Part shown: one piece after another, positions 1 to 64,000 of the stretch | Layout of the letters: every line of letters begins with the position of its first letter | How positions within the stretch are numbered: position 1 is the first letter of the stretch | Assembly (NCBI RefSeq): GCF_020177265.1 | Contig: NZ_JAIVMC010000001.1 | Location: forward strand, 806,001-870,000 | Direction of reading: 5' to 3' | DNA length: 64,000 nt | Source: Pseudooceanicola marinus | GTDB taxonomy: Bacteria > Pseudomonadota > Alphaproteobacteria > Rhodobacterales > Rhodobacteraceae | The notes under the pieces: generated by a model | Database searches by the model: none | What the model was told of the DNA's origin: nothing | Seen by the model: only the letters and a program-made list of their open reading frames with translations | Made by a program: the position numbers and the translations under genes

Positions 1-1
1 G

Positions 2-793
2 CTGGTGCTGGCCATCGTCGCGCCGCGATTGCGGCAGGTTGCGCGCACCCAGTTCCCGAAACTGCAGATCTTCCGCTCGGTCTGTCAGCTGACGGCAACC
101 TCGGCCTTCTTCCTGGGGCTGAACCACCTCGGTCTGGCGGAAAGCACGGCGATCATGGACGTGAACCCTGTGCTCATCACCCTGGGCGCGGCGCTGTTCC
201 TCGGCGAACGGCTGGGCCCGCGCCGCCTGGCGGCCATCGGCGCGGCCCTGGTGGGGGCCATGATCATCATCCGGCCCGGAAGCGCCGTCTTCTCGCCCGC
301 GGCCCTCTTCCCGCTGACCGCCGCCCTGGCCTATGCCGGCTTCGCCCTGGCCACCCGCCACATCGGCCACCGCGAGGATCCCTGGACCTCGCTGCTCTAC
401 TCCGCCCTGCTGGGCTCGCTGGTGCTATCGATGCTGCTGCCGGCCTACTGGGATCTGCCCTCGCTGAAGGTCGCCCTGCTGATGCTGGCGCTGGCCGGGC
501 TGGGCACCTCGGCGCAGCTGCTGCTGATCCGCTCGCTGTCGCTGGGCGAGGCGGCGATGCTGGCGCCTTTCTCCTACGCCGGGCTGATCTCGGCCACCTT
601 CTGGGGGATCGTCGTCTTCGGCGAATACCCCGACCGGGCGACGGTGATCGGTGCGCTTGTGATCGTCAGCGCCGGGGTCTATGTCTGGCACCGCGAAACC
701 CGCGCCGCCCGCGCGCCGGCGCTGGCAGAGGTGAAGGTGGCCCCGGCGCCGGAGACCCCGGTCCCGCCCGACAGCGCGGATCCCCGGGACTAG
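2..793 (+). CDS. DMT/EamA-family membrane transporter, 5' end cut off
   Basis: This is a multi-helix integral membrane protein of the drug/metabolite transporter (EamA) superfamily. The reading frame is open to the first base, so the true start lies upstream and about one helix is missing (264 codons remain; the family is usually near 300 residues). The sequence shows alternating hydrophobic helices and the two-fold EamA repeat, with a helix-ending motif of the type LGERLGPRR in the first half and FGEYPD in the second. The tail after about residue 235 is Pro/Ala-rich and cytoplasmic-looking. The substrate cannot be inferred. The next gene starts 50 bp downstream on the same strand. Confidence 0.85.
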   Translation: MVLAIVAPRLRQVARTQFPKLQIFRSVCQLTATSAFFLGLNHLGLAESTAIMDVNPVLITLGAALFLGERLGPRRLAAIGAALVGAMIIIRPGSAVFSPAALFPLTAALAYAGFALATRHIGHREDPWTSLLYSALLGSLVLSMLLPAYWDLPSLKVALLMLALAGLGTSAQLLLIRSLSLGEAAMLAPFSYAGLISATFWGIVVFGEYPDRATVIGALVIVSAGVYVWHRETRAARAPALAEVKVAPAPETPVPPDSADPRD

Positions 794-843
794 GCGCGGC
801 GACCGTCCCGACCCGAGACAGAGCCCGAGAGACCGCCCGCCCC

Positions 844-1779
844 ATGGCCAAGCCCGTCGTCACCGACCCCGCCCAGTTGCCCCCCGCACAGCGCCTCGGC
901 CAATACCTGGTCAACCTCGGCCTCGGCGGCATGGTGCGCCTTGGCTTGGCGCTGCCCTATCGGGTCCGGGTGCCCCTGGTCGGCTGGCTGGTGTCGCGCC
1001 TTGTGGCGCCGCTGGCGGGCTACAACCGCCGCATCCGTGACAACCTGGCGCTGGTGCGCCCGGACCTGTCGCCGGAGGAGGTGCGGCGCATGGAACGGGC
1101 CGTCACCGACAACGCCGGCCGCACCCTGATCGAGATCTACTCGGGCCCCGAGTTCAAGGCGCGCCTGGCCGATGCCACTCTCGACGGGCCGGGCCTGGCC
1201 GCGCTGGACGCCGCGCGCGCCGCCGGGCGGCCCGTCATCCTGGTCTCCGGTCACTTCGGCAACTATGACGCCTTCCGCGCCAAGATCGCCGCGCGCTATG
1301 GTGATGTCGGCGCCCTGTACAGGCCGCTGAACAACCTCTTCTTCAACCGCCACTACGTGCGGGCGATGGAATCCATCGCCACGCCACTGTTCCCCCGCGG
1401 GCGCCGCGGGCTGGCAGAGATGGTGAAATACCTGCGCGGCGGCCATATCGTGGCGCTGCTGTCGGACCAGTATTTCGGCCAGGGCGCCGACCTTACCTTC
1501 TTTGGCCGCCCGGCGAAGACCGCCACCTCGGCCACCGAGATGGCGCTGAAATACGACGCCGAGATCCTGCCGATCTACGGCATCCGCCAGCCTGACGGGC
1601 TGTCCTTCCACATCCGGGTGGAGGCGCCCCTGCCCCACAGCGATCCGGAAACCATGTCCCAGGCGCTGAACGACTCGCTGGAAGAGATGACGCGGGCGCA
1701 TCCCGAGCAATGGTTCTGGGTGCATCGGCGCTGGAAACAGAAAACGCCGAAACAGCCCAAGACCCGTAGCGACGGCTGA
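844..1779 (+). CDS. LpxL/HtrB-type lysophospholipid (lipid A) acyltransferase
   Basis: A 311-residue protein of the late lipid A acyltransferase family, which moves an acyl chain from acyl-ACP to a lipid A precursor at the inner membrane. The catalytic H-x4-D motif is visible as H137 to D142 within SGHFGNYD. A second conserved block, with RRGLAEMVKYLRGG and a following SDQYFGQG, corresponds to the usual substrate-binding region. The C-terminus has the expected HPEQWFWVHRRWK motif. A hydrophobic helix near residues 30-55 would anchor it. Lauroyl versus other chain specificity cannot be told from the sequence. It may be co-transcribed with the transporter before it. Confidence 0.9.
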   Translation: MAKPVVTDPAQLPPAQRLGQYLVNLGLGGMVRLGLALPYRVRVPLVGWLVSRLVAPLAGYNRRIRDNLALVRPDLSPEEVRRMERAVTDNAGRTLIEIYSGPEFKARLADATLDGPGLAALDAARAAGRPVILVSGHFGNYDAFRAKIAARYGDVGALYRPLNNLFFNRHYVRAMESIATPLFPRGRRGLAEMVKYLRGGHIVALLSDQYFGQGADLTFFGRPAKTATSATEMALKYDAEILPIYGIRQPDGLSFHIRVEAPLPHSDPETMSQALNDSLEEMTRAHPEQWFWVHRRWKQKTPKQPKTRSDG

Positions 1780-1868
1780 GCGACCGGCGCCCCACCACGT
1801 TCGCGGACATGCAAAAGGCGCCTGCCGGTCGGCACGCGCCTTTTTCGTCAGCAAGCAACGGGATCGGA

Positions 1869-2630
1869 TCAGGGCAGACGGGCAGCCGCCTCGATCGGGC
1901 CCATGCCGGCGCGCTGCACCAGCACGGCACCGGGGCGGTCCTGGACGGGATCGAAGGCCAGTTTCAGCGGGGCGCGCCCGTCCCAGTCGGCCACCGGGCG
2001 CCAGAAGGTCACCACGTTCACGTAGTCGATCCGCGCGCCGGCATTCTCGCCGCGCAGAATCTCCACCTGCTTGTGCGGCAGGTAGTGGACCAGGGTGACC
2101 TGCATCGGGCCTGCGGCCAGGCCTTCGGTCGGCAGGACCTCCAGGCGGTAACCGCCCCCGGCGGCCTTGCCCACCTCGACCCGCACCGATTTCGGACGCA
2201 GTCGCGCCCGGGCGATCTCGTCGGCCACCTCGACCTCATGGGCGCCCTTCACGAAGCCCTGGCCGTCGATGACCATCTGCGGGGTATAGACCATGCGCGA
2301 GCCCTGGGCGCGGGCGTAGGCCTTCTGGCGGCGGGTGAACATCGGGTCGGCCAGGCCGTCCTTCCAGCCCAGGTAGTCCCAGTAATCGACATGCAGCGAC
2401 AGCGGCAGGACCTGGGGATGATGAACCATCTCCTGCAGCATGCGGTCCGCCGGCGGGCAGGAGGAACAGCCCTGCGAGGTGAACAGCTCGACCACGACCG
2501 GAGATGTTTCGGCGGGCGCATCCTGCCCGGGCGTTCCGCTGGCCGTCTGCGCCCAGGCCGGCCCTGCGGCCAGCATGCCACCGACGGACAGAAGCCCTGC
2601 CACCATCGCGTCCCTGCGGCTTGCGACCAT
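1869..2630 (-). CDS. DUF1223 thioredoxin-like exported protein
   Basis: A 253-residue protein of the DUF1223 family, a periplasmic thioredoxin-fold family of unknown function. The N-terminus has a twin-arginine-like SRRD followed by a hydrophobic stretch and an AWA cleavage site near residue 27, so export is likely. The CSSC pair at C55/C58 in SQGCSSCPP corresponds to the thioredoxin active-site position. Length matches the family. It is convergent with the acyltransferase gene and divergent from aconitase, with no operon partner. Redox function is an inference from the fold only. Confidence 0.85.
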   Translation of the reverse strand: MVASRRDAMVAGLLSVGGMLAAGPAWAQTASGTPGQDAPAETSPVVVELFTSQGCSSCPPADRMLQEMVHHPQVLPLSLHVDYWDYLGWKDGLADPMFTRRQKAYARAQGSRMVYTPQMVIDGQGFVKGAHEVEVADEIARARLRPKSVRVEVGKAAGGGYRLEVLPTEGLAAGPMQVTLVHYLPHKQVEILRGENAGARIDYVNVVTFWRPVADWDGRAPLKLAFDPVQDRPGAVLVQRAGMGPIEAAARLP

Positions 2631-2943
2631 CCTTCACACTCTCGTCTGCAAAAATCCCGTTGCAAGATACCTAGCCAAGACGACCCTCAACTGCCAATCA
2701 AGGTTTTGCGAGAGCCCGAAAGACAGGCGCAATCTGTGACCCTTTGGTCAGGGCAAATGCAGCCCCGCCCCCCGCCGCACCCTGCTTGAGACCCCTCTGG
2801 GCCAGCGGTGAACCGCCCGATCCGCCAATTTGTGTGCAAAGGTATACTAAAAATGCCGATGCCCCCTTGATCGCTCCCCCCCGATGGGGCAGAAGCTGAA
2901 CACAGCACGAACCCCTCATTCTCATTGGAAGGGAGCCATCTCC
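2631..2943. other. Divergent intergenic region upstream of acnA
   Basis: This 313-bp gap separates the DUF1223 gene (minus) from aconitase (plus), so it must hold both promoters. A TATACT hexamer at 2843-2848 is a plausible -10 box for acnA, but no convincing -35 box lies 16-18 bp upstream. A purine-rich GGAAGGGAG about 8 bp before 2944 is the acnA ribosome-binding site. No RNA gene or repeat is recognisable. Confidence 0.5.
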
Positions 2944-5688
<2,745 letters not shown>

Positions 5689-5711
5689 TCCCCGCTGCGA
5701 TGGATTGACGG

Positions 5712-5737
5712 AAAGGGCGCCTTCGGGCGCCCTTTTC
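5712..5737 (+). terminator. Rho-independent terminator of acnA
   Basis: A perfect 10-bp stem (5712-5721 with 5726-5735) closes a TTCG tetraloop and runs into CCCTTTTCTTTT. It starts 23 bp after the acnA stop codon. Confidence 0.93.
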
Positions 5738-5835
5738 TTTTGGCCCCGGGCGCCGGTGCCGCGCGCCTGCTCCGAAGTATCACCTGCGACCAGAGGGGGC
5801 TTGCCTCTCGGTGGCGACCGGCGTTCTCTGGCCGC

Positions 5836-6570
5836 ATGACACAGCCCGTCTCCTCAACCGACCGACCCGTTGCCCTCGTCACCGGCGGCGCGCGCGGCAT
5901 CGGCGCGGCAATCACCCGCGACCTGGCGCGCGACCACCGCGTTGTCTTCACCTATCGTGGCGCCGCAGCCGAGGCGCAGGCCCTTGCCGCCGAGCTGCCT
6001 GGCAGCCTGGCCCTGGCCCTGGCCGCGGATTTCGCCGATCCCGCAGCGCCCGAGGCGCTGATCCAGGAGGTGATGGCGGCCATCGGGCGTCTGGATGTTC
6101 TGGTGAATGCGGCCGGCACGGTGGAGGAAGAGGACGCGCTCACCTTCGACATGGCCTCCGCCGAGCGTCAGATGCGGATCAACGCGCTGGCGCCCGCCAC
6201 GCTGATCTCCGCCGCGGGCGGGCTGATGCGCGAGGGCGGCACGGTGGTGAACGTGACCAGCATCAACGCCACCTTCCCGCCCGCCGGCGCGGTGACCTAT
6301 GCCGCCTCCAAGGCCGCGCTGGAGAACTACACCCGTGGCTTTGCCAAGGCGTTCGGGCCCAGGGGCATTCGCGTCAACGCCGTGGCGCCGGGGGCGGTGG
6401 AACGCACCCATGCGCCGCGTCCCGAGGCCCTGCAACAGGCCTTCCTGAACGAGACCGCCCTGGGCACCCTGGCTACGCCCGAGGACATCGCCCAGGCCGT
6501 GCGCTACCTGATCGCGGCGCCCGGCGTGACCGGGGTCATCCTGCCGGTGTCGCGCGGGTTCAGACTCTGA
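5836..6570 (+). CDS. SDR-family oxidoreductase
   Basis: A 244-residue short-chain dehydrogenase/reductase. It has the Rossmann glycine motif TGGARGIG near residue 16, the structural N in VNAAGT, a catalytic Ser in VTSIN, and the YAASK catalytic Tyr/Lys pair. The C-terminus has the usual PEDIAQAVRYLI block. The ATG at 5836 is preferred because it places the glycine motif at the normal distance from the start; upstream in-frame codons lie in the acnA terminator region. The substrate is unknown. The DUF4396 gene follows 33 bp downstream and may be co-transcribed. Confidence 0.88.
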   Translation: MTQPVSSTDRPVALVTGGARGIGAAITRDLARDHRVVFTYRGAAAEAQALAAELPGSLALALAADFADPAAPEALIQEVMAAIGRLDVLVNAAGTVEEEDALTFDMASAERQMRINALAPATLISAAGGLMREGGTVVNVTSINATFPPAGAVTYAASKAALENYTRGFAKAFGPRGIRVNAVAPGAVERTHAPRPEALQQAFLNETALGTLATPEDIAQAVRYLIAAPGVTGVILPVSRGFRL

Positions 6571-6603
6571 GGAACCGATGCCGACTGCATCCGTTGGCCC
6601 CAT

Positions 6604-7302
6604 ATGACCCTGACAGAACTCTCTCCCTGGCTTCTGGGCGCCTGGGCGGTGGTGATGCTGCCCTCGCTGGCCCTCGTCCTCCATGACCTGCGCCGCCACA
6701 ACAGCCACCTGATGCCGCTGATGCAGGTGGTCTGGGCACTGACGGTCTTCTACTCCGGCCCCCTGGGTCTGCTGATCTACTGGCGCACCGGGCGCAAGAG
6801 CATCCCCGATGACGGCGACTGGCGCCGCGCCTTCCGCTCCGTCGCGCATTGCTACTCGGGCTGCGGCATGGGCGAGATCATCGGCCTGACCCTGGCCGTC
6901 GGCCTGCTGGCGCTCGGGAATGCCTGGACGGCGGCAATCACCTTCACCTTTGCCTATCTCTTCGGCTTCGCCCTGACTGTCGGGCCGGAAATCCAGGGCG
7001 GCACAGCCCCGCGTACTGCCGTCATGGATGCGCTGAAGGCCGAGACGCCCTCGATCGTGGTGATGGAGCTGGTGGCGATCAGCGTCGACCTGCTGCTGGC
7101 CGGGGACGCGGGCATGGGCGATGCGCTCTTCTGGCTGTCTCTGGTTGTCTCGCTGACCTGCGGCTTGCTGGCCGCCTGGCCGGTGAACTACTGGCTGATC
7201 CGCCGTGGCGTGAAGGAAGGCATGATGGACCCGCGCATGACCGACCACCACGGGCATGGTCATGACGAGCATGCGCAACACGGACAGGCCGCGCAGGGCT
7301 GA
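6604..7302 (+). CDS. DUF4396-type multi-pass membrane protein
   Basis: A 232-residue integral membrane protein with about six hydrophobic helices. The central block SVAHCYSGCGMGEIIG and a following glutamate-containing helix are typical of DUF4396 proteins, which have no assigned function. The C-terminal tail is rich in His, Asp and Met (HHGHGHDEHAQHG) and could bind metal, but this is an inference from composition. It ends at a convergent terminator shared with ccmG. Confidence 0.75.
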   Translation: MTLTELSPWLLGAWAVVMLPSLALVLHDLRRHNSHLMPLMQVVWALTVFYSGPLGLLIYWRTGRKSIPDDGDWRRAFRSVAHCYSGCGMGEIIGLTLAVGLLALGNAWTAAITFTFAYLFGFALTVGPEIQGGTAPRTAVMDALKAETPSIVVMELVAISVDLLLAGDAGMGDALFWLSLVVSLTCGLLAAWPVNYWLIRRGVKEGMMDPRMTDHHGHGHDEHAQHGQAAQG

Positions 7303-7350
7303 CAGGTCCGCGCGCCCGGCCCGGGTGACCGCTGCCGGTAAACGGAAAAC

Positions 7351-7376
7351 GCGCCGGGCTTGGACAGCACCGGCGC
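7351..7376. terminator. Bidirectional terminator between the DUF4396 gene and ccmG
   Basis: Inverted repeat GCGCCGG (7351-7357) with CCGGCGC (7370-7376), flanked by AAAAC on the left and GCGCGTTT on the right. It lies between two convergent genes. Confidence 0.7.
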
Positions 7377-7427
7377 GCGTTTCTCAGTCTCAAACTCGCC
7401 GCTGGGACCCGGCAGTGGGCGGAGAGA

Positions 7428-7964
7428 TTACTCCCCCCGCGCCTCGGCAATGGCCGGTCGGATGGTGCTTTCCAGAACCCGCTCGGTGATCGGCCCGGCA
7501 AAGCGGGTGATGATCACCCCGTCGCCGTCGATCACGTAGGTTTCCGGCACGCCGTAGAGGCCCCAGTTCAGGCCCATGCGCCCCTGGGCGTCGGCACCGA
7601 CGGCGGTATAGGGATCGCCCAGTTCGGCCAGGAAGCCGCGCGCCGCGTCGGGTTTGTCCTTGTAGTTCACGCCGTAGATCGAGATCCCCTCCAGCCCCAG
7701 GGCCAACAGGTTGGGATGTTCCACCCGGCAGGGCGCGCACCAACTGGCCCAGAAATTCACCAGCTTCACCTCGCCGTCGCGCAGCGTGGCATCATCGAAG
7801 GGCGTCAGCCCCTCCAGCTCTGTCACCTGCACCGCCGGGGCCGGCGCACCCGCCAGCGCCGTCGGCAGCTGATCCGGGTCCTCGCGCTGCATGCCGATGT
7901 AAAAGAGCGCAGCCAGGCCAGCAAAGACCAGCGGCGGCAATATCATCAGGGGTTTGATCTTCAT
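7428..7964 (-). CDS. ccmG: Thiol:disulfide interchange protein CcmG/DsbE
   Basis: A 178-residue membrane-anchored periplasmic thioredoxin that reduces the apocytochrome c CXXCH cysteines before haem attachment. A hydrophobic anchor spans about residues 7-24, and the active site WCAPC places the cysteines at C76 and C79. The GVNYKD and GVPETYVID segments are characteristic of CcmG. It is the last gene of the ccmA-B-C-D-G series on this strand, with its terminator downstream at 7351-7376. Confidence 0.95.
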   Translation of the reverse strand: MKIKPLMILPPLVFAGLAALFYIGMQREDPDQLPTALAGAPAPAVQVTELEGLTPFDDATLRDGEVKLVNFWASWCAPCRVEHPNLLALGLEGISIYGVNYKDKPDAARGFLAELGDPYTAVGADAQGRMGLNWGLYGVPETYVIDGDGVIITRFAGPITERVLESTIRPAIAEARGE

Positions 7965-8000
7965 CCCAAGTCCTTTCCGGCGCGTCCTGCGCCCGCGCCG

Positions 8001-8159
8001 TTATTGCGGCCGCTTGCGCCGTGCCTCGACCGTCTCCAGCTCGGCCCGCACCTTCCGCGCGCGCCAGATCGACCAGACCGCCAGCACCACCAGAAGCAGC
8101 AGCGACACCGCGTAGGCCGACAGCACCGTATCGGCGTATTTCCCAAGTTCCGGCATCAT
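8001..8159 (-). CDS. ccmD: Haem exporter protein CcmD
   Basis: A 52-residue single-helix membrane protein that helps release holo-CcmE from the CcmABC complex. The translation starts MMPELGKYADTVLSAY, has one hydrophobic helix at residues 12-32 (including LLLLVVLAV), and ends in a charged tail with a run of Arg and Lys. This is the normal CcmD layout. ATG codons at 8159 and 8156 are both possible. It lies between ccmC (stop at 8162) and ccmG, matching conserved ccm gene order. Confidence 0.93.
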   Translation of the reverse strand: MMPELGKYADTVLSAYAVSLLLLVVLAVWSIWRARKVRAELETVEARRKRPQ

Positions 8160-8161
8160 CC

Positions 8162-8911
8162 TCAGCCCCTCCTTTCACGCGCCATCAGCGCCCGCATCCG
8201 CCGCGCGCGGATCTCCGTCTGGGTGCGCAGCAGCACCAGCGCCACGAAGAACAGCACGAAGCCCGCCATCGAAATGAACAGCGGCACCGCAAAGACATTG
8301 CTGACCCGCTCCTCGGTGTCGCCCGCCAGGGCGCCCGCACGCATCACGCTGGCGCCCTGATGCAGGCCCTGGTTCCAGAAATGCACCGCGTAGCGGCTGA
8401 GCACCGCAAAGACGGATCCGACGATGCACAGGATCGAGGTCAGGTCCGCCGCCGTGTCGTCATCCTCCACCGCGGCCCAGAGCGCGATGTAGCCCAGGTA
8501 GAAGAGGAAGAGGATCAGGAAGCTGGTCAGCCGCGGGTCCCAGACCCACCAGGTGCCCCACATCGGCTGGCCCCAGATGGCGCCGGTGGCCAGGGCGATG
8601 ATCGTCATCACCGCCCCGATGGGCGCCGCGGCACGGGCCGCCAGGGCGCTGACGTGGTGGCGCCGGATCAGCCAGATCAGCGAGGCCAGCAGCATCATGA
8701 ACCAGGCATTGATCGCCATCAGCGCGGCGGGCACATGCAGGTAGATGATCTTCACCGTCGATCCCTGGCGATAGTCATCGGGGGTGAAGAAGAACCCCCA
8801 GACCAGCCCCACCACCATGCAGACCACGGTCAACCCGGTCACCCAGGGCAAAAGCGCCTGGGAGGTCTCGATGAACTTCTTCGGATTGGCATATTCCCAG
8901 ATCGATTTCAT
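8162..8911 (-). CDS. ccmC: Haem exporter/lyase subunit CcmC
   Basis: A 249-residue six-helix inner-membrane protein that loads haem onto the chaperone CcmE. The tryptophan-rich haem-binding motif is seen as WGTWWVWDPRLTS in the periplasmic loop, with conserved histidines in flanking loops (for example in YLHVPAA and AVHFW). Its stop codon lies 2 bp before ccmD, so the two are co-transcribed. It is separated from ccmB by 58 bp. Confidence 0.96.
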   Translation of the reverse strand: MKSIWEYANPKKFIETSQALLPWVTGLTVVCMVVGLVWGFFFTPDDYRQGSTVKIIYLHVPAALMAINAWFMMLLASLIWLIRRHHVSALAARAAAPIGAVMTIIALATGAIWGQPMWGTWWVWDPRLTSFLILFLFYLGYIALWAAVEDDDTAADLTSILCIVGSVFAVLSRYAVHFWNQGLHQGASVMRAGALAGDTEERVSNVFAVPLFISMAGFVLFFVALVLLRTQTEIRARRMRALMARERRG

Positions 8912-8969
8912 GGCTTTCGCCTATCCCCTTTCGCCCGTTCGGGACAGTAAACTTAAAGACAGCCCGCCA

Positions 8970-9626
8970 TCAACGCAGGTTCACCCGCAGGACCGCCGCG
9001 CTGGCAAAGGGCAGCAGCGCCAGCGTGGCGCAGGTGATCCCGGCCAGCAGCAGCAGTGGCACCTCGACCGACAGCCCCCCGGCCCCGCGCCGGGCCACCT
9101 CGGCCCCGAAGATCAGCGTCGGCACGTAGAGCGGCAGCACGATCAGCGACATCAGCAGCCCGCCCCGTTTCAGCCCCACGGTCAGCGCCGCGCCGAAGGT
9201 GCCCAGCACCGACAGCGCGGGTGTGCCCAGCAGAAGCGACAGGAACAGCCACAGGTAGCCTGGGCCGGGCAGGCTCAGCATCAGCCCCAGCAGGGGGGCG
9301 GCCACCACCAGCGGCAGCCCGGTGGTGATCCAGTGCGCCAGGGCCTTGACCGTGACGATCCCCTCCATCGGCAGGGGCGCCGTGGCCAGCAGATCCAGAC
9401 TGCCGTCCTCGCGGTCCAGCGCGAAGATCCGGTCCAGCGACAGCAGGCAGGCCAGCAGCGCGCCGACCCACAGGATACCGGGCGCGATCCGCGCCAAGAG
9501 CGCACTCTCGGGGCCGACGCCGAAGGCCACCAGCGCCACCAGGATCAGGAAGAAGGCGAGGCCGAGGCCAAAGCCGCCCCCGGCGCGCACCGCCAGTTTC
9601 AGGTCCCGGGTCAGCAGCGCGATCAC
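8970..9626 (-). CDS. ccmB: Haem exporter membrane subunit CcmB
   Basis: A 218-residue protein with six predicted membrane helices and the CcmB hallmarks [11 protein letters not shown] and [14 protein letters not shown]. It is the permease partner of the CcmA ATPase. The start codon overlaps the ccmA stop by 4 bp (ATGA), so the pair is translationally coupled. No cysteine or metal site is seen, as expected. Confidence 0.96.
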
Positions 9627-10246
9627 AGGAAGGCCTCGTCGAAATCATCAAGCTGCGCGGCGGGCAGCGCGGCCTTCAGCGGGCCGACGTCCAGCACCTC
9701 TGCCTCGGGCAGGCCCAGCTCGATATGGGTGGCGATGACCGCCATGCCGCCGCGTGCCAGGTGACCGCGCACGGCCTCGGCGAACAAGGCGACCGATGCC
9801 GTATCCAACGACACCGTGGGTTCGTCCAGCAGCCACAGGGGCCGCCCCGTCACCATCAGCCGCGCCAGGCCCAGCCGGCGCTTCTGCCCGGCGGACAGCG
9901 TGCCCGCCAGCCGGTCGCGCAGCCCTTCCAGGTCGAAGGCGGCCAGCGCCGGGCCGATCTCGCGCAGCCCATGGACCGCAGCCCAGAAGGCCAGGTTCTC
10001 GGTCACCGTCATCTGCGCCTTCAACCCGTCTGCATGGCCGCCATAGGCCACGGCCTCGCGATCAAACGACATCTCGCCGGCCAGCGGCGGCTGCAATCCC
10101 GCGAGCGCCCGCAGCAGCGTCGTCTTGCCCGATCCGTTCGGTCCGCGCAGGATCAGCGCGCGCCCCGGCGCCAGGGTGAAACTCACCCCTGCCAGCAACG
10201 GCACGCCCCCACGGGCGACAGCCAGATCGGTCACTTTCATCTCCAT
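9623..10246 (-). CDS. ccmA: Haem exporter ATP-binding protein CcmA
   Basis: A 207-residue ABC ATPase that powers release of haem-loaded CcmE. Walker A is GPNGSGKT at residues 35-42, the signature is LSAGQKRR, and Walker B is LWLLDEPT. The short length is normal for CcmA. It is the first gene of the ccmABCDG run, preceded by a 348-bp non-coding gap. The haem chaperone ccmE and lyase ccmF are not in the window; ccmI is at 41.2 kb. Confidence 0.97.
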
Positions 10247-10594
10247 GGGAAATCCATAACCCGTTCACGCGAAGGGCAAAAGAACCGATCCGCGCCGCCC
10301 CGTCCTTGACATGGGTCAGGTGAGTGCTGCGGCGACGCCCTGGGCGAGCGAATTTCAAACCATCGAATGAGAGGAAGCGGCAGCGTCAGCTTACCCCACT
10401 TTGGCAACAGGCCCCCCGCCAGCCGCGTTCAACAGGCACGCCCGCGCCCCTCCCCCGAAGGCCCTCAAACTCTCTATTTGTTGGCAAAAGATATCCCGGG
10501 GGGAATTGAGCCGAAAGCGAAAGGGGGGCAGCGCCCCCTCTTTCCTTCCATTTGTCGCCCTCCAGCGACGGAGGGGGCAAAGCCCCTTCCCCGC
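10247..10594. other. Intergenic region with repeat-type hairpins, upstream of ccmA
   Basis: No gene is seen here. The stretch includes a hairpin GGGGGC-AGC-GCCCCC at 10524-10538, the exact reverse complement of the core hairpin of the repeats at 20650 and 28181. It also has ATATCCCGGGGGGAA near 10490 and GGGGCAAAGCCCC near 10573. These could end transcription from the Mth938-like gene on the minus strand. The ccmA promoter must lie between about 10247 and 10480, but no boxes stand out. Confidence 0.55.
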
Positions 10595-10948
10595 TCAGAC
10601 CGACAGAAGCGCCGCGGCAACCCGGCGGCCTTCGGACAGCAGGATGTTGAAGCTGCGGCAGGCCGAGGGCGAGGCCATGGGTTCGATGCCCACGCCCACC
10701 TCGTCCAGCGCCTCGCGCAGGGTCGCGGGCACCGGGGCCATAGTGTCGCCCGTGCCCAGCAGGATCACGTCCACATGGCCCGCCAGCGCCTCCAGCGTGG
10801 CGGCGTCCTCCAGCCCGCCCCAGGGACGGGTGGAATTGGCCAGGACCAGCACCGGCGCGTCGACCACCTCGCCGCCAACGCGGAAGAAGCCGGGTCCGTA
10901 GCCGTCGATGGGCCGGGCATCGTCATAGGAAATTTCGACAAGATCCAT
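10595..10948 (-). CDS. Mth938/NDUFAF3-like domain protein
   Basis: A 117-residue soluble protein with the Mth938-like fold, related to the mitochondrial complex I assembly factor NDUFAF3. The diagnostic block DVILLGTGD followed by LREALDEVGVGIEPM and a Cys-containing SPSACRSFNIL matches the family. A GGAGAG ribosome-binding site precedes the ATG. It sits 38 bp after the TSUP transporter gene, at the end of the yajC-secD-secF run. Bacterial function is unknown. Confidence 0.8.
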   Translation of the reverse strand: MDLVEISYDDARPIDGYGPGFFRVGGEVVDAPVLVLANSTRPWGGLEDAATLEALAGHVDVILLGTGDTMAPVPATLREALDEVGVGIEPMASPSACRSFNILLSEGRRVAAALLSV

Positions 10949-10986
10949 GGGGTTCTCTCCGTCAATGATCGGTCTCTGGGGTCAGC

Positions 10987-11766
10987 TCAGCGGTGAAAGA
11001 TCGGCAGGCCGGAGACGATCGCCAGGGCGATCACCCCATAGGCCAGCCAGCGGTAGGCGCGTTCACGTTCGGGCGCGAAAAGGCGCTGGCCCACCAGGAT
11101 GCCGACAGCATAGGGGATCGCCAGCAGAAGGGCCAGCCACAGCGCGGCGCCGGTCACCCGGCCCTGCCACAGCAGGCCCAGGATGATCCCGATATCCAGC
11201 AACGCCAGGAAGAGGATCGTGTTGGCCCGCACGACCGCCGCACCCGAAGGTCCGGCGAGGTAGAACAGGATCACCGGCGGCCCGCTGAGGCCCGTGGTGC
11301 CACCCAGCACCCCGGCGGCGGCGCCCACGCCCGCCAGTCCCGGCCAGCGCACCCGCCCGCTGTAGCGCCAGCCAGAGACCAGCGCCAGCAGTGTCACCGC
11401 CGCCGCCCCGCTGACGCACCAGCGCAGCATCTCGCCCGAAAGCCAACCCAGAAGCCACAGGCCGAGCGGCGCACAGGCGATGGCGGCCACGGCCAGAACG
11501 GCCACCTGCCCCCGGTCCGCCTCGCGCGCCGCGCGCGGCACGATCACCGGCCAGGTCAGCATCCCCATGCACAGGACCACGACGATCGCCGTGGGCACGG
11601 GCAGGAAGATCCCTGCCACCGGCATGATGATCAGGGCCGAGCCGAAACCCGCGAACCCGCGCACCACCCCCGCCGCCAGACAGGTGGCCAGCAGAACGAA
11701 AAGGCCGGGGCTTGCGAAAGCCCCGGCCAATCCCTGCGTCACCGTCTCTGCGGCCGCGCCGATCAT
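10987..11766 (-). CDS. TSUP (TauE/SafE) family membrane exporter
   Basis: A 259-residue membrane protein with about eight helices and two TSUP repeats. The first begins GVVRGFAGFGSALIIMP and the second contains GGTTGLSGPPVILF, which are the typical half-repeat motifs. Members export sulfite, sulfoacetate or related anions; the substrate here is unknown. The ATG at 11766 overlaps the secF stop by 4 bp (ATGA), so translation is coupled to secF although no functional link is known. A longer start upstream would run into secF. Confidence 0.85.
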   Translation of the reverse strand: MIGAAAETVTQGLAGAFASPGLFVLLATCLAAGVVRGFAGFGSALIIMPVAGIFLPVPTAIVVVLCMGMLTWPVIVPRAAREADRGQVAVLAVAAIACAPLGLWLLGWLSGEMLRWCVSGAAAVTLLALVSGWRYSGRVRWPGLAGVGAAAGVLGGTTGLSGPPVILFYLAGPSGAAVVRANTILFLALLDIGIILGLLWQGRVTGAALWLALLLAIPYAVGILVGQRLFAPERERAYRWLAYGVIALAIVSGLPIFHR

Positions 11767-12734
11767 GCGTCGATATTGGCGAACTTGGTCCCCGCGCCGC
11801 CGCCCGAGTTCTTCGACCAGTCGCGTTTCACGCCCAGCCACAGCACCACGTTCTTGGCCACGTAGACCGAGGAATAGGTGCCGATGACCACGCCCCAGGT
11901 GATGGCGAAGACGAAGCTGCGGATCACGTCGCCGCCCAGCACCAGCAGCGCAATCAGCGCCAGAAGCGTGGTGCCCGAGGTCATGATCGTCCGGCTAAGC
12001 GTCTCGTTGACCGAGATGTTCATCACGTCGATCAGCGGCTTCTGCTTGAACTTCCGAAGGTTCTCCCGCAGCCGGTCGAAAATCACCACCGTGTCGTTGA
12101 TCGAATAGCCGATGATCGTCAGCAGTGCCGCGATCGTGGCCAGGTCGAAGCGGATCTGCAGCAGGCTGAACACGCCGATGGTCAGGATCACGTCGTGGAA
12201 CAGCGCAAAGACCGCTCCCAGCGAGAACTGCCATTCAAAGCGCAGCCAGATGTAGAAGAGGATCGCCGCCAGCGCCGCCGAAACGGCCAGGACGGCCGTC
12301 CGGATCAGCTCGCCCGACACCTTCGGCCCGACGCTTTCGACGCTGGTGAAGCGGATCGAGGGATCCACCTCCTGCAGCGCGGCCTCCACCGTGGCCACCG
12401 TGTCGGCGGCGACGGCTTCCTGGTCGTCCTGCGCCTGGATGCGCACCATGGCCACGTGTTTGTCCTCCCCGAAGGAGGGGTCGAACACCTCGGAGATCAC
12501 CACGTCGCCCAGCCCCAGCGGGTCCAGCGCGTCGCGATAGGCGCCCACGTCGACCGAGCTCGTGCTTTCGGTGCGCAGCGTGGTGCCACCGCGGAAGTCG
12601 ATGCCGAAGTTCAGCCCGACCACCAGCCACAGGATCACCGAGGCGACCATGGCCACCGCCGAGATCCCGAAGGTCAGGTAGCGGTACTTGAAGAAGTCGA
12701 TGTGGGTGTCCTGGGGAACAAGTCTCAGCCGCAT
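11763..12734 (-). CDS. secF: Protein translocase subunit SecF
   Basis: A 323-residue inner-membrane partner of SecD that uses the proton gradient to assist Sec export. The N-terminal helix precedes the periplasmic domain starting GIDFRGGT. The C-terminal five-helix RND domain contains YSINDTVVIFDRLREN and a conserved VNETLSRTI segment. The start at 12734 gives the normal N-terminus MRLRLVPQDT; it lies 2 bp beyond the secD stop. It is part of a yajC-secD-secF-TSUP run. Confidence 0.97.
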   Translation of the reverse strand: MRLRLVPQDTHIDFFKYRYLTFGISAVAMVASVILWLVVGLNFGIDFRGGTTLRTESTSSVDVGAYRDALDPLGLGDVVISEVFDPSFGEDKHVAMVRIQAQDDQEAVAADTVATVEAALQEVDPSIRFTSVESVGPKVSGELIRTAVLAVSAALAAILFYIWLRFEWQFSLGAVFALFHDVILTIGVFSLLQIRFDLATIAALLTIIGYSINDTVVIFDRLRENLRKFKQKPLIDVMNISVNETLSRTIMTSGTTLLALIALLVLGGDVIRSFVFAITWGVVIGTYSSVYVAKNVVLWLGVKRDWSKNSGGGAGTKFANIDA

Positions 12735-12736
12735 GA

Positions 12737-14383
12737 TCAGATCTCCAGCGTCTTGGGCCGCGCCCGTTCGAACCACATGACCACGATCAGCCGCGTGATG
12801 TAGATGGCCGTGAAGACCGAGGTGAGGATGCCGATCCCCAGCGTCACCGAGAAGCCGCGCACGGGGCCCGAGCCCAGCACGAAGAGGATCACGGCCACGA
12901 TGAAGGTGGTGATGTTGGCGTCGATGATCGCCGACAGCGCCCGGTCATAGCCCAGCTCGATCGCCCGCGCCGGGCCCTTGGCCGTCTTCAGTTCCTCACG
13001 GATCCGCTCGAAGACCAGCACGTTGGCGTCCACCGCCATGCCGATGGTCAGCACGATCCCGGCGATGCCCGGCAGGGTCAGCGTGGCGCCGATCATCGAC
13101 AGCAGGCCGAAGATCAGCCCGACGTTCAGGATCAGCGCGATATTGGCGAAGAGACCGAAGAGCCCGTAGCTGGCGAACATGAAGACCAGCACGGCGATGC
13201 CCGCCACGATACAGGCGATCTTGCCCGCCTGGATGCTGTCGGCGCCCAGTTCCGGGCCGATCGTCCGCTCTTCGAGGAAGTCGAGGCCAGCTGGCAGCGC
13301 GCCTGCGCGCAGCAGGACGGCCAGCTGGGTGCTTTCCTCGACGCTGAAGTTGCCGGTGATGATGCCCGAGCCGCCGGCGATATGCGCCTGGATGACCGGG
13401 GCCGAGATGACCTCGTTGTCCAGGACGATGGCGAAGGGGTTTCCGATGTTCTCGGCGGTGTAGTCACCGAACTTGCGTGCGCCCGAGGGGTTGAACCGGA
13501 AGGACACGGCGGGCCGCCCATTCTGATCGAAGCTGGGCTGCGCATCCACCAGTTCCTCGCCCGAGACGACGGGCGCGGTTTCCAGCACGTAGAAGAGGCC
13601 GTCATCATCCAGTGACGGCAGCACCTCCTGCCCCGCGGAGGGGCGGGTGTCGCCGTTGGTGGTGGAGGTGACGACGGGCTGGAAGGTCAGCTGCGCGGTG
13701 GTGCCGATGATCTCCTTCAGCTCGGCCGCGGAACCGATGCCGGGCACCTGGATCAGGATCCGGTCGCTGCCCTGGCGCTGGATGGTGGGCTCACGGGTGC
13801 CGACCTCGTCGATCCGGCGGCGGATGATCTCAAGGCTCTGGCGCACCGTACGGTCGTCCGTCGCCAGGCGCTCGGCCTCCGACAGCTGCACGGTGATCGT
13901 GTCGCCCTCGCCCGACGAGACCACGATGTCGCTGGCGCCCGCGCCGGTCAGCGAGGTCACGGGCTGCGACAGGCCGCGCACCAGTTCAACCGCGCGGTCG
14001 AGACCGGCCGGATCGCCGATGCGCACCACCAGGGTGCCGTCGTCGGAGGGTTGCAGGCGGATCGTGCCGACCTCGTCGCGGTGATCGCGCAGCAGGTTGC
14101 GGACCTCGGGCCACAGCCCTTCCATCCGCGTCTGGTAGACCTCTTCCACCCGCACTTCGGCCAGCAGATGCGCCCCGCCCCGCAGGTCGAGGCCAAGGTT
14201 CACCAGTCCGGACGGCAGGAAGGAGGGCCAGCCGCTGACGCCGGTGTCATCGCCCGCCTGGGCGGCCACCTCGTCGTTGTAGGCCTCGACCCGGGAATAG
14301 AAGGTATTGGGAAGGGCCAGCAGCAGACCGAGGGCGACAAGCCCCCAGATCAGGACCCGTTTCCACGTTTCGATTTGCAGCAT
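12737..14383 (-). CDS. secD: Protein translocase subunit SecD
   Basis: A 548-residue SecD. The P1 region starts GLDLRGGAHLL, the head domain follows, and the C-terminal membrane half contains GIVLTIGMAVDANVLVFERIREE, here cited as its two parts GIAGIVLTIGMAVDANV and LVFERIREE. The conserved aspartate in AVDANV is needed for proton-driven function in the family. Length is a little short of the E. coli protein, as is common in Alphaproteobacteria. It is followed by secF after 2 bp and preceded by yajC. Confidence 0.97.
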   Translation of the reverse strand: MLQIETWKRVLIWGLVALGLLLALPNTFYSRVEAYNDEVAAQAGDDTGVSGWPSFLPSGLVNLGLDLRGGAHLLAEVRVEEVYQTRMEGLWPEVRNLLRDHRDEVGTIRLQPSDDGTLVVRIGDPAGLDRAVELVRGLSQPVTSLTGAGASDIVVSSGEGDTITVQLSEAERLATDDRTVRQSLEIIRRRIDEVGTREPTIQRQGSDRILIQVPGIGSAAELKEIIGTTAQLTFQPVVTSTTNGDTRPSAGQEVLPSLDDDGLFYVLETAPVVSGEELVDAQPSFDQNGRPAVSFRFNPSGARKFGDYTAENIGNPFAIVLDNEVISAPVIQAHIAGGSGIITGNFSVEESTQLAVLLRAGALPAGLDFLEERTIGPELGADSIQAGKIACIVAGIAVLVFMFASYGLFGLFANIALILNVGLIFGLLSMIGATLTLPGIAGIVLTIGMAVDANVLVFERIREELKTAKGPARAIELGYDRALSAIIDANITTFIVAVILFVLGSGPVRGFSVTLGIGILTSVFTAIYITRLIVVMWFERARPKTLEI

Positions 14384-14475
14384 GTCGGCCCTTTCCTGAA
14401 GGCGTGTGCCGGCGCCGGGCCCGGATCACGCGACGGGGCGCGCCTGGCGCACCCCGACCGCCCGGACCCCGGGCC

Positions 14476-14769
14476 TTACTTCGCCTCTGCGGCGGGCTCG
14501 GTCTTGGAGACCACGTTCGCGAGGGTGGATTTCACCACGCGGACCTTCACGCCCTCGGCGATCTCGACCTCGACCTCGCCGTCGTCCTTGACCTTGGAGA
14601 CCTTGCCCATGATGCCCCCCTGGGTGATCACCTGGTCGCCCCGGCGCACGCCATCGACCATGGCACGATGTTCCTTCATCTTCTTCTGCTGCGGACGGAT
14701 CAGCAGGAAATACATGATCGCGAAGATCAGGATCAGCGGCAGGAACTGCGCGATAGCGTTGCCTTCCAT
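14476..14769 (-). CDS. yajC: Preprotein translocase accessory subunit YajC
   Basis: A 97-residue protein with one N-terminal helix (residues 8-25, FLPLILIFAIMYFLLI) followed by IRPQQKKMKEH and the small beta domain with GDQVITQGGIMGKV. YajC joins SecDF at the SecYEG channel. The ATG at 14769 has a strong AGAGGGGAG ribosome-binding site; longer readings upstream are compositional. It opens the secretion operon. Confidence 0.97.
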   Translation of the reverse strand: MEGNAIAQFLPLILIFAIMYFLLIRPQQKKMKEHRAMVDGVRRGDQVITQGGIMGKVSKVKDDGEVEVEIAEGVKVRVVKSTLANVVSKTEPAAEAK

Positions 14770-15131
14770 GGGGCTCCCCTCTTTTGGCCACCCGCGAGAC
14801 TGCCCCGCGGAATTTGGCCGGAACCTATGTGCGGTGCTGGGGGATTGCAAGGTGAGAAGGGGCCCGGGCGGGTGCCGGGCGCACACATTCGCGGGGGCGC
14901 GCGGGCGGTGCGGCGGGGTTTCGGGCGGGTCGGGGATTTCGAGCGCCGGGGTGCGGGGGCTTGGCCCGAGGTTGGACGCCCCGAGGGTGGAGGGCACCCC
15001 ACCGTCTTTCGGGCACTCCCGCGCCCTGCCCCGGCGAAACGCCCCGGGGATCCCGTCGCCGCTGTTGCGCTCTGGCGTCAGGGCGTTAACCATTCGGTTG
15101 GGGATCTTGGGACTTGGGGAACAGGCGAAAG
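14770..15131. other. Divergent intergenic region, yajC / pentapeptide gene
   Basis: This 362-bp GC-rich stretch holds the yajC promoter (minus) and the promoter of the pentapeptide-repeat gene (plus). No clear boxes, hairpins or RNA genes were recognised. The least GC-rich part is GGGCGTTAACCATTCGG near 15081. Confidence 0.4.
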
Positions 15132-16715
15132 ATGGACAGCTATCTGCAAGTGGTGACGCATCCGTTTCTATGGATCGCGGCGGGGTTCACCGTGCTGATC
15201 TTCCTGATCCAGGGGGTGAACTCGACCAAGGATGGCACACAGCGCAAGGCCAACCGCACGTCCCCGATCAACCACCTGCGGCGCCACTACGTCTCTTTCC
15301 TGACCGCAGCCGCCCTGACCCTCTTTGCCGGAGCGCTCTGGTTCTACCTGTTCGAGGTCGGCCTATCGATTCATGACCTCGTGGACCTGCTGCGCGAACG
15401 CGCGGCGCTAGAGCGTGCCGACTATACCGACGCCGAAACCGGCCAGATCACCTTCGCCAGCTACGAAGACCTCCGCAACATCGGCTACACCGCCGCCGTT
15501 CTGATCGGCGTTCTGGCGGCAACCGCCACGCTGATCTTCTCTCTGATCCGGGTCTGGACCAACGAACGGACAACCCGAGCGACCGAAGAAGGGCTGATCA
15601 CGGATCGGATCAACAAGGCGGTCGAGGGGCTGGGGGCGGAGAAGAAGGTCGACAAGATCGGGCGGCCGGTGGTGATCGTCAAGGCCGACGACACTCAGGA
15701 AGCGCTGATCGAATGGGAGAACACCGGTCTGGAGCTGCCTGCGCTGGCTAAGATCCACGAAAAGGCACGCTGGCAGGTCTTTTCCCGCAGCGAACCGAAT
15801 CTCGAGGTGCGCATCGGCGCCATCCTCTCGCTGGAGCGGATCGCTCAAGACAGCGCACGTGACCATATCCAGATCATGGAAATCCTCTGCGCCTATATCC
15901 GGGAGAATATCGGCAACCGGCCCATCCTGCCGCTACCAGAGGATCGGACGCCGCAGTCGTGGCGCGCATGGGGAAAACCGGGCCTCGCGGCGGTGCCCCG
16001 GCTCGACATCGACATGGCGCTGAAGGTGATCGAACGGCGCGGGGCGGGTCGCAAGGCGGCAGAGGCCGCACAGGAGCCGGCGTTCCAGCTGGGGCTGGAA
16101 CGGCTCGCGGGAACAGGGCTGGACCTGCGAGGGCGGGCGTTGGAAAAGGCGGTTCTCCGGGGCGCGGAGTTGCAGGGGGCGGACCTTGGGTTCGCGCAGT
16201 TGCAGGGGGCGGACCTCAGGCGCGCGAAGTTGCAGGGGGCGCACCTCGGGGACGCGGAGTTGAAGGGGGCGGACCTAAGGGACGCGGAGTTGCAGGGGGC
16301 GCACCTCGGGGGCGCGAAGTTGCAGGGGGCGCACCTCGGGGCCGCGAAGTTGCAGGGGGCGGACCTCGGGGGCGCGAAGTTGCAGGGGGCGAACCTCTGG
16401 GACGCGGAGTTGCAGGGGGCGAACCTCATGGGCGCGGAGTTCGACGCCGCGACAGACCTCAGCAGCGCTACTCTCCGAGGTGCGCTGCTGCGCTTTGTCG
16501 ATTTTACCAACGTCCCACAGATCGACGCGCATCTCGACCCCGATCAGGTCTTCTTCGACGGCTCCATCACCCTCCCCGGCGTGATCACCAGCGACATGCC
16601 GAAGTGGCCCTACGAGGACCGTCGGGACGTTCTTGAGTTTGGCGACCTCAACCGAGCCTGGCGCGCCTGGCAACGCGAACACCACCCGGACACCCTGCCC
16701 GACCACCTCCGCTAG
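15132..16715 (+). CDS. Membrane-anchored pentapeptide-repeat protein
   Basis: A 527-residue protein with three predicted membrane helices at about residues 9-27, 54-75 and 117-142. A soluble middle region follows, then a pentapeptide-repeat domain at about residues 335-440 made of A(D/N/H)L-x-x units such as LQGADLGGAKLQGANL. The repeats form a right-handed quadrilateral beta-helix. About 20 units are countable and are unusually uniform, because the DNA itself is a 30-bp tandem repeat. The role is unknown; membrane-fused versions may scaffold or sense. The ATG at 15132 is preferred over the TTG at 15114. It is a lone gene between yajC (divergent) and serS. Confidence 0.85.
   Translation: MDSYLQVVTHPFLWIAAGFTVLIFLIQGVNSTKDGTQRKANRTSPINHLRRHYVSFLTAAALTLFAGALWFYLFEVGLSIHDLVDLLRERAALERADYTDAETGQITFASYEDLRNIGYTAAVLIGVLAATATLIFSLIRVWTNERTTRATEEGLITDRINKAVEGLGAEKKVDKIGRPVVIVKADDTQEALIEWENTGLELPALAKIHEKARWQVFSRSEPNLEVRIGAILSLERIAQDSARDHIQIMEILCAYIRENIGNRPILPLPEDRTPQSWRAWGKPGLAAVPRLDIDMALKVIERRGAGRKAAEAAQEPAFQLGLERLAGTGLDLRGRALEKAVLRGAELQGADLGFAQLQGADLRRAKLQGAHLGDAELKGADLRDAELQGAHLGGAKLQGAHLGAAKLQGADLGGAKLQGANLWDAELQGANLMGAEFDAATDLSSATLRGALLRFVDFTNVPQIDAHLDPDQVFFDGSITLPGVITSDMPKWPYEDRRDVLEFGDLNRAWRAWQREHHPDTLPDHLR
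16157..16440 (+). repeat. Tandem ~30-bp DNA repeat inside the pentapeptide gene
   Basis: Successive units of the form GCGnAGTTGCAGGGGGCGnAC plus CTCnGGGnC recur every 30 bp about nine times, differing at only a few positions. Each unit encodes two pentapeptides. The near identity at third codon positions indicates recent expansion or gene conversion, not just selection on protein. Confidence 0.85.
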
Positions 16716-16834
16716 CCCCCGCGCCACACTCCGCGCCTGCCCCCGCACTCCCCTGTACCCTTTCGCGGGCTTTTGCGGCATAAGGCCCCCGACTCAACGC
16801 GGCCCCGCGCCGCCCCATTTCAGGAGTGCACGAC

Positions 16835-18127
16835 ATGCATGACATCCGCACCATCCGCGACAATCCGGCCGCCTTCGACGCCGCCCTGTCCCGCCGTGGC
16901 GCCTCGCCCGTGTCGTCCTCCTTGCTGGCCCTCGACGAGGAGCGCCGCGCCAAGATCCAGGCCGCCGAGGCCGCCCAGGCCGAGCAGAACGCCGCCTCCA
17001 AACAGGTCGGCGCCGCCAAGGCCAAGGGTGACGAGGCCGAGTTCGAGCGGCTGCGCGCCCTGGTGGCCGAGAAGAAACAGGCCGTCGCCGCCATGCAGGC
17101 CGAGGCCAAGGAGCTGGACGCGCAGCTGACCGAGGCCCTGATGGGCATCCCCAACCTGCCCTTCGACGACACCCCCGACGGCAGGGACGAGGACGACAAC
17201 GTCGAGATCCACCGCTGGGGCACCCCGCCGGAGCTGTCCTTCGCCCCGAAGGAGCATTACGAGCTGGCGGGCGTCGTCCCGGGCATGGATTTCGAGACGG
17301 CGGCGAAGCTCTCGGGCTCGCGCTTCGTGGTGCTGTCGGGCGCCGTGGCGCGGATACACCGGGCGCTGGCGCAGTTCATGGTCAACACCCATGTGGACGA
17401 GAACGGTCTGACCGAGACCTGGACCCCCGTTCTGGTGCGTGAAGAGATGATGCAGGGCACCGGCCAGCTGCCGAAGTTCGGCGAGGACAGCTACCAAACG
17501 ACCAATGGCTGGTGGCTGGTGCCGACCGCCGAGGTGCCGCTGACCAATATCGTCAACGGCGAGACCGTCGAGGAAGGCTACCTGCCCCGCCGCTACGTGG
17601 CCCACACCCAGTGCTTCCGCTCCGAAGCCGGTTCCGCCGGGCGCGACACCGCCGGGATGCTGCGCCAGCACCAGTTCGAGAAGGTCGAGATGGTTTCGAT
17701 CACCCATCCCGACGCCTCGCGCGACGAGCTGGACCGGATGACCAAATGCGCCGAAGGGATCCTGGAGAAGCTGGGCCTGGCCTATCGCACCGTGGCGCTC
17801 TGCACCGGCGACATGGGCTTTGGCGCGCGGCGGACCCATGATATCGAGGTCTGGCTGCCCGGGCAGAACACCTACCGCGAGATCAGCTCGGTTTCCGTCT
17901 GCGGCGACTTCCAAGCGCGGCGGATGAACGCGCGGTTCAAGCCCGCCGATGGCGGCAAGCCGCAGTTCGTGCATACGCTGAACGGCTCTGGCCTGGCCGT
18001 GGGCCGCTGCCTGATCGCCGTGCTGGAAAACGGCCAGCAGGAAGACGGCTCGGTAAAACTGCCCGAGGTGCTGGCGCCCTACCTGGGCGGCAAGCTGACC
18101 CTGACCGCCGAGGGCGTGCTCGCTTAA
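16835..18127 (+). CDS. serS: Seryl-tRNA synthetase
   Basis: A 430-residue class II aminoacyl-tRNA synthetase that charges tRNA-Ser. The N-terminal coiled-coil arm spans about residues 30-105 (Ala/Glu/Lys-rich). The catalytic core has TAEVPLTN, motif 2 with [15 protein letters not shown], and motif 3 [16 protein letters not shown]. The ATG at 16835 has AGGAG at the right spacing and is preferred to a GTG three codons upstream. It is the expected length and stands alone. Confidence 0.98.
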
Positions 18128-18199
18128 GCTGCGGCAGCCAAACGCCTGCGACAAAATGACAAACTGCGAGGCCCTGGTGAACCACACCGGGGCCTTATG

Positions 18200-18219
18200 C
18201 GTTTGTCACAGGACAAACG
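18200..18219. promoter_or_regulatory. Inverted repeat before the TspO-like gene
   Basis: A perfect 8-bp inverted repeat, CGTTTGTC (18200-18207) with GACAAACG (18212-18219), lies immediately upstream of the ribosome-binding site of the next gene. Two further GACAAA half-sites occur near 18151 and 18160. It could be an operator or an mRNA hairpin affecting translation; the binding factor is unknown. Confidence 0.5.
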
Positions 18220-18229
18220 GAGGTCTCCC

Positions 18230-18952
18230 ATGTTCCGCATGAAAGCCATTCTCGTGCTTTGCGCCACGATCGCCTTTGCCCTGTCCCCGGTCCTCTCGCC
18301 CGGCTTCTCGGGCTTCACCGCCGATCAGTTCCCGGTGCCGCAGGTCGATCCGCCGATCCAGCCCATGGGGCTGACCTTTGCGGTGATCTGGACGGTGATC
18401 TACGCCTGGCTGATCGTCATGGCGATCTACGGCCTTTTCAAGCGCGCCGACGATGCGGGCTGGGACGCGGGGCGCTGGCCGCTTTTCGCCTCGCTGGTGG
18501 TGGGGGCCGCCTGGATCCCGGTGGCCAACCTGACGCCGATCTGGGCGACGGTGCTGATCTGGATCATGTGGGCCATGGCCCTCTGGGCGCTGTGGCGGGT
18601 GCCGGGGCGCGACCGGCTGTGGCTGCAAGCGCCGCTCGGCCTTTACGCGGGCTGGCTGACGGCGGCCTCTTGCGTGGGGACGGGGGTGCTGGCCACCGGC
18701 TATGGCGCGGCGCCGGTGCTGTGGGTGCATGGCGCCTTCCTGCTGCTGGCCAGCTGGATCGCCGTGGCCGTGGCGCGGCTGTCGCCCGGCGCGCGGCCCT
18801 TCTACCTGGGCGCCATGCTTTGGGCCGTGCTGGGGATCGTGATCGACAATGCCGTGGCGGGCCGGTGGATCTTCGGCGGGATCGCCGCCGCGGTGCTGGT
18901 TGTGCTGCTGCCGATCTTCGCAGCTCACCTGCGGCGCTTCGCAGCGACCTGA
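18230..18952 (+). CDS. TspO/MBR-like multi-pass membrane protein
   Basis: A 240-residue protein with about six to seven helices, rich in Trp. The segment QPMGLTFAVIWTVIYAWLIV resembles the Pro-x-Trp region of tryptophan-rich sensory (TspO/MBR) proteins, but the protein is longer than the typical 160 residues, so it is a distant relative at best. The ATG at 18230 follows AACGGAGG with a 6-bp spacer; an ATG at 18197 lies inside the inverted repeat and lacks a good site. A perfect terminator follows. Ligand and role are unknown. Confidence 0.65.
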   Translation: MFRMKAILVLCATIAFALSPVLSPGFSGFTADQFPVPQVDPPIQPMGLTFAVIWTVIYAWLIVMAIYGLFKRADDAGWDAGRWPLFASLVVGAAWIPVANLTPIWATVLIWIMWAMALWALWRVPGRDRLWLQAPLGLYAGWLTAASCVGTGVLATGYGAAPVLWVHGAFLLLASWIAVAVARLSPGARPFYLGAMLWAVLGIVIDNAVAGRWIFGGIAAAVLVVLLPIFAAHLRRFAAT

Positions 18953-18974
18953 GCGCGGTCGCCGCGACGAGACG

Positions 18975-19001
18975 AAAAGGGCGCCCGCCGGGCGCCCTTT
19001 T
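18975..19001. terminator. Bidirectional terminator, TspO-like gene / der
   Basis: A perfect 12-bp stem AAAAGGGCGCCC / GGGCGCCCTTTT with a 3-base loop lies between two convergent genes. The A and T runs serve transcripts from both sides. Confidence 0.95.
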
Positions 19002-19012
19002 GCATGTCCTTG

Positions 19013-20554
19013 TCACTTCACCGGCTTGCGGCCCAGGGGTTTGCCGCCCGAAGGACGGCTGCCGCGCTTGGGCTTCTCGTCGGCGCGGCCCTTGCCCAGG
19101 TGCTTGCGCAGGCGCGAGGGCGTCGTCTTCGTCTTGTTCTTGTAGGGGTTCTTGTCCCCCTGCCCCCGCATGGTCAGGCGAATGGGCGTGCCCGGCATGT
19201 CGAAATCGGCCCGCAGCCCGTTCACCAGGTAACGCGAGTAGCTGTCGGGGATCTTGTCGGGATGGCTGCACATCACCACGAAGCCCGGCGGCCGCGTCTT
19301 GGCCTGCGTCATGTAGCGCAGGCGGATACGGCGGCCACCCGGGGCGGGCGGCGGGTGCTGTTCCAACATGGCAGTCAGCCAGCGGTTCAGGCGACCGGTG
19401 GAAATACGACGGTTCCAGACCGCATGAGCCTTCAGGATCGCGTCGTGCAGGCGATCGAGGCCGCGGCCCGTCTTGGCAGAGACGGTGATCAGCGGCGCGC
19501 CACGCAGCTGCGGCAGCAGACGCTCGAAGCTTTCCTTCAGCGCCTTCAGCTTCTCCTGCTTCTCGTCCTCGATGTCCCACTTGTTGACGGCGACGACGAC
19601 GGCGCGGCCCTCGCGCTCGGCCAGGTCGGCGATGCGCAGGTCCTGCTGTTCAAAGGGAATGGCAGCGTCGAGCAGGACCACCACCACTTCCGCGAACTTC
19701 ACCGCGCGCAGACCATCGGCGACCGACAGCTTCTCGACCTTGTCCTGCACCTTGGCCTTCTTGCGCATGCCGGCGGTGTCGAAAATCCGCGTGGGCGTGC
19801 CCGCCCAGTCGATCCGCAGCGAGATGGAGTCGCGGGTGATCCCGGCCTCGGGGCCCGTCAGCAGGCGATCCTCGCCCAGGATCTTGTTGATCAGGGTGGA
19901 TTTCCCGGCGTTCGGGCGGCCCACCACGGCGATCTGCAGCGGGCGCTCTTCGCTGGGGGCCCAGGCGGCCTCGGCCTCTTCCTCGCCGCCGTCTTCCTCC
20001 GGCACGCTCACGTCCATCTCGGGCGCGGCGGCCACGGCCACGGCGGTCCGTTCGGCGAAAGTCTCGGACAGGGGCAGCAGGGCGCCGAAGAGGTCAGCCA
20101 TCCCCTCGCCATGCTCGGCGGAGATGCGGACCGGCTCGCCCAAGCCGAGGTTCCAGGCCTCCAGCACGCCGGCATCGGCGGCGGAGCCTTCGCCCTTGTT
20201 GGCGGCCAGGATGACGTGATCGGCCTTCTTGCGCAGGATCTCGGCGAAGACCTCATCCGTCGGCGTCACCCCGGTGCGGGCATCGATCATGAAGAGGCAG
20301 ACGTCGGCCATTTCCACGGCGCGTTCGGTCAGGCGGCGCATGCGCCCCTGCAGGCTGTCGTCGTTGGCATCCTCCAGCCCGGCGGTGTCGATGACGGTGA
20401 AGTCGATGTCGCCCAGGCGCGCCGCGCCCTCGCGCAGGTCGCGCGTGACACCGGGCTGGTCATCCACCAGGGCGAGCTTCTTGCCCACCAGGCGGTTGAA
20501 CAGCGTCGACTTGCCGACATTGGGACGGCCCACGATGGCCAGGGTGAAGGACAT
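19013..20554 (-). CDS. der: Ribosome-assembly GTPase Der
   Basis: A 513-residue double-GTPase (EngA) needed for 50S subunit maturation. The first G domain has GRPNVGKST at residues 9-17 with DTAG and NKGE. The second has GRPNAGKST near residue 211 with DTAGMRKK and NKWD. The C-terminal KH-like domain includes [10 protein letters not shown]-type residues and ends in a long basic Lys/Arg tail with [13 protein letters not shown]. It follows bamB and the YfgM-like gene on the same strand, an arrangement also seen in gammaproteobacteria. Confidence 0.97.
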
Positions 20555-20649
20555 GAACGCCTCTCAGGGTTGCGAAAGCGCCGCATAGCGCGGAATGGGG
20601 GCCGCCGTAAAGGCTGATCGCACCGCCCGGGCCGCGCACGTGGCGCTAG

Positions 20650-20775
20650 GGGGGCGCTGCCCCCGCCTCCGTGCCGGAGACTCCCCCGGAGTATTTTCAG
20701 CTGCCGGATGACAAAGGCGCCGCGCCCTGTTCATCCGACAGCCCCAAATACTCCCGCCGGAGGCAACCGGCCAGG
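20650..20775. repeat. Dispersed intergenic hairpin element, copy 1
   Basis: Begins with GGGGGCGCTGCCCCC, then CTCCGTGCCGGAG and CTCCCCCGGAGTATTTT. A right arm AAATACTCCCGCCGGAGG ends the unit. Inner arms CGGATGA and TCATCCG also pair, so the whole can fold into one long hairpin. About 50 bp of the left part is nearly identical to the copy at 28181. It lies between bamB and der on the transcribed strand, where it could limit read-through or protect mRNA. Confidence 0.75.
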
Positions 20776-20787
20776 GGCCGGTCCGAC

Positions 20788-22137
20788 TTAGCGATAGGCC
20801 AGCAGCTGGCCCTTCTTGTTCAGCACGTAGAGCACGCCACCCGCCACGACGGGCGCCGAGGCCGCGCCCGCGGGCAGTTCCGCCGTGCCGGCCAGCGCGC
20901 CCGAGACCGGGTCGAAGAAGCGCAGGTAGCCGTCGGAGGAGGCCACGACCAGGCGGCCGCCGGCCAGGACCGGGCCGTAATGAGCGAAGACAGCACCCTG
21001 GCGGCGCGGCCGGGATTTCTGGAAGAACGGCAGGTCGACGCCCCAGACCCGCGCGCCGGTCTCGGCGTCGAGGCGGACCAGTTCGTTGCCATCGCTGAGG
21101 ATGAAGACCGACCCGCCGGTGACCCAGGCGGGGCCCATGGGGCCCTCGTCGGCGGTCCACTTGCGGGTGCCGGTCGCCAGTTCCAGCGCGACCATGCGGC
21201 CCGACTGGTTGCCGGCATAGACGGTATCGCCCACCACCACCGGATCGCCGGTGATGTCATTGACGTTGGCCCGTGCAAAGCCCGAGCGGCGGCCGGTGAT
21301 GATCGTCGACCAGACGGACATGCCGCCCTGGCGGAAGGCGGCCTGCACCTCGCCCGAGCCGAAGCCGAAGAGCGCGTATTGATCGGTCAGGGCCGGGCTG
21401 GGCGCGCCGGCGAAGTTGTTCACGTCGGGCGTGGCCGACAGCTGCCAGCGGACGCGACCGGTTTCGGTGTCCACGGCCCAGGCCTGGGATTCGCCCGAGG
21501 TCACATAGACCAGCCCATCGTAGACCGTCGGCGCGCCGGTCGCCGGGGCCAGCAGTTTCTGGCGCCACAGCACCGCGCCGGTCTCCGGGTCCAGCGCCGA
21601 AAGCTCGCCGAAGCCGGTGGTGACGAAGACGCGGCCGTCGCCATAGGCAACGCCGCCGCCCGAGGCCTGCCCCATGCGATCCTGCGCGGGCACCATTTCC
21701 GTCTGCCACAGCAGCGCCCCGGCGGGCGAGGTCGCCGCCACGTGGCCGGTGGAATCCAGGGTGAAGATGCGGCCCGACGCCACCACCGGGTCGGAGGTGA
21801 TGAAGGCCTTGCGCCCGTCGCCATCGCCGATCTTGGTCTGCCAGATCAGCTGCGGCGCGCCCGAAAGCGCTGCATGGGCGACCCGGGTCGAGGGCGTGCC
21901 GAACCCCTGGGTCCAATTCGCGTTGGTGGTCTGCGCCGGCAGCGAGATCGGCCGGGCCTCGTTCACCGGCACCTCGGCGACGTCGCCGGGCACCTGGTCA
22001 CTGAGGACCGAACGCAGGTCCTCGCGCTCTCCGAGCAGCGTCACTTCCCGTTCGGCGCAGGCCGAGAGCGCCAGCAGCGTCGCCAGCCCCAGGGGCAGCA
22101 GGCGTCCCGCGCGCCGGCGCGGACCCTCCGCTGCCAT
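20788..22137 (-). CDS. bamB: Outer membrane assembly lipoprotein BamB
   Basis: A roughly 449-residue PQQ-like beta-propeller lipoprotein of the BAM complex, which folds outer-membrane proteins. A signal peptide ends in the lipobox LSAC near residue 27. The propeller repeats show GxVxWQ-type motifs such as GALLWQTEM, GAVLWRQKL, GRVRWQLS and ARVWGVDL. The start is uncertain: the ATG at 22137 gives a normal lipoprotein signal, while ATG codons near 22173-22182 would add a longer n-region. It lies between the YfgM-like gene and der. Confidence 0.92.
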   Translation of the reverse strand: MAAEGPRRRAGRLLPLGLATLLALSACAEREVTLLGEREDLRSVLSDQVPGDVAEVPVNEARPISLPAQTTNANWTQGFGTPSTRVAHAALSGAPQLIWQTKIGDGDGRKAFITSDPVVASGRIFTLDSTGHVAATSPAGALLWQTEMVPAQDRMGQASGGGVAYGDGRVFVTTGFGELSALDPETGAVLWRQKLLAPATGAPTVYDGLVYVTSGESQAWAVDTETGRVRWQLSATPDVNNFAGAPSPALTDQYALFGFGSGEVQAAFRQGGMSVWSTIITGRRSGFARANVNDITGDPVVVGDTVYAGNQSGRMVALELATGTRKWTADEGPMGPAWVTGGSVFILSDGNELVRLDAETGARVWGVDLPFFQKSRPRRQGAVFAHYGPVLAGGRLVVASSDGYLRFFDPVSGALAGTAELPAGAASAPVVAGGVLYVLNKKGQLLAYR

Positions 22138-22298
22138 GATCCGATTTCCGACCGAGCTGCCCTGCTTCGTCATGCCGCGCATCACCTTCCGCCTGTCCCG
22201 GCCCCGACGCGTCCTGCATCCGGGCCTTTTTCTTCCGGGTCAGGGACTTGTCCGTCCCGCCCCGTCTTTTCTCGTCACTGCCGTCAGGCCGTGCAGGC

Positions 22299-22949
22299 TC
22301 AGCCCGCCTCGGCCGGGTCGCCGCCCAGGGCCACCATCAACTGACTTGCCCGCTGACGCAAGCCTTCCGTCACCTCGGCGTCGTTGAGGATCTCGCGCAG
22401 CACGCCCAGGGCGGCCTCGCTGTCACCTTCGGCCACATGGGTCAGCGCAATCTGCTCCTCGGCCAGCAGGCGCAGCGGGTTGCCCGGCACCGCCAGTTCC
22501 AGCAGCGCATCGCGGCGTGCCGCAGGTTCCATCTGGCCGCTTTCCAGCAGCAGCCGCTTGAACCGGGCGATGTCGGCATAGATGCCGGTAGCCGGCGTAT
22601 CGGCCAGAGCCGCGGCGGCACGGGCCGGGTCCTCGGCCCCGGCGGCCGCCTCGGAGGCGGTCAGGAAGGCCAGCAGCGCCTGCTGCTCGGGCGTGGCGGC
22701 CTCGACCCCTTCCAGGCCCGTGATGCGGGCCTCGGTGTCATCGGCATCCAGCGCCGTGAGGATCGCATCCCCGAAGGCCTCTGCCTCGGCGCGTTCCTGC
22801 GCCTTGCGCCATTCGTTCCAGGCCGCGCCCCCGACGATCAGCACAACCGCCAGGATGGCGATCCAGCCGTAACGGCGCAGCAGACCATAGAGACGGTCGC
22901 GGCGGACCTCGTCATTGACTTCATCGATGAAACTGTTGGCGTCGCTCAC
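22299..22949 (-). CDS. YfgM-like TPR membrane protein (SecYEG-associated type)
   Basis: A 216-residue protein starting at a GTG (22949) with an AAGGGGGG ribosome-binding site. Residues 1-25 are charged and cytoplasmic, one helix spans about residues 27-45 (YGWIAILAVVLIVGG), and a periplasmic tetratricopeptide-like region follows. This matches the YfgM layout. The gene order YfgM-like, bamB, der is the same as in E. coli, which supports the assignment; overall sequence identity cannot be judged by eye. Confidence 0.85.
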   Translation of the reverse strand: MSDANSFIDEVNDEVRRDRLYGLLRRYGWIAILAVVLIVGGAAWNEWRKAQERAEAEAFGDAILTALDADDTEARITGLEGVEAATPEQQALLAFLTASEAAAGAEDPARAAAALADTPATGIYADIARFKRLLLESGQMEPAARRDALLELAVPGNPLRLLAEEQIALTHVAEGDSEAALGVLREILNDAEVTEGLRQRASQLMVALGGDPAEAG

Positions 22950-23257
22950 GTTCGGCCCCCCTTGCGCATTTGGCCCCTCCTTACCCCGTCCCCCCGGGCG
23001 TGCCAAGGGCGCGCATGGGGGACGGCGCGGGGCTGCGCACTCCGCTCCCGCCGCGGGGCCTTTCAGCCGCCGCGCGCGCCCATGCCGCACCCCTCTTCAG
23101 GTGAGGGCCCTTGGGAAAGATGTTGCCTTGAATCCCCGATGGCAGCAGGCTTGCAGCAGAGGTCGGCGCCGCAGGGGCGTTTTTCTTGCATCATACGCTG
23201 CCGTCTCTAAGGCGATCATAGAGTATCACAGTGTAACGCAACGCCTCGGGTATCATC
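22950..23257. other. Divergent intergenic region before the RND efflux operon
   Basis: This 308-bp gap holds the promoters of the YfgM-like gene and of the adaptor/RND operon. The last 60 bp are relatively AT-rich (GATCATAGAGTATCACAGTG), where the efflux promoter is likely. No regulator gene adjoins the operon. No hairpin or RNA gene was recognised. Confidence 0.4.
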
Positions 23258-24595
23258 ATGCGCCTCCTGTCCATCCTCTCCGCGATCCTGGTGGTTTGCG
23301 CCCTCTACCTCGTGCTGCTGCAACGCCCCGCCCTGCTGACCTTTGCCTACGGCGAAGGGATCGACCAGGCCCTGGCCGTGGCGCGGGGCGAGGCCGAGCC
23401 GTCGGAGGCGGTGCAGGTTGCCCTCGGCACCGTGGATGAGACGCCCGAGGACGCCGACACGAGCGATGAGGCAGAGGCCGCGCCAACGGTCGCCCCAGAC
23501 GCGGAGACCCGGGCCGTGCGCGTGGTGGCCCGCCAGTCCACCGCGCAGATGGTCGACAGCGCCGTGCGCCTGCGCGGCCAGACCGAGGCGGCGCGCCGGG
23601 TGACCCTGCTGTCGGAAACCGCCTCCACCGTGATGTCCGCGCCCCTGCCCCGCGGCAGCCTGATTGAGGCGGGCCAGCTGCTGTGCGAACTGGACCCCGG
23701 CACGCGTGAGACCGCCCTGGCCGAGGCCCGCGCCCGCCTGGCGGAGGCCGAGGCCGCGAAACCCACCGCCGCCGCCACCCTGGCCGAGGCCGAGGCCCGG
23801 CTGGAGGAGGCGCAGATCAACCTGACTGCCTCCGAGAAACTGTCGGAAGGGGGCTTTGCCTCCACCACCACCCTGGCCGCGCGCCGCGCCGCCGTGCGCG
23901 CCGCCGAGGCGGGCGTGGCTGCCGCCGAAGCCGGGCTGACCTCGACCGATGCGGGGCTGCAATCGGCCCAGGCCGCCGTCGCCGCCGCCGAGAAGGAGAT
24001 CGAGCGGCTGCAGATCCACGCCCCCTTCGCCGGGATCCTGGAGGATGACACCGCCGAGCTGGGCGCCTTCCTGTCCGTGGGCGGTCACTGCGCCACGGTG
24101 ATCGCGCTTGATCCGATCCGGCTGACCGGCTACCTGCCGGAAACGGAGGTCGAACGGGTCGAGATCGGCGCACCCGCCGGCGCCCGGCTGACCGCCTCGG
24201 GGCGCGAGGTCATGGGACAGGTCACCTTCCTGTCGCGGTCGGCCGATGCCACCACCCGCACCTTCAAGGTCGAGATCTCGGTGCCGAACCCCGAACTGGC
24301 CATCCGCGAGGGCCAGACCGCCGCCATCGCCATCGAGGCCGAAGGTGTGCTGGCGCATTTCCTGCCGCAATCCGCGCTGACCCTGAACGACGAGGGCACC
24401 CTGGGCGTGCGCCTGGTAGGTGCCGAGGGCCTGACCGAGTTCGCCCCCGTGGCCGTCCTGCGCGACCAGGTGGAGGGCATCTGGCTGACCGGCCTGCCCG
24501 AGGAGGCCGACGTGATCGTCATCGGCCAGGAATACGTCATCGCCGGCGTGCCGGTGATCGCCAGCTTCGAGAGCCCGGCGGAGGCCACGCAATGA
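23258..24595 (+). CDS. RND efflux periplasmic adaptor (HlyD-like membrane fusion protein)
   Basis: A 445-residue adaptor that links an inner-membrane RND pump to an outer-membrane channel. One N-terminal helix (residues 3-20) anchors it, and an acidic linker runs to about residue 85. A lipoyl-type half domain, an Ala/Glu-rich helical hairpin (about residues 145-250), the second lipoyl half (RLQIHAPFAGILEDD) and beta-barrel domains follow. The start codon of the RND permease overlaps its end by 4 bp. No TolC-like gene is present nearby, so a channel encoded elsewhere must be used. Confidence 0.92.
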   Translation: MRLLSILSAILVVCALYLVLLQRPALLTFAYGEGIDQALAVARGEAEPSEAVQVALGTVDETPEDADTSDEAEAAPTVAPDAETRAVRVVARQSTAQMVDSAVRLRGQTEAARRVTLLSETASTVMSAPLPRGSLIEAGQLLCELDPGTRETALAEARARLAEAEAAKPTAAATLAEAEARLEEAQINLTASEKLSEGGFASTTTLAARRAAVRAAEAGVAAAEAGLTSTDAGLQSAQAAVAAAEKEIERLQIHAPFAGILEDDTAELGAFLSVGGHCATVIALDPIRLTGYLPETEVERVEIGAPAGARLTASGREVMGQVTFLSRSADATTRTFKVEISVPNPELAIREGQTAAIAIEAEGVLAHFLPQSALTLNDEGTLGVRLVGAEGLTEFAPVAVLRDQVEGIWLTGLPEEADVIVIGQEYVIAGVPVIASFESPAEATQ

Positions 24596-27500
24596 CCGGC
24601 ATCGTCGACTGGGCCGCCGCGCGCGCCCGCATGATCCTGGCCTTCATCGCGCTGTCGCTGCTGTCGGGCGGGTTCGCCTATGTCTCCCTGCCCAAGGAAG
24701 GCGAGCCGGACATCGAGATCCCGGCACTCTTCGTCTCCGTCCCCTTCCGCGGCATCTCGGCCGAGGACAGCGAGACCCTGCTGGTCAAGCCGATGGAGAC
24801 GGAGCTGTCGGACCTCGATGGGCTGAAGCAGATGACGGCGACGGCGGCCGAGGGCTATGCCGGCCTGGCGCTGGAGTTCGAGTTCGGCTGGAACAAGACC
24901 GAGACCATGGCGGAGGTCCGCGATGCCATGGGCCGGGCCGAGGCGAAGTTTCCCGAGGGCTATGACAGCTACTCGGTCAACGAGATCAACTTTTCCGAAT
25001 TTCCGATCATCATCGTCAACCTGACCGGCGACGTGCCCGAACGCACCATGGCCCGGGTGGCCGAGGACCTGCAGGACCGGGTGGAAGGCATCGAGGCAGT
25101 GCTGGAGGCTGGCATCGCCGGCAAGCGCGACGAGATGGTCGAGGTGCTGATCGACCCGCTGCGCCTGGAAAGCTACAACGTCACGGCGGATGAGCTGATC
25201 TCGGTCGTGCAGAACAACAACCAGCTGATCGCCGCCGGCGAAGTCGACAGCGAGGCGGGCACCTTCTCGGTCAAGATCCCCGGCAGTTTCGACGACGTGC
25301 GCGACATCTACGCCCTGCCGGTGAAGATGAACGGCGACCGGGTGGTCACCCTGGGCGAGCTGGCGACGATCCGCATGACCTTCGAGGATCGCGAGGGCAC
25401 GGCGCGGTTCAACGGCGAGACGACCGTGGCCCTGCAGGTGGTGAAGCGGAAGGGCTTCAACATCATCGACACCGCCGAGGAGGTGAAGGCCGTGGTGGCC
25501 GAGGCCGCCGCCAACTGGCCGCCCGAGCTGCGCGCCGCCGTCAACGTGGGCACCTCGAACGACCAGAGCCGCGTGGTGGGCTCGATGGTGGATCAGCTCG
25601 AAGGCTCGGTGCTGACCGCCATCGCTCTGGTGATGATCGTGGTGCTGGCAGCCCTCGGCCCCCGCCCCGCCCTGTTGGTCGGTTTCGCCATCCCCACCTC
25701 CTTCCTGCTGTGCTTCGTCCTGCTGGGTCTGATGGACATCACCATTTCCAATATCGTGATGTTCGGCCTGATCCTGGCCGTGGGGATGCTGGTCGACGGC
25801 GCCATCGTGGTGGTGGAATATGCCGACAAGCGAATTTCGGACGGCGTTGGGCCGATGCGCGCCTATGTGGAGGCCGCCAAGCGGATGTTCTGGCCCGTGG
25901 TCAGCTCCACCGCCACGACGCTTTGCGCCTTCCTGCCCATGCTCTTCTGGCCCGGCGTCCCGGGGGAGTTCATGGGGATGCTGCCCGTGACCTTGATCTT
26001 CGTGCTGGCCGCCTCGCTGGTGGTGGCGCTGATTTACCTGCCGGTGATGGGGGGCGTCACGGGGCGCATTTCCCGCGTCTTCGCCAACAGCTCGGACGCG
26101 CTGCGGGCGCGGCTGCCCTGGGTGCTGCGTGCGGCCCTGGTGCCGATCGCCCTCCTGGGGATGTACCTGGGCGCCATGCTGGTGCTGAACCCGGGCTATT
26201 TCGGGCCTGCCCCCCTACCCGGTGCAGCGGCGGCCCTGCCCGGCGCGGCGCTGTTCCTCGCCGCCAGCTTCGCCGCCTCGATCACCCTTGGCGCGGCCCG
26301 AATCCACCGCCGGCGCCGCCTGCGGGCGGGTAACCGGCGCAGCCTCTTCGGCTACGTGATCTGGGCGATTACCGCCAATCCGATCATGCCGCTGGTCACC
26401 ATCGCCGCCGTCATCGCCTTCGTCGTGTCGGTCTTCGGCTACTACGGCGCCAACAACAACGGGACGGAGTTCTTCACCGAAAGCGAGCCGGAGCAGGCCA
26501 TCGTCTATGTCCGCGCCCGGGGCAACCTGTCGCTGGCGCAGAAGGACGCCCTGGTGCGGGAGGCGGAGGAGATCGTGCTGGCCCATCCCGGCGTGCTGAA
26601 CGCCTTCGCCTTCGCCGGGGACGGCGGGCTGTCGACCAACACCGGCGGTGCGGAACCGCCGCTCGACACAATCGGTCAGATCCAGCTGGAGATCGTGCCC
26701 TGGGAAGACCGCCGCGACCGCCCGGATCTGGACGGCGACCTGGTGATCGCCGACCTGACCGAGGCGACCGAGCGCATCCCCGGTATCAAGATCGAGATCC
26801 TCTCGGCCAACATGGGTCCTGCCTCGGCCAAGCCCGTGCACTTGCGCCTGATGGGCGACAACTGGGACGAGCTGCGCACGGCCACCGCCCGCGTGCGCGA
26901 GCAATTCGAGGACACGCGCGGCCTGACCCTGGTCGAGGACACCCTGCCTCTGCCCGGCATCGACTGGCAGATCGACGTCGATGTCGAAAAGGCCGGGCGC
27001 TATGGCGCCAACGTGGCCACGGTGGGTGCCATGGTGCAGCTGATCACCCAGGGGCTGGAGCTGGACACGATGCCGGTCGACAGCTCGGACGAGGAGATCT
27101 CGATCCGTGTCCGCCTGCCAGAGGCCGACCGGGTGCTGGCGACGCTGGACACGCTGAAGGTGCGCACCGCCCAGGGGCTTGTGCCGCTGACGAATTTCAT
27201 TACCCGGACGCCAGTGGCCAAGCTGGCGCAGATCAAGCGGGTGGACGGCACGCGCTACTTCGACGTGAAGGCCGCCGTGGCGCCGGGGCTGATGACCGAC
27301 GGTACCGATCCTCGCACGGGGGAGCCGACCCAGGTGCCCGTGACCCCGGCCGAGCGGATCGCGACGCTGCAAAGCTGGCTCGATGAAGGCGCGGACCTGC
27401 CCGCCTCGGTCAGCACCGAATGGACCGGCGACCAGGAGGACCAGCAGGAAAGCCAGACCTTCCTGATGACCGCCTTCTCGGCGGCGCTGGCGCTGATGTT

Positions 27501-28167
27501 CATCATCCTGCTGGCGCAGTTCAATTCCTTCTACAACGCCGTGCTGGTGCTGCTGGCTGTGGTGCTGTCGACGGCGGGCGTGCTGATCGGGATGCTGGTC
27601 ATGGACCAGGCGTTTTCGATCATCATGACCGGCACCGGCATCGTGGCGCTGGCGGGGATCGTGGTGAACAACAACATCGTGCTGATCGACACCTACCAGG
27701 AATATGCTGCCTACATGCCCCGGATCGAGGCGGTGATCCGCACCGCCGAGGACCGCATCCGCCCCGTCCTGCTGACCACAGTCACCACCATGGCGGGCCT
27801 GGCGCCGATGATGCTGGGCCTGTCGCTGGACTTCTGGGCCGGCGGCTATGCCATCGACAGCCCGACGGCGCTGTGGTGGAAACAGCTGGCAACAGCGGTG
27901 GTCTTCGGCCTCGGCATCGCCACCATGCTGACGCTGGTCTTCACCCCCTCGATGCTGGCGCTGCGGGTCTGGGCCACCACCTATGTCACCTGGATCGCGC
28001 GTCTGCTGGCGAAGCTGTCCCAGGGCAGTTCCAGCCGCGCCGCCCGCGACTGGGCGCTGAACCGCGCCGCGCGCCGTCTGAAGGCACCCGAGATCCTCTG
28101 GCCGCTGGAAAGCGATCCCAGGGCCCCGGCCGCGCCGCGGGTCTCGCCGCTCAACGCCGCGGAATGA
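24592..28167 (+). CDS. RND-superfamily efflux permease
   Basis: A 1191-residue inner-membrane pump of the AcrB/HAE1 layout: helix 1, a large periplasmic loop (about 40-340), helices 2-7, a second loop, and helices 8-12. Helix 4 reads GMLVDGAIVVVEYADKR, so the DD pair of AcrB (D407-D408) is D-G here. Helix 10 reads AGIVVNNNIVLIDTY, where AcrB has lysine 940. An insertion of extra helices lies at about residues 505-595. The substrate is unknown. The ATGA overlap with the adaptor gene shows they are made together. Confidence 0.92.
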   Translation: MTGIVDWAAARARMILAFIALSLLSGGFAYVSLPKEGEPDIEIPALFVSVPFRGISAEDSETLLVKPMETELSDLDGLKQMTATAAEGYAGLALEFEFGWNKTETMAEVRDAMGRAEAKFPEGYDSYSVNEINFSEFPIIIVNLTGDVPERTMARVAEDLQDRVEGIEAVLEAGIAGKRDEMVEVLIDPLRLESYNVTADELISVVQNNNQLIAAGEVDSEAGTFSVKIPGSFDDVRDIYALPVKMNGDRVVTLGELATIRMTFEDREGTARFNGETTVALQVVKRKGFNIIDTAEEVKAVVAEAAANWPPELRAAVNVGTSNDQSRVVGSMVDQLEGSVLTAIALVMIVVLAALGPRPALLVGFAIPTSFLLCFVLLGLMDITISNIVMFGLILAVGMLVDGAIVVVEYADKRISDGVGPMRAYVEAAKRMFWPVVSSTATTLCAFLPMLFWPGVPGEFMGMLPVTLIFVLAASLVVALIYLPVMGGVTGRISRVFANSSDALRARLPWVLRAALVPIALLGMYLGAMLVLNPGYFGPAPLPGAAAALPGAALFLAASFAASITLGAARIHRRRRLRAGNRRSLFGYVIWAITANPIMPLVTIAAVIAFVVSVFGYYGANNNGTEFFTESEPEQAIVYVRARGNLSLAQKDALVREAEEIVLAHPGVLNAFAFAGDGGLSTNTGGAEPPLDTIGQIQLEIVPWEDRRDRPDLDGDLVIADLTEATERIPGIKIEILSANMGPASAKPVHLRLMGDNWDELRTATARVREQFEDTRGLTLVEDTLPLPGIDWQIDVDVEKAGRYGANVATVGAMVQLITQGLELDTMPVDSSDEEISIRVRLPEADRVLATLDTLKVRTAQGLVPLTNFITRTPVAKLAQIKRVDGTRYFDVKAAVAPGLMTDGTDPRTGEPTQVPVTPAERIATLQSWLDEGADLPASVSTEWTGDQEDQQESQTFLMTAFSAALALMFIILLAQFNSFYNAVLVLLAVVLSTAGVLIGMLVMDQAFSIIMTGTGIVALAGIVVNNNIVLIDTYQEYAAYMPRIEAVIRTAEDRIRPVLLTTVTTMAGLAPMMLGLSLDFWAGGYAIDSPTALWWKQLATAVVFGLGIATMLTLVFTPSMLALRVWATTYVTWIARLLAKLSQGSSSRAARDWALNRAARRLKAPEILWPLESDPRAPAAPRVSPLNAAE

Positions 28168-28180
28168 GGGCGACGGTGGC

Positions 28181-28360
28181 GGGGGCGCTGCCCCCGTCTC
28201 CGTGCCGGAGCCTCCCCCGGAGTATTTTCAGCCAACCTATGGAATGAAGAAGAGTGCGCAGGCCGCCGCGCGCGCCCTTGTGGCCCGGGTGTCAGCGAGG
28301 GCCGCCGGGGGGCGGTGCGCCACGCCCCTGACTTCTCTTTGCCAGACATATCCCGCCGGA
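28181..28360. repeat. Dispersed intergenic hairpin element, copy 2
   Basis: The first ~50 bp repeat the copy at 20650 with only a few differences: GGGGGCGCTGCCCCC, CTCCGTGCCGGAG, CTCCCCCGGAGTATTTTCAG. The right arm TATCCCGCCGGAGGCA lies at about 28349, but the inner arms seen in copy 1 are degenerate here. It lies between the 3' ends of two convergent genes, consistent with a bidirectional termination role. Confidence 0.75.
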
Positions 28361-28397
28361 GGCATCGGTCACCAGGCCGTTGCCCGCCCGTCCGGGA

Positions 28398-30221
28398 TCA
28401 GGCCGCCTCGTCGGCCTCGGCGGACTGGCGCGCCCAGAGCGCGGCGTAGCGGCCCTGGCGGGCCAGCAGGTCGGCATGGGTGCCTTCCTCGACGACCTCG
28501 CCCTTTTCCAGCACGACGATGCGATCGGCGTCGGCAATGGTCGACAGCCGGTGCGCGATGGTCAGCACCGTGCGCCCCTCGCCCGCGCGATTCAGCGCCG
28601 CCTGGATCTCGCGTTCGGTGTCGGTGTCCAGGGCCGAGGTTGCCTCGTCCAGCAGCAGCACCGGCGGGTTCTTCAACAGGGTGCGGGCGATGCCCACGCG
28701 CTGTTTCTCGCCACCCGAGAGCTTCAGCCCGCGTTCGCCCACCCTGGTCTCGTAGCCTTCGGGCAGGGACATGATGAAGTCGTGGATCTGCGCGGCGCGC
28801 GCCGCCTGCACGATCTCCTCGAAGCTGGCACCGTCGCGGCCATAGGCGATATTGTAGCCCACCGTGTCGTTGAACAGCACCGTGTCCTGGGGCACCACGC
28901 CGATGGCGTCATGCAGGCTGTCCTGGGTGACATGGCGCAGGTCCTGGCCGTCGATGCGGATCGCCCCGCCGGTGACGTCGTAGAACCGGAACAGCAGCCG
29001 CCCGATGGTCGATTTGCCCGACCCGGAGGAGCCCACAAGGGCCACCTTCTGACCCGGGGCCACGCGGATCGACACGCCTTTCAGGATCTCCCGCTCGGGG
29101 TCATAGGCGAAGCGCACGTCGTCGAAGACGACCTCGCCGCCCTGCACGTCCAGCCGCCGCGCGTCGCGGGCGTCCTGCACCTCCGCCGGCTGGTCCAGCA
29201 GCTGGAACATCTCGCCCATGTCCACCAGGCTCTGCCGGATCTCGCGATAGACCGTACCCAGCATGTTCAGCGGCATGGAGATCTGGATGATGTAGCTGTT
29301 GACCATGACGAAATCGCCCACGCTCAGCCGGCCCTGTTCGACGCCGATGGCCGCCATGACCATCACCCCGATCAGCCCGGCAGTGATCAGCACGGACTGG
29401 CCGAAGTTCAGGAAGGCCAGCGAGTTCTGCGTCTTCACCGCCGCTGTCTCATAACCCGCCATGGCGGCGTCATACCGCCGCGCCTCGCGCGCCTCGGCGC
29501 CGAAATATTTCACCGTCTCGAAGTTCAGCAGGCTGTCGATGGCCTTCTGGTTGGCATCCGTGTCCTGTTCGTTCATCTGCCGGCGCAGGGTCACACGCCA
29601 CTCCGTCACCTTGAAGGTGAAGAGGATGTAAAGGCCGATCACCACCGCCACGACCGCCACGTAGCTGAGGTCGAAGACCACGGCGAGGACGACCGAGACC
29701 ATGATCAGCTCCAGGATCAGCGGCCCGATGGAAAAGAGCATGAAGCGCAGCAGGAACTCGACCCCCTTCACCCCGCGTTCCATGATCCGGCTCAGCCCGC
29801 CGGTCTTGCGCGTCAGGTGATAGCGCATGGACAGGCGGTGGATATGGGTGAAGGTTTCCAGCGCCAGTTGGCGCAGGGCCCGCTGGCCCACCCGGGCGAA
29901 GACCACGTCGCGCAGCTGCTGGAACCCCACGGCCCCGGCCCGCGCCACGCCATAGGCCACGGTCAGACCGATGGCGCCATAGGCCATCAGCCAGCCCGCG
30001 CTGTCGCCCTCCCCCGCCAGGCTGTCCACGGCGGCCTTGTAGAGAAACGGCGTGCCCACGGTCACCAGCTTGGCGATGACCAGCACCACCAGCGCCACCA
30101 CGACGCGGCGTTTCACCCAGGCGTGTTCGCGCGGCCAGAGGTAGGGCGCCACCCGCATCAGGATCCGCCCCGGGTTGTCGGGCAATTCCGTGGAGGTGGT
30201 GGGCTTGTTGCGCAGGCTCAT
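28398..30221 (-). CDS. Atm1-type ABC exporter (fused membrane and ATPase domains)
   Basis: A 607-residue half-transporter with six helices (about residues 40-320) and a C-terminal ATPase with Walker A GSSGSGKST, signature LSGGEKQR and Walker B LLLDEATSALD. The segment DSLLNFETVKYFGAE is typical of the Atm1/HMT branch, which moves glutathione derivatives or glutathione-bound metals. It is divergent from an ArsR-type regulator 132 bp away, suggesting metal- or metalloid-dependent control. A general Atm1 role in iron-sulfur or thiol homeostasis is the alternative. Confidence 0.9.
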   Translation of the reverse strand: MSLRNKPTTSTELPDNPGRILMRVAPYLWPREHAWVKRRVVVALVVLVIAKLVTVGTPFLYKAAVDSLAGEGDSAGWLMAYGAIGLTVAYGVARAGAVGFQQLRDVVFARVGQRALRQLALETFTHIHRLSMRYHLTRKTGGLSRIMERGVKGVEFLLRFMLFSIGPLILELIMVSVVLAVVFDLSYVAVVAVVIGLYILFTFKVTEWRVTLRRQMNEQDTDANQKAIDSLLNFETVKYFGAEAREARRYDAAMAGYETAAVKTQNSLAFLNFGQSVLITAGLIGVMVMAAIGVEQGRLSVGDFVMVNSYIIQISMPLNMLGTVYREIRQSLVDMGEMFQLLDQPAEVQDARDARRLDVQGGEVVFDDVRFAYDPEREILKGVSIRVAPGQKVALVGSSGSGKSTIGRLLFRFYDVTGGAIRIDGQDLRHVTQDSLHDAIGVVPQDTVLFNDTVGYNIAYGRDGASFEEIVQAARAAQIHDFIMSLPEGYETRVGERGLKLSGGEKQRVGIARTLLKNPPVLLLDEATSALDTDTEREIQAALNRAGEGRTVLTIAHRLSTIADADRIVVLEKGEVVEEGTHADLLARQGRYAALWARQSAEADEAA

Positions 30222-30326
30222 GGGGATCTCACTGACGTTTCGGCGGTCGGACAGGCGCCGCCGACGATCCGGACGGGCGCGACGGGGGCTTGCCCCGCGC
30301 GGTCATATACCTTACCTCCGGGATAG

Positions 30327-30350
30327 TTCAACACTTCATGAGTAATTGAA
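30327..30350. promoter_or_regulatory. Inverted repeat in the ArsR/Atm1 divergent promoter
   Basis: TTCAA (30327-30331) and TTGAA (30346-30350) form an inverted repeat inside an AT-rich stretch between the divergent exporter and regulator genes, ending 3 bp before the regulator ATG. ArsR-family dimers bind such sites. No clear ribosome-binding site precedes the ATG, so the message may be leaderless. Confidence 0.5.
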
Positions 30351-30353
30351 TTG

Positions 30354-30764
30354 ATGCTCCAGGCCCAGGCCCTCGACGCGCTTTCGGCGCTTGCCAATGA
30401 AACCCGGCTGCAGATCGTGCGGCTGTTGGTCGAACATGGGCGCACGCCCGCGTGCAAGCGTCAGGCCGAGGCCGCGCCGGCCGCAACGCCGGACGGCGTG
30501 CCGGCGGGGGAGATCGCCCGCGCCGTGTCGGTCACCGCCTCGAGATTGTCCTTTCACCTCAACGCCCTGGAGCAGGCCGGGCTGATCCGCGCCGAGCGCC
30601 GCGGGCGCCAGGTGCTCTATACCGTGGATCGCGCCGCCATGGGCGGGTTGATCCATTATCTGCTGAACGATTGCTGCCGGGGCGACCCGCAGGTCAGCGC
30701 CTGCTGCCAGCGCCGGGCCGAGGCCGCGACCGAAAGCCGCGACACCGGGTTGCAGCTGCCCTGA
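30354..30764 (+). CDS. ArsR-family metalloregulator with C-terminal cysteine pairs
   Basis: A 136-residue winged-helix repressor. The DNA-recognition helix is in VSVTASRLSFHLNALEQAGLI, and the wing is RRGRQVLYTVD. It lacks the ELCVCDL-type metal site in the recognition region. Instead it has CC and CC pairs in DCCRGDPQVSACC near the C-terminus (about residues 103-114), similar in position to the C-terminal arsenite-binding cysteines of the Acidithiobacillus ArsR class. An extra loop with Cys, Pro and Ala lies at residues 27-45. It probably controls itself and the divergent ABC exporter. No arsenate reductase or arsenite pump is nearby. Confidence 0.85.
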   Translation: MLQAQALDALSALANETRLQIVRLLVEHGRTPACKRQAEAAPAATPDGVPAGEIARAVSVTASRLSFHLNALEQAGLIRAERRGRQVLYTVDRAAMGGLIHYLLNDCCRGDPQVSACCQRRAEAATESRDTGLQLP

Positions 30765-30770
30765 GGCGCC

Positions 30771-32213
30771 TCAGTCGGATTGCGGCACGGTGAAGACCTG
30801 GCCCGGGTAGATCAGGTCGGGATCCCGGATCAGGGCGCGGTTGGCCTCGAAGACCCGGACGTAGAGGATCCCGTCGCCGTAATTCTCCCGCGCGATCGCC
30901 CAGAGCGTATTGCCTGGCTGCACCGTCACCTGGGTCACCGGGCTGGCCTCAAGCGCCTCGGCCACCGTCTCCGACGCCTCGCGCTTGAAGGGGGTTTCCA
31001 CGCGGCTCAGGACCGTGCCGGCCTCGTCGACCTCATCCACCCGCAGGCGGTAGATCCCGGTGTCAACGTTGGGCAGTTCGCTGCGCCAGTTGCCATCCTC
31101 GGCGATGCGCGAGGAGGTGATGGGCGTATCGTCCAGGTAGATCCGCACGAAGGCGCCGGGCGTTCCGCGCCCCGAGAGGACCACGTCGCCGCCGGCGTTG
31201 TAGGAAATGGAATCCAGCGCGACATTGTCCAGAACCTCGGGCGCGCCCGGTTTCTGCAGCACGCGCACGCCGTCGGCATCCGACAACAGCACGGTCGGCG
31301 CGGCGGCGGGGGCTGCGGCGGCGCCCTCGGCCAGGGTCCCGGCAGCATCTGCCACAGAGGCCATGGCCTCCCCTGCCCCATCCACGGCGCCCGTGACCAC
31401 GGCCGCCGCGACATCTCCGGCAGAGGGCGCGGCGCCCCCGGCGGGCGCGGTCTGCGGCGCCTCCGGGCTGGCGGTGCCATCGGTCGCGGTCAGGGCAGCG
31501 GGGGTGTCAGGCGTGCCGGACGGGCCGGCGGCCATCGAGCCGCCCTCCGCAACAGGCGCGGCGGCCAGCGCCTCGGGCGTGGCGGAAACTGTCGTCTCTC
31601 CGGCCCCGGCGGGCTCCTCGGCCAGGGGCTGTGCCGCGGCCACCTGTGGCCCCGGCTCTGCCGGGCTGGGCGCCAGGATCACCTCGGCGTCGGACAGGAT
31701 TTCCGCGTCGCCCTCCGGGCTGGTCATGCGCAGGCTCAGCACGCGGGGCAGGTCGGACCGGCCCAGGTCGAGGAAGGTCACGAACTGGCCGTCATTGCCG
31801 GCCTCCAGCGTTTCCAAGGCTGTGCCATCGACCAGCACGGCCACCGACCAGAGGGGAGCGGCCACGCCGGCCACCAGCGTCGTGCCGTCGGGATCGACGC
31901 GCACCACGTCGAACCGCGGTGGCGCGATCTCGGCCTCGGCATCGTCCTGGGTGGTGGGATCCGGGGTCTCCGCGAGGGCTTCGGCGGTCTCGGCTGGCGG
32001 CGTGGACGGCGTTCCGGCCTCGGGCTTGGATGCTGTATCCGACCCCGCCGTTTCGGAGACGGAAGCCTGCTCCGGCGCCGTCACATCGCCTGCGCGCGGA
32101 CCGGACCCACTGTCCAGGTCGAACCAGCCCTGCCAGATGGCAACGGCGACGGCCACCACGACCACCGCGCCGCCCGTCAGGGCGGAAGTGCCACCATATT
32201 TCCCCAACTTCAC
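30771..32213 (-). CDS. Membrane-anchored Ig-like/LysM domain protein
   Basis: A 480-residue protein with a single N-terminal helix (about residues 10-28), a long Ala/Pro/Glu-rich low-complexity linker (about 30-290), a bacterial Ig-like segment containing LSGRGTPGAFVRIYLDD, and a C-terminal LysM domain starting VQPGNTLWAIARENYGDG. LysM binds peptidoglycan, so it likely spans from the inner membrane to the wall. A GTG start at 32213 with a GGGGGGAT ribosome-binding site is preferred over the upstream ATG, since it places the helix at the N-terminus. Confidence 0.85.
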   Translation of the reverse strand: MKLGKYGGTSALTGGAVVVVAVAVAIWQGWFDLDSGSGPRAGDVTAPEQASVSETAGSDTASKPEAGTPSTPPAETAEALAETPDPTTQDDAEAEIAPPRFDVVRVDPDGTTLVAGVAAPLWSVAVLVDGTALETLEAGNDGQFVTFLDLGRSDLPRVLSLRMTSPEGDAEILSDAEVILAPSPAEPGPQVAAAQPLAEEPAGAGETTVSATPEALAAAPVAEGGSMAAGPSGTPDTPAALTATDGTASPEAPQTAPAGGAAPSAGDVAAAVVTGAVDGAGEAMASVADAAGTLAEGAAAAPAAAPTVLLSDADGVRVLQKPGAPEVLDNVALDSISYNAGGDVVLSGRGTPGAFVRIYLDDTPITSSRIAEDGNWRSELPNVDTGIYRLRVDEVDEAGTVLSRVETPFKREASETVAEALEASPVTQVTVQPGNTLWAIARENYGDGILYVRVFEANRALIRDPDLIYPGQVFTVPQSD

Positions 32214-32323
32214 GTCAAATCCCCCCGAAAATGACCTTTGTTTACCTCTCAGGAAGAGGTTGAGACCATATATCAACACGGACTACACCGGTCAAAAGCA
32301 CAACACCCGCGGGAGGATCCGGC

Positions 32324-32881
32324 ATGACGAAAGCATCCATCTGTGTCTATTGTGGCTCACGTCCGGGGCTGGAGCCTGCCTATCTGCACCAGGCAGGGCA
32401 GCTGGGACGCCGCCTGGCGGAGATGGAGTGGCGCCTGGTCTACGGCGCCGGCGACGTCGGCCTGATGGGCGAAGTGGCCCGCACTGCGCGCGAGAACGGG
32501 GCGGATTTGTTCGGCGTGATCCCCCAGCACCTTCTGGGCGTGGAACGCGAACGCAGCGACCTGTCGCGCCTGGTGGTCACCCAGACCATGCACGAGCGCA
32601 AGAAGGTCATGTTTATGAATTGCGATGCCGCCGTGGTCATGCCCGGCGGCGCCGGCACGCTGGACGAGTTCTTCGAGGTGCTGACCTGGCGCCAGTTGGG
32701 GCTGCACCAGAAACCCATCGTCCTGCTGAACGTCGGCGGCTACTGGTCGCCCCTGATCGCCATGCTGGAACAAATGGCCGCCCAGGGGTTCGCCGATCCG
32801 GCGATGCTGCACTCGGTCCGGGTGGTCGAGGACGCCGATGGCGCCATCGACAGCCTGGCGCGTCACTTCGATCAGGTCTGA
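32324..32881 (+). CDS. LOG-family nucleotide phosphoribohydrolase
   Basis: A 185-residue Rossmann-fold protein of the LOG family, which cleaves the ribose 5-phosphate from nucleoside monophosphates (cytokinin activation in plants; nucleotide turnover in bacteria). The signature PGGAGTLDE is at residues 107-115, preceded by MHERKKVM. The N-terminal block ICVYCGSRPG is standard. Length is typical. It is convergent with the host-attachment-type gene, with a hairpin between them. Confidence 0.92.
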   Translation: MTKASICVYCGSRPGLEPAYLHQAGQLGRRLAEMEWRLVYGAGDVGLMGEVARTARENGADLFGVIPQHLLGVERERSDLSRLVVTQTMHERKKVMFMNCDAAVVMPGGAGTLDEFFEVLTWRQLGLHQKPIVLLNVGGYWSPLIAMLEQMAAQGFADPAMLHSVRVVEDADGAIDSLARHFDQV

Positions 32882-32902
32882 CACCCCCTTAACGACGCAG
32901 AA

Positions 32903-32933
32903 CGCCGCCGGGCGCGTCAGCGCGCCGGCGGCG
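32903..32933. terminator. Hairpin between the convergent LOG and attachment-type genes
   Basis: A strong GC stem, CGCCGCCGGGCGCG with CGCGCCGGCGGCG around a TCAG loop, has one bulged G. There is no T-run, so it may be a weak or Rho-assisted terminator for both genes. Confidence 0.65.
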
Positions 32934-32953
32934 TAAAGTCGTGAGAGCGGAGG

Positions 32954-33424
32954 TCAGGCCTCGGCCAGATCGGCCTTCACCTGGTCTTCGATCTCATCCA
33001 CAGGATGGTTGGTCAGGGTCTTCGGCACCTCGCCGATGACCTTCTTTGCCACCTCCTGGTGGATCTTCTTGCGCAGCTCGCCAAGCACCTTGGGCGGTGC
33101 CACCAGGACGATCTTGCCGAAGTCACCGCGATGCGCCCGCTTGTAGAGCATCTCGGCCAGTTCATCGGCAAAGCGCTCCTTGGCCAGCTCATGCCAGTCG
33201 GTGTCATCCACCGCGGACCGCTGGCCGACGCCGGTGTCGTGCATCCGGCCCGGACGGTTGGCGGACTGGTCGTAGTCGCTGGGGTTTTCCTGTTCCTTCT
33301 TGCGCACCACTTCGAGGAAGGGATCCTCGCCGTCGGTCACGTTGCGCAGGAACAGGGCCTTTTCGCCATCGGCCACCAGGACCCAGGCGTCATGGGGAAG
33401 TTCGCTCACCTCGGCTGTGGTCAT
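32954..33424 (-). CDS. Host-attachment family protein (eRF1-like fold type)
   Basis: A 156-residue soluble protein of the family named after an Agrobacterium attachment gene. It starts with DAWVLVADGEKALFLRN, which is the usual first strand, and contains FADELAEML and KIVLVAPPKVLGELR. The family is thought to be related to archaeal-type release-factor domains, and its cellular role is unclear. The start codon overlaps the stop of the small gene before it (TGATG), so the two are co-translated. Confidence 0.85.
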   Translation of the reverse strand: MTTAEVSELPHDAWVLVADGEKALFLRNVTDGEDPFLEVVRKKEQENPSDYDQSANRPGRMHDTGVGQRSAVDDTDWHELAKERFADELAEMLYKRAHRGDFGKIVLVAPPKVLGELRKKIHQEVAKKVIGEVPKTLTNHPVDEIEDQVKADLAEA

Positions 33425-33654
33425 CACACCTTCTCCTTGTCGCCGCTGCCATCCTGATCCTGGGCCAGGGGACGGGTTGCGCCGGTGGCATTGCCGCTGA
33501 CGCGCTTTTCCTCGTCCCGGGTGCCGACCTTGCGCTGGATCTCGCCGCCCTTGCGACCCTGGGCCTCGGGGGCCTCTTCCATCTCTTCCGGGGCGACGCC
33601 CAGAACCTCTTCGGTGTCGCGGCTCATATCCTTGGATCTTGCACGCTCTGCCAT
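33424..33654 (-). CDS. Small charged hypothetical protein
   Basis: A 76-residue, highly charged protein (Glu, Arg, Lys, Asp) without a hydrophobic segment or Cys. It starts MAERARSKDMSRDTEE and is probably disordered. A GGAGGACATC ribosome-binding region precedes the ATG at 33654. It is coupled to the following host-attachment family gene. Proteins of this composition are often stress-induced, but that is only an inference. Confidence 0.65.
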   Translation of the reverse strand: MAERARSKDMSRDTEEVLGVAPEEMEEAPEAQGRKGGEIQRKVGTRDEEKRVSGNATGATRPLAQDQDGSGDKEKV

Positions 33655-33780
33655 GATGTCCTCCTTCGGTAGTCCGCCCGTCGACCGGGCGGGTTCACGA
33701 GAAAAACGCATGAGATTAGAAGAGGTTCCTTGCCGCAACGCGGCAAGCTCAGGCCCGCCGGCGCAGAGGTCCGAAACGCA

Positions 33781-33815
33781 AGACGCCCCCGCACCGTTTC
33801 CGGCCGGGGGCGTCT
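33781..33815 (-). terminator. Terminator of sodB
   Basis: A perfect 11-bp stem AGACGCCCCCG / CGGGGGCGTCT with a 13-base loop lies 40 bp after the sodB stop codon on the minus strand. Confidence 0.75.
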
Positions 33816-33855
33816 GAAAGGGCGGGCCGCGCAGGGCCCGCGCCGCGTCACGCGA

Positions 33856-34455
33856 TTACATGCGCGAGGCGACGTTTTCCCAGTTCACCAGCTTGTCGAG
33901 GAAGTTCGACAGGTAGGCGGGGCGCTTGTTGCGGAAGTCGATGTAGTAGGAGTGTTCCCACACGTCGCAGCCCAGCAGGGCGGTCTGGCCGAAGCACAGC
34001 GGGTTCACGCCGTTCTCGGTCTTGGTGACCTTCAGCGAACCGTCGGTGTCCTTTACCAGCCAGCACCAGCCGGAGCCGAACTGGCCCGCGCCTGCGGCGG
34101 AGAAATCTTCCTTGAACTTGTCGACCGAACCGAAGCTCTCGACGATGGCCTTCTCCAGCTCGCCGGGCATGCCGGTCTGTTCCGGGCCCATCATTTCCCA
34201 GAACTGGTTGTGGTTCCAGAACTGCGAGGCGTTGTTGAAGATGCCATTCTGGGCGACGGCATTGGCGTCGTAGGTGCCCTTGATGATCTCTTCGACGGAC
34301 TTGCCTTCCCACTCGGTGCCGGCAATGGCCTTGTTGCCGTTGTCGACATAGGCCTTGTGGTGGATGTCGTGGTGGTACTCCAGCGTCTCCTTGGACATGC
34401 CGAGCGATTCAAGCGCGTCGTGGGCATAGGGAAGATCGGGAAGTTCAAAAGCCAT
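33856..34455 (-). CDS. sodB: Superoxide dismutase, Fe type
   Basis: A 199-residue cytoplasmic dismutase that converts superoxide to oxygen and peroxide. Metal ligands can be placed at H28, H82 (WNHNQFW), D164 and H168 (DVWEHSY). Q78 in NNASQFWNH is the residue typical of the iron enzymes. The length is normal. It is monocistronic with a terminator on the 3' side and a 208-bp gap on the 5' side that also contains the sox terminator. Confidence 0.97.
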   Translation of the reverse strand: MAFELPDLPYAHDALESLGMSKETLEYHHDIHHKAYVDNGNKAIAGTEWEGKSVEEIIKGTYDANAVAQNGIFNNASQFWNHNQFWEMMGPEQTGMPGELEKAIVESFGSVDKFKEDFSAAGAGQFGSGWCWLVKDTDGSLKVTKTENGVNPLCFGQTALLGCDVWEHSYYIDFRNKRPAYLSNFLDKLVNWENVASRM

Positions 34456-34608
34456 GGGAGGGCCCCCTTTCCTGGAATTGGTTTAACTTCTGCGCCTAGA
34501 TGTTATCCGAAGGGGCGGAACGTCAAGGGATTATCCCGGTGCTTTCGCGCACATCGGCCTGTTTGGAAACATGGGCGGCGCCGAATAACCCTTTGAGAGC
34601 ACGAAAAA

Positions 34609-34631
34609 AGGGGCGGTCGCGCCGCCCCTTC
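34609..34631 (-). terminator. Rho-independent terminator of the soxDAG operon
   Basis: On the minus strand, AAGGGGCGG pairs with CCGCCCCTT around a five-base loop and is followed by TTTTTTC. It begins about 33 bp after the soxG stop. Confidence 0.93.
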
Positions 34632-34663
34632 GAAATTCCATGCGCCCGCGAACGGCACGAAAA

Positions 34664-35254
34664 TCAGCCGAAAAGACCGACCTCGCTGCCGGGCCGCGCC
34701 GCGTCGCGCAGCAGGGTGAAGACGTAATCGGCCACCGAGCGGAAGCAGACCACCTCGATCCGGCCGGGCGCCGGCATCCAAATCGCCGCCGAGACCTGCC
34801 CGATGCGCGACCGGCGGAAGCTGCCCGCCGGGAAGGCCGCGGGCGACAGGTCCACCGGGGCCAGTTTTGCCGCCACCTCACGCACCAGCCCATCGGGGCC
34901 CGAAAGCGAGAAGAGCGCGCGCGCCTGGCTGACATCGGTGTAGTTCAACGCCGGGTCGGTCAGCGTCGCATCGAGCTGGCCAAGCGCCTTGGCGTGTTCG
35001 TCCCAGGGGGTCATCACCAGCAGCTCGTCCGGCGACATCCAGGCGATGCAGTGCTCGCCGTTCAGCGCCACCTGCCCCTGCCCCGGCATGTCGACCGCCG
35101 CCAGCCCCGTGGCGGCGTTCTTCAACGCCTTGGCCGACAGGTCGCCGCGCAGGGTGAACATGGCGCGCAGGGGTTCCTCCGCCACGCGGACGTAGCCGTC
35201 GAAGGCCGCGCCGCCAAGCGCCAGAACCGGCGTGGGTCCCGAAAGATCAGACAT
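34664..35254 (-). CDS. soxG: Sarcosine oxidase gamma subunit
   Basis: A 196-residue subunit of the heterotetrameric sarcosine oxidase, which demethylates sarcosine to glycine with tetrahydrofolate and oxygen. The sequence has the GcvT-like fold elements GEHCIAWMSPDELLVM and SFRRSRIGQVSAAIW typical of SoxG. It overlaps the end of soxA by 8 bp and is the last gene before the terminator. Confidence 0.93.
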   Translation of the reverse strand: MSDLSGPTPVLALGGAAFDGYVRVAEEPLRAMFTLRGDLSAKALKNAATGLAAVDMPGQGQVALNGEHCIAWMSPDELLVMTPWDEHAKALGQLDATLTDPALNYTDVSQARALFSLSGPDGLVREVAAKLAPVDLSPAAFPAGSFRRSRIGQVSAAIWMPAPGRIEVVCFRSVADYVFTLLRDAARPGSEVGLFG

Positions 35255-38200
35255 TCTGCTTCTCCCCGTCCTTGTCGTAGAACACCGGCTCGACGACCTT
35301 GGCCGCCACCGGGGTGGTGCCCAGGCGCGTGACCTCGACGGTCTCTCCGGCGCGGCTCATGCCGCCCTTCAGCAACGCCATGGCGATGCCCTTCTTCAGC
35401 GTCGGCGAATAGTAGGTGGAGGTGATCCGCCCCTGCATGTTGCGCTGACCCTTGTCGTTGTCGCCCGCGTCCAGGATGTAGGCGCCGTCCTCCAGCACCG
35501 CGCCATCAGCGACCTCCAGCCCGACGAGCTTCCAGCGGTCGGGGTTCAGCGCCAGATGCTGCCGCTGCTGGCCCCGCTTGCCGATGAAGTCGTCCTTCTT
35601 CTTCGAGATCGCCCAGTCGAGGTTCAGGTCCTGCGGGATCACCGTCCCGTCGGTTTCATCCCCGATCATGATGAAGCCCTTCTCGGCGCGCAGGATGTGC
35701 AGCGCCTCGGTGCCATAGGGCGCCACGCCAAAGCCGTGGCCGGCCTCATAGAGGGCCTCCCACAGGGCGCGGGCCTGACCGGCGGGCACGGAGATCTCGT
35801 AGCTGAGCTCGCCAGAGAAGCTGATCCGGTAGATCCGGCAGGGGATGCCGCCCACGACCCGGTCGGCCCAGGCCATGAAGGGCAGCTCTTCCTTGGAGAT
35901 CTCGGGCGTGCCCAGCACCTCCAGCAGTTGCCGCGCCATCGGGCCGACCACGGCGATCTGGCCGTATTGCTCGGTCACGTTGGCCACATGCACCTGCAGG
36001 TCCCACCATTCGGTCTGCAGCCATTCCTCCATGTGGGCATGGATGGTGTCGGCGCCGCCGGTGGTGGTGTGGCACAGGAAGGTGTTCTCGTCGATCCGGG
36101 CGACCACGCCGTCGTCGATCAGGAACCCGTTCTCGTTGCACATCAGCCCGTAACGGCAGCGGCCCGGTTTCAGGTTGGACATCATGTTGGTGTAGAGCAG
36201 ATCCAGGAACTTGCCCGCATCCGGCCCCTTCACCACCAGCTTGCCCAGGGTCGAGGCGTCCAGCAGCCCGACCTTTTCGCGCACCGTCAGCACCTCGCGG
36301 TTCACCGCGTCGTGGGTGCTTTCACCCGCTTTGGGGAAGCAGAAGGGACGGCGCCAGTGGCCGACCGGCTCCCACTGCACGCCATGGCTTTCGTGCCAGT
36401 CGTGGATCGGGGTGCGGCGCAGCGGCTGGAAGGTCTCGCCCCGGCCCTGCCCGGCCAGCGCGCCCATCGAGACGGGCGTGTAAGGCGGACGGAAGGTGGT
36501 GGTGCCGACCTGCGGGATCGCCTCCCCCAGGCTGGCCGAGAGGATCGCCAGGCCGTTGATGTTGCTAAGTTTCCCCTGGTCGGTCGCCATGCCCAGCGTG
36601 GTATAGCGCTTCGCATGTTCGACGCTTTCATAGCCCTCCTGGGCGGCCAGCTGGATGTCGGAGACCTTCACGTCGTTCTGGTAGTCGAGCCAGGTTTTGG
36701 AGCGTTTGTCATAGCTCGCGCCCGCGGGCATCAGCCAGACGGCGGCCAGCGGGATCTCGGACAGTTCGTCCACCTGCCAGCTTTGCGCCACCGGCGCCTC
36801 GAAGCCCGCGGCCTCGGCAGCCGCCAGACCGGCGCGCCCGGCATCGGCGATCACCTCCGACAGCAGCAGCGCCCCGTTGGAGCTGCCGGCGCAGAGCACG
36901 AAGCCCTTGCCATCAGCGCCCGTGGGGGCCTTGTCGGGATCGGGGCGGAACATGGCGTTCGTCTCGTCCCAGGTCAGCTTGCCCCCGCAGTGGGACCACA
37001 GGTGCACGATCGGCGACCAGCCGCCCGACATGGCGACCACGTCACAGGCCACCGTCTCGATGGTGGACCCGCTGCCGTTCTGGGCGCAGACCTCGACCCC
37101 GGTGACGCGCTTGGAGCCCAGCACCTTGGCCACGGCCTTGCCGGCCTCGACACGTATGCCCGCGGCGCGGGCCTGTTCCGCCAGGGCACCGCCGCCGGCG
37201 GCACGGGCGTCCAGGATCACCGGCACTTCCAGCCCTTCGGCCTTCATCGCCAGGGCGGTGCGATAGGCGTCGTCGTTGTTGGTGACCACGACCACCCGGT
37301 CGCCCGGAGCCACGCCGTAGTTCACCGCGTAGTCGCGCACGGCCGAGGCCAGCATGACGCCGGGGACGTCGTTGCCCGCGAAGGACAGCGGCCGTTCGAT
37401 GGCGCCGCCTGCGACCACGATCTGCGAGGCGCGGATGCGCCACAGCCGGTGACGGGGGCCCGACTTGTCGCTGAGGTGGTCCGTCAGGCGTTCATAGCCC
37501 AGGACGTAACCGTGGTCATAGACACCGGCCCCCATGCAGCGCAGACGCAGGGTGACATTGGGCATCGCCTCCAGCTCCGCGACCAGGTTGGCCACGTGGG
37601 TTTCGGCCTCTTCGCCGGCGATCTTGCCGCCGTCGACGGGCGCCCGCCCGCCCCAATGCGCGGTCTGTTCCAGCAGCAGGACCTTGGCCCCGGCCCGACC
37701 CGCTTCCAGCGCGGCGGTCAGGCCTGCGACGCCGCCACCGACCACCAGCACGTCCGCGAAGGCATAAAGGTGTTCGTAGCTGTCCGCGTCCTTGTCCTTC
37801 GGCGCCTTGCCCAGGCCCGCGGCCTGGCGCACGATCGGCTCATAGACCTTTTCCCAGAAGCTGCGCGGCCAGAGGAAGGTCTTGTAGTAGAAGCCCGCGG
37901 GGAAGAAGCGCGACATCTTCGCGTTGATCGCCCCCACGTCGAATTCGAGGCTAGGCCAGTGGTTCTGGCTTTCGGCCTGCAACCCGTCGAACAGCTCCTG
38001 CATGGTGGCGCGCTGGTTCGGTTCGAACCGGCCACCCGTGCCGATGCCCATCAGGGCATTGGGCTCTTCCGAGCCCGAGGCCACGACACCGCGCGGCCGG
38101 TGATACTTGAAGCTGCGCCCCATCATCACCTGGTCGTTGGCCAGCAGGGCCGAGGCGAGCGTATCGCCTTCATAGCCCTTCAGGCGCTTGCCATTGAAGG

Positions 38201-38261
38201 TGAACTCGCGCATCGCGCCGCGGTCGATCAGGCGACCGCCCTGTGCAAGCCTGCTGCTCAT
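35247..38261 (-). CDS. soxA: Sarcosine oxidase alpha subunit
   Basis: A 1004-residue protein that binds NAD and tetrahydrofolate in the heterotetrameric enzyme. The N-terminus has a ferredoxin-like domain starting FTFNGKRLKGYEGDTLASALL. The FAD/NAD Rossmann motif VVGGGVAGLTAA follows near residue 172, and the C-terminal 400 residues are GcvT-like (VREKVGLLDASTLGKL). The ATG at 38261 has AAAGGAGC upstream and the normal N-terminus; the frame is open further upstream through soxD. It follows soxD after 40 bp. Confidence 0.96.
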   Translation of the reverse strand: MSSRLAQGGRLIDRGAMREFTFNGKRLKGYEGDTLASALLANDQVMMGRSFKYHRPRGVVASGSEEPNALMGIGTGGRFEPNQRATMQELFDGLQAESQNHWPSLEFDVGAINAKMSRFFPAGFYYKTFLWPRSFWEKVYEPIVRQAAGLGKAPKDKDADSYEHLYAFADVLVVGGGVAGLTAALEAGRAGAKVLLLEQTAHWGGRAPVDGGKIAGEEAETHVANLVAELEAMPNVTLRLRCMGAGVYDHGYVLGYERLTDHLSDKSGPRHRLWRIRASQIVVAGGAIERPLSFAGNDVPGVMLASAVRDYAVNYGVAPGDRVVVVTNNDDAYRTALAMKAEGLEVPVILDARAAGGGALAEQARAAGIRVEAGKAVAKVLGSKRVTGVEVCAQNGSGSTIETVACDVVAMSGGWSPIVHLWSHCGGKLTWDETNAMFRPDPDKAPTGADGKGFVLCAGSSNGALLLSEVIADAGRAGLAAAEAAGFEAPVAQSWQVDELSEIPLAAVWLMPAGASYDKRSKTWLDYQNDVKVSDIQLAAQEGYESVEHAKRYTTLGMATDQGKLSNINGLAILSASLGEAIPQVGTTTFRPPYTPVSMGALAGQGRGETFQPLRRTPIHDWHESHGVQWEPVGHWRRPFCFPKAGESTHDAVNREVLTVREKVGLLDASTLGKLVVKGPDAGKFLDLLYTNMMSNLKPGRCRYGLMCNENGFLIDDGVVARIDENTFLCHTTTGGADTIHAHMEEWLQTEWWDLQVHVANVTEQYGQIAVVGPMARQLLEVLGTPEISKEELPFMAWADRVVGGIPCRIYRISFSGELSYEISVPAGQARALWEALYEAGHGFGVAPYGTEALHILRAEKGFIMIGDETDGTVIPQDLNLDWAISKKKDDFIGKRGQQRQHLALNPDRWKLVGLEVADGAVLEDGAYILDAGDNDKGQRNMQGRITSTYYSPTLKKGIAMALLKGGMSRAGETVEVTRLGTTPVAAKVVEPVFYDKDGEKQNV

Positions 38262-38301
38262 CGCGCCCCTGCTCCTTTGCTCGTCGAAATTCCGGTCCGG
38301 C

Positions 38302-38631
38302 TCATGCCAGTTCGCGCCACTTGAAACCCGGGCGCTTGGCCCGGATGGTTTCCAACAGCTCTTCGGGCGGCCGGTGCGTGGCGGCCGCATAGGTGCCGAA
38401 GACTTCCAGCGTGGCGCTGTCGCGGGCGGCGTGGAACCACTTGCCGCAGCCGTGGACATGGCGCCAGCGTTCGAAATGCACGCCCTTGGGGTTCACCCGC
38501 TCGAACATGTAGTTCTCGAAGGCGGCATCATCGGCGCCGGGACCTTCGCGGGTGATATGGGCCTCGCCACCGCAGTGGAACTCGGTCTCTTCGCCCCGCT
38601 GGCCGCAACAGGGACATTCAAGCAGCAGCAT
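38302..38631 (-). CDS. soxD: Sarcosine oxidase delta subunit
   Basis: A 109-residue zinc subunit. Cysteine ligands are visible in LECPCCGQRGE near the start and the rest shows the family pattern NPKGVHFERWRHVHGCGKWF. A GGAGG ribosome-binding site precedes the ATG. In most relatives soxB lies directly before soxD; here 1.1 kb with two unrelated genes and a terminator intervene, so soxDAG needs its own promoter in the 57 bp upstream or read-through. Confidence 0.95.
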   Translation of the reverse strand: MLLLECPCCGQRGEETEFHCGGEAHITREGPGADDAAFENYMFERVNPKGVHFERWRHVHGCGKWFHAARDSATLEVFGTYAAATHRPPEELLETIRAKRPGFKWRELA

Positions 38632-38687
38632 CGCAGCCTCCAGTTTTCAGATCCGGGGCGGGCAGCCCCGGGGTCGCGCAGACAAAA

Positions 38688-38714
38688 AGGCCGGGCGCAT
38701 GATGCGGCCGGCCT
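38688..38714 (-). terminator. Terminator after the small membrane-protein gene
   Basis: Read on the minus strand, AGGCCGG pairs with CCGGCCT and is followed by TTTTTGTC. It lies between the 50-residue gene and soxD and should stop read-through into soxDAG. Confidence 0.8.
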
Positions 38715-38777
38715 GCGGTCAGGCAGCCGGACGCGGGGCGCGTCCAGCCACGGTTCATGTCACCTGCAACGGGGGTC

Positions 38778-38930
38778 TCAGCCGCCGTCAGGCAGGTCGA
38801 TCTGGATTTCGGGTTCGTCAGCCGCGGGGACTTCGCCACCAGTCGAGATGTACCAGACGACGCCCGCCAGCACGACGACGACGGCGCCCAGGATGAAGGC
38901 GAGGCCGCTTTTACCGGATTTCTCTGCCAT
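38778..38930 (-). CDS. Small single-helix membrane protein
   Basis: A 50-residue protein starting MAEKSGKSG, with one hydrophobic helix at residues 10-28 (LAFILGAVVVVLAGVVWYI) and an acidic tail ending IDLPDGG. An AAAGG ribosome-binding site lies 8 bp before the ATG at 38930. Similar short proteins with this layout occur widely in Rhodobacterales without a known function. It lies between soxB and soxD with its own terminator. Confidence 0.7.
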   Translation of the reverse strand: MAEKSGKSGLAFILGAVVVVLAGVVWYISTGGEVPAADEPEIQIDLPDGG

Positions 38931-39274
38931 GGGATGTCCTTTCTTCTTCTGTTTATCGAAGAAGGAACGCCCCATGCGGCCCGGCGGTTCCCGACGCCGG
39001 CGAAGGGTGCCCCGAAGACAAACCCGAGAGAAAAAACGACCGATCCGCGACAATCTGCCCGGTGGTGGTCCGGATCGCACGCCGCCGCACCACGCGACGC
39101 CCCCGCGGAAGCCACGGAACCGCAACGGCATTCCCGGCGTTCTGCCACAGAATCGGGCGCATCCCCGGTCCCCCACCATTCAGAGCGTGATGGCGTTAAC
39201 GCAGCCACAAGACCTTGTGCTAGGCTGGTCGGACAACGCCGCGAACGTTCAACCTGCGACGGAGACAGAGCAGC
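38931..39274. other. Divergent intergenic region within the split sox locus
   Basis: A 344-bp gap between the small membrane-protein gene (minus) and the hypothetical gene at 39275 (plus). No coding frame, hairpin or promoter is convincing. It may be the scar of whatever separated soxB from soxDAG. Confidence 0.35.
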
Positions 39275-39679
39275 ATGACCGAGACGATCGACTTCCCGCT
39301 CGACCCGACCGGCGGGGCAGCCCTCGCGGCCCCGGCGCGTGTCGGTTTCACCCTTCTCGACCAGATCGAGGATCTGCCCGACAGCCCCGGCCTCTACGTC
39401 CTGATGGGACGTGACCCGCTGGGCGGCCTGCGCCCGCTGGGGTTCGGCCATGCCGAGCGCCTGAACCGTCTGCCCCTGGGCGCGGATTTCGCCCTGGCCC
39501 TTCAGGACGGTCTGCATTGCGTCGGCATCGCCCCCCTGCCCGCGGGCGTGAACGGCCCCGAGCTGGCCTGCACCCTGGGCGAGACCATGGGCGCGCCGAT
39601 CAACACCCGCCATGCCGCGCTGCGCGCGATCGAGGCGGCCCGGCTGACCGCCAGCCCCGCGCCGGTCGCCGCCGAATAG
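39275..39679 (+). CDS. Hypothetical protein, 134 residues
   Basis: Not recognised. The protein is soluble and Ala/Leu/Gly-rich. The segment SPGLYVLMGRDPLGGLRPLGFGHAERLNR faintly recalls the first strands of GIY-YIG domains (here quoted as SPGLYVLM and GFGHAERLNR), but the catalytic residues are not evident, so this is not a call. A GGAGACAGAG region precedes the ATG. It is transcribed against the sox genes and splits soxB from soxD. Confidence 0.6.
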   Translation: MTETIDFPLDPTGGAALAAPARVGFTLLDQIEDLPDSPGLYVLMGRDPLGGLRPLGFGHAERLNRLPLGADFALALQDGLHCVGIAPLPAGVNGPELACTLGETMGAPINTRHAALRAIEAARLTASPAPVAAE

Positions 39680-39729
39680 GCGACCGGACAGGGCCGTGAA
39701 GGGAGAAAGACGACGCTGCATCGGGGGCC

Positions 39730-40977
39730 TCAGTGCGCCACGCCTGCGGCGACGCTTTCGTCGATGAAACGGCCTTCGCGGAAGCGTTCCATGCCAAAGC
39801 CCTTGGCTAGCGGCCCGGGGGTGCCCTTGGCCATCATGTCGGCCATGGCCCAGCCGGAACCGGGGATCGCCTTGAAGCCGCCGGTACCCCAGCCACAGTT
39901 GATGAAGCAGTTGCCAAGCGGCGTGGGCGAGATGATAGGCGAACGGTCGCCGGTCATGTCCACGATGCCGCCCCACTGGCGCAGCATCTTCAGACGCGAC
40001 ACCATCGGGAAGGTTTCGATCAGCGCGCGGATGGTTTCCTCGATATGGTGGAACGACCCGCGCTGCGTGTAGTTCAGGAAGCCGTCGGTGCCGCCGCCGA
40101 TCACCATCTCGCCCTTGTCGGACTGGCTCATGTAGCCGTGCACGGTATTGGCCATCACGACCACGTCCATGCAGGGCTTGATCGGCTCGCTGACCAGGGC
40201 CTGCAGCGCCATCGACTCGACCGGCAGACGGAAGCCCGCCATCTCGGCCAGCACGCCCGAGTGGCCCGCCACCACGATGCCCAGCTTGTCACAGCCGATG
40301 GCGCCCTTGGTGGTCTCCACGCCCGTAACCTTGCCCCCTTCGGAGGTGACACCGGTCACTTCGCATTTCTGGATGATGTCCATGCCCATGTCGGAACAGG
40401 CCCGGGCATAGCCCCAGGCGACGGCATCGTGGCGCGCCGTGCCGCCCCGGGCCTGCCACAGGGCACCCAGCACCGGGTAACGCGGCCCGTCGATGTTCAT
40501 GATCGGGCAGAGTTCCTTGACGCGCTTGGCATCGACATACTCGGTCTCCACGCCCTGATAGGCATTGGCCTGGGCAGTGCGTTTCCAGCCGCGCACCTCA
40601 TGCTCGGTCTGGGCCAGCATCAGCACGCCACGGGGGCTGAACATCACGTTGTAATTCAGGTCCTGGCTGAGGGTCTCGTAAAGCGAGCGGGCCTTCTCGA
40701 AAAGCGCCGCGCTGTCGTCTTCGAGGTAGTTGGAGCGGATGATGGTGGTGTTGCGGCCGGTGTTGCCGCCGCCCAGCCAGCCCTTCTCGATCACCGCGAC
40801 ATTGGTGATGCCGAAGTTCTTGCCGAGGTAATAGGCCGTGGCCAGCCCGTGGCCACCGGCGCCGACGATGATGACGTCGTATTTCTTCTTCGGCACCGGA
40901 GAGGTCCAGGCGCGTTCCCAGCCGGTGTGATAACGGGCGGCTTCGCGGGCAATGGCAAAGGCGGAATAGCGTCTCAT
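39730..40977 (-). CDS. soxB: Sarcosine oxidase beta subunit
   Basis: A 415-residue flavoprotein that carries the sarcosine-oxidising FAD and the covalent FMN of the heterotetramer. The dinucleotide motif VIIVGAGGHGLATAYYL is at about residue 36, followed by EKGWLGGGNTGRNTTI, the typical FAD-ribose region. The C-terminus has NCGWGTGGFKAIPGSG. The ATG at 40977 has GAGAGG before it. Usually it leads soxBDAG, but here it is 1.1 kb from soxD. Confidence 0.96.
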   Translation of the reverse strand: MRRYSAFAIAREAARYHTGWERAWTSPVPKKKYDVIIVGAGGHGLATAYYLGKNFGITNVAVIEKGWLGGGNTGRNTTIIRSNYLEDDSAALFEKARSLYETLSQDLNYNVMFSPRGVLMLAQTEHEVRGWKRTAQANAYQGVETEYVDAKRVKELCPIMNIDGPRYPVLGALWQARGGTARHDAVAWGYARACSDMGMDIIQKCEVTGVTSEGGKVTGVETTKGAIGCDKLGIVVAGHSGVLAEMAGFRLPVESMALQALVSEPIKPCMDVVVMANTVHGYMSQSDKGEMVIGGGTDGFLNYTQRGSFHHIEETIRALIETFPMVSRLKMLRQWGGIVDMTGDRSPIISPTPLGNCFINCGWGTGGFKAIPGSGWAMADMMAKGTPGPLAKGFGMERFREGRFIDESVAAGVAH

Positions 40978-41194
40978 CGGCCTCTCGCAACTTTCATCTA
41001 AGGTGAATCGCAGGTCAGCACCCCTGGGGGTACCTTGGCCAGACCCTAGAGCCTTCCGCAGGAGAACCCCGCCATAATCCGCCACAATACGCCACGCTTG
41101 CGACATGGGCGCACAACGGGTCGGAAAGGGACTTTTGTGCCGCAGCCGGCCACGATAGACCGGGGCGACACGCGCCGCATCACAGGTGAAACCG

Positions 41195-42436
41195 ATGCTT
41201 TTCTGGACCATTGCCACCCTGATCTCCCTCGCCGTCGCCGCGCTTCTGGCGCGCCGGATGTTCGCGGGTGGCCCCGAGGGAGAACCGGCCGAGGCCTATG
41301 ACGTTGGCATCTACCGCGACCAACTGGCCGAGGTGGACCGCGACCTAGCCCGCGGCGCCCTGCCCGCCGAAGAGGCCGACCGGGTCCGGACCGAGGTGTC
41401 GCGCCGCCTGCTGGCCGCCGATGCGGCCGCCCGCGCCTCCGGCCGCGCCGGGACCAGCGGCCAGGGGCCGCGCCTGGCCGCCGCTGGCCTTGCGCTGGCA
41501 GTGACCCTTGGGGCGCTCTGGCTCTATTACGACCTGGGCGCGCCGGGCTACGGCGACATGCCGCGTGCGGGCCGCATCGCCGACGCCCAGGAGATGCTGC
41601 GCGATCTGCCCGCCCAGGCGGAGCTGGAGGCGAATGCCACGCCCCTCGACATGGAGCCCGCGCAACCCTCCGAGGAGTTCGTCCAGCTGATGGAGCAGCT
41701 GCGCAGTGCCGTGGCCGAGCGCCCCGACGATCCACGTGGTCAGCGTCTTCTGGCGCGCAACGAGGCCGCCCTGGGCAACTTCGCCGCCGCCGCCCGCGCC
41801 CAGGCGGAACTGTTGCGCCTGTCGGGCCCCTCGGCCAGCGGCCAGGACTATGCCGACTACGCCGACATGCTGATCCTCGCCGCCGGCGGCCAGATCTCCG
41901 CCGAGGCCGGCACCGCCCTGCAGCAAGCGCTGCGGCTGGATCCGCGCAACGGCACCGCCAGCTACTATTCCGGCCTGATGATGGCGCGCACGGGGCGGCC
42001 CGACATCGCCTTCCGCCTCTGGGATCGTCTGCTGAGCAGTTCGCCCGCCGATGCGCCCTGGGTGCCGCTGATCCGCGCCCAGATGCCCCGCGTCGCCAGC
42101 CTGGCAGGCGAGGACGACTATCGCCTCCCCCCCGCCGCCGCGCCCCTGGCGCCGCTGGCCGGCCCGTCCCAGGAAGACATCGACAACGCCGCCGAACTGT
42201 CCGACGAAGGTCGGCAGGAAATGGTGCGCGGCATGGTCGGGCGCCTCAGCGAGCGGCTGGCCAACGAGGGCGGTTCGGCCCAGGAATGGGCGCGGCTGAT
42301 TTCCTCCCTCGGCGTGCTGGGCGAAACCGCCCAGGCCACCGAAATCTACGCGGAGGCGCAGCAGGTCTTCGCCGCCGACCCCGAGGCGTTGCAGATCCTG
42401 GCGATGGCAGCCCGCAGCGCAGGAGCAGCTGAATGA
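41195..42436 (+). CDS. ccmI: Cytochrome c biogenesis protein CcmI
   Basis: A 413-residue apocytochrome c chaperone. Two membrane helices (about residues 2-20 and 93-110) flank a cytoplasmic coiled-coil segment with [16 protein letters not shown] periplasmic TPR-containing region follows. This is the alphaproteobacterial CcmI layout. ATG at 41195 is preferred to a GTG three codons upstream because AGGTGA is correctly spaced. It is 31 kb from ccmABCDG. The ruvX start overlaps its stop by 4 bp. Confidence 0.92.
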
Positions 42437-42909
42437 TCTACGAGGATATCGCGGAGTTTGCCGAGGCCCTGCCGCAGATGCAGGCCCTGGCCGGGCTGGA
42501 CCTGGGCGACAAGACCATCGGCGTCGCCGTCTCCGACAGCTTCCTGTCGGTGGCCACGCCGCTGGAGACGATCCGGCGCAAGAAGTTCGGCGTCGATGCC
42601 GAGGCGCTGCTGGCGATCATCGCCAAGCGCGGCATCGGCGGGCTGGTCCTGGGCCTGCCGCGCAACATGGACGGCACCGAGGGGCCACGTTGCCAGTCGA
42701 CCCGCGCCTTCGCGCGCAACCTGACCCGGCTGACCGAGCTGCCGATCAGCTTCTGGGACGAACGCCTGTCCACCGTGGCCGCCGAACGCGCCCTGCTGGA
42801 GGCCGATACCTCGCGCCGCCGCCGGGCCGAGGTGATCGACCACGTCGCCGCTTCCTACATCCTGCAAGGGGCGCTGGACCGGCTGCGCCACCTGAAGGCG
42901 AACGGCTGA
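42433..42909 (+). CDS. ruvX: YqgF/RuvX family Holliday-junction resolvase-like nuclease
   Basis: A 158-residue RNase H-fold protein, linked in E. coli to 16S rRNA 5' maturation (YqgF). The first strand has [17 protein letters not shown] with the catalytic Asp, and the later [17 protein letters not shown] and [14 protein letters not shown] hold the other acidic residues. It is coupled at both ends (ATGA with ccmI, 1-bp overlap with the DUF1289 gene). Confidence 0.95.
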
Positions 42910-43199
42910 TGGCGGGCGGCGCCGACGATCCCCGGGGCCGCAACGTCTGGCGGCGCGAGGCGGTGTCGTCGCCCTGCGTGAACATCTGCGTGATGCACCC
43001 CGAGGCCCGGCTCTGCACCGGCTGCCTGCGAACGGGGGAGGAGATTGCCGCCTGGTCGCGGCTGACGGAGGAAGAGCGCCTGGCGATCATGGCCAAGCTT
43101 CCGGCGCGTGGGCCCCTGGTGTCCTCGCGCCGCGGCGGACGGCAGGGACGTCTGGGCCGTGGTGCAAGCCGAGGCAAGCCGGATCAGGGCGAGACCTGA
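42909..43199 (+). CDS. DUF1289 small cysteine protein
   Basis: A 96-residue protein with the DUF1289 cysteine pattern: SPCVNICVMHPEARLC and TGCLRTGEEIAAWS, four cysteines likely holding a metal. A basic tail rich in Arg and Gly follows. Function is unknown. The ATG overlaps the stop of ruvX by 1 bp. A hairpin follows the stop codon. Confidence 0.88.
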   Translation: MAGGADDPRGRNVWRREAVSSPCVNICVMHPEARLCTGCLRTGEEIAAWSRLTEEERLAIMAKLPARGPLVSSRRGGRQGRLGRGASRGKPDQGET

Positions 43200-43211
43200 C
43201 CTCCGACAGCA

Positions 43212-43242
43212 CAACGACCGCGCGGGATCCGCACGGTCGTTG
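43212..43242. terminator. Hairpin between convergent DUF1289 and acidic-protein genes
   Basis: CAACGACCG (43212-43220) pairs perfectly with CGGTCGTTG (43234-43242). It is followed by ATTAAAC, a short AT-rich end. It may serve both strands. Confidence 0.7.
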
Positions 43243-43273
43243 ATTAAACTGCCTTGAAATCCGATCCCGCCTG

Positions 43274-44131
43274 TCAGGCCGCAGCGGTGTCCTGCGTGTT
43301 TTCCTGGACGAGTTCCACATGGGCCGCGGTCACCTGCCCTTCGCCGCCCTCGACGATGGCCACGACCTTGCCGCCCAGGGTGATCAGCGCGGCCCCCGGG
43401 TGGCGATCATCACTGGTGATGCCGACACGACCATTGCCGGCGTCCTCGGGGCGATATTCCAGCACGATCTGGTCACGCTCGGGATCGAAGTCGCGGATCA
43501 CCGGCGCGTTCAGCGGCGCCCGCGCCGCGGCTTCGGTGGGGGGCTCCGGCGTGGCCTCCGGCTCCGGGTCCTCCGGCAACAGATCATCCTGCGCGCCGGC
43601 GACCGGCGCACCGTCTTCCTCACCCGTCTCCATCTCCGCAACCAACGTGCCGAGGGAGGAGGCCCAGGCCTCTTCCAGCGGCGCCTCGTAGCCGTCATCC
43701 GTCAGGTCCGGTTCGGCCGCCAGTACCGCGTCGACCTCGCCGTCGGTCACATCATTATCCCAGCCCTGCTGATGCACGACATCCTCGATCCGCGCGCCAG
43801 TCCGGTCGGGGTCCGCCGGCACCTCTTCCTGCGCGGCCTCCGCCTCATCGCCGGTCTCATCATCCTGCTCCAGCGTGGCAGACAGGCGCGCGGCCAGGGC
43901 CTCGGCTTCATCCAGCGCCTGCTGATCTTCCTCGCTGCGGTTCCAGAACCGCATGCTGTCGCGCAGGCGTCGGCCCACGTCGTGACCGAAGATGCCCACG
44001 GGCTCTGCCTGATCCTCCGCATCCTGCACCGCCGAGCGTCGGGCGATGGACGTGCTTTCGCGGTCCCCCTGATAGGAGGTGAAGGCCACACCGATGGCGG
44101 CCAGGGCGACAACCGAAATGAGCTCCAACAT
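43274..44131 (-). CDS. Acidic single-helix membrane protein, unknown function
   Basis: A 285-residue protein with an N-terminal helix (residues 3-19), then a highly acidic region rich in Glu, Asp and Ala up to about residue 205. The last 70 residues form a distinct folded-looking domain starting VIRDFDPERDQIVLEY and containing GAALITLGGKVVAIVEG. That domain resembles the structural tail seen beside RTX-type repeats in Rhodobacterales, but no calcium-binding nonapeptides are present. I do not recognise a function. Confidence 0.65.
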   Translation of the reverse strand: MLELISVVALAAIGVAFTSYQGDRESTSIARRSAVQDAEDQAEPVGIFGHDVGRRLRDSMRFWNRSEEDQQALDEAEALAARLSATLEQDDETGDEAEAAQEEVPADPDRTGARIEDVVHQQGWDNDVTDGEVDAVLAAEPDLTDDGYEAPLEEAWASSLGTLVAEMETGEEDGAPVAGAQDDLLPEDPEPEATPEPPTEAAARAPLNAPVIRDFDPERDQIVLEYRPEDAGNGRVGITSDDRHPGAALITLGGKVVAIVEGGEGQVTAAHVELVQENTQDTAAA

Positions 44132-44546
44132 GGTTTGATCCCTTTGCTGGCACCATAGAAGCAGGGGAATATGGCCACCCTAGGGCCGCAGGCATAGAAT
44201 CCGCCGAAAGGAAACGATTTTGCCTTTTCAAATTAATTGTCGCCACAGCCGTCTATAATCTATGACAATCGCGCGCCGAACAGCGCTCATCTGCTATCTC
44301 TTGCGACGCCCAGGGGGCAGCGCCGCAGCATGTAGGGAGGGCGTATAGGGGCAAAAATGGCAAAAATGCGCCCTGTTGCACGCCTTTTCCCCGGCTGCGC
44401 GGGAACCGGCCACTTCGCCTGCGCGACAGGCATCGGGGGCTTTTGGCGGCCCCGCCAGCGCCCGGCGGGCTTGCCCCGTCTCGACCCGTCCCTAGGGTGA
44501 AAGCGTCCCGGCCCTGCCGGCCCTTGCCCCCGAACGGAGACCTGTC
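44132..44546. other. 415-bp intergenic region with a local AT-rich segment
   Basis: No gene is seen. An AT-rich segment at 44216-44262 contains TATAAT (44254-44259), and a TTGTCG at 44237 is too close to be its -35 box. A short direct repeat GGCAAAAAT occurs twice at about 44350-44367. An unannotated small RNA on the plus strand is possible but unsupported. Confidence 0.35.
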
Positions 44547-45419
44547 ATGATCCGCCCCCTCGCCCTGTCCTACGCTGCCCTGCTCGGGCTCGCCCAGCCC
44601 GGTCTCGCCATGGAACGCACCCTGACCCTGCCTGCCCCGGTGCAGGACATCGCCGCCACGCTGGAGACGCCCGAGGAGACCACGGGCAGCCTGCCCGCCG
44701 TGCTGATGCTGCACGGGTTCACCGGCACCCGGGACGAGCTGGCCATTCCCGGCACCGACGAGGGCGTCTTTGCGCGCAGCGCCCGCCTGATGGCCGAGGC
44801 GGGCCTTGCCAGCCTGCGCATCGATTTTCGCGGCTCGGGCGATAGCGTGGGCGCCATGAGCTATGCCGACACCACCTTCGAGAGACAGATCGAGGATGCG
44901 CAGACCGCGCTGACCTGGCTGCGGCAGGAGGGGTTCGCGCCCATCTACCTCCTGGGCTGGAGCCAGGGCGGCCTGGTCGCCACCGGCGCCGCCGGGCGCA
45001 GCGAAGGAGTCGCCGCCGTCGCGCTGTGGAACGCGGTGGCCGATCCGCTGCCGACCTACACCGGCCTGCTGGGCCAGACCATGTTCAACACCGCCTTGGC
45101 CGCCGAAGACCCCGACGCGCCGGTCACCACCGCTCTCCCCTGGGGGGCCGAGGTGGCCCTGAAACCGGCCTTCTTCGAGGGGGTCCGAAGCTACGACCCG
45201 CTGGCGGAAATCGCGGCCTACCCCGGCCCGCTGCTGGTCGCACAGGGCAGCCAGGATACGCTGGTCACCCCGGCCTCCGCCGACCGGCTGCTGGAGGCCC
45301 ACGACGGGCCGGAGGCGAAGTACACCGACGAGATGGACCACAGTTTCAACATCTTTACGGAGACCGAGGCACTGGACGCCTTGATCGCCCGCACCATCGC
45401 CTTCTTCGCGGAAAACTGA
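44547..45419 (+). CDS. Exported alpha/beta hydrolase
   Basis: A 290-residue hydrolase with a signal peptide ending near GLAM (about residue 22). The oxyanion region is LHGFTGTRDE, the nucleophile elbow is GWSQGG, an acid residue lies in GSQDTLV, and the histidine is in DEMDHSFN. The family includes dienelactone hydrolases, esterases and acyl-peptide hydrolases; the substrate is not predictable. The gene stands alone and is convergent with dusA. Confidence 0.88.
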   Translation: MIRPLALSYAALLGLAQPGLAMERTLTLPAPVQDIAATLETPEETTGSLPAVLMLHGFTGTRDELAIPGTDEGVFARSARLMAEAGLASLRIDFRGSGDSVGAMSYADTTFERQIEDAQTALTWLRQEGFAPIYLLGWSQGGLVATGAAGRSEGVAAVALWNAVADPLPTYTGLLGQTMFNTALAAEDPDAPVTTALPWGAEVALKPAFFEGVRSYDPLAEIAAYPGPLLVAQGSQDTLVTPASADRLLEAHDGPEAKYTDEMDHSFNIFTETEALDALIARTIAFFAEN

Positions 45420-45499
45420 GGAAGCGCGCGGCGGCCTGAGAGCCGCCCGCGCCCCCTGTGCAGTTGCGCCCACTCAGGCCTGCGCGCCGTCCGGCCGCC

Positions 45500-46501
45500 C
45501 TATGCCTGCGCGCCTTCTGGCGCGACCATCGCCATGGCCGCCTCGACCACTTCCGGGCCTGCCCCCGCGCGGTGGCCGTGTTCCGACAGGTGCCGCCGCC
45601 AGGCACGGGCCCCGGGGCGCCCCTGGAAGAGACCCAGCATGTGCCGTGTCACCTGCGCCAGCTTGCCCCCGGCCGCGACGTGGCATTCGATGTAGGGCAG
45701 CATGGCGCGCACCGCCGCCTCGGGGGTCAGGGGCGGCCGATCGTCGCCATAGATACGACGGTCGGCCTCGCACAGGATATTGGCCGGCTCATGATAGGCC
45801 GCCCGGCCGATCATCACCCCGTCCAGCCCTTGGGCCAGCAGATCCTCGGCCTGCGCCAGCGTGCCGATGCCGCCATTGATCGAGACATGCAGATCGGGGA
45901 AAGCCGCGCGCATGCGCAGCACCAGGTCATAGTCCAGCGGCGGGATGTCCCGGTTTTCCTTCGGGCTGAGGCCCTGAAGCCAGGCCTTGCGCGCATGGAT
46001 CGTCACCCGGCGCACGCCGGCGGCGCGGATCTTTTCCAGGAAGTCGGGCAACACCGCCTCCGGGTCCTGATCATCCACGCCGATGCGGCATTTCACCGTC
46101 ACCTCGGCGGGCTGGGCCTCGGCCATGGCGGCAACGCAATCAGCCACCAGTTCGGGGTGCTGCATCAGCACCGCGCCGAAGGTGCCGGACTGCACCCGAT
46201 CCGATGGGCAGCCGCAATTCAGGTTGATCTCGTCATAGCCCGCCTCGGCCCCCAGCTTCGCCGCCTGCGCCAGTTCCTCCGGCTCCGACCCGCCCAGTTG
46301 CAGCGCCACGGGGTGTTCCTCCGGGTTGAACTCCAGCAGGTGCAGCGCCCCGCCGCGCACCAGCGCGGGGGCGGTCACCATCTCGGTATAAAGCAGGGTC
46401 CGCGCCGACAGCAGCCGGTGCAGGTAGCGGCAATGACGGTCCGTCCAATCCATCATGGGTGCCACGGCAAGCCTTGACGCATATTTTGCATTTATTTTCA
46501 T
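45500..46501 (-). CDS. dusA: tRNA-dihydrouridine(20/20a) synthase DusA
   Basis: A 333-residue FMN enzyme that reduces U20/U20a in tRNA. The start of the conserved region is LAVAPMMDWTDRHCRY, the active-site cysteine lies in NLNCGCPSDRVQ, and FMN-binding residues are in NGGIGTLAQAEDLL and VMIGRAAY. The first ten codons (MKINAKYASR) are AT-rich and unlike the rest. They were probably supplied by an integrated element, together with a new promoter, when the element inserted at the 5' end. Confidence 0.94.
   Translation of the reverse strand: MKINAKYASRLAVAPMMDWTDRHCRYLHRLLSARTLLYTEMVTAPALVRGGALHLLEFNPEEHPVALQLGGSEPEELAQAAKLGAEAGYDEINLNCGCPSDRVQSGTFGAVLMQHPELVADCVAAMAEAQPAEVTVKCRIGVDDQDPEAVLPDFLEKIRAAGVRRVTIHARKAWLQGLSPKENRDIPPLDYDLVLRMRAAFPDLHVSINGGIGTLAQAEDLLAQGLDGVMIGRAAYHEPANILCEADRRIYGDDRPPLTPEAAVRAMLPYIECHVAAGGKLAQVTRHMLGLFQGRPGARAWRRHLSEHGHRAGAGPEVVEAAMAMVAPEGAQA
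46440..46501. other. Presumed attachment junction at the 5' end of dusA
   Basis: Core-like GC-rich dusA sequence changes to AT-rich sequence within this stretch (ATTTTGCATTTATTTTCATA at about 46481-46500), directly beside an integrase gene. dusA 5' ends are documented integration sites of prophages and islands. The crossover site is inferred to lie in the MMDWTDRHC-coding region; a second copy was not found in the window. Confidence 0.6.
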
Positions 46502-46765
46502 ATACTTAACCGCCACCTGCGCAGGCGGCCACCTAACGAGATTTCTCGTGATTCCCGGGGATTTTCTCCGGTTTCCGTGGGTTTTCCAAGACAGCTTGCT
46601 ACCGAGTAGCAACATCCATCCCGTCAATCATGTCCGAGCCAGAGCTCCGCCAGGGTCAGGCGAACCACCTGATTCTGGCTGCGCCTCGACTTACCCCATT
46701 CGGAGGGTTTCCGGCCAGATCGAAGTGACACCACGTTCTCGACGATCAACAAGAAAGGGACGGTC
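46502..46765. promoter_or_regulatory. Promoter and recombination-arm region of the integrated element
   Basis: This AT-richer stretch between dusA and the integrase has three inverted repeats: CCTGCGCAGG at 46516-46525, ACGAGA-TT-TCTCGT at 46536-46549, and TTGCTAC-CGA-GTAGCAA at 46596-46612. They are candidate binding sites for the integrase arm domain or an excisionase, or operators. The region must also supply the promoters of dusA and of the integrase; AAAGGGA lies 5 bp before the integrase ATG. Confidence 0.5.
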
Positions 46766-48076
46766 ATGTCTCACACGACCCAAGTTAGCTCCAAGAATCT
46801 ACTCCAGCAAATCTCGCGTGACCGCGCAGCGGGTTCTCCATTTGCCTTCCGCGCAGAACTGCCCGCCCAGCCGCGACCTACCGAAAGCTCCGGGACCAGC
46901 CAGAACGTCTCTTCGCGAAAGCCGAAACAGACCAAGCGGACGCAAGTTTCGACCAAAGCGGATAACTTGCCCACAGTAGAAGACTGTTCGGACGAACCCT
47001 TCATTTCGGCACGCGCTCCGAAAGACGGCCTCCCGAGATACTGCGTGCAAATCCGTCGCAGGACCGACAGTGGTCCAATCAATATAAGCAAGACGTTCAC
47101 CAGCCTCAAGGACGCCAAGAAGTGGCGAGATGACACGTTGGCCCAGATACAACTGGGTTTACTTGCTCCCAAGCAAGAAGAAGGCTCAAAAACGGCACCG
47201 CGTGTCTGCGATCTAATTCAAAAAAGGAAAGACAAGGGGCGGAGCGTCGAGAAGACCGCAACCCAAAATCTCGAATTTTGGATCAATCACCCACGCTGTC
47301 AGGAGCCAGCGTCTACCATAGACCTGAAGTGGTTCCAAAACGCGGCAGAGGACCTGCTCAAGTTGGAAATGATGCCGCAAACCGCGGCGACCTACATGAC
47401 AATGCTTGCTTCATCTTTGAAGTGGGCAGCTGAACGCGACGAGGATGTTCCATACGATGTCGTCGTTCGCGCCATGAAAGTATTGTGGCACGATGAAATC
47501 TTGGCACGGTCCGAGGAGCGTGAACGGCGCCCCACTCTCGATGAGCTCGACCTGATCTTTGACGCAGTGCTTGCGAACAAAAGGCAAAAGATACCTATTA
47601 TCACGATAAGTGTGTTCGCCATCTTCTCCTGTCGCCGCCTCAGTGAAATCTGTCGTCTTCGCTGGAGTGACCTAAACGTGACTGATCGAAAGATTCTGGT
47701 CCGGGAGATGAAGCACCCCCGCAAAAAGAAAACTAACGACGTTTGGGTGAAACTTACCCCTCAGGCCATGAAAATCATTCTTTCCATGCCCAGGACGTCA
47801 GAGTTTATTTTCCCATACAATCCGCGTTCAGTGGGCACCGCTTTTCGACGCCACCGACAGCGCGTCAAGATTGACGATCTGCGTTTTCACGATCTTCGGC
47901 ACGAAGGTATCAGCCGCCTGTTCGAGAAGGGAAAGCGTGACCATTTCGTGATGAAGACCTCAGGGCATCAGTCTCGAAGCTGCTTGGATCGGTATGTGAA
48001 CGTCGAAAAGAAGGGTGATAAATTCAAGAATTGGCACTGGCTGGACTGGGTTCTGGAATACTGGGCCAGCATCTGA
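46766..48076 (+). CDS. Tyrosine recombinase (phage/island-type integrase)
   Basis: A 436-residue site-specific recombinase. The N-terminal part is arm-binding-like with a basic segment. The catalytic domain (about 255-420) has R290 in FSCRRLSEI, H375-x-x-R378 in FHDLRHE, H401 in SGHQS and the nucleophile Y410 in CLDRYVN. All catalytic residues are therefore present and it looks active. Codon use is more AT-rich than the chromosome to the left. It is adjacent to dusA, fitting dusA-specific integrases. Confidence 0.95.
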   Translation: MSHTTQVSSKNLLQQISRDRAAGSPFAFRAELPAQPRPTESSGTSQNVSSRKPKQTKRTQVSTKADNLPTVEDCSDEPFISARAPKDGLPRYCVQIRRRTDSGPINISKTFTSLKDAKKWRDDTLAQIQLGLLAPKQEEGSKTAPRVCDLIQKRKDKGRSVEKTATQNLEFWINHPRCQEPASTIDLKWFQNAAEDLLKLEMMPQTAATYMTMLASSLKWAAERDEDVPYDVVVRAMKVLWHDEILARSEERERRPTLDELDLIFDAVLANKRQKIPIITISVFAIFSCRRLSEICRLRWSDLNVTDRKILVREMKHPRKKKTNDVWVKLTPQAMKIILSMPRTSEFIFPYNPRSVGTAFRRHRQRVKIDDLRFHDLRHEGISRLFEKGKRDHFVMKTSGHQSRSCLDRYVNVEKKGDKFKNWHWLDWVLEYWASI

Positions 48077-48519
48077 TCACCTGCCGAATCCGTGACTTCG
48101 GCGCGTTTTCTGGCGACAGGGCCACATCTGGGTCGTGACTCAGGTCTGTTGGGGAATTCCTTGGCGGCGTGCTCTGACCAACTGGAGGTTCGGCGCCTAA
48201 GGCAAGGAGAACAAGTGTAATGGGCTAAGGCAGGGTTTCCCGATCGTCAATCTTCCTCGACTGGATCTGGCAAGACGCGAACAGCCCAGAGCAGCATCGG
48301 CACGGTCTTGGCAATCTCCGTCATGGCGTGATCTGCCTGGTGGTCGCCGTCTCCAGTTGGGTGGGGTGTTGCATCACGCCGAAATGACGCCACTCTCGAT
48401 CTCCGACCACCGTCGCGACACGACCACGCTCGTCATGCATCGCAGACTTCCGCAAAGGAACTTTTCCGCGTCCTGCAGTTCGATCTCAATTCCTACGCAG
48501 CAACCATGCGGAGGTAATG
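48077..48519. other. Intergenic stretch between integrase and PrtN-like gene
   Basis: No intact gene is seen in 443 bp. GCCGAA (48083-48088) and TTCGGC (48097-48102) followed by GCGTTTTC form a weak terminator for the integrase. The remainder shows no recognised sequence and may be decayed mobile DNA. A GGAGG site at its right end belongs to the next gene. Confidence 0.45.
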
Positions 48520-48795
48520 ATGACAACACTTGATATGCTCCTGGCCCACTTCGGCGGCACACCCTTAATTCCTCTTGAGGTGGCGGCTCAATACTGGGGC
48601 TATGAGGCAGACACATTGGCCAGGAAAGTCGACAGTGGGGAAGTCCGAGTACCCTACTTTCGGCTCGACGAACGTCAAAAGGCAGCTCGTCTCATGATGC
48701 TTACAGACATTGCCACTATCATCGAGGAGCGCCATCGTGCAGCGCGCGCCAACTTTGAAAAAAAATGGCAAGACGATGGTGAAGAAGACGGCTGA
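48520..48795 (+). CDS. Pyocin-activator PrtN-like DNA-binding protein
   Basis: A 91-residue protein that matches the PrtN pattern along its length: LLAHFGGTPLIPLEVAAQ, YWGYEADTLARKVDSGEV, then PYFRLDERQKAARLM. The fold is a MerR-like winged helix. In Pseudomonas PrtN activates pyocin genes; family members next to integrases may instead act as excisionases or element regulators, which is an inference. GGAGG precedes the ATG at 48520. Confidence 0.8.
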   Translation: MTTLDMLLAHFGGTPLIPLEVAAQYWGYEADTLARKVDSGEVRVPYFRLDERQKAARLMMLTDIATIIEERHRAARANFEKKWQDDGEEDG

Positions 48796-48830
48796 CATGC
48801 TATGCGAATAGAGGAGGCTGAAGCGAACAA

Positions 48831-49347
48831 ATGACAGGTCGTAAGCTCTCAATTCGATCCCCAACCGAGAGGTCACTCAAGGGACCTTCGAGTGTCAATT
48901 CCGGCGCGGTGGCAGGGCAGATCGCCTATCTCTCCCAAGCCGAGGAAGATGACGCCGACTACGTGGTGATCGACACGCCGCCCCATGCCGGCGGCACGAT
49001 CGACGCGGCGATCCGTGCAGCGGACCTGGTGGTCATTCCCATTCGTCCGGGCCCCTTTGACATCAACGCGGCCGCGGGCATGGTCGAGATCATGAAGCAG
49101 ACCGGCCGGCCGGGGATCTTCGTCCTGAGTCAGGTGGCTTCCGTCGGGCCCGAGGGCGACGACACTGCGGCGGTGCTGCAGGAGCTCTATCCGGACGTGC
49201 CGGTAGCCAAGGCGCGGCTCGGCCAGAGAAAGGCGTTCATGCAGGCGCTGATTTCGGGCCAGGCGATCACGGAATTCGACCGGCCGAGCTCAAAGGCCGT
49301 GGGGGGAGATCAAGGCGCTGTTCCGGGAGGTGCGGAGCAGGCTGTGA
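48831..49347 (+). pseudogene. ParA-type partition ATPase remnant
   Basis: The readable part matches the C-terminal half of a plasmid-type ParA: YVVIDTPPHAGGTIDAA (Walker B region), ADLVVIPIRPGPFD and VPVAKARLGQRKAFMQAL. The Walker A (KGGxGKT-type) half is missing; the sequence before residue 40 does not fit. Near 49301 a run of six G shifts the frame; with five G it would continue EIKALFREVRSRL and stop at 49347. Both defects show it is dead. It points to a plasmid origin of the flanking DNA. Confidence 0.75.
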
Positions 49348-49411
49348 CCGCGATTTGCGGCACCACGAGGAGACCTCACCTTCGATGTGCAGGCAGAGCA
49401 AGGACGATCAA

Positions 49412-50500
49412 GTGTCGGAAGAACCGCAGACATCCACGCCGACAGACCTCTCGGCCTCAGCCAGGAACTACGCTCGCGAGGAAGATGCTCGCGCCATCGG
49501 ATCGAACGTCCTCGGGCTGATCAATATCTTCGGTCAGCACATAAACCTCGAGACCCTGGATGGCGTGACACTGGCCTACGACTATGGGGAAGCCCTGAGA
49601 GAACTGGATCGCGGAGTCGAGACATCCTCTGAGCTGTCGTTCAGCAAGGAGTGGGGCATCGGCATCGCGATGACCCCGGCGGTTCTTCGTGAGGGCGTTC
49701 TGAAATCGCACATCCTGTTCAATGCGGCCTTCTTGGAAGGCCTCATGGAGGAGCCCGACAGCGAGGCCTGCCAGGAGGCAGTTCACACCATCGCCCACGA
49801 ATGTGCGCATGTCGAAATCAACGCCATCAAGGATCGGCAATTTCCAGGCATGATCCTCCGTTACAGGGCGGAAACCTGGTATGAAGCGCTCCGCCTGGAG
49901 GTCATCGAGGCCTCGTGGGATGAGTATGCCGCCTGCCGTATCTCTGCAGGCTTCGGTAAAGACCCGTCCGAGAACTATCAGAGCGTCTTCCTGAACATCC
50001 TTGGCGAAGCGGGACCGAATGTGCGGGAGGCGATCCTGAAGTGTCGGCACGATGCCGATTACGACGCGCTCATGATCGAAGCGCAGCGGAACACCGGTAA
50101 CCTCGTAAAATATGCCTCCTACGTGCTGGGCACCGCCGATGGACTCGGTCAGGACATTGAAGCCGACCTTCGAGAGATATCGGAGGCCCTCGAGGGGCAC
50201 TGGTTCTCTCCGTTCTTCCAGCGTCTGCGCGACGCTCATCGCGTTCTCTGGGAGCGCTACGGGCAGTGGGAAAGCCTGACGGAGTTCGAGACGATCGCTG
50301 ATATCTGGCTCGAAATGCTCGCAGACCGCGGCGTGGAGGTCACCCCGCAGGAGGACGGCAGGATGTATGTGAACATCCCCTTCCGGGCGGATACCAGCTC
50401 CTTTCAAGCCATGATGTGGGGGATCCGGCAGGCGACCAAGGGGAGCCAGAGTTGGCAGATGCCAACCGATCAGGATTACAAGGATTCCGATCCGTCCTGA
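49412..50500 (+). CDS. Putative HExxH metalloprotein
   Basis: A 362-residue soluble protein without a recognised family. The helix AVHTIAHECAHVEINAI contains the zinc-metallopeptidase motif HExxH at H129-H133 (numbered from the GTG at 49412). A second acidic helix, SWDEYAACRISAG, follows at a distance suited to a third ligand. The start is uncertain: GTG at 49412 has AAGGA before it, and ATG at 49385 is the alternative. A parS-like palindrome lies inside its last codons. It is followed by the hypothetical gene at 50609. Confidence 0.65.
   Translation: MSEEPQTSTPTDLSASARNYAREEDARAIGSNVLGLINIFGQHINLETLDGVTLAYDYGEALRELDRGVETSSELSFSKEWGIGIAMTPAVLREGVLKSHILFNAAFLEGLMEEPDSEACQEAVHTIAHECAHVEINAIKDRQFPGMILRYRAETWYEALRLEVIEASWDEYAACRISAGFGKDPSENYQSVFLNILGEAGPNVREAILKCRHDADYDALMIEAQRNTGNLVKYASYVLGTADGLGQDIEADLREISEALEGHWFSPFFQRLRDAHRVLWERYGQWESLTEFETIADIWLEMLADRGVEVTPQEDGRMYVNIPFRADTSSFQAMMWGIRQATKGSQSWQMPTDQDYKDSDPS
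50451..50466. repeat. parS-like palindrome 1 (centre GA)
   Basis: GTTGGCAGATGCCAAC: the two 7-bp arms are perfectly inverted around GA. It lies in the 3' end of the HExxH gene. It has the same arms as the sites at 51367, 57501 and 60973. Confidence 0.7.
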
Positions 50501-50608
50501 GCAAGCCCTCGGCATGACAGGAGCCCGCAGATTTCACGACGGCCGTTGCCTCTTCCTATTTGAACTGGGTAGAACGCCCGTCTTTTCTCTTCTTACCGAT
50601 CGCGCTGA

Positions 50609-51151
50609 ATGACAAATCCGCCACCGCCACAGAGCATTTACTGGGACCCTTTCTTCGTCGCTGGCCAGGAAATTGCCCTGGCGCATCTCGATCCGTTCGA
50701 GTTCTTCTGCCCTACGCCGGACGGCAACAACCGGCGTGTGCGGGTAGTCTACAAATCGCACGTTTTCACCAGGGCGCATGTCGAGGGAGACCATCCGGAC
50801 GAGATGTGTTTCGATCAACGGATCTTCTGCCCGGACCGCTACGCCGATAGTCACAACCTTCAGCCGATCCTGGCGGGGCTGCCAGGGGCTCGGGTGTTCC
50901 AGACCTGGGAGAAGCGTAACTACGTTTTTCTCGCGGTCGAGACACCGCAGAGAGACGACCGGTATCACCTGTTCTTCGAGGTCAAGAAGATCAACAGGAA
51001 GCGCGACAAGCACATCGAACTCCGCGTCGAGAGCGCTTATCGCAGGGAGGATTCGCCCTACGCCCCGCCCAACAGGCCGAATGCCGTCCGGTTCGCCATG
51101 CTGATCCAGAACGTGTTCATGGGACGACCGCTGGTCTTCGCCACCCGTTGA
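50609..51151 (+). CDS. Hypothetical protein, 180 residues
   Basis: Not recognised. It is soluble and rich in Arg, Phe and Pro, with motifs YWDPFFVAGQEIALAHLDPF and HLFFEVKKINRKRDKH. It could be a small enzyme or nucleic-acid-binding protein, but no catalytic pattern is clear. No strong ribosome-binding site is seen. A perfect 9-bp hairpin follows the gene by about 30 bp. Confidence 0.6.
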   Translation: MTNPPPPQSIYWDPFFVAGQEIALAHLDPFEFFCPTPDGNNRRVRVVYKSHVFTRAHVEGDHPDEMCFDQRIFCPDRYADSHNLQPILAGLPGARVFQTWEKRNYVFLAVETPQRDDRYHLFFEVKKINRKRDKHIELRVESAYRREDSPYAPPNRPNAVRFAMLIQNVFMGRPLVFATR

Positions 51152-51182
51152 GACGTCTCAAAGAGGGTGCCTGAAAAGTTAG

Positions 51183-51204
51183 AGGGCTGCCCGAAGGCAG
51201 CCCT
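51183..51204. terminator. Hairpin after the gene at 50609
   Basis: AGGGCTGCC and GGCAGCCCT pair perfectly around CGAA. No T-run follows, so it is a weak or Rho-dependent terminator or an mRNA end structure. Confidence 0.6.
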
Positions 51205-51366
51205 GGGATCCGACTTACCACTTGCCATCCGCTCGCGCGAAAACCGTAAAGGTGGGTGGGCGCTGTTTCAGCCGGTCTGTCGCCCTGTCATCCACATATA
51301 GGGTGAAAGCAAAGAAATCAACAAAGAACCGCGCTGTGACAGTCTGCGCAACGTCCCCTCCTCCGA

Positions 51367-51382
51367 GTTGGCAGCTGCCAAC
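51367..51382. repeat. parS-like palindrome 2 (perfect)
   Basis: GTTGGCAGCTGCCAAC is a perfect 16-bp palindrome. It fits the published repABC parS consensus GTTNNCNGCNGNNAAC as I recall it. It lies 1 bp from the stop codon of the ImmA/IrrE gene. Confidence 0.75.
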
Positions 51383-51383
51383 A

Positions 51384-52157
51384 TCAGTCCGCAAGCATGC
51401 GCTCGTCCTGCACGACCAGCAGCGTCAGGACCACATCGTCATAGATGCGCACAGTCTGTTCCTTGATCGGTATCTCGTCCGCCCATGGCTTGTCGAACCA
51501 GGCATCCGCTCCGCTCGCGCGCAGCATTCTGTCTTCTGGCCCTCCTCCGAACAGAACGTCGAACGCGAGACTGTCTTTGTCCAAGTGGTCCATGGGGAAC
51601 CATCGCTGGTCCACCTTCGGCGAGCGCGTGAACCACTTTCGCCCCTTCGGCGTATGACAGACGAGAAAGCTTGGCAGCGTGTTGCGCTCAACCAGCCGGA
51701 TCGCCGCGGCCGTCAGGCTCATGTCGAAGTCCTCGGCCATCGCCCTGATGGTTCCCATGTCGAACCGGTTGTTGTAGCCACGGAGGCTCTCACGGATCAG
51801 GAACTCGGGCATCAAGAGTTGCGCGGCAAAGCGGTCGGCAGCACGCTCTGGAAGTTTCCCGATCGTGCTGCCTGTCTCGATATCGTCAGACTGGCACATC
51901 AGGGTCTGACCCCGATGGCATTGCCAATGGCCGATCTCGTGTGCCAGCGAGAAACGCCTCCGACGAGGGTTTCCATCCGGCTTCAGGGAGATCTTCGCAC
52001 GGTTCCCCGCACCAATAATCCGGGCCTCGCACCCGTGCAGGTGGCGGTATTGAACGCGCGCGTTCTGCGTCCAGGCGATGGCCTCCAAGTCGATCTGCTC
52101 GGGGCGCGAGATCCCAAATTCCCTTAGCAACTCCTCTGGATCACGGATGGTGCGCAT
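51384..52157 (-). CDS. ImmA/IrrE-family metallo-endopeptidase
   Basis: A 257-residue protease of the family that cleaves repressors or anti-sigma-like factors in response to stress (ImmA of ICEBs1, IrrE of Deinococcus). The HExxH motif is AHEIGHW (H73, E74, H77) and the downstream acidic helix is ERAADRFAAQLLMP. It is the third gene of a coupled run with the sigma-like and acidic genes (start overlaps the preceding stop, TGATG). Its natural target is likely an operon partner or a nearby HTH regulator, which is an inference. Confidence 0.9.
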   Translation of the reverse strand: MRTIRDPEELLREFGISRPEQIDLEAIAWTQNARVQYRHLHGCEARIIGAGNRAKISLKPDGNPRRRRFSLAHEIGHWQCHRGQTLMCQSDDIETGSTIGKLPERAADRFAAQLLMPEFLIRESLRGYNNRFDMGTIRAMAEDFDMSLTAAAIRLVERNTLPSFLVCHTPKGRKWFTRSPKVDQRWFPMDHLDKDSLAFDVLFGGGPEDRMLRASGADAWFDKPWADEIPIKEQTVRIYDDVVLTLLVVQDERMLAD

Positions 52158-52567
52158 CACTCATCGTCATCCCAATCGTCACCCGTGAGCTCCTGCAGGT
52201 CCTCAAGGACCCCCTCCAGATCGCCGTCATGCTCCTTCTCGAAGTTTCGGGCGGCCATCGTCAGGTCAGGGTTGCCGGCAACGATCGCTGCGATCTGCGC
52301 GCGAAGCTCGTCCTGGGATTTTTGCTGCTCTTTCCGCTTCTGGCGTTCATTATGCAGGTCGACCGCCTTGCGAGCGCCCTGCAGGCGCCGCTGGCCACCC
52401 TCTGCGAGGGCAGATGCGAAGAGATCGTCCATTTCCTTGTCGAACGCGTTGATATCGACGCCCTCTTCCCGAAGCTCCGCCTCGATCTCGGCGTCGCTCA
52501 TGGCAAAGACATCCTCCACCATCTCGTCTTCGAGACGGGTCAATCCGGGGTCCTTCTTTTTCGTCAT
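52157..52567 (-). CDS. Acidic/charged protein between sigma-like and protease genes
   Basis: A 136-residue soluble protein with no recognised family. It is highly charged: an acidic N-terminal half (SDAEIEAELREEGVD), a basic centre (HNERQKRKEQQKSQDEL) and a very acidic C-terminus ending GDDWDDDE. It is predicted mostly helical and perhaps partly disordered. The ATG overlaps the sigma-like gene stop by 4 bp. Position between a sigma-like protein and a protease makes it a candidate antagonist and proteolysis target, but no sequence evidence proves this. Confidence 0.65.
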   Translation of the reverse strand: MTKKKDPGLTRLEDEMVEDVFAMSDAEIEAELREEGVDINAFDKEMDDLFASALAEGGQRRLQGARKAVDLHNERQKRKEQQKSQDELRAQIAAIVAGNPDLTMAARNFEKEHDGDLEGVLEDLQELTGDDWDDDE

Positions 52568-53121
52568 CGGTTATCACCTTGGGCCCGGTAGTTCTCGATT
52601 TTTCGATTCATTCTTCTTCGGACCGTTTCATATGAGGTCTTGCTTCCGAAGAGCTCGACCAGCTCTTCCGGCGTGCTGTTGTTGAGCAGACCTTCTACGA
52701 GAAGTTGCACTTCCCAATCGTCACCGCACAGTTCGATGGCCTTCGCGTGTTGCTCCTCACGGAACTCGCGGGCCTCGAGCGCGGCTTCGGTCGATGGTTC
52801 TTCATCCCGCCATTCTTCTCGTATCGAGAGCTCTTCGCGTTTGTCGGCGGCGACCTTTCTCCGCTTCGCGGCATTGGACGTGATGCTCTGCATCACCTTG
52901 TCCAGATGGCGCACGATATCGACGGAACGGTTCCATCGTCTCCTCCCCATTGCTGTGCTTGCGATGGCTTCATGCAGCAACCCCTCAGGGTCTCCCGCAA
53001 ACCAGGCGCGCCTTTTGGCTACTGCCGCGAGCCTTCGCTTCTGTTCGGCTGACAGGTTTCGAATTGCCTCGGTGGCGTCTTCGGGGGTGTAGAACTTGTC
53101 TACGTCTTTGTCGTCTTTCAT
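52564..53121 (-). CDS. Sigma-70-like protein (ECF-size)
   Basis: A 185-residue protein with a sigma-2-like N-terminal part (DPEGLLHEAIASTAMGRRRW and VDIVRHLDKVMQSITSN) and a C-terminal helix-turn-helix, STPEELVELFGSKTSYETVRRR, reminiscent of region 4. The match is weak but in both places at the right spacing. It leads the operon with the acidic protein and the ImmA/IrrE gene, and it diverges from the ubiquitin-like operon across a 319-bp gap. Confidence 0.7.
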   Translation of the reverse strand: MKDDKDVDKFYTPEDATEAIRNLSAEQKRRLAAVAKRRAWFAGDPEGLLHEAIASTAMGRRRWNRSVDIVRHLDKVMQSITSNAAKRRKVAADKREELSIREEWRDEEPSTEAALEAREFREEQHAKAIELCGDDWEVQLLVEGLLNNSTPEELVELFGSKTSYETVRRRMNRKIENYRAQGDNR

Positions 53122-53440
53122 GAGCCGCTCGATTGCCTGTCACTCGTATATGCTCCCGAGAAGCTGCCCATCGGACATCGTCTTCGGAATTTTTCCGAGG
53201 GCTTCGATTTTCGGGAGCGCCGACGGAGAGCACACCATACCAAGTTGTGCCCCAAAATTCACCGTCAATATCTGGTAGAAGCGCAGGCCTCGCCGTGCCG
53301 CTATAGGCCCGGTATCAGGCGACGCGAAACATTTTTGAGAATTTTCTGGCGGCAGCGTCCGATGGGCCGCCTGTCGGGAGCATAGGGGGCATAAGGCGCC
53401 TGCTGCGGGCGTCGAGCAGACAAGAAAAGGATTTGCTGCC
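53122..53440. promoter_or_regulatory. Shared promoter region, sigma-like operon / ubiquitin-like operon
   Basis: A 319-bp divergent gap, with AT-rich segments at 53180-53215 and 53330-53350 (GAAACATTTTTGAGAATTTT). No clear -35/-10 pair or inverted repeat was identified. It must contain the promoter of the ubiquitin-like operon and may be read by the sigma-like protein. Confidence 0.45.
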
Positions 53441-53980
53441 ATGTCTACCGAACCGATCGAAATCGAAGATCTCCTGGCCGCCCTGGAGGCCGGCCGCAAG
53501 CCCCGCGACCACGGGCCCTACAAGGTCCAGGTCGGCGACCACGACCTGAAGTTCACCGACGCCGTCATCGACGATCCGACGCCCACCGGCCGCCAGATCA
53601 TCGAGGGGGCCGGCTTCCGCAAGGCCGAGGAACATCTCGTGTTCCAGGTGCTGCGCAACGGTGAACTCGAGGAACTGCGCCTCGAGGAAACCACGGACCT
53701 GCGCCCCGGCCAGGTCGAGCGCTTCCTGGTCTTCCCGAGCGCGGAATCCTTCCGCTTCGACATCGATGGCAAGCGTCTCGAGTGGGGCCACAAGGTCATC
53801 AGCGGGCGCGTGCTCAAGAAGCTGGCCGGGGTCGATCCCGCCAAGTTCGCCGTTTGGCAGGTGATCCCCGGCAAGGATGACATCCTGATCGGCGACACCG
53901 ATCTGATCTGTCTCGCGGATGCGGGCCTGGAGCACTTCTTCACCGGCGTGCCCCAGACCACGGAAGGCGGTGCGGCATGA
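53441..53980 (+). CDS. Multi-ubiquitin domain protein (tandem ubiquitin-like)
   Basis: A 179-residue protein of the bacterial multi-ubiquitin family. Two beta-grasp-like segments can be laid out: about residues 25-98 (PYKVQVGDHDLKFTD to VERFLVFPS) and 101-171 (SFRFDIDGKRLEW to ADAGLEHFFTG). The C-terminus is TTEGGAA, i.e. a di-glycine (G176-G177) followed by two alanines that would need removal before activation. It is the first gene, and its last 4 bp overlap the E2-like gene. It is the likely modifier of the system encoded by the next three genes. Confidence 0.9.
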   Translation: MSTEPIEIEDLLAALEAGRKPRDHGPYKVQVGDHDLKFTDAVIDDPTPTGRQIIEGAGFRKAEEHLVFQVLRNGELEELRLEETTDLRPGQVERFLVFPSAESFRFDIDGKRLEWGHKVISGRVLKKLAGVDPAKFAVWQVIPGKDDILIGDTDLICLADAGLEHFFTGVPQTTEGGAA

Positions 53981-54357
53981 GCCTCCTCCCCCGTCAGGAT
54001 CGCCGCTACCTCGAGGGTCGCGGCCTCACCGTTCGCGAGGTCATCGAAGGCGGAAAGAAGGGCGTGATCCTCACCGGGATCACGCTGCCGGAAGGCAAGT
54101 ATCAGGTCGCCCAGGCGGATATCCTGATCCTGCTGCCGCCCTCGTATCCCGAGGTCGCCCCCGACATGTTCTACGCCGTGCCGCATCTGAAGCTCCTTGC
54201 CGGCCAGCGTGAGCCCCGCTGCACGCAGGCACGCCAGGCCTTCGATGGCCAGAACTGGCAGCGCTGGTCTCGCCACAACAACCAGTGGCGTCCCGGCACC
54301 GACGGCATCTGGACCATGCTGAAGCGGGTCGAAGAGGCCCTGGAGGTGGCGGCATGA
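53977..54357 (+). CDS. E2-like ubiquitin-conjugating protein (prokaryotic type)
   Basis: A 126-residue protein with the E2-type strand and loop LLPPSYPEVAPDMFYAVPHL, then REPRCTQARQAFDG and QRWSRHNNQWRPGTDGI, which are typical of the prokaryotic E2 family found beside multi-ubiquitin genes. C82 is the only cysteine and so the candidate thioester residue. The canonical eukaryotic HPN motif is not seen. It is coupled by 4-bp ATGA overlaps to the genes on both sides. Confidence 0.85.
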   Translation: MSLLPRQDRRYLEGRGLTVREVIEGGKKGVILTGITLPEGKYQVAQADILILLPPSYPEVAPDMFYAVPHLKLLAGQREPRCTQARQAFDGQNWQRWSRHNNQWRPGTDGIWTMLKRVEEALEVAA

Positions 54358-55763
54358 AGCGCAGCGACATCACCCTCCACGCCCGTCACCGCGACAAGCT
54401 GCAGGCGCTGCTCGCGCACCCCCGTGGGCACGAGGGCGCCGCCTACATGCTGCTCGGCAAAAGCGAGATCGCGCAGGACCCCTGGGACCTCGAGCCGCGG
54501 ACCCGTTACACCTCCTACGAGGTCATCGCGATCCCGCAGGAAGACCGCGTCGATGCCAGCGACAAGCATGTCACCTGGAACACCAACTCTTTCGCCCAGC
54601 TCTGTCGCCAGGCCAAGGAGGAAGGCCTGGTGCCGGCGATCGTTCATAGTCACCCGGGAGGCTTCGACGGTTTCTCGGACCAGGACGATCGCAACGAGCG
54701 CGACCTCTTCACCATGGCTTGGAACCGTAACGGCGAGGGGACACGCCTGGTGAGCGTCGTGCAGGTCGGTGACGGCCTCTACCGGGCACGGGTCTGGGAA
54801 GACGACATGACACCCCTGCCCTGTCACCGGGTGACCGTCATCGGCACTCGGCTCGAGATCCAGTCGACCGACGTGCCGACCCCGTCGGAAGCCTTGGCCC
54901 GGCAGGCACTGGCCTTCGGGCCGGAGGTCAACGGACTCCTCAAGCAGCTCTCCGTTGCCGTGGTCGGCTGCGGCGGCACCGGAAGCCCGGTGGTCCATCT
55001 TCTCGCTCGCCTCGGCGTGGGGCGCATCGTGGTCATCGACGATGACGTGGTCGAGCATTCCAACCTGAACCGTCTGTATGGCGCGACCCGAAAGGATGCC
55101 GAAAACGCGGTGCCCAAGGTCGACGTCATGGCGCGCGAGGTGACGATGATGGGTCTCGACGTCGAGATCCGGTCGATGAACAGCTGGGTGGATGCGCCGC
55201 ATATCCGTGACGCGCTGAAATCCTGCGACGTCATCTTCGGATGCACGGACGATCACGCCGGGCGCCTCTACCTGAACCGCGTGGCGCACTTCTACCTGAT
55301 CCCGGTCATCGATGTCGGGCTGGTCCTCATGCCCCGTGACGATGGTGAGCCCGGCCTCCTCGAGATGGCCGCGCGGGTCAGCGTGCTGTTTCCCACGACG
55401 GCGTGCCACGGCTGCCGCGGCACAGTCGATCGCGTCAGGGCTCGCGAAGAGGACCTCCAGCGATCGGACCCCGCCGAATATGAACGGCAGAAGACCGAAG
55501 CCTACGTCCGCGGCGGAGGTAATCCCGCGCCGGCCGTCGTGACCTTCACCTCCGAGGCCGCCACCATGGCAGTGAACGAACTTCTTGCCGGTCTCGTCGA
55601 CTTCCGCGGCGGCGGCGGATGGACATGGCAACGCTATCGCAAGCTCGACAAGGGTTTCGAGCGTTCGCAGGCGGCGCAGCCCCGGCCGGACTGCCCGGTC
55701 TGCGGCAGCGAGGAATACTGGGGCCTCGGCGACATCGAGCCGTTCCTGGATCGTATCGGGTGA
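54354..55763 (+). CDS. JAMM deubiquitinase fused to E1-like ThiF adenylyltransferase
   Basis: A 469-residue two-domain protein. Residues 1-150 form a JAB/JAMM metalloprotease: E27, HSH (H98, H100), S108 and D111 in HSHPGGFDGFSDQD. Residues 195-469 are E1-like: nucleotide motif GCGGTGS (205-211), D229/D230, N237/N239/R240 in HSNLNR, and CTDDHAGR (297-304). Zinc-type pairs are C351/C354 (CHGC) and C447/C450 (CPVC). Fusion of activator and processing protease in one chain suits a compact modifier system: JAMM could trim the GG-AA tail and also reverse conjugation. Confidence 0.93.
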   Translation: MKRSDITLHARHRDKLQALLAHPRGHEGAAYMLLGKSEIAQDPWDLEPRTRYTSYEVIAIPQEDRVDASDKHVTWNTNSFAQLCRQAKEEGLVPAIVHSHPGGFDGFSDQDDRNERDLFTMAWNRNGEGTRLVSVVQVGDGLYRARVWEDDMTPLPCHRVTVIGTRLEIQSTDVPTPSEALARQALAFGPEVNGLLKQLSVAVVGCGGTGSPVVHLLARLGVGRIVVIDDDVVEHSNLNRLYGATRKDAENAVPKVDVMAREVTMMGLDVEIRSMNSWVDAPHIRDALKSCDVIFGCTDDHAGRLYLNRVAHFYLIPVIDVGLVLMPRDDGEPGLLEMAARVSVLFPTTACHGCRGTVDRVRAREEDLQRSDPAEYERQKTEAYVRGGGNPAPAVVTFTSEAATMAVNELLAGLVDFRGGGGWTWQRYRKLDKGFERSQAAQPRPDCPVCGSEEYWGLGDIEPFLDRIG

Positions 55764-55768
55764 GTGGC

Positions 55769-56128
55769 ATGATGATCGACATTCTGCGGAAGAGCCTCGA
55801 GCTCTTCCGCCTCATTCCGCGAAGTGCCCTGGTCGCCAGGGTAACACCCACACACCCGACGCCGGATCAGATCGTGCCGGGTGAGATGACCATCGTGCGC
55901 GATGGCGTCGACAAATGGGCCTGCTTCCACTGCCCAGGTGGCTGCGGCGAAACCATCAAGCTGTCCCTCAGCAAGAACCGGAGGCCCAGGTGGACGGCCA
56001 TGTCAGACTGGCTGAGGCGCCCGACCATCTCGCCGTCAGTCCGCCAGACGAACGAGTGCCGGTGTCACTTCTGGATCCGGCAGGGGCGGATTGACTGGTG
56101 CAAGGACAGCGGTCCGGGGTCGGGATGA
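55769..56128 (+). CDS. DUF6527 cysteine/zinc protein of the ubiquitin-like operon
   Basis: A 119-residue protein with six cysteines and a histidine in a DUF6527 pattern: CFHCPGGCG (C52, C55, C59), then ECRCHFWIRQGRIDWC (C97, C99, H100, C111). WLRRPTISPSVRQT in between is also characteristic. It likely binds zinc and may serve as a substrate adaptor or ligase-like factor, by position only. It starts 5 bp after the E1-JAMM stop codon. Confidence 0.85.
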   Translation: MMIDILRKSLELFRLIPRSALVARVTPTHPTPDQIVPGEMTIVRDGVDKWACFHCPGGCGETIKLSLSKNRRPRWTAMSDWLRRPTISPSVRQTNECRCHFWIRQGRIDWCKDSGPGSG

Positions 56129-56210
56129 CCGCCAGCGTTCGGGTTGCGTTCGGGGACGCCCAAGGAGCCGGCGTGCCATGCTATTCCTGTCAGCAACATG
56201 GAGTGATCTG

Positions 56211-56904
56211 ATGGAGACGATGGAACGAGACGCCAAGTATATCGCGAGCCAGTGCAAGTATATCCGCAAGATGTTCTCTCTAACCCAGGAGAACCTGGCG
56301 GACGCCTCCGGGTTGACGGTCCGCACGATCCAGAAGGTGGAAAGCGGTCGGCACGTGCCCGGTGCCCGAGGTGCAGACCTTGCGAAGCCTCGCGCGCGGC
56401 CTCGGGTTCAACATCACGGTCTTCTCCAAGCCGACACCCGAGCAGGAGAAGCGCCAGCAGGAGGAAATGGAGCGCGCCCTGAAAAAGACGTTGCTCGTGC
56501 CGACATCCCCCATCAGGAAGCCCAACGACTTCTATTCCCGTAACCGCGAATGGCACGGGCTCCTGATCAATGCCGGAGCGGTGGAAGCCGACGATGCCCT
56601 CGAACTGACTGCTGCGATCTCGGACTGGATGACTGACCTGGACGGGATCTGGGATATGAGCAGCGCCGGCCAGAGACTCGAGTATTCGGCAGCGATCTCC
56701 GCGCTGTGCCTCGAGCTGGAAGGCCTCGGTCATCTCACGCACTTCGGTCACTTTCGACAGCAGCATATGCACGACAAGGGGATGATCCTGGATATCGGGA
56801 TGATCACCTTTCTCCCGAAGGCTGGCCACGACGGCGACCGCTACGGCATCGTCACCCTGGAGGACCCGTGGGAGGTTCCGGAACAGGATCGCCCCAATCT
56901 GTGA
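56211..56904 (+). pseudogene. XRE-family regulator split by a 7-bp tandem duplication
   Basis: The N-terminal HTH reads METMERDAKYIASQ, FSLTQENLADASGLTVR, KVESGRHVP. The frame then breaks because GTGCCCG is present twice in tandem (56355-56361 and 56362-56368). Removing one copy gives HVPEVQTLRSLARGLGF and a continuous 228-residue protein ending at 56904. The downstream part carries a conserved-looking regulatory domain. It is therefore either a recent loss or a reversible slipped-strand switch. It is the last gene of the ubiquitin-like locus and its likely regulator. Confidence 0.85.
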
Positions 56905-56959
56905 TTTGTCCGCGACCGGCATCCTATCTGACCGACAGCATCATCCGCGCACCTATCGC

Positions 56960-56984
56960 AGGGCCTGGCCGTATCGGCCGGGCC
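56960..56984. terminator. Terminator after the ubiquitin-like locus
   Basis: GGGCCTGGCCG pairs with CGGCCGGGCCC (one G-T wobble) around TAT, followed by CTACTTTT. It ends the plus-strand locus and sits against the stop codon of the minus-strand gene. Confidence 0.8.
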
Positions 56985-56985
56985 C

Positions 56986-57435
56986 CTACTTTTCGGAGCT
57001 GACCGTCATGAGACGACAGGCGAGCTGACGGTCGCCCCATCGGGCCGCGAAGGCCTCGCTCGTCGAGAACCAGCCGCCATCGTCGCCCTGACCGTGGTTG
57101 GCCCCCATACAAGAACACTGGCACTCATGGCCGATGGCGTTCATGCAGGCCGGAGCGCAGATCTCCTGCTCCTGGTAGGGTTGGATGACATAGATCAGCC
57201 CCCAGCGACGAAGACAGCGGTTCACGAGGTCATTGAACCAAGCCTTGGGAATTTCCCAGCATCCCAGTGCCGGGTTCCAGCTTGGGCGGATGCGCCGGCC
57301 ATTCCTGAGCCAGGTATAGTTGTCGTCCGCATAAGGAAGGCGGACCCTGACCCGCTCACCCTTGCCGTCACGGCGAAGCGCGACAGGGATTGTCTTCTGG
57401 TTCCATGCCGCCTTCAGGCGGTCTTCGTCCTGCAT
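56986..57435 (-). CDS. Hypothetical cysteine-cluster protein
   Basis: A 149-residue protein of unknown family. The first part is basic with KTIPVALRRDGKGERVRV and NGRRIRPSWNPALGCWE. A second part has a cluster CAPACMNAIGHECQCSCMG (six Cys and a His), probably a zinc or metal site, followed by a Gly/His segment. The ATG at 57435 is preferred because it follows the AT-rich promoter region and gives a normal start. It may bind nucleic acid, but this is only suggested by the basic, cysteine-rich composition. Confidence 0.6.
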   Translation of the reverse strand: MQDEDRLKAAWNQKTIPVALRRDGKGERVRVRLPYADDNYTWLRNGRRIRPSWNPALGCWEIPKAWFNDLVNRCLRRWGLIYVIQPYQEQEICAPACMNAIGHECQCSCMGANHGQGDDGGWFSTSEAFAARWGDRQLACRLMTVSSEK

Positions 57436-57500
57436 CGTTGTCCTCACTGCCGCTGGTGAGGATCTAACGCTGGGAAACTCATGCATCCAAGCCGATTACG

Positions 57501-57516
57501 GTTGGCAGCTGCCAAC
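57501..57516. repeat. parS-like palindrome 3 (perfect)
   Basis: GTTGGCAGCTGCCAAC again, identical to the site at 51367. It lies in the gap between two divergent genes, 66 bp upstream of the hypothetical cysteine protein. Confidence 0.75.
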
Positions 57517-57549
57517 TTTGCATGGCGGGTGCATTGAAGATCGACGCGA

Positions 57550-57567
57550 TATACTTAAATGAGTATA
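57550..57567. promoter_or_regulatory. Operator-like inverted repeat before the HTH gene
   Basis: TATACT (57550-57555) and AGTATA (57562-57567) around TAAATG form a perfect inverted repeat, with an AT-rich -10-like TATAAAAAA after it. It is a natural autoregulatory site for the HTH protein encoded at 57620. Confidence 0.6.
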
Positions 57568-57619
57568 AAAAATGCAGGTCTGCCGTGATTGTCGCGGTTG
57601 AGCCGAGAAAGAGGCCGCC

Positions 57620-57964
57620 ATGCACGAAGAAATCACCGACGTATCAGGCAATGTATTCGACGATCTTGGTCTCGAAGACGCTCAAGAGATGAGCTTGAAA
57701 GCCGCTCTTGCAATCCAGTTGTCGTCGACCATCCGGTATAGTCACCTGACCCAAAGCGATGCCGGAGAGGCTCTTGGAATCCCTCAGTCTCATGTCTCCA
57801 AGATCATGAACGGGAAGCTTGAGGGCATCACCGCCGACAGGATTCTGCGCATGCTGGTGAAGCTTGGTTGCGACATCGACATCGTGATCAAGGCGAAGGA
57901 TACTGCCGGACCGGGACGTCTGGCTATCGAGACACCTCGAACGCGCATCTCGGTTGCTGCCTGA
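57620..57964 (+). CDS. XRE-type HTH protein, orphan antitoxin-like
   Basis: A 114-residue protein with one helix-turn-helix, SHLTQSDAGEALGIPQSHVSK and the following IMNGKLEGITADRILRML. Its layout matches HigA-like antitoxins and small DNA-binding regulators. No HigB/RelE-type toxin is found on either side. It is followed within 25 bp by the PrlF-like fragment, which suggests they could act together. Confidence 0.8.
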   Translation: MHEEITDVSGNVFDDLGLEDAQEMSLKAALAIQLSSTIRYSHLTQSDAGEALGIPQSHVSKIMNGKLEGITADRILRMLVKLGCDIDIVIKAKDTAGPGRLAIETPRTRISVAA

Positions 57965-57986
57965 CTAAGATTTGGAGGGTAAGACC

Positions 57987-58151
57987 TTGAAGGGAGAATC
58001 TACCACCCAGGCGTTTCTCGGCTTCCTCGAAAAGGAGATCGTTTCCGACCCCATGCGCCTAAAGCCGTTCGGGAGTGAATGGACACGCCGCGCGCAAAAG
58101 CTCGTCGACGGCATGGAGATCGACCTGAACGAACCGCTCGCAGAAGACTGA
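57987..58151 (+). CDS. PrlF C-terminal-like fragment
   Basis: A 54-residue gene starting at TTG with a GGAGGG ribosome-binding site. The peptide TTQAFLGFLEKEIVSDP, then KLVDGMEIDLNEPLAED matches the C-terminal half of PrlF (SohA), the antitoxin of the YhaV toxin. The N-terminal AbrB/SpoVT DNA-binding domain is missing, and the frame is closed by TAA at 57966, so this is a truncated or split antitoxin. No YhaV is present. Confidence 0.6.
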   Translation: MKGESTTQAFLGFLEKEIVSDPMRLKPFGSEWTRRAQKLVDGMEIDLNEPLAED

Positions 58152-58180
58152 ACAGGGGCGAAATATCCGGAGATCCGATC

Positions 58181-58630
58181 ATGCCAGGCGACAGGGAAAC
58201 AATACCAACAGCATCGCCAATCCAGAGGTCGCCCGAGGACCTGCTGGCGATGCAGCGGACCCGCGAGGCCGCGCGGCGGCTTGATGATGATGCACGCGCT
58301 GTCGTGTGCTGGCTTGATGCAGAATTCCCGGGACTGGTCATAAGCATGGAGGTGCAGCGACATTATAGCTGCGAAGACAACGAGATAGCCCATGTTGAAC
58401 CAGGCGTGACTGATCGCCCCCGGCGGCATGAAGCCCGCGATGCCGCGGAAGAGGCGCTCACGGCACTCGGATGGTTCCTCAAGCCGGAAGGGCGCGATGT
58501 CCGCTCAACCTTCCATCGCCCGTCGCAAGCTCAATCCTCCCATGCTCGCTTGGCCGATATCGCCCGTGTTCGTCGAGCGGTGAAGCAGGCCAGCACCAGC
58601 TATCGTCCTTCAACGGTGCGCCAAGGGTGA
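58181..58630 (+). CDS. Hypothetical protein, 149 residues
   Basis: Not recognised. It is soluble and basic, with the pattern DDDARAVVCWLDAEFPGLVI and RHEARDAAEEALTALGWFL. A GGAG with a 9-bp spacer precedes the ATG. No good alternative frame exists, but support is only codon composition and position. Confidence 0.45.
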   Translation: MPGDRETIPTASPIQRSPEDLLAMQRTREAARRLDDDARAVVCWLDAEFPGLVISMEVQRHYSCEDNEIAHVEPGVTDRPRRHEARDAAEEALTALGWFLKPEGRDVRSTFHRPSQAQSSHARLADIARVRRAVKQASTSYRPSTVRQG

Positions 58631-58634
58631 GACC

Positions 58635-59174
58635 ATGGATGCGACCGTAGAGAAAATCGCGATCCTGGACTTCGAGGCGTCGAGTCTGTCGGAGGCAAGC
58701 TGGCCCATCGAGATCGGACTCTCGTGGCTCGATCACGGAGAAGTGCGCACCTGGTCTTCCCTCATTCGCCCGGCACCCGATTGGGCGATAGACGACTGGT
58801 CACCGCAGAGCGCATCGGTTCACGGCATTTCCCTGTCAGAGCTCATGGATGCGCCCTCGGCAACAGAAGTGGCCGAGACCTTGTTCAGGGTTATCGGAGG
58901 CCGTAGGCTTGTCTCTGATGCCCCTGAGTTCGAGACTCGATGGCTGGACCGCCTGCTCCGAGCTGCCGGGCGCCCTGAGAACCCTTCGGTCGAAGATTTC
59001 GACGGCGCATCCTTCGCGATGTTCGACGGATACGCTCTGGATCTGCTCTACGAGACGGTAGAGCGGCGCCCTGCCCCTCATCGCGCCGGCCCGGACGCTG
59101 CACGGCTTGCGCGGGGGTGGCTCAGGGCGAGCCAGCATCGGGCATCTCTGGAGCTCGAAAGGAGGACTGCATGA
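58635..59174 (+). CDS. DEDDh-type 3'-5' exonuclease-like protein
   Basis: A 179-residue RNase H-fold protein. The first catalytic motif is IAILDFEASSL (D-x-E); the central region is SASVHGISLSELM; and the C-terminal HRAGPDAARLARGWL supplies the H-x4-D pair. These are the four motifs of DnaQ-type exonucleases. No polymerase gene is near, so it is likely a stand-alone repair, RNA-processing or element-borne enzyme. It overlaps the next start by 4 bp. Confidence 0.8.
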   Translation: MDATVEKIAILDFEASSLSEASWPIEIGLSWLDHGEVRTWSSLIRPAPDWAIDDWSPQSASVHGISLSELMDAPSATEVAETLFRVIGGRRLVSDAPEFETRWLDRLLRAAGRPENPSVEDFDGASFAMFDGYALDLLYETVERRPAPHRAGPDAARLARGWLRASQHRASLELERRTA

Positions 59175-59377
59175 CCGAGATATTCAGCACTGAAGTCATT
59201 CTCACCAGCGCCATCGTCGGGAACAGTCTGCTGGTGATGATCATGGGCTTTCTCATGATGCGCGAACCAAAGGACGATCGGCCCAAGGTCGACATTGACG
59301 CCCTGGTCCGAAATGCCCCGTATCACCTCCTGGAGGGCACCGGAATCAAGGTGATCGACCCAAGCGAGAAAGGTTAG
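59171..59377 (+). CDS. Small single-helix membrane protein
   Basis: A 68-residue protein with one hydrophobic helix (about residues 8-29, ILTSAIVGNSLLVMIMGF) and a charged cytoplasmic tail. It is coupled to the exonuclease-like gene by an ATGA overlap. I do not recognise it. An exonuclease next to a membrane microprotein could be a toxin-type pairing, but there is no direct support. Confidence 0.6.
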   Translation: MTEIFSTEVILTSAIVGNSLLVMIMGFLMMREPKDDRPKVDIDALVRNAPYHLLEGTGIKVIDPSEKG

Positions 59378-59433
59378 GCATTGAACTCTCTGGTCTTTCG
59401 GAGGGCGGCGCCCGATGTCGGGCTCTGGGCCAA

Positions 59434-60093
59434 TCAGGTCTGGACGACATATCCCAGGGTCCGTGCGGCACGAACCAAACTCGTTCTCAGCGCCATGTGA
59501 GACAAGGGCATGTCCACATGCGGCGCGGCCGGCATCGCGGACCTGCTTCTCTCGTAGAGCGCCAGCGACAGGCTGCTCCCTCCCGACATCGCGGAACGAT
59601 ATCGAAGCCCGTCCAAGGCAGGATAAGCGTCGTAGAAATCCCGGCTCCATTCCTTCGTGATTGCCCTCGGTCCACTGGACAGGCCGGCCGATGCTCCTGC
59701 CCGCGTTGTCCAGTGTCCCGTCAGGTCGAGAAGGGAAAGATCGCGGGTTGGCCGGACCACGGCCAAACGAGGGCCGCCCGTCGTCAGGTCGATCGTCCGG
59801 GTGTCCTGGAAAACCTCAGCCAGAGCCGAGGTAAACGCATGGGGGTCCGCTTCCACATCAATGGCATAGAGAATGGCGCGTGCTCCGATCGTCGGCCGTC
59901 CCGCGGCATCCGGCAGATGATGATCGAACCGCGACTCTGTCGGCCCGAAATCTCGAAAATGCGCAAATCCGGAGGCATGCCTGCTTGCGGAAAACCATAT
60001 ACGCAGGATCTCGCTGCCTGCGCCCAACCTGAATACGGCAGGCGGAATCGCCGACAGGGATGCTTTCCCCGGAGATCGTGGCAAATGGTCCAT
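59434..60093 (-). CDS. RES-domain toxin (NAD+ phosphorylase type)
   Basis: A 219-residue protein with the RES pattern: R22 in PPAVFRLGAG, E93 in TSALAEVFQD and S167 in LRYRSAMSG. RES toxins break down NAD+ and stop growth. The HTH antitoxin-like gene lies 17 bp upstream on the same strand, the standard Xre/RES order. A glance at the sequence suggests an intact protein. Confidence 0.88.
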   Translation of the reverse strand: MDHLPRSPGKASLSAIPPAVFRLGAGSEILRIWFSASRHASGFAHFRDFGPTESRFDHHLPDAAGRPTIGARAILYAIDVEADPHAFTSALAEVFQDTRTIDLTTGGPRLAVVRPTRDLSLLDLTGHWTTRAGASAGLSSGPRAITKEWSRDFYDAYPALDGLRYRSAMSGGSSLSLALYERSRSAMPAAPHVDMPLSHMALRTSLVRAARTLGYVVQT

Positions 60094-60110
60094 CAGCGGA
60101 CGGCGTTCGA

Positions 60111-60746
60111 TCAGAGGCCGGCGACGATGCGCTCGACGATTGATGGATCATGGCCCGCGATGAGCCAGTCTCGGGGCGAGGCCCCGCCAAGGTCTTCGCG
60201 CGGAATCCTGAAGAACCGGTCCATGGCCTGAGCGGAGACCGGACGACCGGCGGCCAAAAGAACGCGGCCGAGATGCGGGATTTCCCCCTCGGCTTCGAGC
60301 TGGAATGCCGGAATGAGCCAACCTCGCCCGTGGGGACGATGAATGGCCATCATGGTGCCGGCAGCGATGCGCTGCCGGAGACGGGCATCACTCACGCCGA
60401 TGCGCCGCGCCGCCTCGGCGAGTGGAACGGCATCGGCCGTCAGTAGAGCCTGACGGGTCATGCCCTCCAACAGGGGATCGGACCGGTAGAACTCTGCATC
60501 GGACATGGGGGCGGTCGCATCGACACCAAGGCGTCCAAGCGCATCCTCCTCGGGCTGGCTGAGAGGCGCCTCCTGGCCCGAAATCTCCTGCGCCTGCTCG
60601 ACCATGCGGGCGGCGATGTGCAATGCGGCCTCGGCCAGGGCTCTCTTGCCCCGGTTCGCGAGGGCCTCGTCGATCAGGTCGAGGTCTCTTTTCGCCCCAT
60701 GGGGCAAACCGGACCGCGCGTCTTCCTTGAGCGTCATGAAGTGCAT
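60111..60746 (-). CDS. Antitoxin-type partner of the RES toxin
   Basis: A 211-residue protein. The helical N-terminus has charged repeats, and the central HTH-like part is VPLAEAARRIGVSDARLRQ. The C-terminal 55 residues, PVSAQAMDRFFRIPREDLGG and SPRDWLIAGHDPSIVERIV, look like the toxin-binding (MbcA/ParS-type, DUF2384-like) domain of Xre antitoxins. It is longer than usual. It likely binds the repeats at 60785 and neutralises RES. Confidence 0.75.
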   Translation of the reverse strand: MHFMTLKEDARSGLPHGAKRDLDLIDEALANRGKRALAEAALHIAARMVEQAQEISGQEAPLSQPEEDALGRLGVDATAPMSDAEFYRSDPLLEGMTRQALLTADAVPLAEAARRIGVSDARLRQRIAAGTMMAIHRPHGRGWLIPAFQLEAEGEIPHLGRVLLAAGRPVSAQAMDRFFRIPREDLGGASPRDWLIAGHDPSIVERIVAGL

Positions 60747-60784
60747 AGGGCCTCTCCTTGACGCAAAGATATGTCGTTAGCCTC

Positions 60785-60814
60785 CGTAAGTCAACAATCG
60801 TAAGGCTTCGTAAG
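60785..60814. promoter_or_regulatory. Triple CGTAAG repeat upstream of the RES module
   Basis: CGTAAG occurs at 60785-60790, 60799-60804 and 60809-60814 in the same orientation, 39-68 bp before the antitoxin ATG. Such direct repeats are typical operators for toxin-antitoxin autoregulation. Confidence 0.5.
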
Positions 60815-60972
60815 CGCAATGGCGCACTGCCATCATGAGCGAGCCCGCCAGGGTGAGGTGTCAAGACTGACGTGTGGAAGCAGCAGTCCTGCTCCTGCTC
60901 GGCGGAAAGGTCTCTGCCCGAAGCCAGCGCCGGAAGCTGCCGCTTCTGGATAGCGGACCTTGTCATTCCCGT

Positions 60973-60988
60973 GTTGGCATCTGCCAAC
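60973..60988. repeat. parS-like palindrome 4 (centre TC)
   Basis: GTTGGCATCTGCCAAC: the arms match the other copies, and the centre is TC. It lies in the 251-bp gap between the RES module and the haemoglobin gene, 10 bp from the haemoglobin stop codon. Confidence 0.7.
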
Positions 60989-60997
60989 CTTTCTCCG

Positions 60998-61456
60998 TCA
61001 CTTCAGGTTGGGGACGCTTCCCTCTGCGCGGTGCGCATCCTGGCTGGCCATATGCAGCGAGCGGGCGATCCGTTCCGCCCGCTCGATCACGTGCGCGGCC
61101 CCCGCCCGCGTGCAGACCTCACCCGCCGTCTCGCGAAAAATCTCGAGCCAGCGATGGAAGTGCGCCCACGTCACGGGCAAGCCCGCATGTTTGGGGACCG
61201 GGGCACCGTGGTAGCGGCCGGTCATCAGCGCCACGGATGACCAGAAGTCGACCATTTTATCGAGATGCGGCCCCCAATCTGCGATCCGTGCCGCGAAGAT
61301 CGGACCGAGCACCGGGTCGACGCGGATCTTGCCGTAGAAGCTGTGCACCAGGTCGGTGAGTACGGCTTCGCTGAGACCGGTCCTCTGCATCATTTCCAAG
61401 GTCATCGCGGGGCGCGCGGAGCGGATCGGCGGGAGAAAGGATTGCGTCTGGGTCAT
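60998..61456 (-). CDS. Group III truncated haemoglobin
   Basis: A 152-residue two-on-two globin. The pattern LVHSFYGKIRVDPVLGPIF near residue 37 and the proximal histidine at H90 in PVPKHAGLPVTWAHFHRWL fit group III. Such globins handle nitric oxide or oxygen. It diverges from the NsrR-type regulator with a shared operator in the gap, so it is probably repressed by NsrR and induced by nitric oxide. Confidence 0.92.
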   Translation of the reverse strand: MTQTQSFLPPIRSARPAMTLEMMQRTGLSEAVLTDLVHSFYGKIRVDPVLGPIFAARIADWGPHLDKMVDFWSSVALMTGRYHGAPVPKHAGLPVTWAHFHRWLEIFRETAGEVCTRAGAAHVIERAERIARSLHMASQDAHRAEGSVPNLK

Positions 61457-61503
61457 GGCTGAACTGGCCTGAGCGGTTGTTGCGAGAGCGGGTTAGGACC
61501 TAT

Positions 61504-61526
61504 AATAGGTATTGTAAATGCCTATT
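61504..61526. promoter_or_regulatory. NsrR-type operator in the divergent promoter
   Basis: AATAGGTATT (61504-61513) and AATGCCTATT (61517-61526) around GTA form an inverted repeat matching in 9 of 10 pairs. This resembles NsrR boxes with 10-11-bp arms. It sits between the haemoglobin gene (minus) and the regulator gene (plus) and could serve both. Confidence 0.8.
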
Positions 61527-61543
61527 CATAGTGAGGCCGCCAG

Positions 61544-61963
61544 ATGCGCCTAACCAGCTTCACCGATTACGGTCTACGCGCGCTCATGCGGATGGCCAGC
61601 GCCCCGGAGCGCGCATTTTCGACGGCCGAGATCGCTGACGAATTCGGCATCTCCCGCAATCACCTCAACAAGGTCATTCAGCGCCTCGCCAGGCATGGCT
61701 TTGTCGCCACGCGACGTGGCGCGGGCGGCGGCGCAATGCTCGCCCGACCAGCGGACGAGATCGGCCTCGGCAATCTCGTGCGGCTCCTCGAGAAGGACCA
61801 GGCACTGGTCGAATGCTTCTCCTCCCAAGGCGCCTGCTGCGTCACGCCGGTCTGCCTGCTGAAGGGAAAGCTTCACGCCGCCGAAACCGCATTTCTGGCC
61901 GAACTCGACAGATCGACGCTTGCCGACATCGCTTTGCCGGCGCCCGCTCCGGCCGTAGCCTGA
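61544..61963 (+). CDS. nsrR: NsrR-like Rrf2-family nitric-oxide-responsive repressor
   Basis: A 139-residue winged-helix regulator of the Rrf2 family. The recognition helix is in FGISRNHLNKVIQRLARHG, and iron-sulfur ligands are C91, C98/C99 and C104 in ECFSSQGACCVTPVC. NsrR loses its cluster in the presence of NO. The NsrR name is favoured over IscR or RirA by the adjacent operator and globin gene. Confidence 0.88.
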   Translation: MRLTSFTDYGLRALMRMASAPERAFSTAEIADEFGISRNHLNKVIQRLARHGFVATRRGAGGGAMLARPADEIGLGNLVRLLEKDQALVECFSSQGACCVTPVCLLKGKLHAAETAFLAELDRSTLADIALPAPAPAVA

Positions 61964-61975
61964 AAGGAAAGTGCG

Positions 61976-62275
61976 ATGAGCAGCGTATCCTTTACCGCCG
62001 ACGGCTTCGTGGTCGACGCGGAGATCGTGGGGGCCGCCTTCGGACTTCCACCTGCCGAGGTACCCGCGAAGCTGCGTGCCGGAGATATCACCAGCCGCTG
62101 CGAGACCGGAGTCGACGAGGACGCCGGCCGTTGGCGCATGACCTTCTATTCCGGCGGCCGCGCCCTGCGCCTGGTCGTCGACGAGAGCGGCACGATCCTG
62201 TCGCGTGCCACCTTCCCTGCTCATGCGCCCGCCGCAGGTCCGATCGACCTCGCGACCATGAGCGCAAAAACCTGA
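61976..62275 (+). CDS. DUF6522-type small protein
   Basis: A 99-residue soluble protein. VVDAEIVGAAFGLPPAEVPAKL, DITSRCETGVDEDAGRWRM and RLVVDESGTI fit the DUF6522 pattern, a family of unknown function often seen beside NO- or denitrification-related regulators. It follows the regulator gene after 13 bp and may be in one operon with it. Confidence 0.75.
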   Translation: MSSVSFTADGFVVDAEIVGAAFGLPPAEVPAKLRAGDITSRCETGVDEDAGRWRMTFYSGGRALRLVVDESGTILSRATFPAHAPAAGPIDLATMSAKT

Positions 62276-62307
62276 CCGCAATCCCTCACAAGAAAGGGGT
62301 ATCTATC

Positions 62308-63768
62308 ATGCTGTCCTCCCTCCCCCGCAAACCAGGCCTCGGCATCGCCCTCGCGTTCACCGGCGCGCTGGCGCCGGCTGCGGCCTCGGCTCATGTGAAG
62401 TGGTTCGCGCCCTACATCGTCGACGCGGCGCCGGCGCCAATCACCCGGACCCTGACCGATCCCTGGTTCTGGAGCGGCATCGTTCTGGTTCTGGTATTCT
62501 TCATCGCCACTCGTCTCGTTGAGCGCACTGCCGCCGGAGAGACGGCGCTCGACGCGATGGATCGCGTCACGAACCCGCTCTGGTTCAGGCTCGATGACTT
62601 CGTCCGTATCGTGGTCGCGGGCTTCTTCGTCGCGATCTTCTCGGTTGGCGGCGTATACCTGACGCCCGACCTCAAGACCCCGGCCGAATGGGTGAGCTGG
62701 CTTCAGCTCCTGATCGCCGCCGGGATTGTCTCGCGCAAGACCATGCCGCTTTCGGCGGCCGGGATCATCTTCCTCTGGGTGCTCGCCCTGCGCGATTACG
62801 ACCCGTTCCACCTGCTCGATTACCTGGCGCTCGGCGTCGCCGTGGCGGCCTACCTGGTCCTCGAGTCCTCGGGCCGGGAGGACTGGCGCAAGCACCGCTT
62901 CGAGGTGCTCCGCTGGGGTGTCGCCATCGCGCTAATGTGGTCGAGCTTGGAGAAATTCGCCTACCCTGAATGGTTCTATCCACTCGTCGAGGAGAAACCG
63001 TTCCTGACCTTCGGTATTCCGCGCGACATGTTCATCCCGATGGCGGGTGTCGCGGAGTTCACCATGGGCTTCGGCCTGCTTGCCACGCCACTGGTGCGGC
63101 GCCTATCCGCGATCGCGCTCTTCGTGATCTTCAATGCCGCAGTTTACCCGTTTGGCCGGGTCGACCTGATCGGTCACGCACTGATCATGGCAATTATTGT
63201 CGTGATCGCGGTCGACCATACCCGGGAGTTGCACTTCTGGTCCTGGATCAGGCGCGCCCTCGTTGGTGTACCGATCGGACTGACCGGGGCGCTGGTGATC
63301 TTCGCGACGGCCTATTGGGGCCTGCACGCGACCTTCTACGGCACCGACACCCGGACCATGGCCGAGATCCTGGCCCAGGAGGGGGAGATGGCGACGCATT
63401 CCTATTCGCTGGAGCATCCGCACGGGCCGCAGGCGATGGAGAGCCTGCGCGAGGGTGACAATCTCCCGTCTATCGCGCCGGCCGAACTCGGCGACACCTC
63501 CGTCGCCGACGCCTACGCACAGTCGATGATGGGGATGCATGACGAGATGATGGCCGGCCTCCAGCACGAGGATCCCGATGTCGCCTTCGTGCTCGGGATG
63601 ATCCCGCACCACCAGGGCGCCATCGACATGGCCCGCATCCAGCTCGCCGCCGGCTCCGACCCCGAGAACATGGAGCTGGCCCGGCACATCATCGCCGAGC
63701 AACAGCAGGAGATCGACGCAATGCGCACCTGGCTCGAGGCGCGCGGAATCGAGGTGCCTGATACCTGA
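62308..63768 (+). CDS. DoxX-like membrane protein fused to a DUF305 domain
   Basis: A 486-residue fusion. Residues 1-31 look like a signal peptide (ending ASAHVKW), then about eight helices including the DoxX-like block EWFYPLVEEKPFLTFGIP and AEFTMGFGLLATP. The last ~110 residues form a DUF305 domain with MMGMHDEMMAG and FVLGMIPHHQGAIDMARIQL, a four-helix, methionine/histidine-rich domain that binds copper in related proteins. Starting at 62308 with AAAGGGG upstream. It follows the NsrR and DUF6522 genes. Confidence 0.85.
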   Translation: MLSSLPRKPGLGIALAFTGALAPAAASAHVKWFAPYIVDAAPAPITRTLTDPWFWSGIVLVLVFFIATRLVERTAAGETALDAMDRVTNPLWFRLDDFVRIVVAGFFVAIFSVGGVYLTPDLKTPAEWVSWLQLLIAAGIVSRKTMPLSAAGIIFLWVLALRDYDPFHLLDYLALGVAVAAYLVLESSGREDWRKHRFEVLRWGVAIALMWSSLEKFAYPEWFYPLVEEKPFLTFGIPRDMFIPMAGVAEFTMGFGLLATPLVRRLSAIALFVIFNAAVYPFGRVDLIGHALIMAIIVVIAVDHTRELHFWSWIRRALVGVPIGLTGALVIFATAYWGLHATFYGTDTRTMAEILAQEGEMATHSYSLEHPHGPQAMESLREGDNLPSIAPAELGDTSVADAYAQSMMGMHDEMMAGLQHEDPDVAFVLGMIPHHQGAIDMARIQLAAGSDPENMELARHIIAEQQQEIDAMRTWLEARGIEVPDT

Positions 63769-63777
63769 TCTGCTCTC

Positions 63778-63804
63778 CCCGGTGTCGCACCCCGCGACAC
63801 CGGG
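63778..63804. terminator. Hairpin between the DUF305 fusion gene and the DUF488 gene
   Basis: An 11-bp perfect stem CCCGGTGTCGC / GCGACACCGGG with a 5-base loop lies between convergent genes. No T-run follows, so it may be a weak or Rho-dependent terminator. Confidence 0.65.
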
Positions 63805-63807
63805 CCG

Positions 63808-64000
63808 TCACTCGGGGGCGGGATAGATGACGGCACCATCCTCCCGAAGCTGCGCTCCTTCGGTCAGCTCGGCCACATCGATCCGACCCGGTGCCATCAG
63901 ATGCCGCACTTCCTGGCCATGGAGCAGTAGCCAGTCGGTGATGATCCTGCGATGACATCGCCACCAGACGGCTTCCGAACACATCATCGCGACGGATTGG
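63808..64000 (-). CDS. DUF488 protein, 5' part outside the window
   Basis: The last 64 codons of a minus-strand gene read to the stop at 63808. The peptide ends MMCSEAVWWRCHRRIITDW, then LLHGQEVRHLM and DGAVIYPAPE. The MCxEAVWWRCHR pattern is characteristic of DUF488 proteins, which have no known function. The rest lies beyond 64000. Confidence 0.75.
   Translation of the reverse strand, partial: QSVAMMCSEAVWWRCHRRIITDWLLLHGQEVRHLMAPGRIDVAELTEGAQLREDGAVIYPAPE

Follow-up and report, generated by a model that had tools for sequence, protein, structure and literature searches.

The operon at the center of this study raises two questions: which kind of system it encodes, and what switches it on. 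It lies in the window, as we call the whole 64,000-nucleotide stretch of the Pseudooceanicola marinus genome that was analyzed. A sequence-only reading of this DNA had described a conjugation and deconjugation operon such as Iyer et al. had predicted, and this description was borne out.

Identity of the Four-Gene Operon

Pfam matches confirmed all four genes at positions 53441-56128, and the genes were coupled as claimed, with 4-bp overlaps among the first three and a 5-bp gap before the fourth:

53441..53980, + strand: bubA-like tandem ubiquitin-like modifier (Ubl), 179 aa, two beta-grasp domains
53977..54357, + strand: bubB-like E2, 126 aa (Prok-E2_E PF14462, 1.4e-49)
54354..55763, + strand: bubCD-like JAMM-E1 fusion, 469 aa, N-terminal JAMM peptidase and ThiF/E1 adenylating domain
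55769..56128, + strand: DUF6527 protein, 119 aa (PF20137, 8.2e-25), possible metal site C55-x3-C59 ... C97-x2-H100

Judged by its sequence, this is a Bub operon and so of an already known kind. This is because its closest solved relatives are the Citrobacter proteins BubCD and BubB (PDB 9ea4, 9eae, 9eav), and because its layout is type 6e of Iyer et al. (2006). The bubA-like protein matched Multi_ubiq (PF14452) in two stretches (E 2.6e-29), its C-terminus was TTEG-GAA in a comparison of C-termini, and its closest PDB entries were 8u38 and 9d5b. The E2 was nearest to Citrobacter BubB (PDB 9eae, 2e-12), and the single-chain JAMM-E1 protein, which matched Prok-JAB (2.4e-7) and ThiF (3.2e-40), was nearest to Citrobacter BubCD (7e-44) and carried the expected active-site residues. 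JAMM residues E27, H98, H100, S108, and D111 were invariant in 16/16 aligned relatives, as were the adenylation residues of the E1. The four-gene set is not a chance association, since the JAMM residues are invariant and the set recurs across bacterial groups, in Rhodobacterales, Rhizobiales, cyanobacterial, and enterobacterial records, some of which are without an annotated DUF6527 gene or have the Ubl and E2 fused. In the phage records that were searched, the Bub-related matches were weak ThiF matches in four and nothing else.

One detail of the sequence-only reading was rejected, namely C82 as the catalytic residue of the E2. In an alignment of 16 E2s, position 82 was cysteine in just 6, alanine in 9, and glutamine in 1; the motif W97-S98-R99-H100 was invariant, so that S98 and H100 are the constant residues instead. 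This agrees with the available part of Iyer et al. (2006), in which the type 6e E2/RWD-like protein is without the conserved cysteine. In that text type 6e comprises a JAB domain N-terminal to the E1, one to three Ubl repeats, the E2/RWD-like protein, and a small Cys/His protein, and the window shares the JAB-E1 fusion, the Ubl repeats, the E2-like protein, and the small protein, here DUF6527. The order of Cys and His differs, being C-x3-C-x(35-38)-H-x2-C in the printed signature and C-x3-C-x37-C-x2-H in the window. The sequence-only reading had called the DUF6527 product a zinc protein, which is possible. Among 12 aligned DUF6527 proteins, H100 (12/12) and C55 (11/12, the twelfth row being truncated) were near-constant; C59 (9/11), C97 (10/12), and C99 (6/12) were not universal. 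The AlphaFold model of this protein (pLDDT 54) was too poor for use, and the single match of its profile against the PDB (E 0.25) was regarded as chance.

The Bub loci of Citrobacter plasmids (L101 and L103) likewise encode Multi-Ubl, Prok-E2_E, JAMM-E1, and DUF6527 in identical order. They differ in that Ubl and E2, which are separate genes in the window, are fused, in that their E1s are only 27% and 25% identical to the window's, and in their regulators, which are two-gene pairs fitting CapK+CapS. The Bil system (BilABCD) has its E1 and JAB as separate genes, unlike the window, where JAB and ThiF are in one 469-aa protein. A link of such operons to antiphage defense had also been suggested. 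This stands for the relatives Bil and CBASS; for Bub itself, protection from phage is yet to be demonstrated according to PMC13373217. The view of the family as a prediction by Iyer et al. is correct but outdated, as the family is now named Bub and has structures (cited in the same part of PMC13373217).

The operon was also placed, correctly, on a mobile element at dusA:

45500..46627, - strand: dusA, named by eye from the sequence
46766..48076, + strand: tyrosine integrase of the dusA island (Phage_integrase, 1.2e-18, Pfam)

Identity to Roseivivax sediminis (alignment with locus L018) rises from 73% to >99% at ~46444, inside the 5' end of dusA. A right end of the island was not found, in that no repeat of at least 15 bases of the dusA 5' region occurred in the window or the following 38 kb. 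One 13-base match lies at window-relative position 71144, still within the stretch shared with Roseivivax, and the Roseivivax contig ends before any right end of the island.

A Divergent Trio Upstream of the Operon

Nothing in the locus is as unusual as three genes that the sequence-only reading had missed:

51384-53121, - strand: trio g1-g2-g3, upstream of the Bub operon and divergent from it
52564..53121, - strand: g1, ECF-like sigma factor, 185 aa, by family profile and fold matches
52157..52567, - strand: g2, 136 aa, acidic, ending in the motif AARxxxxLSDxD region (C-terminal); candidate anti-sigma factor and protease substrate
51384..52160, - strand: g3, CapP-type IrrE/ImmA (M78) metallopeptidase with a HEIGH motif (Peptidase_M78, 4.8e-13)

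The likeness of g1 to sigma regions 2 and 4 is a property of its family. The family profile matched SigH in the PDB (2.9e-4), Sigma70_r2 was found by Pfam in 4/15 members, and four relatives are annotated as sigma-70; the window's own g1 had no Pfam match. Its top Foldseek matches were ECF sigma factors (best E 0.027, none reaching 0.001). Relatives of g1 also occur without g2 and g3 (L143-L146). For g3 there was a full-length match to PADLOC capP (3.6e-60, residues 9-250) that compares with 3.2e-61 for the HTH-adjacent ImmA protein of another locus (L092). A search of viral contigs for g3 found none.

The trio is rare, being present in 2/385 genomes of the class and 6/390 of the order, with the window's own in both counts. 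Further trio loci were opened from a plasmid collection. In all 19 distinct plasmid loci the gene order was constant and g2 was present; the genes facing the trio belonged to Bub in 6, to CBASS in 4, and were others in 9. Opposite some trios there is no known immune gene but a small unknown one or one encoding DUF2188 or DUF3892.

A Pair of Near-Identical Putative Promoters

Two promoter-like sites lie between the trio and the Bub operon, both recognized by a strict genome match and a divergent pair test:

53357..53384, + strand: Bub operon promoter, putative and sigma-dependent, GTCCGA-17-GCATA
53149..53176, - strand: matching promoter before g1, putatively autoregulatory

The strict pattern had just two matches in the 4.55 Mb genome, which are these two sites; a looser pattern had five, including both. 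What is conserved across loci is a pair of asymmetric hexamers, 16-17 apart and pointing outward, with the signature TGTCCG-16/17-CGCATA. An autoregulated -35/-10 promoter with this spacing, shared with the target, is what an ECF sigma factor would be expected to use, and the pattern fits. When the pair test was applied to 20 trio loci, 11 beat all 1000 shuffles, and in 7 further trio loci 1-12/1000 shuffles equalled the real pair. Eight of these loci were fetched after the boxes had been noted; seven had values of ≤5/1000 and the eighth 0/500 with a corrected start. Control Bub loci with other regulators (n = 11) reached 16/24 at best. L118 failed the test (110/1000). So, initially, did L136 (836/1000), because its gene start had been guessed; with the start anchored on the g1 profile the value was 0/500. 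The left and right sites overlap in L120, and only the left site was seen in L155.

Comparison of closely related loci indicates, at the sequence level, that the promoter pair changes together with the trio allele in loci of the L004 type. In L004-L008 the Bub DNA is 95.6-95.7% identical to the window's, yet the trio allele is different, and the identity begins 11 bases past the Bub -10 box; the E1 is 98% identical in relatives that have the different allele and that allele's own promoter pair. Trio and promoter can also part ways: between the window and L018 the region ~53245-56676, including the Bub promoter, diverges, with the trio and its own promoter almost identical. The boxes are unchanged in that comparison.

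Proposed Control of the Operon and Alternatives

We hypothesize, with a probability of about two in three, that a positive switch dedicated to it governs this Bub-type protein-tagging system. Only slightly less firmly, we favor a controller that acts by activation rather than derepression and that passes from one operon to another, Bub and CBASS among them, along with a divergent promoter pair of its own. The acidic g2 would keep g1, the ECF-like sigma factor, inactive as long as the cell is at rest. Relatives of g3 have been reported to be activated by DNA damage or single-stranded DNA, and these are the most likely triggers for g3 as well. Active g3 would cut g2 and release g1, which would bring RNA polymerase to the two near-identical divergent promoters, amplifying the trio operon and turning Bub on. 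The Ubl would then be trimmed by the JAMM domain as far as the C-terminal glycine, adenylated by the E1, and attached to targets by E1 and E2 together; the JAMM domain could also undo the attachment. The sequences themselves show which genes and residues are present, how the genes are ordered, and that the promoter pair exists and changes along with the trio allele; the anti-sigma role of g2, its cleavage, the trigger, conjugation by this operon, the targets, and any immune or antiphage role are inferred.

In our reading, the trio controls immune operons by means of a sigma factor, an anti-sigma factor, and a protease; it would be a counterpart of CapH+CapP, though one that probably works via activation. 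It shares with CapH+CapP of CBASS and Bub loci an IrrE/ImmA peptidase adjoining an immune operon, but the HTH repressor CapH was not found in the window, which has the ECF-like sigma factor, the acidic partner, and the paired promoters. ECF sigma/anti-sigma pairs such as sigmaE/RseA and SigW/RsiW are opened by proteolysis, and they resemble the trio in the small sigma factor, the adjoining, overlapping partner gene, and the putative autoregulated promoter. The trio differs from them in having an IrrE/CapP-type protease in the same operon and, as its target, an immune-type operon on mobile DNA.

It is possible, but rather unlikely, that the trio is a repressor system of the CapH+CapP type, in which g2 binds DNA, g3 cuts g2, and g1 is an accessory rather than an activator. 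That g2 could be a repressor is suggested by weak PADLOC capH matches in 10 of the 15 aligned g2 proteins (best 5.8e-8), several over most of their length, and no profile match supports g2 as an anti-sigma factor. The full-length capP match of g3 and the HTH+ImmA pair found in several other Bub loci point the same way. Against this, g2 had no Pfam HTH match, the window's own g2 had no capH match, the g1 family resembles ECF sigma factors, and the outward-facing asymmetric hexamers look like promoters and not like one palindromic operator. A resemblance of the g2 tail to CapH tails, seen by eye, was not relied on because a profile of the g2 motif did not retrieve the CapH-type HTH proteins that L095 and L096 encode.

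We consider it improbable that the trio is an independent module, of a toxin-antitoxin-like or plasmid-maintenance kind, that merely travels beside immune operons, and that Bub has a constitutive promoter of its own. The plasmid collection in which trios were sought and the small unknown, DUF2188, and DUF3892 neighbors would suit such a module, but the two promoters match in both directions and, in L004-type loci, change along with the trio allele as Bub stays nearly constant, and Bub or CBASS lies opposite the trio in 10/19 plasmid loci. Very improbable is an ordinary Bub operon with a described controller, and in its strict form this is already refuted by gene content. Such controllers are common, as CapW or CapH+CapP accompanies 219/544 Bub operons and CapK+CapS 59/544, according to the available part of PMC13373217. 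That text describes CapK+CapS, a GHKL kinase and a STAS-wHTH repressor, as a modular controller upstream of immune operons that include Bub and CBASS, and in its modularity and choice of neighbors it is similar to the trio. The trio, a sigma factor and a protease, is of another composition: its proteins had no HTH, WYL, GHKL, or STAS match in Pfam, and a sigma-like gene is in none of the three controller classes as that part of PMC13373217 presents them. The available text of Iyer et al. (2006) is without the word sigma, and its type 6e section without a sigma-containing regulator. Among the literature matches listed, titles and abstract beginnings described no sigma/CapP controller.

Significance of the Proposed Sigma Switch

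The Bub operon is known; the new-looking part of the locus is apparently the three-gene switch beside it, which also adjoins other bacterial immune systems. CapW and CapH are repressors that require removal. CapS is a further one (available part of PMC13373217). If our reading is true, the sigma switch would instead be a self-amplifying positive circuit, and CapP-type proteases would serve two distinct modes of transcription control. The TGTCCG-16/17-CGCATA signature, combined with the neighbor test, may offer a way to find immune operons of unknown kind, and the promoter pair would make the timing of Bub expression, and hence the role of Bub, accessible to a reporter test.

Genes of the Bub operon and the trio facing it

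The four coupled genes that the sequence-only reading had placed at 53441-56128 (Ubl, E2, JAMM-E1 fusion, DUF6527) are all present, with the 4-bp overlaps among the first three and the 5-bp gap before the fourth. Their predicted kinship to E1, E2 and ubiquitin families was borne out by sequence searches of the PDB, in which the E1 matched Citrobacter BubCD (7e-44), the E2 Citrobacter BubB (2e-12) and the Ubl multi-ubiquitin proteins (best 8u38, 6.3e-34). The layout is that of operon type 6e of Iyer et al. 2006 (PMC1779556), and the operon is therefore a further member of an already known kind. Starting 319 bp upstream, three overlapping minus-strand genes, the trio g1-g2-g3, point away from Bub.

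Genes of the trio and the Bub operon
51384-52160, minus, g3, IrrE/ImmA (M78) peptidase, 4.8e-13
52157-52567, minus, g2, no Pfam match over cut-off
52564-53121, minus, g1, ECF-like sigma factor by family profile
53441-53980, modifier with tandem ubiquitin-like domains (two Multi_ubiq stretches)
53977-54357, E2 (Prok-E2_E)
54354-55763, JAMM domain and ThiF/E1 domain in one fusion
55769-56128, DUF6527 protein

Among 16 aligned JAMM-E1 proteins, the JAMM residues E27, H98, H100, S108 and D111 and the adenylation-domain residues G205, G208, T209, G210, D229, D231, N237, R240, K255 and D292 were invariant. An unusual ester intermediate has been described for Bub. The proposal that C82 is the catalytic E2 residue did not hold: across 16 E2s position 82 is C in six, A in nine and Q in one, and S98 and H100, within a W-S-R-H motif, are invariant. 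Iyer et al. 2006 (PMC1779556) likewise describe this E2 type as without the conserved cysteine. A thioester at C82 is therefore unlikely as a general mechanism, and S98 and H100 are better residues to test. TTEG lies near the C-terminus of 7/9 separate Ubls listed, followed by 0, 2 or 3 residues (the exceptions end in QTEG, L102, and NPGR, L100), and eight fused Ubl-E2 proteins have a glycine at the matching place ahead of the E2 part; such termini fit trimming by the JAMM. In 12 aligned DUF6527 proteins H100 is invariant (12/12) and C55 is present in 11, one row being truncated; C59 (9/11), C97 (10/12) and C99 (6/12) are variable. In a closely related operon on Celeribacter plasmid pP73C (L091), an IS256 transposase gene (9478-10749) splits E2 from E1.

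The g3 protein matched the PADLOC capP model over its full length (3.6e-60); so did, in Bub locus L092, the ImmA protein encoded next to an HTH gene (3.2e-61). The window's g1 had no Pfam match on its own; a PDB search with a profile built from 15 relatives hit SigH, an ECF sigma factor (2.9e-4), 4/15 family members matched Sigma70_r2, and four relatives carry a sigma-70 annotation. An AlphaFold model of g1 from nine sequences (pLDDT 75, pTM 0.50) placed SigH, SigE, AlgU, sigmaE and SigW at the top in Foldseek, with a best E of only 0.027. For g2 there was no Pfam match over the cut-off and no PDB match. Relatives of g1 in other genomes (L143-L146) stand alone: neither g2 nor g3 was recognised within the 16 kb covered. 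A 381-aa island protein (49355-50500), with an HECAH (HExxH) motif and no confident Pfam family, may be a second metallopeptidase near the trio.

Distribution of the trio

The trio is rare: g2 was found in 2/385 genomes of the class and 6/390 of the order (including a weak match that contains a stop), and g1 in 10/299 of the phylum (six weak, E 4.5e-6 to 5.3e-4), the window's own genome being counted each time. A tblastn search of plasmids with g3 gave 68 records, at least 24 of them with coverage of at least 80% among the 40 listed. We examined 19 distinct loci, namely 18 of those 24 and L097 (79% coverage); the other six of the 24 are additional records from C. sphaeroides and B. barranii. 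The order g1-g2-g3 was kept in 19/19.

Genes facing the trio in 19 plasmid loci
Bub, 6/19: L091, L097, L113, L120, L134 (E1 missing), L136
CBASS cyclase (PADLOC Cyclase), 4/19: L114, L117, L121, L139
DUF2188 or 92-aa protein, 5/19: L116, L135, L137, L140, L141 (behind an IS21 element)
E1-E2-JAB protein, LmuA-like protein and patatin: L118
Beta_protein: L119
DUF3892: L115
Unclassified: L138

The L118 operon (370-3803, Bradyrhizobium plasmid) encodes the patatin, a 755-aa E1-E2-JAB protein and the LmuA-like protein; no cyclase was recognised in it. The 92-aa protein, which has no Pfam family, is encoded by the first gene facing the trio in L116 (3538-3816), L117 (3558-3836, between trio and cyclase), L135 (3579-3857) and L137 (3592-3870), whether or not DUF2188 or CBASS comes after; its copies are 65-72% identical to that of L137.

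In the other Bub loci examined, the place of the trio is taken by HTH+ImmA pairs in L092-L096, by two-gene pairs that fit CapK+CapS in L101 and L103, and by other genes in L098-L100 and L102. Single XRE-family proteins matching the g3 profile near Bub (L102 5387-6475, L095 520-1620) are perhaps one-piece versions of CapH+CapP.

A divergent pair of putative promoters

The intergenic region between trio and Bub contains two near-identical, outward-facing 28-base sites.

Putative promoters
53149-53176, toward g1, GTCCGATGGGCAGCTTCTCGGGAGCATA
53357-53384, toward Bub, GTCCGATGGGCCGCCTGTCGGGAGCATA

Across the 4.55 Mb genome nothing else matches GTCCGATGG-N12-14-GAGCATA (control 0), and both sites are among the five matches to GTCCGA-N16-18-GCATA (control 0). 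In a blind pair test, which left out two long intergenic regions, 27/34 positions agreed in the window, the best of 30 shuffles reaching 21; L091, L113, L114, L118, L119 and L017 also exceeded their own shuffles, and L097, L120, L116, L115, L004 and L010 did not.

We then scored TGTCCG-N16/17-CGCATA on each strand of 20 trio loci, comparing the summed score with 1000 shuffles and leaving out near-copies (such as L091, L113 and L010) as well as L141, which carries an IS element. With boxes picked from the first loci and the 16/17 spacing limit set after the sites of all loci had been viewed, 11/20 loci beat every shuffle and 7/20 were equalled by 1 to 12 (L139 1, L120 2, L134 2, L121 3, L142 5, L097 12, L004 12). 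L118 (110/1000) and L136 (836/1000) did not pass, but L136 gave 0/500 with a gene start set by the g1 profile. L134-L140 and L142, eight of the 20, were obtained only once the boxes had been picked; 7/8 of these stood at 5/1000 or below, the eighth being L136. Spacing was the same on both strands in 19/20 loci, where about half is expected by chance; in L120 the right-hand site overlaps the left-hand one. Later loci gave 3/500 (L153), 7/500 (L154), 11/500 (L123, the same locus as L142, which gives 6/500), 1/500 (L152, window-like, at a contig edge) and 100/500 (L155, left site only); the alleles of L134, L153 and L154 are similar to that of L004, so these loci do not count as independent of L004. 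The best score in 11 Bub loci that have a different regulator was 16/24, about the level of trio-locus shuffles.

Mobility and exchange

The mobile setting at dusA that had been suggested is confirmed: the locus lies on an island at the dusA 5' end, adjoining a tyrosine integrase. The aligned part of dusA is 73% identical to that of Roseivivax sediminis (L018; 484/660 columns), and from ~46444 to the window end identity is 99.6-100% per kilobase, except in kilobases 53000 to 57000 (95.9-97.8%). The ~100% match continues to window-relative ~80130, the end of the L018 contig, and the right end of the island was not found. Neighbours in these searches would place the host in the Rhodobacterales. 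Just downstream of Bub, a gene that by eye looks like an HTH regulator (56211-56904) is frameshifted by a short tandem duplication, which L004-L008 and L018 lack at this place. The island also encodes an HTH_37 regulator (57620-57964) and a RES-domain protein (59434-60093), possibly toxin-antitoxin parts.

Nearly all differences from the L018 island fall between 53245 and 56676, a recombined segment that contains Bub with its promoter and holds 131/141 differing alignment columns. There the Bub promoter, its boxes unchanged, moved with Bub, and the trio remained together with its own promoter. In L004-L008, Bub is 95.6-95.7% identical to the window in DNA (E1 98% in protein), the trio is a different allele (L004 g1 only 22% identical to the window's), and identity starts at 53395, 11 bases past the Bub -10 box. 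The border of exchange is not fixed, as the L018 comparison shows, in which the Bub promoter went with Bub. The L004-type allele keeps the -10 box, and its -35 regions, CGAACGCG toward Bub and TGACTGCG toward g1, are off consensus on both sides and agree mutually at 5/8 positions. Such co-variation of trio allele and -35 regions would be the trace expected from a cognate sigma factor and its promoters.

A proposed switch

The main rival reading takes g2 as a CapH-like repressor; the PADLOC capH model matched 10/15 g2 relatives weakly and the window's own g2 not at all. The sequences show the gene content and the promoter pairs with their conservation, and the switch itself is inferred. Most likely, g1 would be held by g2 until g3, activated by DNA damage as its relatives are, cuts g2; the freed g1 would then transcribe its own operon and Bub.
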